This document shows, in pieces, positions 1-64,000 of a DNA stretch of 64,000 nucleotides (position 1 is its first letter; each line of letters starts with the position of its first letter). The stretch comes from Mesaphorura yosii (taxonomy: Eukaryota > Arthropoda > Collembola > Poduromorpha > Tullbergiidae). The translations under genes and the position numbers were made by a program. The notes beneath the pieces were generated by a model that saw only the letters and a list, made by a program, of their open reading frames with translations, did no database searches and had not been told where the DNA came from. The stretch lies in assembly GCA_009869945.1 (NCBI GenBank), contig WIXG01000165.1:103357-167356 (forward strand), written 5' to 3'.

Positions 1-49
1 CTCGTCTGATTATCTGCACTGCAGCATAGCTTCGAAATTGGTTGGAAGC

Positions 50-1066
50 ATGGGCCGAACTTTGTACACCGTCATCGACAGCCCGCCGGGTCGTGCCGTG
101 CAAATGGCCCTGGCCTACTTGAAATTGGACTACTCCACCAAGAACGTGGACTTTAACAACGGCGAGCAATACTCGGATGCTTATCGCAAGGTAAGTGCCT
201 AGTGTCTAATTCGAATAGCTTGCCCCATCACCCAAACAGCTGCATGTGTAACAATTGCCTTTCATCTATGAATGATTAGATGTATCCCCAAGGAGAAATC
301 CCTGTCCTTGATGATGATGGATTCGTCCTGGGCGAAAGGTTCGTCTGTCTATCAAAGTCGAAAGTGCATTTAATGGCAGGGCAAGCTTACGTTTCCTGTC
401 TGTTATTTTGTTTTATAGTGTGGCGATTAACCAGTACTTGGCCGAGACGTACGCTGTGGACGGCACTTTTTACCCTAAACCGGGGAAAGATCGAGCACTC
501 GTGAACTACTGGCTGGCATTCCATCTGTCTACCTTCTACCGCCGGATTCACGATTACATGGTAAGCAGTGAGGTTAAGGAAGGCTTGACAAAGTAATGGA
601 ATACATGTTTACATGGAATTTAAACCGCTATTTAAGGTACTGCCGATGGATTACTGCTACCCGCGTACTGAGGACAATCTGAAAAAGCTGAATTACGCAG
701 TGCAGGTGTTTGAGGACACATTTGCAAGACAAAAGACCAAATACGTTGCTGGAGGTGAGGACCACGATTACATTTCACACTTGTCAGGAAGGAAATTGGC
801 TGATTGGTAATAATTTTGTGCTCATTGATTCAGATAACGTCACGATTGCTGACCTCTCCCTCCTGGCGGGCACTGTCGTCCTCGTGGCCAATAAGTACCC
901 GGTCCAAAACTATCCCACGATCGAGGCTTGGTTCCAGCGCTTCGCCACCGCGCAGCCGGTGCTTTGGAAGATTGCGAAAGAGGGTCTGGATGCGCTGGTA
1001 GAGTTTGGGAAGAATCCACGGGATGTGTCACACCTGAAACATCCGCTACACCCAACCACAAAATAA
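50..1066 (+). CDS. Glutathione S-transferase, delta/epsilon-like
   Basis: Five exons (50-190, 280-338, 419-560, 637-754, 834-1066) join in phase into a 230-residue protein, the usual length of cytosolic GSTs. The thioredoxin-like N-terminal half has the SPPGRAV start (Ser11 sits where delta/epsilon enzymes place their catalytic serine), the EIPVLDDDG cis-proline segment (around residues 52-60) and GES-AINQYL, which normally binds the glutathione gamma-glutamyl group. The helical C-terminal half has the conserved N-capping motif in ADLSLLAG. It should conjugate glutathione to electrophiles in the cytosol. The Gly in PPGRAV replaces the Cys common in this class. A poly(A) signal AATAAA lies at 1135-1140. 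Delta/epsilon membership is judged from memory of the family; theta-like is the alternative. Confidence 0.9.
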
Positions 1067-1134
1067 AACGGTGAGCAGACTTGTCTGACTTGTGTACTGT
1101 ATCGTATTGTGTACGATGAATAACAAGAAAGAGC

Positions 1135-1140
1135 AATAAA
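1135..1140 (+). terminator. Poly(A) signal of the GST gene
   Basis: A canonical AATAAA hexamer lies about 70 bases after the GST stop codon. Confidence 0.7.
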
Positions 1141-2041
1141 ATCAGTTCAGAGATTCAGTGTTGTTTAATCACACTGCTAACATTCAAACGTATCCTCCAT
1201 GAAAAGAACGCCGTCAGTTTGGGTGCTAAAAGATCGTGAGTCAATGAAAAAGTTAGCCACGCGTCACGTTCCACGAAAGACTCAAGACTGTTCGAAGTTC
1301 ACAGCCAGCTAACTGCAAATATTTGCTGAAGGAGTTTCTTTAATTGCTGACGATAGAGAGAAGTGACAGAATAAAAGGTAAAGTCTTCCGTATTACTTCG
1401 TGGTAAGTCCATTCGAATGCAGTCAGTAGTTCATCTTTTTGGCTGGAATCACGGCGCGGTGACTAATTCGTGAACGTGAACAAGCAGACTCGTAAAACAA
1501 CCGAATGCAAAACCAGAAACTTGTGGTCACGTCTCGGGCATGGTGAGCGACGCGATGATGAGTTGTTATTTGAGCTTTGACTAATCCCGGCTCAAAAGGC
1601 AGGTTGCCGTATCTCGTTTGTCGTTTCCTGCACCGCACTGATTTAATTTTAGTGTCACGAGCGCGAGTTGTGTTGTGGCAATGACATGCTTAACTTGATC
1701 TTACGTTCATTACGTTGCGTTGTGCTAATTAGCAAATAACAATCGCAAACGCGAGCGAGCGCTTTGCCAATTTCGCACATTTTGGTTAGACACTGACATT
1801 TGATGTTTGAGAGGAAATAATGAATTTTATGTGTTTCTGATACTGATAATGAAATCCTTCAGCACACACACAATACACAGAAATTCCAATAATTCCCAAA
1901 AATGGGGCGCGGACGTTGCTGTTTGCCTGCTACCTGGTCGCTTGCGGTGTTACAAATACGCGAATGATTCGACTCTGCCGATTTCAGTCTAATTTTCAGT
2001 ATTGCCTGGCTTCACGCCCGCCTGTCATTTCCAACCCCAAC
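1141..2041 (+). other. Intergenic and 5' region of the short filamin
   Basis: I see no protein-coding signal here. The reading frame of the short filamin stays open upstream of its ATG to about 1916, but that stretch lacks filamin-like sequence and is best read as 5' UTR. No TATA box is obvious. Confidence 0.4.
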
Positions 2042-5000
2042 ATGAGCTCCGAAATCGAGTTTAATACGGCTGGAAGCCTGTACAGCACCGCTTCGACTGC
2101 GGAATGGAAACGTACTCAAGAGCACACATTCACTCGGTGGGTCAACCAACATTTGGCCAAAGCGAACAAATCGGTCCATTCGCTCCGCACTGACTTGGCA
2201 GACGGGTTGACGCTTATCGCGCTGCTGGAAGTGCTGTCAGGCAAGAAACTTCCAAAACATCAGGCACGGCCCGTGCTCCGTTCGCAGAAGATGGACAACG
2301 TAAGCCTGGCACTCCGGTTCTTGGAGGAAAGTGAAGGAATTCGCGTTGTCAACATTGGTAAGGGCTCCGCAAGTTCTCACCCGCATACGCAAGAGCTTTT
2401 GTAAATTCGCAAAAAGTAGCGATTTTTGTGATTTTATGAATGGCAGACGTTGCTGACATCGTCGATTGCAAATTGAAGCTGATTCTTGGACTAATTTGGC
2501 ACCTGATTTTGCATTACTCCATTTCCAAGCCAAATCCGGTGAACAATCATGACGACCACAGTGGGGAATCAAATTGCAACGTCGAAAATTCGCTGACAGC
2601 ACATCGAAGGTACATCTTGATGCCTTTAACTGCCAGTACAGTAACTGCCAATCTCAAACTAAGGATTGTCTTGCATTCTGGATCATTTTTTAGACTTCTT
2701 GCATGGCTTCAAGCTCGCATGCCTGCTGTGGCACTTTCAAACTTTAGAACTGACTGGAACGACGGCCGCTATTTGGGCTATCTTATCAATTCGTTTGATC
2801 CTACATTGTGTTCCGACTGGTACACTTGGAATCCTCGGAATGCGAAGGACAATGTGAGGAGGGCAATGGACGCGGCAGAGGAGCATCTTGGAATTGCACA
2901 GGTAAAGTGGCGAAAATTGCTGCCTGCCTCGTGCCGCCAACCTTTTCTTAAATGTGATGTATTGTAAGTATTCTCTTGAAAGTTGGTTGATGCCGAGGAC
3001 GTGGCGAGCCGTGACCTGGACGAGCCTTCCATGATGACATACTTGGCACAGTTTCGTAATGCAAAAGTTGTTCTGCTAAAGACAACGAAGCAGCCACCAA
3101 CAGAACCACCACCTCCTCCGCCATCGACGCCGACTCCGTCGTATAAAGAGGACAAGGAGAATGACTACGCCAAGACAATGACGACGGCAAAATTTAAAGG
3201 GTATTTTACATAATCTTTATGTCCCTGATACTGAAGCCATTGACTCGCTTATCTCTTGCCCTGCTCTCATCTCACTTCGCCTCACGCTAACACTGCATTT
3301 CAGAAAATGTAACGCCTTTGGCGAAGGACTTGTTTTTGGGAGGACTGGTGAACAAAATCGGTTCATGGTCGACACACGCCCAGCAGCAGCAGCGGCGGCC
3401 ACGACTTCACGTCGTCAACGCCAGGGGTACGACGGCGGTCCAGCTGTGAGGCTGGGACTTTCGGTTGAGGTGAGCACCTTCGAACTGGAGACCAGCTGCA
3501 TGTCCTTGTCTTCGTCCACCTCCCGTAAAATCCTGTGGAAACTGAACTCATATTTCAGGGTCCCTCAGAGACACAGCTAATGTGCACGGACAACCACGAC
3601 GGATTCTGGACCAGTAAGTCTATCCACAATACCACAATCGACATAAAGTTCCTTTCACTGATTTGACTCGTATCTAGTTGATTACAAGCCGGAGGAGCCA
3701 GGAGAGTACATGATCAGTGTTAAACTGAATGATGAGCACATTGAAGGTTCGCCATTTAAGGTAAGGCATCGGAAGCCGTTTGAAGTTGTGAAAAGTATTT
3801 CATTGATGCAGTATATACAAGTTAAAAGTAAACTGTTTCGTTTAAGGTCTTCGTCGGAACACCAACACCAGTTGCAGTTGCGGCAGACAACAACTCGGGC
3901 GCTGTGACCAATTGTAATTGTAAGCAGTGCCAGTCGATGTCGGTCAAAAGCAAGCTCGGCAGAGATGGCAATGACAAAGCTCATGCTGAAAAGGAGCGTA
4001 AGAAGTCAAGGGAGTCAAGTGGTGGTGGTGGGCATAAAGGACAGCCGTTCAGGGTGTCCATTCTTGGTGAGTAATTTTAACTTGTGTGCTTGTCCAAAAT
4101 GGAAGTTGTACTAAAACGGAGCACCGCCGCATGGATTTCGTTTTCAGGGAGAAACTCTCCGCAATACGTCGTCGACAAGGCGGATAAAAACAACAATGGC
4201 CACAAGCATTCAACGACACAGACGCAGACGGTCACATTCGTCGAGGAAAAGGCGAACCCCTCAACATATAAATACCAGGCAACTTCTAGAGATGGAAAGA
4301 CTGGTGACACAAAGCCAGCGCCAGGATCAGTCACGTAAGTTAAAACTGCTATTGCTATTGCTCGGATCATTTGCTTGATCTAGTACCTCGACCATAATTC
4401 AGGCATGAAGTCAGCGTCACAACCACGATAGACTCGGGCAATAGGAAAACGAAAAGTAAGGTCACGCACAAAGACGCACACGGGCAAAGGGAAAAGCAAG
4501 CACAGGGGACAAAACTGAGCCCCTCCGGAGCACAGGACCCAACCACGAACGCCAACACCAGGCAATACCCGCCAATACCGAAAGAATGGTTGCCAAGAGC
4601 CCCGCCAGAGTCAGCCGACTGGAACATTGGTATCGGGCACCAACAGCAGTATCCGCCAATTCCACGAGAATGGCTTCGAAGAGGAGGTGAGCATGAGCAT
4701 GGCGCAGGTGTGACAGGAAGCCCAAATGCGAATGCTGAGTCTACGTACTGGCACCGGCACGAGGACGATGAGTACCACATGGAAATCTACACAAACCAGC
4801 CCCGACACAAGAACAAGGTACCCGTGCGAATTAATTAAGCCATGACTTTATCAATGACAAGTCCCAAGTCCTGTCCTGATACAGTTGCTCCATTTTCCTT
4901 CCAGGTGGTCGTGCACAGCTGCCCGTGCAAAGAATGCCAGGCACGTCGGTCAAGGTCAAAGGTTGTTATCTGGACCAACGATGGAGGTGCTGACGAGGAC

Positions 5001-5132
5001 GACGGATATGGTGGTAATAGGCAAGTGAAGACCCAGCATAACGACCGCGACCACGAACAGCCGTACAGGGAGACGATTATTTCGTCTACGATTGAAATTC
5101 ATAATCCACAAGACAGCTGCCACATTATGTAA
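2042..5132 (+). CDS. Short filamin-like protein: CH1-CH2, one filamin repeat, repetitive tail, CaaX-like end
   Basis: Eleven exons (2042-2357, 2447-2609, 2694-2901, 2983-3200, 3304-3469, 3559-3613, 3678-3760, 3847-4066, 4148-4334, 4403-4817, 4905-5132) join in phase into 752 residues. Residues about 20-265 form a tandem calponin-homology actin-binding domain closely resembling that of the filamin gene at 16001 (HTFTRW, SLRTDLADGL, LEVLSGKKLPK, DWNDGR). A proline-rich linker leads to one filamin Ig repeat (about 302-410, from KCNAFGEGL to EGSPFKVFV), whose first half carries an Ala-rich insertion. The remaining ~340 residues are low-complexity and hydrophilic, with CNCKQCQ and CPCKECQ motifs, two YPPIP(K/R)EWL motifs and the terminal residues CHIM. 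Filamins normally have many repeats and dimerise through the last one; this protein has one repeat and no recognisable dimer repeat. Probable role: actin binding, possibly at membranes (inference). AATAAA lies at 5185-5190. Confidence 0.85.
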
Positions 5133-6190
5133 TATGTATTGTGCTCATGTAACAATTGGCAAAGTAAATGCGAACTTGGCTGTCAATAAAACACACAGCA
5201 AATCACTGCCGAAGCCAGCAACGAAATGACTCGATTCAACTCTTGTGCCAATACCTTTCGCATCGCACAAAATGCAAATGCCCCCAGTACCCTTCACTTA
5301 ACTAAGAAATTATCTTTGGGTTTTGGGATTGTAGCCCGGCTTTCGCCAGGCAATCAAAAAATTGTCGTAATACTCATTAAATGTCCCCTTCCACGGAAAT
5401 CTTTAGTAAAAGGCGAAAGATTTATACGACTTGAAAGGAGACCAGAGCTTGATTGTACCGTGTCTCGATCCGAGACTCCACTCCAGGAACCTCTGCGCTC
5501 AGTCCGGCTTTTATAATTCACTGGAGTGTGGTTACGTAAGTTCAGCACCGAATTCCGGTATCTTGGTCTTGTTTTGTAACTAGCAGCTTACTCCTTCTGA
5601 TTTTGCATGAAAATTATGACACTTGTACCAAAATTTCGGAGGAATTTGCCAAATTGTCTTTTTTCACTACTGCCCGTGCGTGTCTGTTCTATGAATACCT
5701 CGTGTATCCTTTCATAGACTTGAAATTCTCAGCGGAAGATTTCTCTGGTTGAATTTGAATAGGAGATTTTTAATAAGTTTTGTAATTTTGGATCTTAGCA
5801 AGTCAGTGCAGTGCAGTGACAGGACAGCAAACTGATCAGTGAGTGACTGGCTCAGGAATTTTCCGGAATTGATCTTGCTCTGGCTACATGAATTTGGAAT
5901 CTTCTAGACAGGAGATTACGATCGGGCAAATGGCTACTTGATTATTGATTCCATCCTCACAGTTGCTTACGAATCAGTAGATTTCCACGAAATATTCCGA
6001 TATGAACTAATCACACGGAATTTCCGAGACTGTGGGAGATTTGGTAGCATTGGCACAGGCGTAAGTGTAATCATAAGGATTCATTCATTCATACAGCTTG
6101 GACAAAGAGATAAGTTAGTTGAGAAATATTGTGCCGCCAATTCTAGATTTGTAGAGTGCATGAGAATAGAAAGAGGCTATTACTATCAAG
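5133..6190 (+). other. 3' UTR of the short filamin and 5' region of NPRL3
   Basis: The stretch contains the AATAAA signal at 5185-5190 and otherwise noncoding sequence. A short CAGTG near-tandem repeat occurs around 5805-5820. No further gene is visible. Confidence 0.4.
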
Positions 6191-8759
6191 ATGGACAAGA
6201 AGATGCCCCATCGGATGGTGAATGAATCACCGTTAGTCAATCCCTTAGCTGTAATACTGGTGAAGAATGGCAGTAAGGGCGACCGCCTGTTATTCCGATA
6301 TCCGTTCAAGAAAGCTCAAATAATTCCGGATCCTTCGCCTTCTCCAAGATACAATCAAACCCCAAGTCTGAGATTTTACGATAGTGACTTCAAAACCCCT
6401 GCATCGGCTTTCCTTCAACCCTCCTCCGCTTACCCCCAGAAGTCTTCGTTATTGATATCGAAGTACCCAAACACTGGCTCAAGCCTTGGTCTCAAATCAC
6501 CGCTGGCAAAGTCAAGCCCTATTTCATTTGGAAACTTGAAGAATCCTCAAGCTGTGCCAACGCCAGTTTCATCAGTGAAAAGTGTAAGAATTGCGGAGGA
6601 CGAAAAGGATAATTCAGTCGGTGATAATAATAACAAGATCAACATTAGTCCTGTCAGCAATGTGGGTTCGCCGGTTTCAATCATTTCGACAACTGCAGCA
6701 GCAGGGAACAAATTAACCCCGAATATTCCATCAGTTACCCCAATATCTACGCATTTGCTTTCAAGCACCAAGCAAAGTCGAATAGCGTGGTCAGAAGAGT
6801 CAACGAGAATTGGTCTTGGCAATGATATCCTCACTGATCTCAGCGATAAGGACCTATCCAATCTACTTGCCGTTACACCAGAACTGACGGAGAAGAAATT
6901 CGAACTGAAAATTAACGAAGTGAGATTTGTTGGTCACCCAACTCTCATGCAACACCCAAACATGAAGGAGTTTTATTCTTCGACGGTGAAGCAGCAGAGC
7001 ACCACCATCAAATTATTTCACATAGTCTTTTGTGTTCAGGCAATGGCAAGTCATTCTATTGTGAAATGCTTCTACGATTTGAGCAAACGGCTTGGTATTG
7101 CACTTCGGCATGAAGAATATCGCTGTAATTATTTGAGTGGTGAAATTGGAAAGATCGTCGCTATGCTGGATGATGCGTCACACCATCAAGAGAGTGACTT
7201 GGGGATTGGAAGCGGGGTTGATCACGATAACATAATGGAAGATAATTATTTTACGCACTTGGCGGCAAAGATTTTAGAGCAAAGTAGCTTAGCCCAGCTT
7301 CTGAAGCAAGTTTACGATGACGTTTGTCAAACTGGATTTGTAAAATTGAAAATTAATCATTGGGTGCAAGTCAGCTTCTGTCTTCCGCAGAAGATTCACG
7401 TTCTTCCGTAAGTTAGCTGCTTTACTTTGTGTTTCGTGTATAGAAAATCTTACCGTCACTAATTCAAATATTCTAATTTCAGTTATCGCAACCCTCCGCC
7501 AATCGTAGAACCTGAGAATATTCACAAATGTTTGGAAGCCATTCGTCCTTACCACGCCTTACTTTTACTGGTTGACCGAGAGGAGCTGGTTGGAAGTTTC
7601 GAAAACGACGCCGCCTCAACCATCCCCAGGCTGCTTCAAGTGTACTCCCCACTTAAGAGCCTACAGATAATTGCGGCGGACGCCGATTTGACATTGGGAC
7701 ACGTCGTTGAAATTGCTTCGCATTTGGTGTACTGGTCGATGGCGACAATCATTTATCCAATTTGTGAAACGAACGTGTACGTCGTGGCGCCCGATGCGCC
7801 AATCTCTTCTGAATTGACTGAAATGGACGACGCGTTCCTGGACAGATTTCCAGGGCTTTCATTGTCACAAACGTTGAGTGATTTTTCAGTGCCTTCGCAG
7901 CTTGGAGAATTGATAAATCCTGTCTTAGGTAGATGAAAAGGCAAAAGAGAGTGTTAGATGTCAGATTCCGTTTGTTAATCACCCTGTCTCGGTTTCTCTT
8001 TCAGGTGGATCGTACGTTCAATCCCAAGTTGTGCAACTAGTCTGCTGGCTTTTGCAACACCATTTACTGATCCAACTGCATACTTACGTGTACATGGCCA
8101 CGTACTTGGACAGTGCCATGAATTTAGAGTCTGGAAACGGCAACAACAGCGGACAGTTTCTGCTAGACGGCAATTTAAGTATTTGTCCACCGTACTTTGA
8201 GCCAGAGGAGGATGAGATTACTGTGAGTGACTCATACTCTGAAACAACCGGTGATGACATCGGATTGAGCCCGATTCCACCATCGCATCAAAGCCAAAGT
8301 TCAACCTTGTCAGCGTCTGAGAAATCAGAATCAAGCACGATAACTTTGGTGGGCAGTCATCACACAACAAGCAACGAAGGAGACGACGTTGTGGACGGAA
8401 TGCCTTTGAAGCGCAATCTTTCCTTGCCTCTGGACACGGAAACGGATGGCATTGGCATGGATAACGGCCTCGCACTCGTGCCAATGGAAAAGCTGAAGGG
8501 GACATTAGACGAATTGGCCGATCCGGTCCGGCGTGCTCTTTCTCTTGTGAAACAGCCGATCTCCATCCACGACATTAAAGTTTTCTCCAGGATATCAAAG
8601 TACTTCAATGGCGAGTACCACCTGGAAGAAATCATGTACATGGAGAATATGAGAAGGTCACAAGTGCTGCTCATCCTCGACAAATTCCGCGACGTGCTGA
8701 TAACCGTCGAGAAAGAAGACGCCGACATCAATTTTTTCAAGACTACTGCTTTGAGTTAA
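6191..8759 (+). CDS. NPRL3: GATOR1 complex protein NPRL3
   Basis: Three exons (6191-7407, 7483-7928, 8005-8759) give 805 residues. The N-terminus matches the NPRL3 signature (PLAVILVKNGSKGDRLLFRYP), with the longin-like fold expected there. Conserved NPR3 segments follow (for example IKLFHIVFCVQA and IRPYHALLLLVD), and the C-terminus has the winged-helix-like region (FSRISKYFNGEYHLEEIMY). GATOR1 (DEPDC5-NPRL2-NPRL3) is a GAP for Rag A/B that shuts down mTORC1 on the lysosome when amino acids are scarce. The human protein is 569 residues; the excess here comes from Ser/Pro/Asn-rich, probably disordered insertions at about residues 40-225 and again before the C-terminal domain. Residue ranges are approximate. 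Confidence 0.93.
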
Positions 8760-9808
8760 AGTTAGGTTATAATTTTTATGACAAATTATGTGATCACGCA
8801 ATGAAACCGTTGTGATAATTCCGAGAAATCTGGGTCCGGCCTGGGCTCACCAGTAACGTCTACTCACCATTCGTAATGTCTCCTGTCCTGAATAATTTAC
8901 TTTTGACTTTCGAATTGCATGAATTGACGTTTCTTTTCCGTCCCAATTCACCAATTTCAAACTTTCGCAATTGTAATACAATACGCAATTTACATATCCT
9001 GGTTATTGGTTATCTGCCCTGCCCTGTGCTTGTATCAATTTCGCTATTATTGACATTTACGCACTGTATTTATTTAGCATCATGACATTAGCATTATCCA
9101 TGGGCCATGAAGCATCTGTCGAGCCAGTCGACCAATGTTGGTTTTATCTAGACACGTACGAAGCACGAGAAGACAGACGAGACGAGTATCTAATTTTCAG
9201 ACTAAATCGAGACGGTGAAATGAGACGCAAATAAAATTGCGAAGTGTGAAGTACAAAGTACCGTCCAACGATTGTGCGAATTGCGATTCAGTCTAACCTT
9301 GTCACTTGTTACCTTGCATACTTGGCATTATTGTTTGCGTCTGTGTTTAGTTTAGCTTCAGTGCAGTGCGGCTGCGATTGTGGTCAAGATCCTGAAACCT
9401 CTACCAGCGTTGGCAGTGGCATGCTGGCATTTTTTGTGTGGATTCTGGAATGACACACGAACGCGAGGCCGATTGAGAAAATTGAGAATCAGTACAAGGA
9501 AATTTTGCATTAATTGAAGACGATAATTGCCAGTTCAGTTCAGTTCAGTTCACAAGACGCAGTTGCAGTAGTTAGTCGCTGTAACTGACAGAATCACAAC
9601 ATTAGCACGTGAACGTAGATGAAAGCGTGTGTTGAAAGTGAATCTCGAAGTTTGAATTACTGCGCAGCATAGGCTAGTTGGATTTGATTCGAAGAACGAC
9701 AACGCAATTCGCAATCACGATTGCGTGCGAGCTGGCGTTAGCTTTGCCATTTGCACAATGCAGCTTAATTGAATTCTGCCTAATTCCTGATTAATACCTC
9801 GAATTAAA
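8760..9808 (+). other. Intergenic, 5' region of the UPF0415 gene
   Basis: No coding signal is seen. A pentamer tandem repeat lies at 9531-9550. The interval presumably holds the NPRL3 3' UTR and the promoter and 5' UTR of the next gene. Confidence 0.4.
9531..9550. repeat. (CAGTT)4 microsatellite
   Basis: Four perfect copies of CAGTT lie about 260 bases upstream of the UPF0415 start codon. Confidence 0.9.
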
Positions 9809-11269
9809 ATGTCTGACCAAAATAGCAGCATTAGTAAAGTTAACCCGCTCGATCCAGTTCCGGTCCAACTGCGGAAGGTAGACGGAATCGAAAAGCTCCG
9901 GCGCCTAATCACAAAGGAAATGACCAGTGAAACTTCAGACGAAAAGTGCAGCAATCTACCTCATTTGCTATCAATTGTGACGTGTATCCTGAACAATAAC
10001 AGTGCGGTGCCACCGTCAGCGGTCCTGCGACCTTTCAGTTACACGCATGGCAAGGCTAAGCGATTCATTGTCGACATCGTATCCTCAGATGGGACGGAGT
10101 GGTGCAAAGTATCGGCAAGAAATCCCAAGTCCCTGACACTGCTGGCGTGTGGAGGAGGTGGATTCGGACAAAGATCGATTCTGGACCATGCTGTGGACTA
10201 CATACAGTGTGCTAAGCAGAATCCATGCTTCTTCAGACCGCCCAGCGTGAGTAATTTCAATAATTCGACAATTACTCTTCAAATAATTAATGCATTCTTG
10301 GGTTTCACAGATCAAATTCATCTTTACAAGTGGGATTAGCGCCTCGCTGGCAAATCAACTCATCTCAATGGGTTTATCGGTCGAGGGTAAAGTTATTCAA
10401 GACTCTGAGCTCCGCGTCCATTCAAGAATCAAGACATACGAAGACTATGCGAAGAACCAATCACAATCTCCAGAAGACGAATCAAATTCCAGTTCCAGTC
10501 AAGATGAAGAGTCTGTACTGATTCTCCGAAATCCTAGTTTAGAAAATGTCACAAGATTAAATTTGGATATCACGGCGCTACTTGCGTACGTATCGAATTT
10601 AACGAATGGGCATGTCAACGTGGAGTTTACCAAGCCGGTCTTGAAGCAGCAGCTTGAAATGGAGAAGAAACACCCACAAAAGCCAATTTTAGGTTAAAAA
10701 AAAATCGCATAAGATGGTAGTTGCTTGCAGTAATTTCGTAGTTTTACATTCATTTGCTGTCCCGTTCTAGATCACATATTCCATGGTCGTGAATTGTGGT
10801 GCTGCCAGACAGCAATGCGTGAATTTCAATCAATACTCTCAACAGTTGGTGGTCAGGCGGAGCAATACCGTGCTATTGAGTTCCTGAAGCGAATTAAAGT
10901 CGTTCCTGATCGCATGTCTGAACGATCGAAGTCTCTGGATATTATTGGCAATGTTAAACTCAGGTCCCTGACAATATTTGGTTCCGGTGACTACTACGAA
11001 GCGGTGACGGTCACAGCAAATACAGGGTTTGTGAGATCCGCAAAAACTCAGGTACAGAATTGCATAATTCTAATTGTTCTCATTCATCGTCAATGTCGAT
11101 ACTCTTAACGCAACTTGAGTAACTTCACTTTACTGCTGTATTTACTTCACAGGGAGTTGATTTTCCTGTTTTCATACACGAATCACGAGCTTTAACAGAA
11201 GGCAAGGAGAAAGACATCATTCTGGACTTAAGCAGCTTGAATAATATCAACATGAACACTTCAATGTAA
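9809..11269 (+). CDS. UPF0415 / DUF1308 family protein (C7orf25 homologue)
   Basis: Four exons (9809-10246, 10311-10692, 10771-11051, 11153-11269) give 405 residues, close to the ~420 residues of human C7orf25. Family-like segments are FIVDIVSSDGTEWCKVSARNP followed by a glycine-rich stretch, the DYIQCAKQNP segment, FTSGISASLANQL, and the C-terminal half with the IFHGRELWCCQTAMREFQSIL segment. The C-terminal domain of this family has been likened to PIN-type folds, but no activity is established that I know of. The gene is convergent with the TTC12-like gene; only about 170 bases separate their stop codons if the TTC12 frame is read to 11442. Confidence 0.85.
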
Positions 11270-11678
11270 ATTACCCGATTACCCCAAGACTGAAGAAGCT
11301 ATTTTCTCCAACTTCAGTGGCAGTCACAAGCCAAGACCAAGGTCTGTGTCAGCCTGTGATAGGAATTCGTTTAGTCGGATTCGGAAGTCTGATGTTTGCT
11401 TGTACTTGTGCTAAACGGATGGTTATCTCTAGGATCCGTTGCTAAATTTCATGACGAGCAGCTCTCCTCCAGACTTCATCCCCGTCAACGCCAGCCGGAC
11501 CAAAACTCTTCTTGTCGTCGTCGACTGATTTAATACTGGACTTTCTGGGCCGCATTTCAACATCCAGAAACCTCATTTCAAACAATTCCTTTTGATACTC
11601 TGTTAACAAATCCGTCATAGTCATAGTTGATTCATTATTATTTTGCTGGTGCTGGTGCTGATTGCTAATCAAATCAAG

Positions 11679-12565
11679 TCAATAAACTACACGAGTTTTA
11701 TAATCGAATTTACCATCTATCATCTTGACATTGCTTGGAAACTTCTGTCTTGTTTCGTCCAACCACTCGCGGCATTTTTCAGGCTCTTCCTTCAAAAAGT
11801 ACGCTTTCGCCTTGAGGAGATGAGCTTTCATGCTTCCTTCGGCTAAATAAATTGCAGAGTCGCAGTCCTCAATGGCCTTGGAGTAGATTCCGATACGCAG
11901 GTACGTCAGGGCCCGATTGTTGTACAGGCAGGGGCTGTATTTGATTAAGCCGATCGCCTGTGGACATTGATTATTAAATGAAATGATCGAGGGAAATCAG
12001 CAGTCCATTCAGTGGCTGCATTGTAAGAGTTTACGTTTACCTTGTTATAATTATCCAAAGCTTCGGCCCAGTTCTGCTTCCTGAAAGCCACATTTCCAGC
12101 CTTTCGAAACTCATCAGATCGTTCCTTTCTTTCTTTCCGGTCGCGCGCACGCTCATTCGCATCCTTCTCAACCATTTTCATAAACGCAGCCTGACTCATA
12201 TCGCCTTGTTCTTCGCTGGCTGCCTTCGCATTATTGATGACTGTGCGATTGGACGTGATCTTATACGCGGCGGAAGAGCAATCACGACCATCGTCCACGT
12301 CCACCATTTTTCCATGATTTCCATCCTCTTTGTTTTGGATGAGGAGATCTGCTTTCATCATCGCCTTCACCTGCACCTTGCTGTCGTTTGAGGCCAGGCC
12401 ATGTATAATTTCACTGATCTCGTCAACTTGAAACAAGAAATTGTCGAGTTCAGGATTCGGTTCCATTACGCTGGGATTACAGGGTCCAACACTTGAAGCA
12501 AGGTCATTCGCACTCAATTGGCGTTCGGACGAGCAGCTCTCGGTACTTGCATTGGTAGTTGACAT
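11679..12565 (-). CDS. TTC12-like tetratricopeptide repeat protein, short form
   Basis: Two exons (12565-12041, then 11957-11679) give 267 residues ending at a TGA. The N-terminal ELDNFLFQVDEISEIIHGL segment and FMKMVEKDANERARDRKER followed by TPR helices (GNVAFRKQNWAEALDNYNKAIG; CLYNNRALTYLRIGIYSKAIEDC; AHLLKAKAYF) follow the order of TTC12, a dynein-arm assembly factor in vertebrates. Human TTC12 is ~700 residues with armadillo repeats after the TPRs; those are absent here. An upstream in-frame ATG at 12646 would add 27 residues, but a TATA-like element at 12668-12677 puts the transcript start close to it, favouring 12565. The frame reopens directly after the TGA and stays open to 11442. 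Confidence 0.8.
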
Positions 12566-12667
12566 TTTAATGGTTGAATTTCTTGTGAAAATTGCACAGG
12601 AGCTACTCCAGATTTGCGTGAACACGACCAGGAACCACCGCGACACGACGCACTTGACTTTTGACTA

Positions 12668-12677
12668 CTATTTATAG
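12668..12677 (-). promoter_or_regulatory. TATA box of the TTC12-like gene
   Basis: On the minus strand the sequence reads CTATAAATAG, about 100 bases upstream of the chosen start codon. A transcript start some 25-30 bases downstream would fall near 12640. Confidence 0.55.
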
Positions 12678-12699
12678 CAATTTAATTGCACGACCAATC

Positions 12700-15600
12700 A
12701 CTAGTCAACTGTCGATATCAGTTCTCTTGCTGATCACATTGCAAAAGAATTTCAGGATGGCAGACTTAATTTTAGCAAGCCTCAGGAGTGAATTTCACGG
12801 CGCATTAGGAAAATACACAAAAATTAATTAATTTAGTTGGAGCTCGACATTATTGATTTATTTGTTTACTAGCTGCTTAGAATCGGAATCACGAGAAGCC
12901 TGTCTCATGGCCAATTTCAACGTTACAAACAAGTTTACATTTATACATACAAAGAAAATAAAGCAAACCACTGTGCAGGTGTCTGGGTATTGGGAAGATT
13001 GTGATCTCCATTACACTCCAACTCGGTGGAAATCAGGAGTTTACACCCAATTGCCTAGAATTGTGCGTCAATAAAGTGTAACGATGCAATTAAATTCCTG
13101 CCAGGCGAATTTGACCTTGGCGTTGGACTTTTAAGTTCATTCATTCCAAAATTGCGTACGTTTCGTTATTCACTGCGACACGTTTACTACAATTTCGAAT
13201 CCGGTCTCCGAGACCTCGTCCGCACAGGAAATTCGACAAATTACTGCTTTTCGCTTTGGGCATTCGCATACCCTGCCCTGCCCTGTCCAGTCCAGTTCAG
13301 CCCACAATAAAGAAGGATCAAGTACATGAAACGTGATCTACGCACGATACACCACGTATTACGTGTAAAAGTGCTCAGAACCGGAAGTGAGGAAGTTATT
13401 CTGTCATTCTGTCCAGGCCATTCTTTATTTCCTGCGCGGCACGGCATAGGACATCAGTACGGCCACGGTTCGGCAAATTTTGTGTCTGCTGCTGCCGGCT
13501 TGGTCGATATTCCCGTTCTTGTCTCGTGTTCGCTAGTTCGCCTGTAATGTAATCGATTCAATTTCGCATCGCAGAAATAATGAGCTCGCTAGAATCACAA
13601 TTTGCATTATGCTGTCGCTGTCTTGTCTTTCCTTCCCAGCCGTTTGCCGTGCCGCTCCTGCCTGCCCACCCGCCTGAGGAATGAAATGAATCTCATTTCA
13701 CATTCCTCCTCGGATAATGTCGTCATTACATAAACATTGGCGTTTACATTTACATAACATTGCCATTCATTTCAATTAGCTCATCCGCTCCGCGTGCCAT
13801 GTCATTGTGGAGTATCATTGCAGATTCGTAATTCAGAAGGAATTCGCCATTCCAATTTCGTCCAACGCCAAGCCAAGCCAAGCTGAGCTCACAGCTCGCA
13901 GCTCAATTCAACAGAGTCAACCAACCGACTTATCCTAAAAGTAATCTTAAACTCAGCGCTAAAACACCGAAACGACCGCAACCAGAACGGAAACAAGCAA
14001 CGCCAGATGCTTGCAGTTTAACCACCCAAACCCAAACCCATAAAACCCAAATCACAGGCCGGAATTGTCGCCCTGCGTCCTGCTGCTTTATTGCATGGAA
14101 ATGTGAATATGGCTGAAAAATGCACACAAAAGAAACTAATCACCGCACAATGCGCGAATACGAAGAAAGGTATGCTAACGCGTGCTTGTGGCCCGTGCCG
14201 TGCACGACCAAGACAAGGCAAGGCGGCAGGGAAAATCATGATGTGAATTCTATTATTAGCCCATTTGTTACATGCGCCACGACAGGCCACGGAGTCACGA
14301 TAATCGTAATACCGGGGAGAATACACGGACGGAGATGGAAAACGGGAGAGACGAGACCGAGACGCGGGTAGCGAAAACAGGACCGATTCTTTTACATAAT
14401 GTACGCGTACACAGAAATCCCGAGATGCTGTTCCTTGCTTGCTCAGATGCTTTCTCAGATGAGATCATGCAATATTTATGCCTGCCTGCCTGCCCGCTTT
14501 CTGCTTGCTACATCGACGAGACGACACGGTATACGGGGAATCGGTTTTCGGAGATTCGGAGGCTGTGTACCGTGCTCTGCTCTGTTTTTGACTTGCTGGC
14601 TGTGCTGCGGCCCGTGCCCGACTCTTTGAGTAAACATCAACATTCCCGTGCCCGTGCGGTACCGTGCTTTTAGTAAAGATTTTCGGTCGGTGCAGTAGAA
14701 GCAGCAGTAGCAGAAGGCTTCCTTCGGCTTTTTTGTACTTAATTCTTTAATTTATTTTAATAATTTGACGACTCATCATTCGTCATCGCACTCGCACTCG
14801 TTTAATTACGTAGCAGCCAGGAAACCAATGACAGGACCTTAGATTTAAGTTGCGTGCTCATTTTCTACGTAATCTTGGATACTCCGAATTTCTTGGATGG
14901 GGCTTCTTTTCTACCTGTAAACTTTTGTACGGACAGACGGACTCCTGCCCACATCGCATCGGTTGCGGCTTGCGGTCTGAGAGCTTTTGTGTACCGAACT
15001 TGACGAATCCTCGGATATTTGCGTAAGTTAAGAATCAAGATAAGCTAATGCCATACGTAGTGAAGATTAACTTATCACCTTTGTACGCGATATTCCATTT
15101 TTAAATCATCTGATTACGCATTGAAAATGGGCGCTTACGTGTTGACGTATGAATTCGCAATGCCTTTGACGAAATCGGCCATAACACGAAGTCTGGCGAC
15201 TCTGGGCCTAGGCATTCGCAATTTTGCACATTATTCAGAAATCGAACCCTTTGATCGTGATTTTGCATTAAGAAGCAACCTTGACCTGAAATGAAATGCA
15301 TCGAATAACGTAGCTCGCAGTCTTTTAAAGGCTAAATTCCTAAACCGGCGTGACGCAAGAAGCCAAAATCTCATTCGACTAGCGACACGTTTGAAAATAC
15401 GACTACACGAAATCTAATCGGACAAATGACAACTGACACCGAGCGAAAACACGAGCAAGAAACATAATTGATGACATAATTCGATAATTCATAATCATAA
15501 TTCATTCCATTGCAAAGGACGACGATTTCATCGATGAATGATTTACGAGATACTGGCTACATGCCGTGTTGCTTGTTAGCTTTAAGCATTCCATTGTTAT

Positions 15601-16000
15601 TGCCGACAAAATGCTAAATGATTCTCTGCTATCTTTCTCTATTTTTCATGTGCTTGCTGTCGCTGGCTGTTGTAACTACACTGCTGCTGCTGCTACGTTC
15701 TCAACTGTCAACGTAAACTGACGTATTCACGAACTCCTCTGCCGCTGGGCTGGCTCGCTGACTTGCTCGCTTGCTGCCCTGCTTAATATACTTAACACTG
15801 CACTTTGCTAAACTCAAACTGGGTCCATGTCCATGCTGCTCCGTGTTTACCTGTGAAAATGATAAAAAGCAGGTGGGGAAAGAAGACTCAACTCGACTCG
15901 ACTACTTTGTAGTCGTGTAGTTAGCATTAACATTGTTATCCTCTTTATTACTATCACTATCACTATTCCCGCTACACTGCACTGAACTGAGAACAGCACG
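12700..16000. other. Gene-poor 3.3 kb upstream of the long filamin
   Basis: No ORF here looks like a conserved protein. The longest plus-strand frame (14272-14673) has a composition and context I cannot support as coding. There are many short direct repeats (CCTG and CCCTG runs near 13270 and 14480, GCCAA near 13867). The interval probably holds promoter, 5' UTR exons and enhancers of the filamin gene. Confidence 0.4.
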
Positions 16001-19000
16001 ATGGAGGGTGGTACTGCCAATGCTAATGCGAATGCAAACGCAAACGCAAACGTAAACGCAAATGCTAATAGTAGTCCCAGCCGTAGAAACTGTAGTACTA
16101 GTAATGATCAACATCTTCAGCAACATCACCGTGAGCACCGTGCATCTGTATCGGCAACCAGTAATGGAGAAGAGTCGGCGAGTCGCACAAGTGCAAGTAC
16201 GCCGGCTACCGCGAGAACCGTCACAGGCACCTTATCAGGAGCCGGAGCCCCGCATATCGTGAATGTTGATAGCAGTGGCAAGAGTACGAGCAGCACAAGC
16301 AGTGAACCACAGTACTCGTCCAGTGCCAGTGGCTCGGTGATTGTGTCAGTGAACCAGCAGCAGCCGTACCCCGGCAGCAGCAGTGGCAGTGGCCAACAGG
16401 GTTCGGGAGCGGGCCAGCAGTATCCGGCGGGTCAGATCCAGTATCAGTATCAGAACAGCACCGACCAGGACGAAGACCAGGAGCAGTTGGACGAGGAGGA
16501 CGATATGGAGGCCGAGCGGGACCTCGCCGACGACGCGCCATGGAAGAAGATCCAGCAAAATACGTTCACCCGCTGGATGAACGAGCACCTGAAGGTACGT
16601 TTATTGCAATAGTGATGATATTAAATAACACATAAAGTTGCCATTTATAGACGGTGGGCAAATCAATCAATTCATTTGAGACTGACTTATCCGATGGGCT
16701 CGCGCTCGTCACACTCATCGAAGTGCTCTCCGGCAAACAGTTGCCGAAGCACAACAAGAAACCCACCTTCCGGTCGCAGAAACTGGAGAATGTGAGCGTG
16801 GCGCTCAAGTTTCTGGAGAAGGACGAGGGCATTCGAATCGTGAATATCGGTAAGACACGCAGTAAAGCAAAGCAGCAAAATCAGTCGACATAATTAATCA
16901 ACCGTGCAATCGCGGCGGTGGCGTAATAAATGTCATTTTGACGTATTCCCTTTTAAGGGCACGAAAACGCAAACTCAAAGCAAAAGTCAAATCAGTATTA
17001 TTCGCATACCAATTCGCAAATCGCATTGCCAAAAGAGAAAGAGGATCTCAGCCCTCGATTCAAGTCCTTATATGCAATACTGCAAGCATAAGCAAATGGG
17101 CAATTATTGCAATCTCATTAGTTTGACAGTAATATTTATGACAATGACCGTAATTAGCGACTTTGCACTTTGCACGCACGCAGATGCGACGGACATTGTC
17201 GACTCGAAGCTGAAGCTCATTCTGGGTCTCGTCTGGCATCTCATCCTGCACTACTCCATTTCCATGCCCATGTGGGAGGGCGAGGAAGACTACGCACCGC
17301 CAAAAGGAACCTCCGACACCGGACCAACTCCAAAACAAAGGTTCGCACGCAGTTCTTTCGTCATTTCGCCTCGCACTCGCAAATCGCAGTGATTCATTTC
17401 AATGCCAATTCCTTTCACGTTCACGCAATTGGCATTTTCTATTCCATTTCAGCGCAAGTCGCATGCATGAGCCGAGTTCTCGTTTTTATGTCCATAAATA
17501 GTTATGATCTCACACTCAAGCTTTCAATTTTCTTTTCGCAAGTGCAACGGCACGACACGAACGACAGAGCAAGTAGAAGCTGTTTACTATTTACGACTTG
17601 CAAACTGCCAAATGCGAAATACCAATTTCGCACTTTTACACTTTTGCAGCAGTCGTGAATCTTGAGCTTATCGGCTTCTGCATAATTTGAGGCTTCGCTT
17701 CTGTGTAATTTGAAGAATGTCTTAAGCTTACGCATAACGCATGGCTTTTATTACAATCAAAGGACAGGAAGCTTAGAGTTCTATGTAAATCCTTAACTTT
17801 AACTTGACACTTACCATGCACATTGTAAAGTAAATGCAGTGTAATAAAAAGATTCTAGGCGGAGTAAGAATTATGTCATCGAGGGCATGGACACAAAATC
17901 TTTTCCAAGGCTGATGACTAATTAATTTGCTTTTACCGTCAGGTTACTGCACTGGGTTCAGAACAAGGTGCCTGAGATGCCAATAAACAATTTCACGTCG
18001 GACTGGAACGACGGGCGTGCCGTTGGCGCGTTGGTGGACGCAGTCGCCCCGGGTCTCTGTCCCGACTGGCAAGAATGGAGTCCGAAGAACGCGCTTCAAA
18101 ATGCACAGGAAGCGATGAACCTCGCGGATGATTGGCTCGACGTCCGGCAGTTGATTCGACCTGAGGAAATTACCAACCCAAAAATTGATGAATTGTCCAT
18201 CATGACGTATCTGTCGCAGTACCCGAATGCAAAGGTTAAAGATGGAGCTCCACTCAGGCCGAAGAAAGGGACGCCTAATCAAAGGTAACCATAATGATTA
18301 CGACCAAACTTTAGGCACACGTACTAATTCATGATGAAACCAACACATTTCAATCGGCGTACTCATATTTTTCAGAAAATGCAGAGCGTACGGACCCGGG
18401 CTCGATAAGGGAATTGTGAATCAGCCCAACAAGTTTACAATCGACACAAGAGGCAAGTCAAGCCAGTCAGTTAATTATGTGCATTACACGATTACACCTT
18501 CAATTTGGCTAATTTTTGCGAATAAATTGCACAGGTGCTGGAACAGGTGGCTTGGGGTTAGCGATTGAGGTAAGCTGGTATCGGTTAAATCGTTAAATCG
18601 CTCCACGAGCCCACAATATTAAATATACAATTTTACGCTTCGCAGGGACCATCCGAAGCCAAAATGACATGCAAAGATAATCTTAACGGATCGTGTACGG
18701 GTAAGTTCGAACCGCACCCACCTGAATCAATAGTAATCTTTGTGGCTGAGGATCAACAAGGCTGTGTTGAATTTTTATGCAGTTGAATACTTGCCGTCCG
18801 AAGTAGGAGACTACGATATCAGTATTAAGTTCGCAGATAAGGATATTCCTGGTTCTCCTTTTCGTGTAAGAAACAGCAACAACGCACGCACGCACTCGTT
18901 TCGTTTCATGAGACTGGCTCCAAGCTTTTGATGTTCATGATGCTTTCCTTCGATTCGATTTCAGGTTCCTGTAGTGCATTCACCAGCAAACGTGGAAAAA

Positions 19001-22000
19001 GTCCGTGTATTTGGCCCAGGACTCGACCCGAAAAACTGCAGGCAAGGTGTTCCACAGACGTTTCGTGTTGATGCAACGAAAGCTTCACGTGCGCCGTTGG
19101 GTGTGTCAATAACTGGTGAGGGTTATGACTTTTGTTTCCGGTTGCTGTGAAATTCATTACATTATCGAACTCTTGCAATGAAGGATGAAAGAACACAAAG
19201 ACAGAAATAAACGAACAACGACTCGACTCGATGCATGTTTAATGCAATGCTTACATTCTGCAGGTTTGAAGGAATCGCCCCAAGTCCGTGATAATGGAGA
19301 CGGAACATATGATGTACGGTAAGTTCGTGTAGACTGTCAGACTGTGTGCGTTTGTATTGGACAATATGGTTATTTTTACGGACGAAGTAGATCGGCGTAT
19401 ATTATTTACAATCAATAGTTGTCCTGCAAAATGTAACAAGGGACACCTGAAGTTTTGAATTCGTTTCTTCGTAAAGACTTCAGTTTTCACATTTTTGTTT
19501 CATCTCTCAAGTCTCTTCACCTTCACTCATTCATTCTTTTTCAATGCAGTTGTAAGTTAGTCTTCAGTGATCAAATGTAATTCGTACGACATTTCAATCA
19601 GTGGAACAAGTTAAGCCAGTAACATCCGAATTATCAAAATCGACAAAGTTAAACCTACTAATGGCAAATTCAGGTGTAAGTGGAAAGGGTATACCTTCTC
19701 AGGACGAACTACGAGGCTGCTGTGTCTACATGAATATGGTGCTCATAAGGGTGGAAACAAAAAGTAAGTGTATTCAATCAATTGTTATACGGCATGAGCT
19801 CGTGAGGAACGCCAACAATTTGATATTAATATTATCTTGAAACACTTGCAGGAGACTTCAAAAAAAGGCACAAAAAGTTGGAACTAGATCGGGCTTCAGA
19901 AGAAGTATTCAGATGCCCTTCAGAATCCCTATGCTATATCCTTCAGAATTCAATACAGAAGACTCATTAAGATCACACTTGAAAAGATACCATGGAGGGA
20001 TGAAGAAAGCATAAACGCTCAAATCATTTTGGCTATGAGAAAATTGTCGTTTAATTTGGAATAATGAACACGTGTATTTCAGAAATGCTTCGGCCAAGTT
20101 GAAGAATGAAGTAGAGTCATGTAACGTGCCTAGCCAGGGCGATGACAGTAGCAATACCGACTTCAATAGTTGGTGCAAACGTGATGCTGAACAAATTATT
20201 CAAGGAAGATGCGTCGCCAAGCGCGTCCCGAAGTATGTGTACGTCATTTTCACAATGGAGGACATTCCACCTGGGCATTTGTTGCAATTCTTAAAAGACA
20301 TGGACGACAAAAACGGAGAATTAGATTACTACGTTGGAGTATCAGACACACCAGACAACCATTTGTATCACCTTGATGAGAAAAACAAATCGTCCATGAT
20401 TCTGGTGAAGATCGAAGATGGATTCAATGCATACTTGGTTGACGTTGACGCATTTACAGATGGGACCACCAGCGGAAATTATACGAACGCTCGCAAGCGA
20501 GAGTCCATGCGAATGGTGAGAAATGTCCGTCCGCACTTACTCAGGATCATAATCTCTAATCAGATCTTGCAATAATTTCACACTTACTTCCTTTGTTTGA
20601 AGGTCTTCGGAAACGCAAACAAGAAGTCATTGCTGTACAACTCGACTGGTATTAAGTGGTTTGTCGAACCGGAGACTGGAATTAGGAAACGCACATTCGG
20701 AATACTTCACTAATGAGGAACACATTCAAGCTCATTTGGAAGGGCGTCGACTGAACAACGGATTATTCTGTCTGGACGCTGGCTGTCAAAAAGTTCACGG
20801 TAACAACGGTCGTTTCAACTTTCCCACCAAGCTCATGCAGATGACGGCGTCTTCAAGGTCCTCCTGAAGAAAGATTGCGAATTATCAATAGGCTCGTTTT
20901 ACTTAATCCATTGTTTTAAATTGATCTGTTGTTATCTTAATCCATTTTTGACCTTGGTCCATCGTTGTTTTTAACTGAAATCGGAATAAAAAAGTATGTT
21001 GCCAATAATACGAATATTCACATCTTTTTAGCACGAGAGTACGAAGTCTATGCCGATGAATATCATAAGTAAAGTATGGTATTTGGTACGATTCTGTAGG
21101 TATTTGCCAACAACAGAAGGAGCCAATCTTATCATTAACGTTACGTGGGACGGGAAAAACATTCCAAATACGTAAGCGTTATGCCAATTAAGTTGACACG
21201 ATGTTTCATCATTCAATGAATTATCATTGCCTTTTCACAGTCCGGTGCACCTGAAAGTGATGCCCGGAATTGAGCCGGGTAAAGTCAAGGTTAGCGGAGA
21301 CGGCGTGTCGCCGAGAGGCGTTCCAGCGTCGTTGCCGACTGAATTCCTTATCGATACAACGGAAGCCGGTTTTGGAGATTTGGAGGTCCAAGTACTCGGT
21401 CCAGACGGATATCCGCGCAAAGTAAAAGTAACTGATCATGGTGATGGAATATTTAAGGGTGAGTTAAGCAAAGAAGTAACTTCAAGTTCAATTTATCGCT
21501 TCACGGAAGTTTTTGTATGCGTTTTAGGAACTTATGTGCCTGATGACTGTGGTCGTTATAAAGTTAATATTAAGTACGGTAATCAAGATGTGCCACGCTC
21601 GCCATTTAGTGTTCAAGCTTACGCCACCGGAAGTGTAAGTGATCTTGGTTTACTACTTTACATCTACTACAATGAATCTTCGACCAAGTTTACAATGTTC
21701 TGTTCCTTTAGGCTGGCAAATGTAAAATCACAGAAGGCCGGAAACAAAACTTGCAAATCGGAGAAGAATATTGCATTACGGTCAATACGAAAAATGCCGG
21801 AAATGGAGCCGTGACGTGCCGGATACGCTCAACTAATGCAAAGTAAGCCTACGCGGTACGAACGATCATTGATTTTACGTGCAGATGAATGTTCATGTTG
21901 GATGTTGGGTTTTCATGCAACAGTAGCGATTTGGACATCGACATCGAAGACAACGGGGACGGAACCTTCAGCATTTACTATACAGTCAAAGACGCTGGGG

Positions 22001-25000
22001 AGTACACGATAAACATCAAGGTTCGTGTGCCGAAGCCAAAAACCAATTATTTCCCACCCAAACGATATGATTAATGCGAAAAGCAACCACGGTTGAAAGC
22101 TTAAAATTCAGCATGTAATTTTTTCTGTCATTGCCTTCAACAGTTTGGTGGGCAATCGGTTCCAGAAGGCTTCTACACTTTTAATGTAAGTGAAAAAATT
22201 ATTACTGGCTTTCTGTCTTCGTCTTTCTCGCATCGCATCTCATTAATTTCCTGTCGTTTCCGTTGCTGTTACTGGTTACTTCATCACAAATCGCATTTCG
22301 TCGCGCTGTGCAATGTGGATAATTCCATGCCATGCTACAAGTATTTTATTCGGGGAAATCTGCCAAAAATGCTGTTATCATTCAAAGTGAGTGTAATCCG
22401 AAGCGTGCTTCGAATGAGTCATGAGGGCAGGAAGGAAGAATGCAAAAGTGCGGAGCATTTTCTAGGATTTAACGAGATAATTGCATCATACCGCAAGCTA
22501 AGGTTAAGACAGTTGAGAAGCTGCGATTCTGTCGATTTTGATACTCAAGATGTTATTTTATTCGCATCTCGCAAGCTCAACCCAAAAACAAAAGCCCTTC
22601 TCTCGCCTTTTGCGGTCCATAAATCACCGGTTTTATTTTCAAAACCCATTTCTCGGTGACAAAGCCTGAAACGCCAAAGCAAAAATATAAAAAGTTATTC
22701 TTTTTTTTAAAATAGTTGCTCTTATACTTCGGAGCTGGCTTCGCTTTGCACTGGCGGTTAGTATTCGCTACAACTACAAGTATCGAACATGCTTGATGAA
22801 ATCTCTTCGATAGTGATAAAAGTTCGTGATCTACCACGAAAGAAATGCGTAAGAAATAATAAGCCTGACTCACTGACTAGGTTGTATAAGTATTATTACG
22901 GTTGTTGTTGATTTTAGGATTTTATGCATTTGCTCTCTGGTAGCATTTTACGACTTGTAAAATGTAAATTCTTAAATTTCACTTCTCGGGAGGAAGTGGA
23001 AATGGGGCTCGGGCTCTTAAACTTTTATTTTTAGCCAACATTTCCTTTTCATTATCGCGATCCTTCTCTTTTGCTGATTTTACATAAAATTAAGTATTCG
23101 AGTATTCCGGATTTCTTGTGTAAGTATCATCGCGTGTTTAGATTTCGGGCTCAGTCTCAAATCAGTCTTTGTAGGCACATACCAAGCGCCAAGTTGTCAT
23201 TCTTCGCTTGGCTTGGCTTTGAATTGTGATCAGTGACTCACGCTCTTGAGATTCTAATTAATCATCCTCAGAGCTCAGGTAAGATTTTGTTCAAACAAGC
23301 ATTAGCGATAGTGTTACCGAGCCCGAGCCGACAGCCGACAAGCAACAGCTTTTAATTATCCGGTGCATGTGAATTTGATTGCAAATATTTATGCAACAAA
23401 CAAACCTGCACTCAAGGTTAAGGAGTTCAAATATTTACTCCTGACTTGACTCTTCATCGCTTCCGCCGCACCGTGCGTGGATAGAAAACAGATATTGATA
23501 ATTTTGATAAGAATCTCAATCTCGGTCGGCTTTGTGAATTTAATTCTTTCTTCTTACATCTGCAGCTGAAGCTGGATCAAAGCTAGCATACGTGTTTTCG
23601 TGAACAAAATCCCAAGAATGCATGAATGCATAAATCCGTGACTAAATTACGATTTACAATGTACGAGTCATTTATTCTGCGGTCTCAGGCTGACTAGCTG
23701 ACAAATCGTCACATTATTGCCTATTGTTCAGGAAGGGTTAAAAAATCTTACACGAGGAATTGCGTGAGTGTGGGCGAGAGCGGAGAGCGACAAGGGTGTA
23801 CAGAGGACTGCAGTACAATCATAATCAGAGAAATACCTCGCTGTTATATAACCAGTGCGCGTACGCGTGCATAAAATTACGATTGCATTGCGTGAGGTAC
23901 GCTGAGACTCGAGACTCACCTGGAGGCATTGCCTCACAGCGCAAACACCGGCTCGGCCAGGCACAACCTGTAGCATCTGTTCATTTTCATACCTATTGGG
24001 GCTCCTGGCAAGTTTGTTTAGTCGTGTTGTGTAACCAAACCACTACAAACTACAAAATACCGACAAAAATGTGTAGAGCACTTGAAAAGCCATTTTTACC
24101 ATTTTTATCTTATCACGTCACCTTCGCATTCACCATTCGCGCTCGTCAACTGTAAATACCGAGAATTTACGACAGGAGGAATAGGAAATGAGTTGCAATC
24201 TCATTACATGGGCTCAGTACAGGTAAACTGTTGAGTGCCGCGTAGCCGTGTAGCACAGTTGAGTTGAGTGATTCTGTCAAATCGCTAAACGCTTAGCTCA
24301 TTAGTCATTAACTGTTGTGTCCCACAAACGTGAACAGTGAACAATTTCCATGAGGCTGTGAACGGCGAACGGTGGAACTCAGATCATACCAGCACATTCT
24401 CAAAATGACAAAACACTACGCACGTTCCATCAACTTCATTCCAAGTGACGAGCACACGGGTCCAGTTTTCCCATTCCGTCCCAACGATCACCTCAAAGGT
24501 TTCCGGTACCAGTGGCCATGGCCGCCAAAGGTGAAGTAACTGCAATCGGCAGCCGGCACCGGCATGTCCGAGACGCGACGGACGAGACGAAAATGCTTTG
24601 TGCACATGTCTATTTTGGTTCTGTATCTGTGGCTAATGATTGACGGATTACTTTTAGGCGGATTCTCACCAGAATTACGTGAAGGAAGAACGCATCGAGA
24701 GGCAAGAAATCCGAACCGTCCGAACGACGCGACACACGCAACACGAAACCACATCACTGTCCAACGGTGTCTACCGGCCAGTCGAATTACATCACATACC
24801 ATTGCCAAGCACAGACGGACACGTACAAGCCGAAATCAGAATGCCGAGCGGTCAAATTGATAAGCCAATCATCGAAGACAATCGTGATGGCACGGTGAGC
24901 ATCAAGTACGCACCCAGGGAGGAAGGACAGCACGAACTCAACATCAAGTACAACGGTAAGCACTAAATAGACTAAATACTATGCAATTAAGCACGCGTCA

Positions 25001-28000
25001 CTGAAACCGGGTTTTCTTACTGTACAGGTGAACACGTTCAGGGGTCACCGTTCAAGTTCCACGTTGACACGATAAGTAGTGGCTACGTCACGGCGTACGG
25101 CCCCGGACTCGTGCACGGCGTCTCGGGTGAACCGGCGCACTTCACCATTTCAACGAAGGGAGCTGGAGCTGATAAGGGACTGGGCCTCTCTGTCGAAGGG
25201 CCAAGCAAAGCTGAGATCAGCTGTCACGATAATAAAGACGGAACTGTCTCAGTCGGTAAGTCGAGTTTAGAATTTATATGCGATTTTGGCTTTAGCGTGA
25301 AAAAATTCTTTGCGATTTCGTCAAATAATGCATATGCAAGATGTAGTTTAACCTTTTCCTTTGACGTTAGTTTAATAATTTGAATTCGATCTGATTCCAG
25401 CGTATTTGCCGACTGCTCCTGGTGAATACAAAATATCGTGCAAATTCGGGGAGAAAAATATCAAGGGAAGTCCGTTCACTGCCAAAATTACTGGGGAAGG
25501 ACGCAAGAGGAACCAGATATCCGTCGGTTCTTGCAGCGAAGTGACTTTCCCTGGCAAAGCAACTGACGCCGAGCTGAAAGCGCTGAATGCATCAATCTGT
25601 GCGCCGAGTGGCCTGGAAGAACCCTGCTTCCTGAAGCGTCTTCCGAATGGAAGCATTGGCATCTCCTTCACGCCTCGAGAAGAGGGACAGCATGAAGTTT
25701 CTGTCAAGAAAATGGGTTCACACATTTCAAACTCTCCGTTCAAGATCCAAGTGGCGGATCGGGAGGTCGGTGACTCAAAGAAGGTTAAAGTCACTGGAAA
25801 CGCGCTGAAGGAAGGCAAGACGCACACTGAGAACACATTCAATGTGGATACGCGCCAGGCAGGCTATGGCGGTCTCTCATTGAGTGTGGAAGGGCCGAGC
25901 AAGGCTGACATCAGCTGCCAGGATAAACCGGACGGAACGCTGGACATCAGTTACAAGCCGACGGAGCCTGGCTACTACATCATCAACCTCAAGGTAAAAA
26001 CTTAAAGATGACAGCTGGTGAATTTATCGTTACACAAGTCAGAAGTCAAACAAAATTTGCTTACCATATTCCTTTAGTTTGCTGATCACCACGTCGCTGG
26101 CTCTCCATTTACGGCAAAGGTATGACGACAAAAATGCAGTACAACCTCAGTTATGCTTTGTGAGACTGCTAGTTTCAAATCGCAATGTTGCTTCAGATCA
26201 CTGGTGAAGGCACAAACCGGCAACGCGAGCGCATTCAACGGCAAAGAGAAGCGGTGCCTGTCACTGAAGTCGGTTCGGAGTGCCGTCTCACCTTCAAGAT
26301 GCCTGGAATAACACAATTCGACTTGTCCTCAACCGTGACTTCTCCCAGTGGAATTACCGAAGATGCTGCCATCAACGAAGTCGAATCCGGCCTTTATGCA
26401 GTTCACTTTGTGCCAAAGGAACTTGGTGTTCACACGGTGTCTGTCAAGTTCAACCAAATCCACATCCCGGGCTCTCCCTTCCAGTTTACTGTGGGTCCGT
26501 TGAGAGATGGGGGCGCTCACAGAGTGCATGCTGGCGGTCCGGGTCTTGAAAGAGGTGAACAGGGTCAGCCAGCGGAGTTCAACATTTGGACACGCGAGGC
26601 AGGTGCTGGAGCGTTGGCCATTTCGGTCGAGGGGCCAAGCAAGGCCGAGATTGATTTTAAGGATAGAAAAGATGGGTCGTGCTATGTCAGCTACGTTGTG
26701 ACCGAACCCGGCGAATATCGTGTTGGAATCAAGGTGAGAATGTTCGGGAAGAAAATTATGCCCGATGCTAATTATTGCCTTCTTTCGTACTGCAGTTCAA
26801 TGAAGAGCACGTTCCTGACAGTCCGTACGTGGTTTACATCTCACCCGACATGGGCGAAGCAAGAAAAGTCGACATCGGTCAGTTTCCTGAAGGCGCAATA
26901 CAAACAAATAAGCCAGCTATGTTTATGGTTCGCAAGAATGGCGCAAAGGGAACGCTCGACGCAAAACTCGTTTCGCCGTCTGGAATCGAAGACGATTGTT
27001 TCATTGACACCGTCGACTTTGACACTTACTCGGTCCGGTTCATGCCAAAGGAGAATGGCATCAATAACGTGCATATCAAGTTGAATCAAGTAATATAGAA
27101 GAAAAAGTCTGCAATTTTGGCTTTATTATCAACAATGACTAAATCTTATTATTTCAGGTACATATTCCTGGTAGTCCGTATCGGATTAAAGTGGGCAAGG
27201 ACGAGGCGGACCCGGCTGCTGTTCACGCTCATGGGAAAGGGCTTGAAGAGGGGAAGACGGGACAGAAAACTGACTTTATTATCGATACATGCAATGCCGG
27301 CGCTGGGCACTTGGTTGTCACCATTGATGGTCAGTCAAAGGTGTCAATGGATTGCACAGAAGTTGAGGAAGGCTACAAAGTAAGAAATTGACAGGATTAA
27401 TTAGAATTCACATCCAGAATTAGAGAATTCTCTAATTGTTGATGTTGCATCATTTTAGGTTCGCTACACACCGCTTGTCGCTGGCGATTACTACATCACG
27501 ATCAAATACAACGGGTACCACATTGTTGGCAGCCCCTTCAAAGTGGTGTGCACAGGAAAAGAAGTTGGCGACAAGGGCGGGCAGGAGACTTCATCAGTGG
27601 TGGTTGAGACCGTGCAGAAAATATCAAAGAATTCGAAAGCACAAGGCCCCGTGCTTCCACTCTTCAAATCAGATGCATCGAAGGTTACTTGTAAGGGAAT
27701 GGGGTTGAAGAAGGCTTATCTCCAGAAGCAGAATCAATTTACTATCAATGCGGGCGATGCAGGTAAGAATTTCTTCAGGCGTCTGCCAAAAGCGAGCAGC
27801 GAATACCTGAATTTCAAGTTTACCGGATTTTTGACGCAATACCAACAGGGAACAACATTTTATTCGTTGGACTACACGGCCCAAAGGGTCCCTGCGATGA
27901 AGTGTTCATCAAACACATGGGCTACAATAACTATCAAGTCAATTATGTGTGTCGCGAGCGCGGAGACTACATCATAATTGCCAAATGGTACGTCACAATA

Positions 28001-28109
28001 TTTGTCTGAACTACAATTTTATTCATATAATGGCGTTTGTAACCTTTTTATGAATGTTTGCAGGGGCGAAGAGCATATTCCCGGATCACCTTTCCGTGTT
28101 GAAGTCTAA
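16001..28109 (+). CDS. Filamin (cheerio/FLN type), 13 repeats
   Basis: Twenty-six coding exons join in phase to 1705 residues: 16001-16594, 16651-16849, 17184-17340, 17943-18284, 18376-18452, 18535-18569, 18646-18700, 18783-18865, 18965-19115, 19264-19318, 21100-21171, 21241-21458, 21528-21634, 21712-21842, 21924-22020, 22144-22185, 24658-24955, 25028-25255, 25401-25993, 26078-26119, 26197-26733, 26796-27089, 27158-27379, 27459-27762, 27849-27987, 28064-28109. A low-complexity N-terminus (Asn-Ala repeats, Ser, Gln, acidic; to about residue 180) precedes CH1 and CH2 (about 185-425). Thirteen filamin Ig repeats follow, most ending in a GSPF-like strand; the last ends at the C-terminus in GSPFRVEV and should dimerise. 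It cross-links actin and scaffolds membrane receptors. Vertebrate filamins have 24 repeats, so the first rod segment is strongly shortened. One intron is GC-AG (18453-18534). AATAAA lies at 28853-28858. Confidence 0.92.
16018..16070 (+). repeat. GCAAAC/GCAAAT hexamer repeat coding for Asn-Ala
   Basis: Imperfect tandem hexamers near the filamin start codon encode an alternating Asn-Ala tract (residues about 6-23). The repeat is part of the coding sequence and is likely length-variable. Confidence 0.8.
18453..18534 (+). other. GC-AG intron in filamin repeat 1
   Basis: The reading frame between DTRG and AGTGGLGL only closes if the donor is G|GCAAGT. No GT donor nearby preserves the conserved filamin sequence. 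GCAAGT is the usual consensus for the rare GC-AG class. Confidence 0.8.
19601..20867 (+). pseudogene. Nested unknown gene or decayed gene inside a filamin intron
   Basis: Filamin intron 19319-21099 is about 1.8 kb, against the usual 60-100 bp. It holds same-strand coding-like pieces: 19601-19763 with donor GTAAGT, a piece from 19852 that hits a stop at 19968, a 433-nt open exon 20083-20515, and an exon from 20603 with a stop at 20711. An overlapping frame runs on to 20867 and still looks protein-like. At 19931-20014 another frame shows half of a C2H2 zinc finger (F-x5-L-x2-H-x4-H), out of phase with the CP motif just upstream. A 10-base direct repeat (19917-19926, 19940-19949) sits at that break. 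I do not recognise the protein in 20083-20713. A damaged inserted gene copy is most likely; an intact gene with missed exons is possible. Confidence 0.5.
22186..24657 (+). other. Large filamin intron with an alternative first exon near its end
   Basis: This 2.5 kb intron separates filamin repeats 4 and 5. Apart from the coding exon at 24405-24530 I see no gene in it. It is the natural place for an internal promoter. Confidence 0.5.
24405..24530 (+). CDS. Alternative first coding exon of a short filamin isoform
   Basis: An ATG at 24405 opens a 42-codon exon (start [13 protein letters not shown], end QWPWPPK) followed by GTGAAG, and it splices in phase 0 to the exon at 24658. The long form splices 22185 to 24658 in the same phase. 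The resulting protein would have 9 filamin repeats and no actin-binding domain. Drosophila cheerio is known to make such a ~90 kDa short form from an internal promoter. The exon has no sensible upstream splice acceptor in this frame, which supports its use as a start. Confidence 0.65.
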
Positions 28110-29464
28110 ACTCTACTCCAAATTCTTGGCTCCTGCTCTGCTCTGCTTCGGTCCTGCCCGCGCTGTTGCAATAATTAATTTTAGGCACAGATCTGTATCG
28201 TGACGATATTTCGTACAGCGTTCGTTTTACGAGTTCATAATTTTAAGCTTGACAAATTCCCTTTGTCAATGCCAATCCAAATCGTTTCTTATCGAGTTAT
28301 CCATTAGTTTCGATTCCTAGAATAGCCTCCTTTTCCTATGATTATTGATTATTTTTCCAACAGCCTAATTTAATACTGCATGTGCTCGGCCCGTTCTTCC
28401 CGTCATAATTACAGTTGCCGTTTGCCAAATCTTGGAATATCCTGACAATGATAATGATGCCATATGAGCTTTAATTCTTTTGTACTCGTGAAAAGTGTCT
28501 TGTCTTTTGGAGAAGTAGAAATTAGTGTTCGTCTTTCTTTCATTGCCCGTAGTTTAATGGCTTTGGTGCTAACTGATAAGAATAGAGATCAAAATCAGCA
28601 CCAACCACACGTTAAAAATTGCTCTGGTCATTGTAGATTCGTAGATTTCTTTTGCTCTGAATCCTGTATCCTGTGTCTTTTGCAATGTGCAATACCAAAA
28701 TGCATGCCAAATTTGAAGATTTCAGTACTTGATTTCAAGCTTAGCGTAGAGAATTTATTTGAGATTAGTGTACATGTAAAATTAAGATTCCTGTTAAGGG
28801 TATGAAGGATCAAAACAATAAGCACAAATATCTGTATCAAGATTGTGTATTCAATAAAATAAAACCGAAAGTGGCCTTGTCTTCAAAGAAACTCGTTGAA
28901 CGTGCGTGCTTGGCATAAAATTACTTGAAACAAGATTCATTTTTGCGTCTGCTGTTTGCATCTTGTTAAAGATTCAGACTCGATTCAATCCAGGTGCGAG
29001 AGAATGCTGAAAATGCCGAAACAATGACCGAAACGTGTTTTATGAGATGATCTTTGTTGTACGTCGTGCGCATGCGTTAAAACGTACAATAATGTTATTG
29101 AACTCTCTGCGCAGCGCAGGCTAAGAATATTTGTATCCGCTTCTCTAAGAATTGTATACATTTTTGAACCGCTTCGGGCACTAAACACAAACTTCCATTC
29201 TCCTGTCTGCTTGGCTTGACTCGATGGCTTCACTTGACCACGGTTGATCCAAACTGATTACATGCGCTACGGTTACGGGCTACAGGACAGCTGCAAATCG
29301 CAAGTCCCAAATCACTGGTGTGAATGTGCATTGTTGGTGCTTGTGTCTTGTCGATTTCCAGACTTTCGTCTCAATTAGTGCAGATCTGCTAGCGTGTAAT
29401 CACAATCTCAATTAGCGATTACATTCACTTCAAGATTTCGCTAATATTTTACACGTATAAAGTA
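28110..29464 (+). other. Filamin 3' UTR and POMT1 upstream region
   Basis: The filamin 3' UTR runs to the AATAAA at 28853-28858. The rest, up to the POMT1 start, shows no gene. Both strands have frames of up to about 110 codons, without recognisable content. Confidence 0.45.
28853..28858 (+). terminator. Poly(A) signal of filamin
   Basis: An AATAAA is found about 745 bases after the filamin stop codon, the first canonical hexamer I noticed in this 3' region. Confidence 0.55.
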
Positions 29465-32460
29465 ATGAGCAAAGAGAAAAAACTTCAGGAGCTGAGAACG
29501 ACGCTGTTGGAGAATCAAATACATTTAAGACAAACAGTAAGCAAATAACCACACACAATTTTACTGTATTATTGCCTTCTAATTCTAATTGAGTTTGACT
29601 GGATCCGCAGGGAGATGGACAATCGGAGCCCGACACACCGCCTTCTGACGCAGAACAGCAGTACACCGTCAAATCCCTGAAGAATGGGCAGTCGCAAAGC
29701 ACGATCACTACCAGCCAACGCCATAATGGAAATGGTGCTGTCAAACTGAGCCAAAGTAGAACTACAGGAATTGGCGAGATGACATTTAAAATAGACTTGA
29801 TTGCGGTTGGCATCTTTGTTCTCGCAGCATCGACTCGATTCATTAATCTCACGTATCCACACAGCATCGTGTAAGTTACTACTACAGCATTCATCATGCT
29901 AATTGCGCTTTACACATCTTTCAGGCAACATGATGATTTATTCACGTTCACGATGTTTAATTTAGATTTGACGAATTACACTACGGAAAGTACGCATCTT
30001 TGTATTTGAGGAGAATTTTCTTCTTCGATCCTCATCCGCCGCTTGGGAAGCAACTGATTGCAGCTGCAGCGACATTGTTCAATCCATCTTATAATGGTTT
30101 GTGAATCCAAACTGGAAACCTTCGTTAAACAATTTAAGCATGGGCGGGCGTCAGTACGTTACTTTTTCTCAATTCGATGCAGGCACATTTAAGTTCGACC
30201 GAATCGGAACTGTTTACCCAGAGTGGGTGCCCGTCTTCGGCATGCGCTTCGTACCGGCCTTGGCGGGTTCCTTGGTGCCTTCGATGAGCTACTTCCTAAT
30301 GAACGAACTGGGCATATCGAAAGGATTCGCGATACTCTCGGGGCTTTTGCTGATTTTCGGTAAATAATGTTGCAGTGAAATACTTACCTATTTTTCAAAC
30401 ATTTGCTTATTTGCTCTTGTTTACGCTTTAGACAACGGCATGCTAATCCAGTCCCGCTATATTCTGATGGAAATGCCAATGATTCTCTTTGGCCTGATAA
30501 GCCTGATCTTTGCTGTCAAATACACGAAAGAGACGAGTATTTACTCTAGCTGGTTGATGGCTACGCTCGCAGGATTCTTTGGAACCTTGTCCATGAGGTA
30601 TTTAAGTAATTAACTGGCTTGTATTGCTATATTTTGCATTGTGTGTTTAATTCCAGTGTCAAATACGTCGGAACCTTTTATCTTGTCTTGTCCGCCTTCA
30701 TAATACTGGCACATCTCTGGACAAAGATTGTCCCGAGGAAGGATTTGAGCAGTGGGGAAGTTCTGAAGACGATGGCATCCACGTTTCTCTGCTTCTGGAC
30801 GACCTTTTCCATCGTTTACCTCTCAATATTCTACGTGCATTTGGCTGTGCTCACCCACGCCGGGCCTCACGACTCTGTCATGACCTCCGCGTTCCAGGCA
30901 AGCTTAAAAGGCGGTCTCGCGTCAATTATAAAGGGACAACCGCTCGAAGTGGCGCATGGATCACAGATCACGTTAAGGCACACGCTGGGGCGTCCGTGCT
31001 GGCTTCACTCCCACGCACACAATTACCCAATCAAGTACACGGACGCACGAGGCTCGTCGCATCAGCAGCAGGTCACGTGCTACTCTTTTAAAGACGTCAA
31101 CAATTGGTGGATTGTGAAGCGTCCGGACATCAGTAACCTGGTGGTGAACGACACGCGCGACATAATTCGCAATGGTGACCAGATTCATTTGGTGCACGGG
31201 ATAACTGGACGGCTCCTCAATTCACATGACGTCGCTGCGCCACTGTCGCCGCAAAATCAGGAAGTTAGCTGCTACATTGACCACAACATTTCAATGGCGG
31301 CGGAACCGCTCTGGAAAGTTGACATTGTTTCTGGATGCGGCGACAGCAGTGACGGAGCTTGTCTCTGGCACGCTGTAAAGTCAACAGTACGGCTTATTCA
31401 CGTGTCGTCGGGCCAGGCTCTGAGAATGAGTGGGAAACAACTTCCAAAATGGGGATTTAATCAGCATGAAGTTGTAACGGACCGAATTGTGGTTCAAGAT
31501 GACACGGTTTGGAATGCTGAGGAGCATCGCTACACAAAGAGTAAGTTGAATAGTTGTGGCTAAACCGTATTCACAGTCACAGCTAACTCTGTAAAATTCA
31601 TACAGGTGAGAAAGATCACGAGAAGGAGCTGCTCGAGGCCGAAATGATTCCGACAAAGCCAACGACCCTTTCGTTCTGGCAAAAGTTTATCGAACTGCAA
31701 TGGAAAATGCTGACGTCCTCCAGCGCATCGCAGGCCGAGTCGCACGCGTACTCTTCGTATCCCTCCGAGTGGTTGCTCCTCTCGCGAGGAATTGCGTATT
31801 GGATCGGTGCTGGAAGCAATGCCCAGATTCATTTGCTTGGAAATCCAGTTATTTGGTACACTGCCGCCTTGGGCCTCTTTTGTCATGCTGCGATTTTGGT
31901 GCTGTATTTGCTTCTGCAAAGGAGGAATTGTTCCACAATCGACGAAGGTACAAAATTAATTGCCAGAATTGAATTTTGGCTTGACATCTTTATCTTTTTG
32001 ATTGGTTGGCTTGCAGACGAGTGGAACATGTTGATCTCCCAATGCAGAATTTGTCTTGGCGGCTACCTCCTCACATACATTTACCACTTTTGCGTCGACC
32101 GAACACTCTTTCTGCACCATTATCTTCCGTCCTACGTGTTCAAGGTGCTACTCCTCGTCTGCACGATGAACCACATTCATTCGGTCAATCTGCTGCAGTA
32201 AGTTGACGTATCCACACGAATTAGTAGTCAGTTTTGTGTCGGACATCCGTTTTAGAATTCATTTGCTTAGTTTCTCTTCCAGAACAAGGACATTAAAATG
32301 GATTCTGGCTCCTCTCATCGTCATTTGGTTGGTGGCTGTCGTTTACACGTACGTACAATTCGGGCCCACTTCGTACGGCGAGCCTCCCCTCAGCCGGAAG
32401 GAGCTGGAATCTCTCAAGTGGAGGTCTTCGTGGGATTTTATCATTCAAACGAATAATTAG
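29465..32460 (+). CDS. POMT1: Protein O-mannosyltransferase 1
   Basis: Nine exons (29465-29536, 29611-29870, 29966-30096, 30183-30359, 30432-30597, 30657-31540, 31606-31947, 32017-32197, 32283-32460) give 796 residues; human POMT1 is ~747. Multiple membrane helices flank the central luminal MIR region. Signatures are FDELHYGKY (acidic loop-1 residues needed for catalysis in PMTs), [37 protein letters not shown] and [17 protein letters not shown], which match POMT1 rather than POMT2. With POMT2 it transfers mannose from dolichyl-phosphate-mannose to Ser/Thr of dystroglycan and other proteins in the ER; the fly gene is rotated abdomen. The ~105-residue N-terminus before the first helix is longer and more polar than usual. 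AATAAA lies at 32607-32612. Confidence 0.95.
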
Positions 32461-32776
32461 ACAAATGCAGCATTGCCTGACTGAAATGCTCATAAATGCT
32501 GTAAAAGACGTATCTTTATTTTGCATAAGTTTAGGATTTATTTATTCACAAAATGTACCAATTTCTTATCATTTTAATGTGTAAAATTCCATGATAAGAC
32601 TGTTGCAATAAATAAGGATACATGCACCTAAAATTGACGGAGACTTAGACTAGAATTTTGGTCATATTCGCTGGTAACCAATTCGGCACTTTGAAAGAAA
32701 TCCATTTTCACCATTTGAGCATTTACAGACAATAGATTTACACCACCTTACTTTACTTGAACTTAGGCAAATGAAA

Positions 32777-34918
32777 TTAGGCAGAGATGTTGAACTCTTT
32801 GTTCAGGCGAGCAAGGTCCCTGCAAATAAATTCATTGGTGGAGAGGAAGTCGCATGATTGATTATCAATAAATTGTACTGCTGAAAGACAACCTACCTGG
32901 AGTCAATTGCCGTCGCCAATTCACTGCGATCGAGCAAATGCAGGACCATTCGGAGGGAAGACCAAATCGCACTTGACATCACATTGGGACTACCACCGGC
33001 TCCGGCTACAGCACCCAAGCCCGTGCTTTTCCCAGCCGCCTGCTGATTCAGCCCCGATAGAAAGTGCTCTGCGGCTTCCTGGTAGGCACCCAAGTTGACG
33101 CACGCAATCCCGAGGTTGTATCTTGTCCGAATGAAGCCTGGAGACAATTCGAGAGCCCGGCGGTACGCTCCAACTGCCTCGGCCGACTTGCCACCATTCG
33201 CAAGAGTTGCGCCAAGCCGATTCCAGAGGAGGGAATCACCGGGGCGAGCCCCGAGCGCGGCCTGAAAGCATTCCGCAGCTTTCTTGTAGTCACTGGACAA
33301 ATTAAAAAGAATTCCCAGCCCGGACTGGATGTCTGAGTCGATGCCCGTCGTGGGATTCAGGCGCGCCGCTTTTATGAACAGTTCCTGAAGTCTGTCCAAG
33401 TCCTTCCTGGGTAGTAGAGTGGTTATTGTGGGCATCGACGAGACTTCATCTGGCTCATCGGATGGCAGGAGATGAGAATACTTTGGATTAGCGCGTAGCC
33501 ACTTCTTTAACGAGTTGGCAGCTTGCAGTTGGAATGATTCGTTAGTCTGGCAGGCGGCAAGTGTCATTAACGCAGCCATATTCTTTGGGTCTACTTCAAC
33601 ACACTTCTTGAGAGCCTGAATTGCAAGCGGATCCTGCTCGTTTTGTGCCTGCGTCATACCCAGCAAAAGCCAAGCTTCAGAATTGTCCGGTTCCTTTTGC
33701 ACAGCTGCTTCGAACGCCAAGGCAGCGCTTGGGATGTCACCTTCGGCCAATCGTCGCTTGCCCTCGCTCAAAGGGTCCAGAGTGTCTTCAAACGGATTCC
33801 ATTCGTTGAATTCGTATTTCTAATAAGTTGGCATAAAATTTTGGCTGTAAGCGAATTTCTGAGGCAAGTCATTCTTCCAGCGCAAATGCAAAAAATCAAA
33901 CCTTCTCCGTGTCCGATGTGCCCGATAGCCACGGATGTGCGTTGCTCTCTTCGGCAGCCAGTCGATCCCATTCTTTCTGCAGGTTGGTCCAAAAGTCTTC
34001 CTTTCCAAGCGCCGTGGTATCAACCCCGTTCAGCTCATCGTCCTGATACATGCCATGCTGGTGGTAAAATTGTTCTCGAAATTCGGTAGCCCATTCGTCT
34101 GCAGTGTCCAGCACAGGCTCGAGGTTGATTGCTTCGCGTTCACTTCCGTTTTTGCCTGCCGCCAGTTTCTCAACATGGCTCATAAATTCAGTCGCTTTCA
34201 AATTCGGATCGGACACCGTGTTTAAGAGAGCTTTCGCCGTGGATTGAAGGTCTTGTTCAGCGTACATCGGAGGCCTGAATTCCGTGACCCATTTAGAATC
34301 GTCCAACAATTCTTGTGCAGTTAGGTTTTCTTGTGATGTCTGAGGCTGATGGGCGGACAGCAGCGCCAGATTTGGCATTGGCATGGCGTGATGATTGAAC
34401 GGTTCGTTTCTTGCCATCGCCGTGTGCCAGGCCGGTTCAAGTCTTGATGAATTGAATTCGTTGCCCCAATTTGCTGTAGTGGCCTATAAAAATATCACTC
34501 GCATAATTGAGCTTGCCAGACTAGGCATTGAAAATACAGGGACAATTACGTGTGCGTTCGCCTGATACGCGATGAATTCCTTCGTCCATTCTTCCTGAGC
34601 TTTAGTTGGTGAAATCGGTGAAATCCGCCTCTGTTGCTCTTTATCAGGAACAGGGCCTTGTAACTCCCGAAGGAGAGAGTCCATTTTAAATGTGGAAGGA
34701 GGCGGCAGCACATCGCCCTGCATAAATGCAAAATATCAAATGCCAGAACCACGATTTCATTTTAGGTGAGAAATAATTAGCTTTACCCGTGCGGCCACAG
34801 GAGCCACAGTTGGATGGATTTCGCGGAGAGAAACATCTTTCGTGAAGTGAGTGGCGAGGTTGACAATAGGATTAGACTGCCCACACTCCACGGCACTACT
34901 GTCGCCAAATCCCGACAT
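32777..34918 (-). CDS. PEX5: Peroxisomal targeting signal 1 receptor PEX5
   Basis: Five exons (34918-34787, 34717-34550, 34483-33902, 33819-32897, 32819-32777) give 615 residues; human PEX5 is ~639. The N-terminus has the conserved cysteine (Cys12, in AVECGQSNP) that is mono-ubiquitinated for receptor recycling. The disordered half has four WxxxF motifs (Trp 88, 106, 165, 231), the pentapeptides that bind PEX14 and PEX13. From about residue 310 come TPR units (for example AWLLLGMTQAQNEQDPLAI, LWNRLGATLANGGKSAEAV, TRYNLGIACVNLGAYQEAA) that bind the C-terminal SKL-type signal of cargo. It shuttles matrix enzymes from cytosol to peroxisome. The gene is convergent with POMT1 and divergent from the P5C dehydrogenase gene; PEX14 lies ~10 kb away. 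Confidence 0.95.
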
Positions 34919-36137
34919 AATTTTGCTTCGCTCTTATACTGCGCACTTATAATTTGATGCACCAAACCAAAATGGGGCTGGAAGATGGATTAGCTAATTT
35001 AAACTTTGGTAGGCAATGTTCGCTTTCGCTATTTACACTTAAAGCTGAAGTTTTGCACAATCATCGTCTCTTTCAGCTTGCAACTGTTTTAAGATAACTT
35101 ATAACTTCAACGAAGTTTTATCCTATTCATTGGCTTGTGAGATTTGTGAGAGCTGCGATGAGAATCTTGAGACGAACGGATTTCCTCCGGCTGAGCTGCA
35201 TTGATCAGCACTAAAACGCTAATATCGCACGTGCGGTGAAGCGACCAGTTCATCAGAGATCAAAATCACAACCAGTAAAATCGGGATCAGTCAGTAAAAT
35301 GTAATGTTGATGTACTTAATTAGCACAGTTTACTCATGTAAATTGCAAATTGAGATTAGCAATTCAATCAGCAGGCTACGAAGTTGTTCATGTTGATAAA
35401 CTCCTCCGATTCCAATAGTTTTAAGCCCGTGGGGTGTACTCACTTTATTTACAGCTGCAGCCAAGATTAACCTTAATTAGATACTTACATTAATTAAACA
35501 AAGGAGTGCAGAATTATTAGCAGTTATGCAATGCAATGATTCACTTTGAGATCTGTATTTTTACGCGCTTGGACTACCTGCAATGGGAATCATGTGAGAA
35601 ACCGGTATCGTACACATTGGATTTGATTCTGCGCTCACGAGAAAGGGATTTATTTTGGAACTGCTAGTCAAAAGAATAGAACTCTTTGGAATCGAAGGTC
35701 AGGCGCAGTTTTCTTTCGCTCGTGGCTGTAACTTTCCATGATCTTGCGTTCAAAGCAGTGAAAGCTCGAAACTTGTGTGCATGAGTGCATGTGACTAACT
35801 GACACTTGCATTTTGACTCAGTTTTAGTTCTAATCGTGTCCCACTGTTATCTTTCCAAATCAGGACCACCAGCGCAGTGTTTCGGAGCACAAAGAAAAAT
35901 TACAAGCGGTGTCGACTCTCGGTTGTCTGGACGCGAGCGCCGAATTGTGCTGAGGCAACGACTACAACCAGTACTAAGGTAAGTAACTCCCAATAACAGT
36001 AATTGGCGAGCTTTCATCTCCTTACGTAGATGGAATCTAGAAATCTAATGGCCGTTATTGGCTCGATTGTCCTTTTAAATTCCTTGCAGTGTAATCGTGC
36101 CTACCGATTCTAACACAAGCCCACCAGTCCTGTCCAG
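34919..36137. other. Divergent promoter region between PEX5 and P5C dehydrogenase
   Basis: No coding sequence is seen. A probable 5' UTR exon of the dehydrogenase gene ends at 35978 (AAG|GTAAGT) and is joined across 35979-36089 to the exon carrying the start codon (TTGCAG|TG). Confidence 0.45.
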
Positions 36138-38470
<2,333 letters not shown>

Positions 38471-38655
38471 TTTTAACATAGAACTGACAATGACAATACG
38501 AAGCAGTTGCGTGATATACATGAATTTTTAACTGTACCAGTTGCGTTTTCTTCAGAGTTCCGTAAAACGGCAAGTTTTCATCGTATTTCTTGTTCGTGTA
38601 TGAAGACGCAACTGCATTGCGACGCAATACGATAATCATTAGTCTTTAATTTTGT

Positions 38656-38935
38656 CTACTTAATAGCAACAGCGACAGCAGCAACAACTCCAGCCTGAAC
38701 AGAATCGCTGATACGTTAACCTTAACACTATTATTCTAGGCGGAATGGAACGAAATATTTTTATAATTTACCTGAAGCTGCACTCTCTTAAAAATGTTTG
38801 CTTTAAGAAACCGTAACGAAACACGTAACGGCTCTTCAATCTCTCCGATACGATCTGACTCTTTTACTAGTACATTCATTGCACCAAGTATACCTCCGCA
38901 ATCACGAACCACAATCAAGTATTTCTTCTTTTGGT
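38656..38935 (-). CDS. Candidate last two exons of an unrecognised minus-strand gene
   Basis: An open frame (about 38935-38772, including GAMNVLVKESDRIGEIEEP) ends at a good donor and continues in phase 0 to a 12-residue final exon (38694-38656, ending AVAVAIK) after a TTCAG acceptor. No start codon exon is found, and I recognise no family. A separate 71-codon ATG frame lies upstream at 39245-39030. Either could be chance; the coherent splice pair is the only argument. Confidence 0.2.
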
Positions 38936-39497
38936 ATTATTGCAATCCAAACATTTCAGGTTACACGTTACCGACTCAATTGGCAATCAAGAGCATTTCT
39001 CATTCTTCCTAGCTTAAGTTGTTTAAGTTTTAGTAACCAATATAGCCAATTTTAGAGGCCTTGCCTTGTTTAGCCTGTCTCGTGAAATTATTAATGACGG
39101 ACTGAGAACTTCTGTATTCTCTGTTGAATAAAATCCTCTTTTTTGGGTAGAAGAACTCGCTTGTGCTCAAAGATCTTGTGATCTTCATCGTCTCTTTGGT
39201 AATTGCATGGCTAGGCAAAGATTCCTGGAAGTCAAAAATATTCATGGAATTCTAATGAACTCTTGTTGTTCTCGATGCTCCGAAGTTGTAAAAGTTGCCC
39301 TTGAAGCAAAATAATACTAAAAGCTAAAGTTCAAGTCATCCTGCCTTAAAACCAAGGGCTAATTTTTGTACAATTTTGTGTAAAAGTGCCTTGATATAAA
39401 ATTTCCATTACAAAGACCCGAAATGGACAACTCAGATTTGGGAGGATATATACACAACGTGTGATGCATATACAACAAACAACAGCAATGGTCAAAC

Positions 39498-42400
39498 ATG
39501 CCAAGAATGCAGGACGAAAGGCGCTACGGGTCGCCAAGGCGTTTTAAGTTGAGGAGGGTGAGTATAAGGGAAGTTGTACGGGGAGATGGGAAGGAGGAGG
39601 GAGAGAGGAGAGAGTGCTCCATAGTGTAGACCCCTACCAGATACGAGATTACAACCCCGGCAGCGGAATTCCTCATCCCTAAGGCAGCAGCCAATTCTAA
39701 AATTGCAAGGAATCTCAACGCAGGATGCAGAAACGAAACCATGCCAAATGCAGGTGTAGGGCTTAATTTTGCAGACGTCCAATGAAAACTGGCAACCAAT
39801 AACATTGGCCGAACCTGATAGTAAAGGCAAAGGCAAGGCCATAAAGCACAAGAGATTCGAAGAACCCGAGAAGCGGCTGGACCAAAATTTCGCAGAGCTC
39901 CTGACCATGGTCAGGACTTCGAGCCCCGTCTGGGACGACAGATTCCAGTGCCTTTCGCTTCGACCGAGCGTTGACAGGTTCACCGTCGAAGTATGGGAGC
40001 ACAACGGTGACAAATCGACACTACACGCGCTGAAGCACGCGAAGAACGTCAAGGAGGCGAATATCGTGAAGACAGGCACGAAGCAGCTGGAGGACGCCTT
40101 CAATCGCAGGAAGCGAGACAATTTCCTGGGGAAGGTCGCCGTAAAGATCCAAGATGTATGACAACGTGGAAACCTTCACTTGCTTTGTCATTCACGTTTA
40201 CATGCATTTTTTTCAGATTCCGTGTGACGGATCCGAAGTCTGGTACAATTTACATGGCGTCACACATCGTGGAGTGGGCGCCACGGGCCGTATGCTGCTC
40301 CAGATACGGACTCACGCGTCCAGATATGGCAGACACTTTGTAAGTCGCAATCGTACCAATGCTGAATGACTGCTCAGCCTTTAGGAAGGTAACAGCGTAA
40401 TATTAACTAGCAAGAGTACGAAGACCCTCGATTGACCCTAACTTGCCTCTGGGACCATATTCTGAATGTGGAATCGAGAAAATATGAAGGCGCTTCGCAT
40501 TGGGATGGCAAAATTCCTGCTGCAGCCAAATGTCTTCTCTTCCAGTACGCGTTGCAGACGGGAATCAGCGAAGCGACTCAGGTAAAAATTGCTGCGTCTT
40601 TGTCAATTACTGGAGAGTTACTCGAGAATGCCTTCTTGGTTCAGGGGTCAATTCAATGGAAAACGTACTTAAAACACAGTAGGGATCTCGGCGGTCTCGT
40701 GACTTCACTCGCTCACTTGCAATCCACGGTGGCCAAAGCGTCAGACGACAAATTACAGGACTGGAAGCTGTCTGAACTCGAGGCAACCCTCCTTGGAATA
40801 ATAATCGAGCGTGTGTGTCCCATTCTGAGAAATCACTTGCTTGGCGAGACTCAAGAGCGCGTCTACTTCACAATCCACACTAATCGAGATTGCATCGCAA
40901 TAATGAAACGACTCGGTTTATCTGGCACGATTCACGCCATCAATCTGCTCGTGACGACGGACATCAGACTCTGTGTCCTGGACTGGTACAAAGCCAAGTT
41001 TGACGAGATCGTCACGTCACAGATGACGAACGCATTGACGGACTACGAACTTGTTAGTTTGTACGCTGCGGTAAGCAAAAGTGCAAAATCGAGCGGCAGG
41101 TGCCGGCGCCCGTGCCAATGATTTGAATTCCATTTGCAGATGATTCGACGTGTGAACGGCGTTCTGGACGAAGGCGTGTTAGTCTGGAGCCTAATGTTCT
41201 GGATGGAGGGCTTCATCGACTACATGCCCATCATGTACGGCGAATTTCAGAAGATGATCGTCTTCGACGTGGAAGATATCTCATGGCGGCTGACTTGGCG
41301 CACGTACGACACGAACGACAAACTTCGGCAGACGCTCCTCAGACTGGATGATGGCGACAAGAAGTTATGCGCGTACATGTTTGACTTGTACCACGAAACT
41401 CAGCTATTTGTGCTCCGGGCGGATGAAATTCCTTCGCTCGAAGGTGTGTAGTGGTAGCAGGATCAAAAAATACTATCCTTGCTGTTAATTTTCCTAAAAC
41501 CATGCGATCTGATTGGCAGATAAGAGATTTCATATTCTACGGGATTACCATCGCTGGTTTCGACCCATGCTTAGTCTCTGGCTTGGCTTCGCATTTATCA
41601 AATCTTGCCAGATGATCGCGAAGGCCATCAACATTGACACGATCATTGCGCAGACGGAGTACGTTAAAACTTCCAGCTCCGCTTTGGACACTTACATCGT
41701 GTTTTTAGAGCTGGCAGCGTTCTGGACAAAACTGAACTGGCCAGACGTGTCTGAGAGTTTCGTGATTGTGCACTTTCTAATGGAAGTGCTGGCCCACGAC
41801 GGAATTCTGTACTCGAACCTCAAATGGAAGAAAATCGAGTACGAAGGGTATTTTGATACCATCGACCGGTTTGATGTCTCGGAACGACTTTGCATTGCCT
41901 TAAACGACATCGCTACTGTCAAGGTACGTGCGGTGGAAGCAACGTGTTTGGCAAATCAAAAATGATCCACATAACTTCGACTTCTTTCTGTCTTTTTTGA
42001 AGACAGCGATGATAAACAGTTTTCACGCATTCAAGCTGAAAAGTTTCATGACGAAGATGGAGCAAACCGTAGGCGAAGTGGAGACGGCCAAGCACCAGGC
42101 GCACCTCCAAAATCTGATGCTGTACGCAACAGGCGAGATTGACGCCAGAGTCGGTCGAATCATGGATAGGATAAAAATCCGAATCAAACCGGAAGTAAAC
42201 TTTTACAGCTGCTCATAAAATGATAAATTCTCGGGGCAAAATTGAATTTAGTTTCGTCACTCGTAAACGTGAATTCCACTCTGTAGATTCGAGACAACAT
42301 CGAAGACTATCTGATTCACCTGAGCAGAGATCCGACCACCCACGACATGGACACGGCACTAGATAATTTGCTCAGCTACCTCGACGACCATCTCGTCATC

Positions 42401-43563
42401 TTGGACAAGCAGCTGCTTGAAGAAATCTTCGTGCCGGTGCTCCAAGTGTTTTGGAAGGTGTTCTGTGAGGAACTCGTCGAGTCAGTGCGCCATTTCCCAC
42501 TGAACGAAAGCATCTTTGCGCAGAAAGAATTCTTCCATCAGATCGCAGACATGATGCAAATCATGCTCAAGTACTTTCGTGGTGGGCTTGACGAGCACAA
42601 AATCTACTGCGGAGAGTACGTACGGCTGGAACAGCTTATAGAATTGTTTCAGTGGGACACCGACGCTCTCATCGCGCTGTACTTTCAAGAGAAGGCGAAA
42701 GAACAGTTCGTAAGTCAAGCTGATTTGGCCGGTCATTGAATTGGTTTCTCTTTACTGAATTCATCGGTTCATGCTAATTGTGTGCTTCAGTTTCCTCATC
42801 CACCGACTTACGGAACGCTGCAAGCTCGAGCGTCATACTGGAACGGCACTTTGAATGTTGAGGTAATTTCTGGAAGGAATTTAGTCGGAAGTGAGCCTGT
42901 GGTATCAAACTACTGGCAGTTCTGGAAAGGGAAGTCGAAAGCGACTACCAGAGACTGCATCGTTCAAATGGATCTCGTTCCTGAAGTGCTATTCATGCAT
43001 GTAAGTTGCCTCCAATTCCAACCTTCCAAGGCCATAAAGGCCAAAATGTATGTGAATCAAAATGAAATCGATCGCTCGTTCATTGTTCATGCAGCCTCAG
43101 AGGCAAGAAACGACGATAAAGTGGAATACAAGCAATCCTGACTATGACGAGTCATTCTCTTGGCTGGTCACGATAGAAGAATGCCGACGCTCAAATGCTG
43201 TGTTGAGGTTCACCGTGAAAGATTTTGACCTTCTTTCCAAAAATGACTTCATTGGAGAAGCTTTCATTCCGCTTGCGAGTGTAAGTTGAAGTTAAATCGT
43301 GGGCTTTGTGCAGGAAAGGAGTCTCTACCTTCATGTACTGTTTCCCTGTTTCCATTCCCATGTCTTTTTGCCAGCTGCCAGGCGTTAAAGCAGCTGATCA
43401 CAGTGTCATCCGGCAGCCGATGAATCTGTTCTTACGATCCAAGGAAGACAACAATACAACCAAGAACATAATGCAAATATTAAAGTGCCGACGCTGGGAA
43501 AAACAAGCGGAACAATTTGTGGCTGACGAAGAAGGCCGTGAAGTAAAGATGTCCGAGACATAG
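39498..43563 (+). CDS. UNC13D/Munc13-4-like (BAP3 family) protein
   Basis: Twelve exons (39498-39557, 39775-40155, 40217-40339, 40411-40581, 40645-41070, 41140-41443, 41520-41923, 42003-42194, 42287-42709, 42791-43000, 43095-43280, 43375-43563) give 1022 residues; human UNC13D is 1090. It has the short Munc13 layout: a partial-looking N-terminal C2 region (SSPVWDDRFQCLSL, FLGKVAVKIQD), the MUN region with MHD1 and MHD2 (DYHRWFRPML; LDWPD-like NWPDVSESFVIV), and a C-terminal C2 (NPDYDESFSWLV, DFIGEAFIPLASLPG). There is no C1 or calmodulin site. Family members prime SNARE-mediated exocytosis of lysosome-related and dense-core vesicles; staccato is the likely fly relative. The first exon and the acceptor at 40410 are the least certain parts. 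The N-terminal C2 lacks its first strands, so an upstream exon may be missing. AATAAA lies at 43626-43631. Confidence 0.85.
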
Positions 43564-43732
43564 TTCATAAACAGGTTCCAGCGCCAGGCTCTGAGAACCG
43601 ATATGCGATATAAAATTTTCCAACCAATAAAATTCAGGTCACAAATCCAGAGTTGTCAACTAACCAAAGCCAGTTTCTTATTCATAAACTTACAGTGCAA
43701 CAAACCAAAGTACAAATAATTTTTAATTTGGT

Positions 43733-44236
43733 TTAGAATCTTAGCTTCTGGAAGAACCATCTGTTTTTGCCACTCCTGTATCGGTCCTCGAACTTTGCCT
43801 TGATTTGATAGCGCACCTTCTTCCTCTTCATTGGGTCCTTCAGTGCTTTCATGTTTTGCTCTTGCTTGTCGAATGGAATATCAACCGTATAACGTGTAGG
43901 CAGCAAGTGGTTGTAGTTGACCACCTGGAAAACAAACCATTGGCATTAGCAAAGGTCAATCCACATTCTGCATTCCTTGCGTATTGCATTGGCATACATG
44001 AACTGTATTTTAAGTACCTTAACGAAGGGCTTCAGCTTATTTCTCTTCTTGATCTTGTCTTTACTCATGGCTCTGGTGACCTTTCTTGGGTATCTGTCAA
44101 TGCCTGCAACGACAGCATGGCCATAAGGGCGTTCTTGTGTGCCATCGTCCAGGTTCTTGACAACAATAGCCTTTCGTCCAGCATAACGTCCATTCAGGAC
44201 GAGGACAACCTTCCCTTGCTTCATAATCTTCCCCAT
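43733..44236 (-). CDS. RPL27: 60S ribosomal protein L27 (eL27)
   Basis: Two coding exons (44236-44018, 43924-43733) give exactly 136 residues, the length of human RPL27. The N-terminus [20 protein letters not shown] carries the KOW motif typical of this protein, and the C-terminus ends in [11 protein letters not shown]. It is a structural component of the large ribosomal subunit. An acceptor (TTGCAG) lies directly before the start codon, so a 5' UTR intron precedes it. The stop codon lies 170 bases from that of UNC13D, tail to tail. Confidence 0.97.
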
Positions 44237-44300
44237 TCTCTGCAATTAACAAGGGAGTGTCAAATTAATCAGCCATAATACACACAAATTGGAGTCATAC

Positions 44301-44321
44301 GCCGGTCCGATGCCGAAAGGG
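44301..44321 (-). promoter_or_regulatory. Probable 5' TOP leader exon of RPL27
   Basis: On the minus strand CCCTTTCGGC starts a pyrimidine-rich leader of about 20 bases that ends at a GTATGA donor; splicing across 44300-44240 joins it to the exon with the ATG. Ribosomal protein mRNAs typically begin with such a C-plus-pyrimidine tract, which places translation under mTORC1/LARP1 control. Confidence 0.45.
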
Positions 44322-44991
44322 ATCAGCCTGATGTCTCGTCAATGCTAAATTCTAGTCTTGTGACCAATTCCATGCACGGCAGGCAAAGATTACCCTTGAA
44401 TATTAACAGTTAAAAATGACTTACGTGTTAATGGATGGAGATAACGATTTCCAACAATAATGCACCTAAATTACCCAAACTCGCCAGATTCTGTACGATT
44501 ACCGCATGTGAACTGAGCTCCAATGCTAAAAGCATAGGTTGGCATGGCATGGCATGGCTGCTCGTATTCACCGCATTGAGAGAGCCTTCTCGGCGCTCAG
44601 AGTCCAATTGGCAGAGGGCGGTCGCTGTACGCTTGGCAAAGACCGAACTTGAATTGAACGAGAAGAGAACGAGATGTGTATCGCATAATCGTGTGAATTA
44701 TCGTGTCTACATTTACGTGTTTGTGGTGAAAGTTATGCAGGAAATTCATAATCACTCTCGAACTTCGAACATTGCATTGCACTAACTAAATAGTGGGAGC
44801 TGATTAAGAAAATATTAAAAAGAGAAAACCTCAATTAATTCCTGTAGACTGAAGTCAATTAGTAATGAGAATTATTAAAGTTTTGTGATACCGGCTCAGC
44901 AGTTCCCGGATAGCTGCACGGCACCTCGCATTCCATTTTCATTCAACTCAACCTTGCCTTTAGCTTACTGATAAGTGTTCGAGTGACGGCC
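44322..44991. other. Divergent promoter region between RPL27 and PEX14
   Basis: The 670 bases between the two heads hold no gene. A GGCAT tandem run is found at 44541-44558. Confidence 0.45.
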
Positions 44992-46331
44992 ATGGAACAA
45001 TCAGCTCAAACTCAAACAGACACTGCTTCCACCGGATCGACTCAGTTCATTGCATCAAACGTAAAACCCGTACGCGCGCGCGCAGACGACAATGGAAATG
45101 GAAGGGAGCAATTAGTAAGTGTATCTTATCTTAGGGCGTTTGCAGAATTGTATTGGTGCGACTAATTCACTAATAAAATGCTTCCTTCTGTAGCTGAGCA
45201 CTGCAGTGAAATTTCTGCTAAATCCACGCGTTCGTAAGACTTCCATTTACCAAAAGTTGGAATTCCTAAGGCAGAAAGGACTGACTGAGCATGAAATCGC
45301 CGTTGCTTGCCAACGGGCCGGTCTTGACCCAGCGCTGGAACAGAAGGTGTGTGGATTGTCATTTTGTAGGATGTAACGTGCTTGCGAATTCCATCACCTC
45401 ATTGCAAAATTGTATGACTCGTTTTGTAGCACCTCGAGCATACCCAAAGTCAAGCCGTAGTCCCGTACATGTATCCAGTTGTGGCTGCATCCGTCTGGAC
45501 CAAAGCAAAAGACGTGGCAAATCTTGTGGCGCTCTTTTCCATAGGATCTTTTAGCGTTTACTACCTCTGGAAGGTATTTCGCTTTTAGCAATCGTGAAAT
45601 AATGAATTCATAATTCAGCTTTCGTTCACTGAAGCTTTTGTTCCTTGCAGCAATTTCTGGCTCCTAAGCTCTTTGGTATACGAAACGCACGTGAAGAGAA
45701 GTACGAGCAACTTTTAATATCAATATCCAAGCTGAACGAGAACGTTACAGAATTAAAGAATCTGATACGCTCAATCCAAGAAAGTCAGTCAGTGCAGCAG
45801 CAAATTGAAGCCGGCGCATCCAAAACCAAGAGTTCACACGAGCTCAAAGAGATCAAGAATGAGCTGAGCGCAATCAAAGGACTGCTGCTTGGCCGAGCCC
45901 AATTTCCTACGTCGCCAAGCAGTGGAGGCATACCTTCGTGGCAGATGTTGGAAGCTGAGGGAGACGAAGAGGAAGAGAGCAACAGCAAGGATTCAATAAA
46001 GTCGAAGAGAAAAGAGAGAAAATCTCAAAGAAAGCAAGAGAAGTTATCGTCTTCGAATACGCAGGCGCAGTCGCAGGCGGTAGTTGTTGACGATCCAGCA
46101 GTGGCAGGAAAGACTGAGGCCACCGGCGCAGAAGGCGATTCTGATTCATCGCATCAGTTTGTGGACATGGCCGGCTCCTCGTCGTCAACAGTCAATGTAG
46201 TCAGAAGGCAGCAGCAGGCGTCAAGCTGTGAAGGAGACTCAAACAACGGGTTCACGTCAGGAAGTTCGTGTGAAGTTGTGTTCCTCGGAGGAGAAAAGAA
46301 TTATTCCAATTCTGAGACAAGCAGCGAATGA
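44992..46331 (+). CDS. PEX14: Peroxisomal membrane docking protein PEX14
   Basis: Four exons (44992-45114, 45194-45346, 45430-45573, 45651-46331) give 366 residues; human PEX14 is 377. The conserved N-terminal helical domain (about residues 41-90; STAVKFLLNPRVRK, FLRQKGLTEHEIAVA) binds the WxxxF motifs of PEX5. A single hydrophobic segment (about 120-140; VANLVALFSIGSFSVYYLW) is the membrane anchor, followed by coiled coil (EKYEQLLISISKLNENVTELK) and a Ser/Glu-rich tail. It forms the import docking complex with PEX13. Tail-to-tail with COA7; AATAAA lies at 46602-46607. Confidence 0.93.
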
Positions 46332-46565
46332 TGTTTAATATTGGATGCTAGGAAACCCAGCATCTTGTGGTCTTCTGTTCCAATTCCAAGAGATTAGTCA
46401 GCTTAGAATAATTTCTTTTTTTCGTTAGGTGCGTGATGGTGATCGGATCCAATTTGACAAAGACTTGCATTCTCGATGTGATGTCGACAATTTTAGTTTC
46501 GAAAGCTATGCTGAGCGGGCATGGCTAATTTGTAATCTTTTAATCTTGTCACTGTCACTGGTAAC

Positions 46566-46607
46566 TTTATTGTTCATCCAGTCATTAGATTACACAGGAG
46601 CAATAAA
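46566..46607. terminator. Interleaved poly(A) signals of PEX14 (+) and COA7 (-)
   Basis: AATAAA at 46602-46607 serves PEX14. Its reverse complement TTTATT at 46566-46571 gives an AATAAA for COA7 on the minus strand. The plus-strand signal lies beyond the minus-strand one, so the two 3' ends should overlap by several tens of bases. Confidence 0.5.
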
Positions 46608-46680
46608 GCAATAACAAGAGATTATACAGCGATTTGCGAAGTGCGTTTTTAGCATATCGTATAATAATTTTGTTCGCTAG

Positions 46681-47638
46681 TCAATTTTGTTGGACCTTCT
46701 GTTCGAATGCGATATTACGAAATTGTTCAATTACTTGATCCTTCATCTGCTTTGCCTTCAATTCGTACTCATGCGCCTTTCTGTCGTCTTGAGCAACTCC
46801 TTCGCCCTGAAACAGGTAAAAAATGGGATCTCCTTGTCATTTCCGATTCATGCTATAGTCTTCTTGGACTTAACCAACTTTACCTTTTTGTACATCATAG
46901 ACAAATTGGTGCACGCCAGTTTGTGACCCAAATTGCATGCCTTCATGGAATACTGAAAGGCTTTGCCCATGTTTTTGTCTACTGCCTTGTCCTCGCCAGC
47001 CAAATACATTCCACTGACGTAGTAGCAACTTTCCGCGTTATCCATGGAGCAACCAGTGTCAAAGAAGGAGAATGCAGTCTTCGCATCCTTTGGAACCTGC
47101 AGCAGGACACAAGTGAGCAGCAAATTAAGTTACGGGCCAGTGACACGAAACTGGAGTGGGAGTGGCTTCGGCCTTCGACTTACCTCTGAATACAAGGACG
47201 TTCTCATCAGTCCGGAATGAAGACATGATTTCGGATGCCTTAGTTTACATCCTTTATCAAAGTACACTAGCGCTTTCACATGATCAGGTCTGCTGGGCGA
47301 ATTTCTGCCTAGGAAAATGTAGTTTCCATACTTGAAGCATGAGTGTCCGTAATTGTGTTCGTCGCAGTTGACTTGGTACACTTTCTCTGCTTTCTTCAGG
47401 TCTTGCTGAATTGACTCAAAATAGTCTCCAAGCAAGTGGCAGACTGCACAAGGAAATCAGCGATTAGACCACTGACCTCCGCATTCCGCAAGGGTTAACG
47501 AATAACGAATGAGTTTGCATACTTACTTGCAGGTTTCTTCTCATTGTAGCACCCATTCCGGTATTCGTGGCCCAGATTGTCCAAGTACTCCTTCAGCTGC
47601 TTCTCGTCTTTGATGTTTATGTCTTGTGGCAATCCCAT
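46681..47638 (-). CDS. COA7: Cytochrome c oxidase assembly factor 7 (Sel1-repeat protein)
   Basis: Four exons (47638-47527, 47443-47184, 47096-46884, 46806-46681) give 236 residues; human COA7 is 231. Sel1-like repeats, each with cysteine pairs, run through the protein (CHLLGDYFESIQQDLKKAEKVYQVNCDE; CFKYGNYIFLG; YYVSGMYLAGEDKAVDKNMGKAFQYSMKACNLGH). The regularly spaced cysteines fit a disulphide-stabilised protein of the mitochondrial intermembrane space that supports complex IV assembly. There is no cleavable presequence, as in the human protein. Confidence 0.93.
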
Positions 47639-50335
47639 TTTGTATTGGCAGTCTTGGTTAAGGAAGTTATTTAAGTTGAACGCTTCGCGTTGGCGCTTAC
47701 TGATTGGACTGGATCACAGGATTGACATTTGGAAAAGTTCATTACACAACTGGCAGTGCAGTGTAAAATGTGAACTGGAAATGCTTCCGGAAAGAAAGAA
47801 AGCACACTTTCAACTTTCATCTGGTTCACTTCAACGCTACAAATTCATTTTTGTTTCCGTCTAATTTACTGAAGATCAAAGTTATCTGCTGGTCGAGGTT
47901 ATGATTTCATTTGCAAGACCGCACAGCAAGATTTGAATTTCCATCTCGTCTTTTTTGCAACCGCATTTTTTGCAATGTTTATTCGCAATGCACGTAATTA
48001 GCCATACACTTTGCAGTCCGACCGTAATCCTATCGAGTATCGAGTCAAGAGTGAAGAGCCCAGCCGTCAGCAGCAACAGAAGGACAATGCAGCAGACGCA
48101 AATGTAAATTCGTTGATACTCGGCTCTCAGCTACCCACCGCCACAGCCACAGCTTAGTTGAACGGGAACGTAGAGTTTCAGCGATCGCGATCCTCGCATT
48201 GACTAAAATACGTGGTAAGTGGTAGGCAGATGAGTTAACCTTGTTTCTTGCCCGTTTTTTGCACAGGATATGCTTGAAGTCCCGTACACGTACACGATTT
48301 TATCAATACAGCATTGGCATTGTTGAGCTACTGAAGAAAAACGTGTACACAATCCCTAGCTAGTTCGCCAGCAGCAGCGATTCAGTCAGCAGTCAGTTGT
48401 TCCCAATTAATACACAGTGCATAAACACACAGACCAGCACCAGCGATCAGGACGACGATAGCAATAGCAAGTGGCATACGCAGTAGCAGTACAGCTCATC
48501 TACCCTAGAAAGAAGACTTCTAAATCAAAACAAAGAAAGAAAGATCATCACACGGGCGACGAACACGTTCATTCCCAGTGCAGTGCAGTGCATGAACGTA
48601 CGTTGGCAGTAAAGTCCGAGTCGAGTCGATAATGAGTAAGGATCAGGAATTTGGACAAATTACATCCAGTTGCTCCTTCGCTTTACAATTTGAGTCTCAA
48701 GATTTAGTTGAGGTTTCGCATTCAAGTAACGTTGACTGGTGCAAGTCCGCAGTGTGAATTCGTATGTGAGAATTTGCAGCATTTAATCTGCGACGCAGAT
48801 CTTAACTGCGGAGAAAAAGTAGAAAGGGAGAAAGGCTAAAGGCCTTTTAATTATTCTGTGGACGAGCAGCGGACGCGAGACGGGACGAGACGACGACGAA
48901 GGAAGCTCAATTCAGATACAACTTCAATTCTGATTACAGATTGTAATTATAGCTCGTCTGTTCGTTCGTCAGTCGTGGTGGTAGTTCGATCGAGACTCGT
49001 GCCCGTGGCCGCCGTCGCACATCGCACATGTACCTAATTAATTGCAACGTGAAGCTTCTCAGTTATGCAATGATTTCGCACAAGCCTAAACTCTAGCGAG
49101 CCCTCAGTATCGATCAGCATTTGGCATTGGCAATTAGCATTTGGAATCCGGAAGAAAGCAAAGGTAAGTACTTGATCTTTGATCACTTTGACCGATTCCT
49201 TAAGCAAAGCATGCCTGACATAAACTTAACTAACGTAACGTAACGTAACGGTAAAGTTGTAATTGTAATGCCAGTAAGGCTATTCTTAGAATTCTGACTC
49301 TTCGTCTGGTCTGGGCCTGGGTTTCTCATTCATAAGACACACGCAAGAGTTTAGTTTAGCGTCCGCAGATTAGATTAGAGAGCCATACCGTTTAATGACT
49401 GATGTATTTACTCACAAATTACGAAAACGATGTGATTACGAAAAGGCAGGCGCAGGCATTTACTAGCATTTTGAGCCTCAGATCATTGCTCGTCTTACAA
49501 GCTGCTGTTTGTTCTTGTTCATGTGATTGTGATTGAGTCTTAGTAGTGAATTTGAGTAGCTTGACATGTTTATGTTACATTTATTTTATTTTGCTTGTGT
49601 TCTGTTCTATTTTTTTAGAAACTTCTTTAGTTCTACTTCTACCGTGCGCAGTGCACGTGCTGTTGTGTTAGTATTTTATGTTGCTGGATGCTGTTGTAAC
49701 TTGTGAAAGAACCGCTGCTAAAGCTAACTGCTCTGCGTCCGACTCCCAAATTACTTCCATTTCAAGTTGGGACCGCCGATCAGCTTCAGCTATCAGCTAC
49801 CTCACCTCGTTAAAAGGTTGTTAAAACCCAAGAGCAAGAGCATCTGTTGTTGCAACCACCAAAAGGAAGTGCCAAGCCGCACGTGTCTTCTTCCACTTCT
49901 TCGAACGTCATCGTTGCGTTTGCAGCCTCAATTTAATCATCGCCTAATCCAGGAAGAAAGAAACGACCTCGTTACTCAATTATCGGCCAAAACATGTCTG
50001 ATAGAATTCAAATTGCTTTTCAGTGAGTCTTTTTGTTTTTGTGCTTAGCAATTTTAGTTAAGCATTCTTTGCTTCTGACTGCTCGTGCAGCTCGTTGCTT
50101 GCCTTATGTCATAAAGTCAGCCCTCCTCCTGAACCAAATTAAAACTCAGCTGGAATTTGTACCATTGCTTCGACAAATTCGACATTCTGTTAATCATATT
50201 TGCAGAGGTGATTGGTTTCGTTATCGAATATTAGTTGGATTCTCAGAGTAAAGAAGAGAACCACTGGGCTCCTCTTGCTTAATATTGACTTGACCGCCTG
50301 ATTTTAGTGATCTGTATTGCGTTTTCAGGACGAGA
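47639..50335. other. Divergent region between COA7 and the TRIM-NHL gene
   Basis: Likely 5' UTR exons of the TRIM gene lie here: one ending at about 49163 (AAAG|GTAAGTA) and one ending at 50022 (TTCA|GTGAGT) that joins to 50329. A (TAACG)4 repeat is at 49231-49250 and a CAGTG repeat near 48580. No protein-coding gene is visible. Confidence 0.4.
49231..49250. repeat. (TAACG)4 microsatellite
   Basis: Four tandem TAACG units sit just downstream of the putative donor at 49163, in the presumed first intron of the TRIM-NHL gene. Confidence 0.85.
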
Positions 50336-52997
50336 ATGGGCGAAGAACTTGTGAAGATGACCTCGACACTCGTCGAAACAGTTTCCATCAACTACGAGGA
50401 TTTTAATGAAAGCTTCTTGACATGTGGCACTTGCCTGTGGTATGCTGAAAAAATTGATTTCAGATAAGAGTTCGTAGTTCCTGGATTTTACTTGGTTTAT
50501 ATTGCTTTCCAGCACTTTCAACGGAGCTGATAACATACCAAAATTGCTGCCCTGCTCACACACCGTGTGCCTTGTAAGTAAGCAATTCTAATCCTGTTTT
50601 ATAATTGGTCCGTGGCCCGCGGCCGGGTTAAGGTTTCCATCGCTGTCATAATTTCGTCAAACAATTTACCTTTCCTTTCCAGCACTGCTTGGGTCGTATT
50701 GTGGCGTGTAACAATAATACATCGGTGACTTCAACTCCACAGTCGTCGTCTTCTGTCATTACATCCATGACACTTTCCAGCAATCATATGCAAGAGGCTC
50801 CGAAATTTCGGTTAGTTAATGCGAGCACCATTTAAAGTTAGATAGCGAACTTGGCATATGATGACATACTTACATACTTCGAACTTCGAACACTTCAGGT
50901 GCCCAATTTGCCGTGAATTAATTACGATACCACGTGGAGGTGTTGCGGCTTTGCCACCTTCGTTTTTGGTGAATCAACTGCTGGACTTGATGGCATCGCA
51001 GAGAAGGGAAGTTGTCCCAAAATGCTCTACACATTCAAATCAGGTACGTCTGGAAATTTCTTGTCGTCCCTGCATTAAAAGTATTCCTCCTTTTTCATTT
51101 TATTTTTCACACAGGAACTGCTATTCTGTGAAACTTGTGATTCCGTTTTTTGTTCATCTTGTGTGGCATCTCCGCATTCATCGTTAAAATCGTCACAAAT
51201 TGGTGATCATACGGTTATACCATTTTCCATCGCCATCAAAAGGATGTCAGAAATTCTACTGTACAAAGCTAACGAATGTTTGACAAAAGTTAGTGACAAG
51301 AATTAAAATTTCGGAACCGGATTGGTGTAATCTTCATTTGAGATTTTGTTCACAGTTGGACGAGGCGAGTGACAGTGTTGCGGATGAAATGAGAAGATTG
51401 GGTTCGGCTGCGGATGCGGCCTGCGAAGTGGCTAACAAAGCATTTGAGGACGCAGCCTTGCTTCTCGAAAAGCGAAGAGCGAATTACATTGCGAGTATTC
51501 ATCAGGTTGCGGCAATGAAGAAGGAAAAACTTAAAGAGCAATTGGATTTGATTGAGAAGGAAAGGGCTGCAGTTCGGGCGACGTGTGATGGTCTTGAATA
51601 CCAAGTTGAGGTACACCTCCCTGTCCCGATTCTGATAAGATGAGGGCCAAATCTAAAGGCCTTGAAATTTTTAGGTCCGACACATCACGAAAAGAATCTC
51701 TGAACTCTCATCTCAACTGGATTCTTTCATATCCCTTCGTCATCCGAGGGAAAATGCGTACTTGCTCTGCAAAACCGAAAGTGATCTAATGTCTCTGGAA
51801 TCGGCCGTCTCCACAAACATTCGTACTTCAACGACTTTTCCACCACTCTGTACTTTGACCGTTGCTCCTGAATCTCTGCTGACTGTCGGGCTCGAAGTTG
51901 AGCTTTTGCTTGAAACGAGAGACTACTACAACAAGTTTCGGAAAGAAGGGGGCGATCCTGTTCAGGTCTCTATAACTTGTCCTGATTCGAAACCGTTTCC
52001 AAACAACAAAATAACTGTGCAAGACAACGAGGACGGGATGTACTTCGTCAAATTCACACCTTCGGAAGTCGGGATTTATCAAGTGCAAGTGCAGATATTT
52101 GGAAGGCCCATCAAAGACAGCAATGTCAAGATCGAATTTTCAGAACACAACGACCCTATAAAAGTTTGGGGGAAGGACGAGCTTTGTCAGCCTGTCTCTG
52201 TTGCAAAGAATGAAATTGGCGAATTGTTTGTGTTGGACACTGGCAATGGAAGAATTGTTGTTTTGGACCAGAGCCTGCAAATGAAACGAATCTTGAAGAA
52301 CGAGACACTCGAGGTAAAATTTTTGTTTTGAAATAGTAATTTTCGTGTTAACTTTTCTGATTTTGGAATTCAGGGTCGAAGCTGCACGGGATTGACGTAC
52401 TGCAATAAATCGGACAATTTACTCGTCGTTAATTGGAGGTCGAAGACGGTGACACGAATGTCCGTAAAAGACGGCTCTACAATTGGAAACTTCACTCATT
52501 CTGGATTTGTTGAACCCATCGGCATCTCAATGGACCTGGAAGGCAGTATTTACGTGGTTGACAACGGAGCTCGGACTATTTTCGTGTTCGATTCCCAAGG
52601 AGCTCCGAAATCCCACATTCACCGAGATAACTTTGAGCTGCTTGGTGGAGTCGCGATAAGCTCGGATGGAAAGTCGTTAGTTGTTGGTGATACGTCTCTG
52701 TACATAATTGACATCAGTGGGAACGAAAAACTTCAACCGGACAAGGAAATCAAGGTAAACAGTAGCAAAGGCAGATTTGGAGCTGTTGTAATTGATTTGG
52801 AAGGTAACATCATCGCCACTAGAACAGAGAAGGGTCGAAGCTGTGCACAAATATTTAAAGATGCAAAACTCGTCTCAACGATCGACTCGTTCAATTCAAA
52901 ACTCAAAAGACCAAGTGATTTAACTGTTCTAAACAACAATAACGTGCTGGTGATTGATCTTGGAAATGATTGTGTGAAGCAATATCGGTACAAATAA
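50336..52997 (+). CDS. TRIM-NHL E3 ubiquitin ligase (RING, B-box, coiled coil, filamin repeat, NHL)
   Basis: Eight exons (50336-50439, 50513-50573, 50683-50810, 50899-51043, 51115-51288, 51356-51610, 51675-52313, 52374-52997) give 709 residues. The RING (CGTC ... LPCSHTVCLHC ... CPIC) is split by a ~43-residue Ser/Thr-rich insert after CLHC. A B-box follows (about 140-195; CSTHSNQ, CETCDSVFCSSC), then coiled coil (about 205-330), a filamin-type Ig repeat (about 345-435, with NEDGMYFVKFTPSEVGIYQV), and NHL beta-propeller blades (about 440-709). This order matches TRIM2/TRIM3/TRIM71. Such proteins ubiquitinate substrates, and several bind RNA through the NHL face. Which subfamily it belongs to is not settled; TRIM2/3-like is my best guess. 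Confidence 0.9.
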
Positions 52998-54388
52998 TTT
53001 TGGCTCTCGAGTTAAGTCGTCAATAAGGTAAATACCGTTAAACCTTAAGTTACTTGTTAATTTTCGTTCGTTCGACGAATTCTCGTCTCGCACTTCGTTA
53101 ATCATTACTCGGTATGGTAATTGTTGTAAAATAATATTGTCTTTTGCCCTTCTTGTATGAGTTTCCCTAAATGTTGTGCGCCGTGTCCTGTTTATATTGT
53201 TTAAGCCCTAAATTCGGATTAGTAAAGGAATACAATGGAATAATAATTACTAGGTTATAACCTGCCTTATGTGTATACCTGGACTAGTTTAAGTTTTAAT
53301 TAACTACACTTTCGTTCATGTTGATGCTGATGTTAAAGAATTCGACGAGGTTTTCTAGTTTCAAGAATGGTAAATTCTAATTTGAAGTCTAGTATGAAAT
53401 AGTGCAATATTATGACAAGTCGAATAATTAGTAACGCTAGAACTAAACTACTTCAGATTGCAATAGAAGAGTTGTAGTGATTTTGCCAGGAAGTTGGGCG
53501 TGACGTAGGATTCGATAACTTGGTTCTGGTTTCCTTAAAGATGCCGAATCTGAAATCTGGTAATTGATTTATTTTATGGAAGGACAGGGACAGAGCCAAA
53601 ACTGCCAGAAGTGAATGAGCAGGATGATTGAGCTGAGCAGATTCGGTGCTGGAAGCCGGAACTGAAATTATCTGATCAGTATGAAGAGGTGGACAATTCT
53701 ATAATAAAACGCGCATTTAGGTCCAAATACCTCAGTCTCACGTGCTTGTTCGAATGCCATACTTTTTGTTTGAGATATTTGTGTTCAATTAAACTATAAT
53801 TTTGATCTTTTTGTTGTTCGCGATGTGAATTTGGGGTTCGACGTTTGGGTAACTTTTACCTTACGACGTAAATTAAGTATTAACTTGATTTCGAATTAAG
53901 CTCATTTTAACTCAGCATTCATGTACTTAATTTTTACGTCTAGTCGTTTTCTTACATGATAATCTCAAGCCAATTTTCAGGGATGCGTTTGTTTATACTT
54001 TATTCCAGGCATTGTGTTGCATTGCTCTTTTACGTATGTCGAGTTAAGTCTCATTCGGTTAAGTTTTGTTATGACGCGGCTGGTTGAGTGGACAGTGAAG
54101 AATTAAATGCGAAAGTCTTCACTTTAGGGTAATTAAGTTCACGCATTACTACACTACACCCTGTTATTGTTAGCGCTCTAATTAAATAAAATCAGAGATC
54201 TTCGAAGATGAAATCGCATCGCATGCACATTGCTTAATTCACCAAGAGTTTATTTGACGTAGGAAAAATATTAAAGTTAAACTTACGGTTAGAGTGGTAC
54301 ATTAAACTCGGATCACGGATGACGAACTCGCATCCACAATAATGACAATAATAACTGCATAATTTAATTAAACATGGAGGACATTAAG
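52998..54388 (+). other. Long AT-rich 3' UTR region of the TRIM-NHL gene
   Basis: No coding sequence is seen. AATAAA hexamers occur at 53703-53708 and 54185-54190. A TTTATT at 54249-54254 gives the minus-strand poly(A) signal for SPCS1, so the two 3' ends may lie very close. Confidence 0.45.
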
Positions 54389-54988
54389 TCATTTCTTCTT
54401 TTTCTTGTCCTTGGAATCGGAGCCATCCCCGTCGGATGGCCGTGGAGGTCTTGGTTTTTGCCAGTTCAGGGCCTTTCGCTTGTAAATCGGCCAAGGTGGA
54501 ATTGTAAGCTGCAAAAGTAGAACAAAGCCTTCGACACAATCAGCGGTTTATATTTCCATACGAAGAAACTTACAATGGCCGCAAGTAAGAATCCAGCACC
54601 GAGAATGCGCACGGTTTCAGAGAATTGTTGAATGATGTAACCCCAAATAAATCCTACAGCCTAAAAACCAACATGACCCAGTTAATCAGTGATCCATTGG
54701 TTGGTGTCACAATTTCCAAAATCAATGATGGCAACCACAGCTTCAAAATGATTGCTTACCCCGAAAAGTAAAATGATAATTCGCGACAGCTTCTCGGCTC
54801 TGGCCTGGCCATCATAATCCTGAAAGAGAAATGCAATAGACCATCAATATCAGCACTGACTTCATTAAAAAACGACCGAATTAATTAACTAGCTTAGCGC
54901 TATTGACTCGACATAATTGTCACTGTCAAACGTCAAAATCAAAATCACTTACCATATGGAGTCCTTCGTACCATTCTGTTAAACCCAT
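54389..54988 (-). CDS. SPCS1: Signal peptidase complex subunit 1
   Basis: Four small exons (54988-54953, 54819-54760, 54660-54574, 54508-54389) give 100 residues; the human short form is 102. DYDGQARAEKLSRIIILLFG leads into two membrane helices (about 25-43 and 50-70) forming a hairpin, and a basic cytosolic tail ends in a Lys run. It is an accessory subunit of the ER signal peptidase that helps exclude membrane helices from cleavage. The exons are too short to stand out as long open frames. Confidence 0.95.
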
Positions 54989-57900
54989 GACTTGTTGAAG
55001 CCTTTCTTAAGCACAACTTTCACTGGAGAAATTCGGTATTTCAGGTAAATGCTGCTTTCACTCGGTATCTGTATTAATTTATGCTAGCACACAGATAAGA
55101 ATTATTACACCGCCTGCAGTCTGTGTTTTATGCCACATAAGCCTTCCGCATATTGGCATTAAATACTTCGAAGCTTTGAAACCTGGCGCACTTCAGCTGC
55201 AGGAAGTCAACCACTTTATAAATGAGTTGAGAAGTTGAGATATGCTCTTTTCGTTTTTATGTAGGCGTACGCACGCAAGCACGAATCAGTTGGCTGAAAT
55301 TCAATTTCAAATTGAAGCCATTTTATTCATTTTAATTTAGCTATTTAATATTTAGGGCCTTGTAGTTCAATTATTGAGACTACCATTTTACGCGGATACG
55401 AGCACAGGTCAAATACTCATCGCACTCGTGCTAATTTCCAGGTTTCGGTTTGTGCTTAAAATCTGGAGAAAAATCTATGTGAGCTGTGACGAATTCTTGG
55501 ATATTTCATGGACACTCGCCGTGATATCAGTATTTTCTTAATGTCAGTGCTCCGTGCTCTCTGATTCGCAACACACAGATTCATTGATTCATACATGTGA
55601 CAAATATTCTCACCTCACAGTCTGACATTCTCAAATCCAGTTCTTCATTACTTCGCGAGTATTACTGTTGTAGGCAATAAGCAATTACGCACTCTTATCA
55701 GTAATGATGAAAATGATGGGTCATAGGATAGATAGTGATTGAGAGGTATGGGGTGATAACTCACACTCACAGGCACGAGACTGCTAGACATGGAGTGCAA
55801 TTAGTACATCAGCCAGCCAACCATGTCCAACATCTCAACCAATCAAAAAGGAAGCCTTTTCTGAGTTTCAAGATGGTATCAAACTGGAACAGGAACGTCC
55901 TTCGACCGTCTTATACAAAAGCATCCGGTGAACTGCATTTCAAAGGTGAGTACGACCATAATCACAGTTTTTAATTGCACGCAATGAGGCATTAAGCGCG
56001 CTTAGCGTGTAAGAACTTAACACAGCCTCAATAAATTGGATGAATGCTGCTCTACTGCTTGTGCAGCAAAATAATGCTGCAAAGTGCGAAAAATAGTACG
56101 AACGACTTGAGCTAGAACATCGACCACATTCTGAAGAAGTTTTTAGCATTTAATCGCCATTCCACTTGCAAAGGAATTTCATTTTGAGCTGTTGGGCCTT
56201 GTTTTGAGGGAACCTGAATGCTGGATTGCATTGAGCCAGAGTTCGAGTTCGTTGAGAAAGACGCGCATCCTGTATAGAAAAGAATTTTGCGAATTGCAAA
56301 TGACTGGAGTCGTACGCTTGGAATTGAGACGCAATGAAAAAATCGTCCTGCCTGCGTCAAAGTGTCGCGCATTATTGGCATTCTTATCTGTTTATGACAT
56401 TCTCTCACGAATTTAATATGACTGGAATGAATCATTCTGAATGAACTGAATCCCGTACTTGCGAAGCCAGGAAGAGAGAACTCCCACCATTAACCTCTCA
56501 TTCTCCGCCTCGCTGTTGCTGTTATTCTTATCACCTTCCTGTAGAAAGTTAGTCATCAGACTGCAGAGTCTAGAACTCTGGAAGATGAAGTCGCGTCTCA
56601 AGTGACTTTGGCACTTGTTTAATTTCAGTTCAGAACATGTCAAGCTGATATGTTTTTATTCAGTAGTGCTTGTCTCGTGTTGTGACTTACGACACTTAGG
56701 AGCTACAAGCTCGGCGGCTTGTTCCGTGGTATCGTGTGTGTAAATTGCAGTTTACTCAATTATCTCAAGCAGGACTCACATTTGATTGCGTAACAGCAGA
56801 AAACCCTTAAAGTAAGTACACGCGATTTCCTTGCTTTTGATGCTTTCAGTTTCAAGAAAGATCAGACATTTTCCCGTGCCGTGTGCATGATGACCATAGA
56901 AATAGTCTCGTGTCTGAAGTTTACTGGACAATAATTACTTATTATGCAACCGGATTCACAGTCCATCAATCATTCATGTGACATTTGAGACGTGACTGGA
57001 CTTTGGATCCTGTGGATTTCATTTGGCACACTTACAATTGCAATGGCATTCAATTTGGACTAGGTCTTTGTTCGATCTTGTGGCAGTAGACAGGCTTCCG
57101 GCCTACGTGCTTTATCATGACAGCAGTAAGACAAAATAGCATAGTTGCAGATGCACGGAACAATAGAAAAATGAGCTATTGCTTTTGTACTGCATAGAAA
57201 AACATATTTCCATCTTTCGATGGATTACTGCCTGTCTTAACTCACCGCAACTCACAATTCGAATTACAATTTTTGTGACTGGCAATTAAAGTTCAAGGTT
57301 TCGCAATAATGGCAGGCGAAACACAGAACAGAAGGACGTCAGGACTGGATTTTATTACAACTTAAAAATTGAGCAGCAATTTTCTGTTTCTATTTCTACA
57401 TTTGCAATCTGCGTTGTGCATCTGGGCCGTGTCGAGTCGAGTCGTGCGCATTTTAATTCATCGCTAAATTGCAAATTATAAATGGAGGATGCGGCTGTCG
57501 AGTTGAAATCATTCAAATTTCTGCTCTGTGCGTTGCATGGAACATCCCCGGAAACTGTTTGCACAAGAAACAAGATTTGTTTCCTTAACGTAGAGAGCAC
57601 AGGAATGGCACAGATTCATATTCCAGTGGCTTTCGCTTTCGCTATTTACAGTTTCAGTTTGCGGTTTCAGTAAATCAGCAAAAACCACAAATTCATCCAC
57701 ATCAACTACGAACGTCAATGCGCATCACGAAACATTTAGAATTGAACGTGGCAGGATCGAACTAATTAGAGAGCTAACCAATTAATTCTACCACCGGTAG
57801 TTGCTTTCCAGTCCCAGTTAGACGTTCTTTCCATTACATTTCAGTGCTCTGTGCATTTCTATTATGCAATTTCGTATTTCCTTGCAAAGATGTATTTGTA

Positions 57901-57989
57901 AATAATCCGCAATAATTTTGCCGTGTTATGTGATTTGTGGCGTGACTGACCTTTGACCAAGCAGGTCAGGTTACAAAAATAGCATTAAA
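54989..57989. other. 3 kb intergenic region upstream of GPR155
   Basis: I see no supported gene. Two good splice donors could mark 5' UTR exons: at 55946 (after an ATG-started frame from 55873, CAAAG|GTGAGT) and at 56811 (TTAAA|GTAAGT). They might belong to GPR155 or to an unknown noncoding transcript. Confidence 0.35.
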
Positions 57990-60900
57990 ATGCCCGGGTG
58001 CAAGGTGAGTAAAGGTTTTGCGGGTCGCGGGTTCAATTTCGAAGAAAGTTAACAAGAATTTTTAACTTGCTGCGTGTGTTGACAACAAAATTCCTGGGCA
58101 AGCAACGCCATTGAGAATCTGGTTTTGAATGTGAAAGAAGATAAGCAATGCTGCAGGTTAGTTGTTGTCGATACTACGAATCAGCGTGTTGTAAAATGTA
58201 ATCACGGCACGGGCACTCATGTCATGTCTCAAGAATTCTGGATCAGCGATTGTGCGATCAGATTGCAAGTGTGTGCGTGAGGTCAAGCTTGGAGATGAAC
58301 TCTGAGTGCAGAACAAGCAGAAATTAGCGCTTAACCCAGCACATGTCAAGGCAGGGCAGAATCGCAGAACATAGCGAATTAACGTCGGGAAGCACGGAGT
58401 AACGCAATCGTTTCTAGTTCTTTGATATGTCTCGACTGCAGTGGCGGTATTTAGTTAGTTAATACATCATTTGCACTTTACACGTTAAACAGGGACCACG
58501 TTATGGTTTTAAGGAAGTGCTTCACTTTGTGACTGGGGCTGCGAACGAGAACGCGAACCCGAACTCGGGCGCTTCGACACAGCAGTCGACAGGAGCAAGC
58601 CACTCCGTCGGCGGTGTATTTGTGCGTACCGAAATTCACTTAATTCTAGAAAAATAGGCGAATTAGCTTTTTCCGACCGGTTAATATAATTGCACTCGAA
58701 TTCTTTTGCTCGTTGCAGGACGTCAGCACCGCGAGCGCCAGCACACGCACAAGCACTGAGTGGTTCGACGCTGCCTCTGACGCCGATTTCACGATGGAGA
58801 TTGACGATTTGTATCCGGCTGTCATCGAGTGCTTCAGCATAATCCTTCTTGGGTAAACCAAACTCACATTAAGCATTTCACGACACATCTTTGACAAGTC
58901 GGAGTCTTAAATGAGATACTTCGCAACAGTTATGTGGCAGGAAAGACTGGCATCATCTCCACGACTGAGACAAAGGGCCTGAACACATTCATCGGGACCT
59001 TCGCCCTGCCCTCACTGATATTCATGTCAATGGCTCAGTTAGACTTGAGGTAAGTTAGCCATGGGCAACCACGAACTTGACCTCTGAATTCCATTATCTA
59101 CAAGTTTCTGAATTTTAATTCTCACTTTAATTTACAGCTTGGTGAACTGGTACTTCCTGCTCGCAATTTGCCTGGCAAAAGCCATCGTCTTCTTTTCAGT
59201 TGTGATAATCACGCTCGTCGTGAATCGACCAATTCGCCTGGACAAAGCGGGCCTCTTTGCAATATTTTGTACACAGAGCAACGATTTCGCACTGGGCTAC
59301 CCAATTATTGCCGCACTCTACGACCGAACGCATCCAGAGTACAAAACGTACCTTTACCTCGTCGCCCCAGTCAGTCTCATCATACTTAACCCCGTCGCAT
59401 TCATCCTGATGGAAATCTCCAAGCAACGAGACTTTGAGTTGGCCGAGTTTGAAAATACTCACATTAGGAAGTCTGAGAGCATACTCAAAGTGGCGAAGCA
59501 AGTCTCCAAGGGCGTGATGCTTAATCCCATCGTGCTCATGACGGCGCTTGGAATTTGTGGTAATTTAATCTTCAGTCATTGTGTCCCGGATGTGCTGTCG
59601 AGGATTCTGAATGTAAGTTCGCATACTGCGTAAACCAAACCAACCAACGGACACCGTGATTTAATGCTCTGTCTCGATTTTAGACTCTTGGATCTGCTTT
59701 TTCTGCGTCGGCGCTCTTCTCTCTCGGTCTGACGATGGTTGGGAGCGCAGCCACGCTGAAGGGTGCTGGGCTCGTGGTTCCTGGAATTCTCATCACACTC
59801 AAACTGCTCGTGCTTCCTGTTGTGACACGCGAAGTCGTGAGTCTCATTAATGCCGGCGTGGATGCAAATGACACAATTTCACTTAGCAATTACGGTGAGT
59901 GGTGTCGAATTACACCTGTCAAATTGCAAGAAATTATTCGAGATTGCGTTCACTTCTAAGTACTACGGGAGACTTTTCTGAGGATGTCTATACGCTGACA
60001 TGACCTCAATTATATTATATATTATACTTATATTTTTCAGGATTCCTGTACGGCACATTTCCTACTGCGCCAGGTGTCTTTGTGTATGCCGTTCAGTACG
60101 ACTTGTCTGTCGAAATGGTACGCGAAATGTCACAATCAACAATCGAGCACATGCCGATTTCCTCGTTACTGTCATTAATTCATTCATATATTCTGCAGAT
60201 TGCAGGTGGCATGGTCGCGTGCACATTTCTGTCCGCCCCGCTCATGTTCGTCTCTGCAAAGATGATTACGCTGAAAAATGAACTGAATCCTTCGGATTAC
60301 GTACCTGATCTGGACACGTTCCTGTTTAACATGAGTATTATCGGGCTGCTTGCAACGGTACGTACACTCGTTAACAGCCAAGGAGAAAGAAGCATTTGGC
60401 TATTTGTAATTTTTCAGGTGTGGGTTTTGGTGGTATTCATTCTAAGTCACAAATGGCGTAAAGTGCCGTACTCCATCACTTTCTGTCTGGTCATTTCCCA
60501 AGCGATTGGGTGCATTGGTGCAATTCTCTGGTCCTCATTTGGAACGAAGACGAATGACGACTGGAAGCTGTACCTTCAATTCAGCGTGTTCTCATTTGGG
60601 GTTCTGAGCACAAGAATTTGGACAGCGCTCCTCGCAGCGAGTTTAGTATTTTTGAGGTGCAGGAGTCTGTGCTTTGTGCTCCGAATGAAGTACTACATGT
60701 TTATGATTGGTTGGGGGTAGGTTGAGACTTTTGATTGAACGCGAACGTGACGCTTAATTTGACCTTTGATCGCTGATGCTCATTTGTTAACTGCTTCCTA
60801 CACAGAGTCCCAATCTTGCTCATCGCAATGCTGATGATGATAGTCAAGGGGGAATCTCTGAAGGAAAAGCTGGACCCGAATTTTCAGTATGGCGAGACAC

Positions 60901-62399
60901 AAGCTTTGGTCGCGGTGCTCGTGCTTGTATGCAGTTTCATCGTGACGATTGGCTGTCTTGTCATGCAACAGCGTTACGAAAGACGCTACGCCCAGTACCA
61001 GTCACTCCTCCAACCTCAGCCGTCTACTCAAACGTTGGAGAGCGCCATCGCAATCAATAACGACGACGAAGTAGAACAGCAGCAGCAACGTGAGCCGAAG
61101 GCGTGCTGCTCGAAAATGAATGGCTGCGCCGTTCCTTGTCGACCAGGGCTTGACATCCCAAAGCCAAGGGAAAGTTCGCCCGCACCACCCTGTGTCTCTC
61201 TAAATTGTCGCACGTGCTATCTGAATGGCAACGGCGGAGGTTACGGCGGCTGCGGAGTCACAGTCAACAGCACGGGCGAACACGAGAAATACAATCCGAC
61301 CGTTGTGAAGGCCGGAACGAATGGAACGTGTCCAAAGATTTGTATATCCGAAATAGAAGACTTGGTCGTGATGTCCGACGCACATGAAGACGACGACGAC
61401 GATGATGATATTCGAAACATATTCAGTTACAATGATGATCTTTGTTCCCCATCAAAACACCCTTGCAATGCAGCACAACGAAGGCGATGCTCACAGCTCC
61501 TTGACAAATATCGACGAATGAATCAGCTGACGGAGCCCGAGGAAATTGGAATCGTGCGGGATCGGGACGATGAGTATCAAATGCTACGGCACATCATCTT
61601 GCTGCTGGTGCTAAGCGCCTCGATGTTTGTGGTAAGTAGTCGCTTTTGCCAAAGACCAATTACTAAGTAGTGCTTAAAGTAATCGGTCGGATCTAATCTG
61701 TATGTCGAATTGCAGGGAATTGCACTGTGTGTCTGGACGCTAATCATGGAAGATATTTCTGGAATTTACGTTGAACTGACCTTTCTCGATGCTGCCCTCA
61801 ATTTCGGACAAGGCTTCTTCACGTTCATGTTGTTTGGGCTGAATACCAAAATGATCATCATGCCACTACACAAATGGTAAGACTGGGCCTATTCAAACCG
61901 TCCAGAATGACTGCCAACATGAACGATTGTACTATTAACGATCGTATTTCTCGTGTCTCGTCCCAGGTGGAGAAGACTGGCCTACGGCGAAGGCTCCGTG
62001 TTCCTTCCCAAGTGGGAAGACATACCCATCGAAACAAAACAGACTTGTGAGCAATTCTTGACGTACCACATCGATAAATGTGTGCACGACATCGTCCGCG
62101 ATCGAAGGTCAGGTTACGCGAATAACTGTTGAAACCGGAGGAAAACTATCTCTTACAGACTTTTAATGTGGTCTTATTGCATATATTTCAGATGGCGCAT
62201 GGAATCCTACTCAAGAGTATTTTGCGGACACGAATTTGTGGACTGGCTGTTACTCGTGGGGCTCGCCCGTGACCGTAGCGAAGCTGTTAAATATGGCAGG
62301 CATTTACTCATCGGTCGAGTCCTTCGGCATGTCAAAAACCTGCATCATTTTCATGACCAAGCATTTTTCTACACGTTTTGCCCGCTCGAGGTTGAGTGA
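57990..62399 (+). CDS. GPR155: GPR155/LYCHOS-type lysosomal cholesterol sensor (PIN-like transporter, GPCR-like region, DEP)
   Basis: Thirteen exons (57990-58004, 58493-58621, 58719-58852, 58930-59049, 59138-59612, 59684-59894, 60041-60117, 60199-60357, 60418-60716, 60806-61631, 61716-61876, 61967-62107, 62192-62399) give 984 residues; human GPR155 is 870. From about residue 83 come the helices of the auxin-efflux-carrier-like permease (YVAGKTGIIS, TFALPSLIF, FCTQSNDFALGYPI, GTFPTAPGVFVYAVQY), then GPCR-like helices, then a C-terminal DEP domain (about 900-980; VFCGHEFVDWLL). In mammals LYCHOS senses lysosomal cholesterol and restrains GATOR1, activating mTORC1. A Cys-rich and Asp-rich loop (about 635-740) is inserted. 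The five-residue first exon MPGCK is tentative; a later ATG at 58793 would drop the polar N-terminus. Confidence 0.9.
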
Positions 62400-63670
62400 A
62401 AATGAAATGCGACTGCGTTGAATTCTTTCAGTATTTTAGAGATTTAGATGATAATTTTAGAATTCTTGATCCCGTCTGTGAAATCGCGTGTATTAATTGT
62501 GCATTGTGAATACTGTGGCTTTAAATTTTTAACCCGAAACCGCCGTCGTCGTGTATTTGAACTCTTAGCCTGTTGTTCTTTGAACTGAACTATTTTCAAA
62601 CGAAGATGAGAGTATTTTATGAAATAAGACTCCTTAGTTTATCTCTGATTAATTTTATTATTGTACCCTTATTTCTTGCCGAGTCGGCCAAACAGAGCCA
62701 AAGCAAAGTCAGAATAAAGAAAACGTGTTGTGGTAAGTGGAGTTTGGATCAGCTTTGCTCTGCCTTCGCGTTTCGCTTGCCGCATGCTCGAAGAATTCGC
62801 AATTCGCGATGACGATGATGACGTTGTCCGTGGAATTAAAATTTAAGTTCCGGATCTTGAATCTACAGTCTACTCAATGCAGTTTGCAGCAGCAGAGTCT
62901 GACTTGGCTTGGCCGGGCCTGGAAATAATGCCGCGTGTCCTTCAATCGGATTAAGCGCTCTGGCACCTCAATCGAGACACAAAAGAAGGCTGTCATCATT
63001 CATATAGTTAAATCCTTCGGCTGCGGCTGCACCCGTGACATAATGACTTTGTGCGGGATTTGATTTACTGCAAAAGAATCTATGATCTGCATTCTTCGAC
63101 GCGGCTTAACGCTTAACGAATTGGCGCTTAATTGTAAAATTTACGAGGGTTTAACGAAAGTAGATTAAAATGTTACAACTCAGGGCTAAACAACTAAATT
63201 CCAGGTCGTGCAAGGAATTGAGGTTAGCTGCATGTTAATTAAACTGGATTCTATCGAGCATGACTTCACATTTGAAGATTTACTGCCTCCACGCTGAAAA
63301 TTAAAAGTCGCATAATGGAAATTATCGCCCGCGCGCTCTCCGATTCCGGTTCTCCATTTTATTGTCAAAGCTAAAACGTTTAAAGCAGTCAAAACTTAAG
63401 GTCTAAACAATTTTATATCATTTTAGTTCTAAAATTAGAATACATGTCTTTGACTATCTTTCTCACTTTGGCACTCCGCATTCAGTTCTCAGATACTACT
63501 CATTAACTCATTATTACTGCTATCGGTGGGCGGATCTGTCTTTATTAATTTGTCAAGGATCCCAAAAAGCACAAAGCACGCGTCGCCTTTCGCTATCACA
63601 CTGACGCAGCTGTGTTTCTTTCTGCTATGCTTTTGCTCAGCCTCGGCACGGCATGGCACCTCAGAATTCT
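62400..63670. other. GPR155 3' UTR and tail-to-tail space
   Basis: No gene is supported. This contains the 3' UTRs of GPR155 (+) and the activin-like gene (-). An in-phase ATG frame at 62606 looks like chance. Confidence 0.4.
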
Positions 63671-63945
63671 TCAAGGGCATCCACATTCCTCGATAATCAT
63701 CTTTGGTAAATCGCGTTTAATAATGTTCAGTTCTGGACCAAAATAAATGAGGGACATGGCGGCAAACTTCGTCGGGGCACAGCACGGAGTGATGCCGTTG
63801 AGCTCCACTTCGCCAACTGCCGTCCGCCTGTACTCTTCCATGACGTGGGTGTGATAGTTGAGGAAAGTGTCGGGCGTACGATGAACTCCACCGCAATGAC
63901 CCCGGCAATAATTTGCATAGTATCCTCTGGGCGCAATAATCCAAT
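63671..63945 (-). CDS. Activin-beta-like TGF-beta ligand, last exon (partial gene)
   Basis: On the minus strand, after a GCACAG acceptor, a frame of 90 residues plus stop begins WIIAPRGYYANYCRGHC, continues with GGVHRTPDTFLNYH and PCCAPTKFAAMSLIYF, and ends in MIIEECGCP. This is the C-terminal part of a cystine-knot growth factor: the CxGxC, CC and final CxC cysteines are all in place, and WIIAP, CCxPTK and IIEECGC point to the activin/inhibin-beta group. The first cysteines of the mature domain, the furin site and the prodomain lie upstream, beyond the window end. It would be secreted and signal through type I/II Ser/Thr kinase receptors and Smad2/3. Confidence 0.88.
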
Positions 63946-64000
63946 CTGTGCAGAGTCAAGGCGCAGACGGTGTGCATTAGTCAACGGCTTATCGCATTCG

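Follow-up and report, generated by a model that had tools for sequence, protein, structure and literature searches.

C. elegans and Drosophila each have an already described filamin-like protein that probably does not form dimers. In the part of PMC3143143 drawn on here, the last repeat of C. elegans FLN-2 is reported from modelling to be without the residues for dimerisation, and in the portion of PMC13225219 available to us the products of Drosophila jitterbug appear to be without a dimerisation domain of the mammalian type. These two cases make the statement in the first-pass annotation of the present locus, that known filamins cross-link actin as dimers, too general. The locus lies in a window of 64,000 nucleotides, by which is meant the whole stretch of DNA that was analysed, and encodes a filamin-type actin-binding domain (ABD), a single filamin repeat, and a long tail. 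A literature search among open-licence papers returned no filamin with an ABD, one repeat, and a new tail. By descent, the one-repeat gene belongs to the filamin family, yet it lacks two defining features of the filamin cross-linker: the rod of many Ig-like filamin repeats is absent, with one repeat detected by Pfam against 13 in the full filamin gene of the same window, and there is no C-terminal dimerisation repeat, Pfam placing no second filamin repeat anywhere in the 752-residue protein.

The one-repeat gene occupies positions 2042-5132 of the + strand and comprises 11 exons with GT-AG joins and no frame break, which together encode 752 residues. The ABD is preceded by 16 residues, and the tail (residues 404-752) accounts for 349 of the 752 residues (46%). 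The features of the gene and its downstream boundary are as follows.

2042..2357, + strand: exon 1, start codon and first part of CH1 (Pfam CH)
2447..2609, + strand: exon 2, end of CH1 and CH1-CH2 linker; both flanking introns common to the full filamin gene
2694..2901, + strand: exon 3, first part of CH2; its 3' intron is absent from the full filamin gene
2983..3200, + strand: exon 4, end of CH2 and proline-rich linker, with PPPPPP at residue 271
3304..3469, + strand: exon 5, start of the filamin repeat; 18 residues longer than in repeat 1 of full filamin
3559..3613, + strand: exon 6, middle of the filamin repeat; flanking introns common to repeat 1 of full filamin
3678..3760, + strand: exon 7, filamin repeat as far as ...GSPFK; donor 3760 corresponds to full filamin donor 18865, and homology stops here
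3847..4066, + strand: exon 8, tail, with the first CxCKxCQ motif
4148..4334, + strand: exon 9, tail, polar
4403..4817, + strand: exon 10, tail; contains YPPIP[KR]EWL twice
4905..5132, + strand: exon 11, tail, with the second CxCKxCQ motif and the stop codon
5185..5190, + strand: AATAAA poly(A) signal of the one-repeat gene, starting 53 bases past the stop codon
5333..5450, - strand: U5 spliceosomal RNA gene (Rfam RF00020, 98.5 bits), bounding the one-repeat gene downstream

The one-repeat gene is not an unfinished filamin model, because its poly(A) signal is followed by the antisense U5 snRNA gene and then by the NPRL3 gene. On the upstream side lies a GST gene with its end at about 1066 and an AATAAA of its own at 1135, so that the one-repeat gene is closed in on both sides. 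The best PDB matches of the GST gene are labelled GST u1, GST, and GST delta; with the delta GSTs being an arthropod class, these labels accord with assigning the DNA to an arthropod. On the downstream side, the NPRL3 gene starts near 6191 and encodes NPR3 and NPRL3 C-terminal domains, and reading frames with DUF5614 and DUF1308 (Pfam) are also found between the one-repeat gene and full filamin. The Pfam scan of the neighbourhood covered 30 of 52 reading frames of at least 130 residues, plus two spliced models. The U5 snRNA gene is full-length and occupies the short interval that separates the NPRL3 gene from the one-repeat gene, lying antisense to each of them. Elsewhere in the window, at 51675-52994, adjacent frames carry a filamin repeat and NHL repeats (Pfam), a layout that we take to be that of a TRIM2/3/71-type protein.

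The first-pass annotation had described a good filamin-type ABD and a single filamin repeat with no dimerisation repeat, and both descriptions hold. Pfam identified two CH domains (3.6e-41; best stretch residues 25-130), and filamin A or B chains that include the ABD take the first nine places among the PDB matches of the protein. The best of these scored 236.9 bits for the chain and 230.1 for the ABD stretch, with plectin next at 134.2; by PDB ranking, the domain is a tandem CH ABD of the filamin type. One filamin repeat was found at residues 302-403 (Pfam, 4.5e-19), and the remaining 6 of the 8 Pfam families listed at E up to 1 for the 752-residue protein all fell under their cut-offs.

Among PDB matches, the repeat is most similar overall to human repeats 17, 19, and 21. 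Comparison by eye with full filamin showed a T after GPS[KE], where repeats 1, 6, 8, and 10 of full filamin have A and repeat 12 has V, and a Trp at a position occupied by Cys in repeats 1 and 10, V in repeat 6, and L in repeat 8 (also by eye). These changed positions, in the groove formed by strands C and D, presumably matter for ligand binding in vertebrate filamins, and the usual filamin ligands would therefore not be expected for the one-repeat gene. Ligand-binding repeats of this kind are termed class A. The human repeat numbers for 2J3S, 2K7P, 2K7Q, 2D7O, 2BP3, and 2AAV follow the portion of PMC3143143 that was at hand.

The presence of a full filamin gene was first signalled by Pfam filamin repeats at 21-28 kb, and a tblastn search with the 752-residue protein located a second ABD at 16.5-18.2 kb. 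The gene lies on the same strand as the one-repeat gene and starts 11 kb downstream of it. Its coordinates, and those of the repeat that matters most for the comparison, are as follows.

16001..28109, + strand: full filamin gene, 26 exons, 1705 residues, 2 CH domains, and 13 filamin repeats (hand-built model; Pfam)
18376..18865, + strand: repeat 1 of full filamin, exons 5-8, the counterpart of exons 5-7 of the one-repeat gene

Of its 25 introns, 24 are GT-AG and one (18453-18534) is GC-AG, and the model ends in a stop codon. Full filamin has about 175 residues before the ABD and no tail like that of the one-repeat gene; its last repeat follows a hinge-like stretch, at the position of the vertebrate dimerisation repeat. 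Its 13 repeats compare with a Drosophila count given as 22 in the available part of PMC13225219 or as 20 in that of PMC3143143. A 1.8 kb intron in repeat 2 (19319-21099) holds an open frame at 20039-20572 with no Pfam match, possibly a mobile element or nested gene. In both genes of the window, the repeat immediately after the ABD is of the ligand-binding type, unlike the first repeat of filamin B: repeat 1 of full filamin scored 48.4 bits against the first repeat of filamin B and 114 against the filamin C repeat-17 chain, and the repeat of the one-repeat gene scored 5.5 bits against the first repeat of filamin B. A table for C. elegans FLN-1, limited to modellable repeats, has as its first entry repeat 4, modelled on human repeat 17 (PMC3143143, in the part seen here). 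On a plain reading of the two genes, the full filamin lineage would have lost its first rod repeats, with the duplication occurring afterwards.

In the part common to both genes, from the ABD to the end of the repeat, the one-repeat gene has 7 introns and full filamin has 8, and 6 of the 7 match in position and phase, a gene structure that places the one-repeat gene in the filamin family by descent. Five of these matches were obtained from a long automatic alignment and the sixth, which precedes the KC at the start of the repeat, from an alignment of the repeats only, in which the gap was placed otherwise. The unshared introns are one in CH2, present in the one-repeat gene only, and two present in full filamin only. 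The last common intron sits where homology ends, after ...GSPFK in the one-repeat gene and ...GSPFR in full filamin. When the introns of the repeat were compared with those of each full filamin repeat, repeat 1 matched at 4 of 4, repeat 3 at 1, and the other 11 at none. Repeat 1 was also the best pairwise match (44 of 87 residues identical, score 196), though repeats 6 and 8 scored nearly as high (186 and 181). A tree of the 14 repeats had good support at 0 of its 11 inner branches and did not single out the nearest full filamin repeat; the assignment to repeat 1 is made from the introns and pairwise scores, not from the tree. Because 6 of the 7 introns coincide in position and phase, the one at the end of homology among them, and because those within the repeat match repeat 1, the one-repeat gene is, as read from its sequence, a diverged partial duplicate (ABD and first repeat) of a cheerio-type filamin gene. 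Where full filamin is called the parent this is shorthand, both genes strictly descending from one filamin gene. The distinct family suggested by the first-pass annotation gives way, on this evidence, to a partial duplicate related to a filamin gene within the same 64,000-nucleotide window.

Divergence between the two genes is uneven. CH1 is 67.3% identical to that of full filamin (76 of 113 residues), CH2 45.0% (45 of 100), and the CH1-CH2 linker 9.1% (2 of 22). Across 340 codons of the common part, the proportion of differences is 0.40 at position 1, 0.27 at position 2, and 0.63 at position 3, and this conservation of positions 1 and 2 over position 3 indicates selection on the protein. Over the whole ABD, the one-repeat gene is 52.1% identical to full filamin (125 of 240), barely above its 49.4% identity to human filamin B (115 of 233), whereas full filamin and filamin B are 64.4% identical (150 of 233). 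The comparison of these three ABD sequences suggests that the one-repeat gene either has changed much faster than full filamin or is old. The same distances would suit an ancient, separate filamin-like family that predates the lineage and lies near full filamin by chance, a reading to which we give some weight but which we consider unlikely: a fast-evolving copy yields the same distances, and the intron pattern, the linkage, and the layout of an ABD followed by a repeat of the ligand-binding type are common to the two genes. The ABD appears either too old or too fast-evolving for a recent copy, so the partial duplication may have taken place before this lineage arose.

Beyond donor 3760, similarity to filamin ceases and the tail begins. 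Aligned locally with the remainder of full filamin, the tail gave a best score that 197 of 300 shuffles reached, and the four tail exons taken singly fared no differently (219, 294, 150, and 162 of 300 shuffles for exons 8, 9, 10, and 11, respectively). Degenerate filamin repeats in the tail, suggested by the resemblance of GQPFRVSIL to a repeat end, were rejected, the alignment to the rest of full filamin being at shuffle level. Pfam on the tail alone listed two families (GFA and Transpos_assoc), both below cut-off, and a PDB search with the tail gave no match at E up to 10. In viral contigs, a collection ill-suited to animal genes, there were 4 pattern matches to the tail with 0 confirmed, and no relatives of the ABD were found in that same ill-suited collection.

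To score the tail for coding potential, a codon score was trained on full filamin and parts of the NPRL3 gene and applied in six frames. The reading frame of the gene model scored 0.19 per codon, compared with -0.25 to -0.09 for the other five frames and with control maxima of 0.08 (500 base shuffles) and -0.14 (500 background windows). This frame was the top-scoring one in 4 of 4 tail exons and in all 11 exons of the gene, with a narrow margin in exons 3 and 5, and third-position GC is 0.57 in the tail and 0.55 in full filamin. This in-frame codon bias indicates that the tail is coding. Several parts of the first-pass annotation are borne out, namely a tail of about 45% of the protein that is unlike a filamin rod and a gene that is spliced and open over 11 exons and is no obvious pseudogene. 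Its description of the tail as repetitive was not upheld: no tandem array was found within the gene, and the only recurring elements are CxCKxCQ, one copy each in exons 8 and 11, and the nine-residue YPPIP[KR]EWL, likewise in two copies.

The residues V/I/L/M/F/Y/W/C make up 19% of the tail, compared with 39% of CH1, 33% of CH2, and 28% of the filamin repeat, and the charge-hydropathy index of the tail, a simple index, is negative (-0.15). In exon 11, however, the hydrophobic content is 27%, about that of the filamin repeat, so disorder need not extend over the whole tail. AlphaFold2 run without an alignment gave mean pLDDT values of 50.8 over 74 residues of exon 11 and 45.5 over 138 residues of exon 10, a confident fold being absent in both cases; as single-sequence models are often poor, these values carry little weight. 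A duplicated module of about 55 residues in exons 8 and 11 was also considered and is unsupported beyond the common CxCKxCQ motif. The alignment score of the two exons was 55 against a shuffle mean of 23.7 and was reached by 0 of 1000 shuffles, but with the cysteines masked the score was reached by 269 of 1000; because masking removes the signal, only the short motif is common to the two exons. Codon positions differ near-equally between the two stretches (0.47, 0.53, and 0.59), and the other five pairs of tail exons align at chance level.

The reading that we favour, and regard as probable, is that the gene arose by partial duplication from the 5' part of a filamin gene, has since diverged, and works as a monomeric adaptor tethered to F-actin. 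The front end of a filamin gene would have been duplicated, with the ABD and one repeat kept, the rest lost, and a new tail gained. We take CH1 to carry the main actin-binding surfaces, and because it is well conserved, actin binding is probably kept; the poorly kept CH2 and CH1-CH2 linker may mean that this binding is weakened or deregulated. The well-kept CH1 would thus bind the actin filament, the proline-rich linker and single repeat would serve as a spacer and perhaps as a weak docking site, and the polar tail with its two CxCKxCQ motifs would be presented from the filament to bind a partner or metal, making the tail the working part. Without a dimerisation repeat, the protein would not cross-link actin in the filamin fashion; its role is probably to anchor something else on actin, and it may occupy F-actin sites in competition with filamin. 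Candidate roles of the CxCKxCQ motifs are the binding of metal and self-association. A more specific variant starts from the same filamin-derived, non-cross-linking, F-actin-targeted protein and has the two motifs of a disordered tail bind metal or link molecules, so that actin assemblies would form by tail-tail contact and not through a dimerisation repeat. We hold this variant only tentatively and as rather improbable, its odds being lowered because the duplicated module in exons 8 and 11 is unsupported.

Two further readings are considered improbable. In the first, it is a decaying duplicate with little or no expression, and its tail is former intron or intergenic DNA that is open by chance. 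Change is greatest in CH2, in the linkers, and at some groove positions of the repeat, which would suit decay, as would a tail without relatives in the collections searched; decay is nevertheless improbable given 752 codons over 11 exons without a stop, the codon bias of the tail, the conservation of codon positions 1 and 2 over 3 in the common part, and a poly(A) signal in place. In the second, which we regard as the least credible reading of the locus, exons 1-7 are an alternative 5' block spliced to exon 9 of full filamin; the product would be a full-length filamin carrying another ABD, and the 752-residue form would be a short isoform. The two genes share a strand, and donor 3760 and the exon 9 acceptor 18965 occupy homologous positions and are each in phase 0, so that read-through splicing from 3760 to 18965 would stay in frame. 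Against this, the roughly 15 kb between them contain the poly(A) signal at 5185, the antisense U5 snRNA gene, the NPRL3 gene, and the DUF5614/DUF1308 frames; exons 8-11 show coding bias in their own right; and a tblastn query with the 752-residue protein gave a best E of 1.2 between 5133 and 16500. That further filamin repeats are spliced onto the one-repeat gene is accordingly unlikely.

The window contains both a full filamin and a shortened relative, and the point of the cut and the start of the new tail can be read directly. The one-repeat gene offers a clear example of how the gene of a cross-linker may give rise to a protein that likely binds actin through a single head, and whose coding tail is without relatives in the collections searched; its significance would be greater if the tail were conserved in related species or self-associating. 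Relative to full filamin, which is of the cheerio type, it has in common the type of ABD, the first repeat, 6 of 7 introns, and the strand, and differs in that full filamin has 12 more repeats and no such tail. The short isoform FLN-1B of C. elegans likewise has an ABD without the C-terminal part of the rod; FLN-1B, however, is a splice form with an ABD and 8 repeats (Table 1 of PMC3143143, in the part drawn on), whereas the one-repeat gene is a separate gene with a new tail. Like Drosophila jitterbug and C. elegans FLN-2, the one-repeat gene encodes a filamin-like protein presumed to be without the usual dimerisation (PMC13225219 and PMC3143143, as far as the portions available extend). The excerpted text of PMC3143143 gives these two an unusual ABD, composed of three CH domains, and long sequences between their repeats, whereas the one-repeat gene has two CH domains and one repeat. 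By its Pfam domains it is thus not of the jitterbug/FLN-2 type, with three CH domains and many repeats separated by long intervening sequences, and, unlike those genes, it has its gene structure in common with a cheerio-type filamin.
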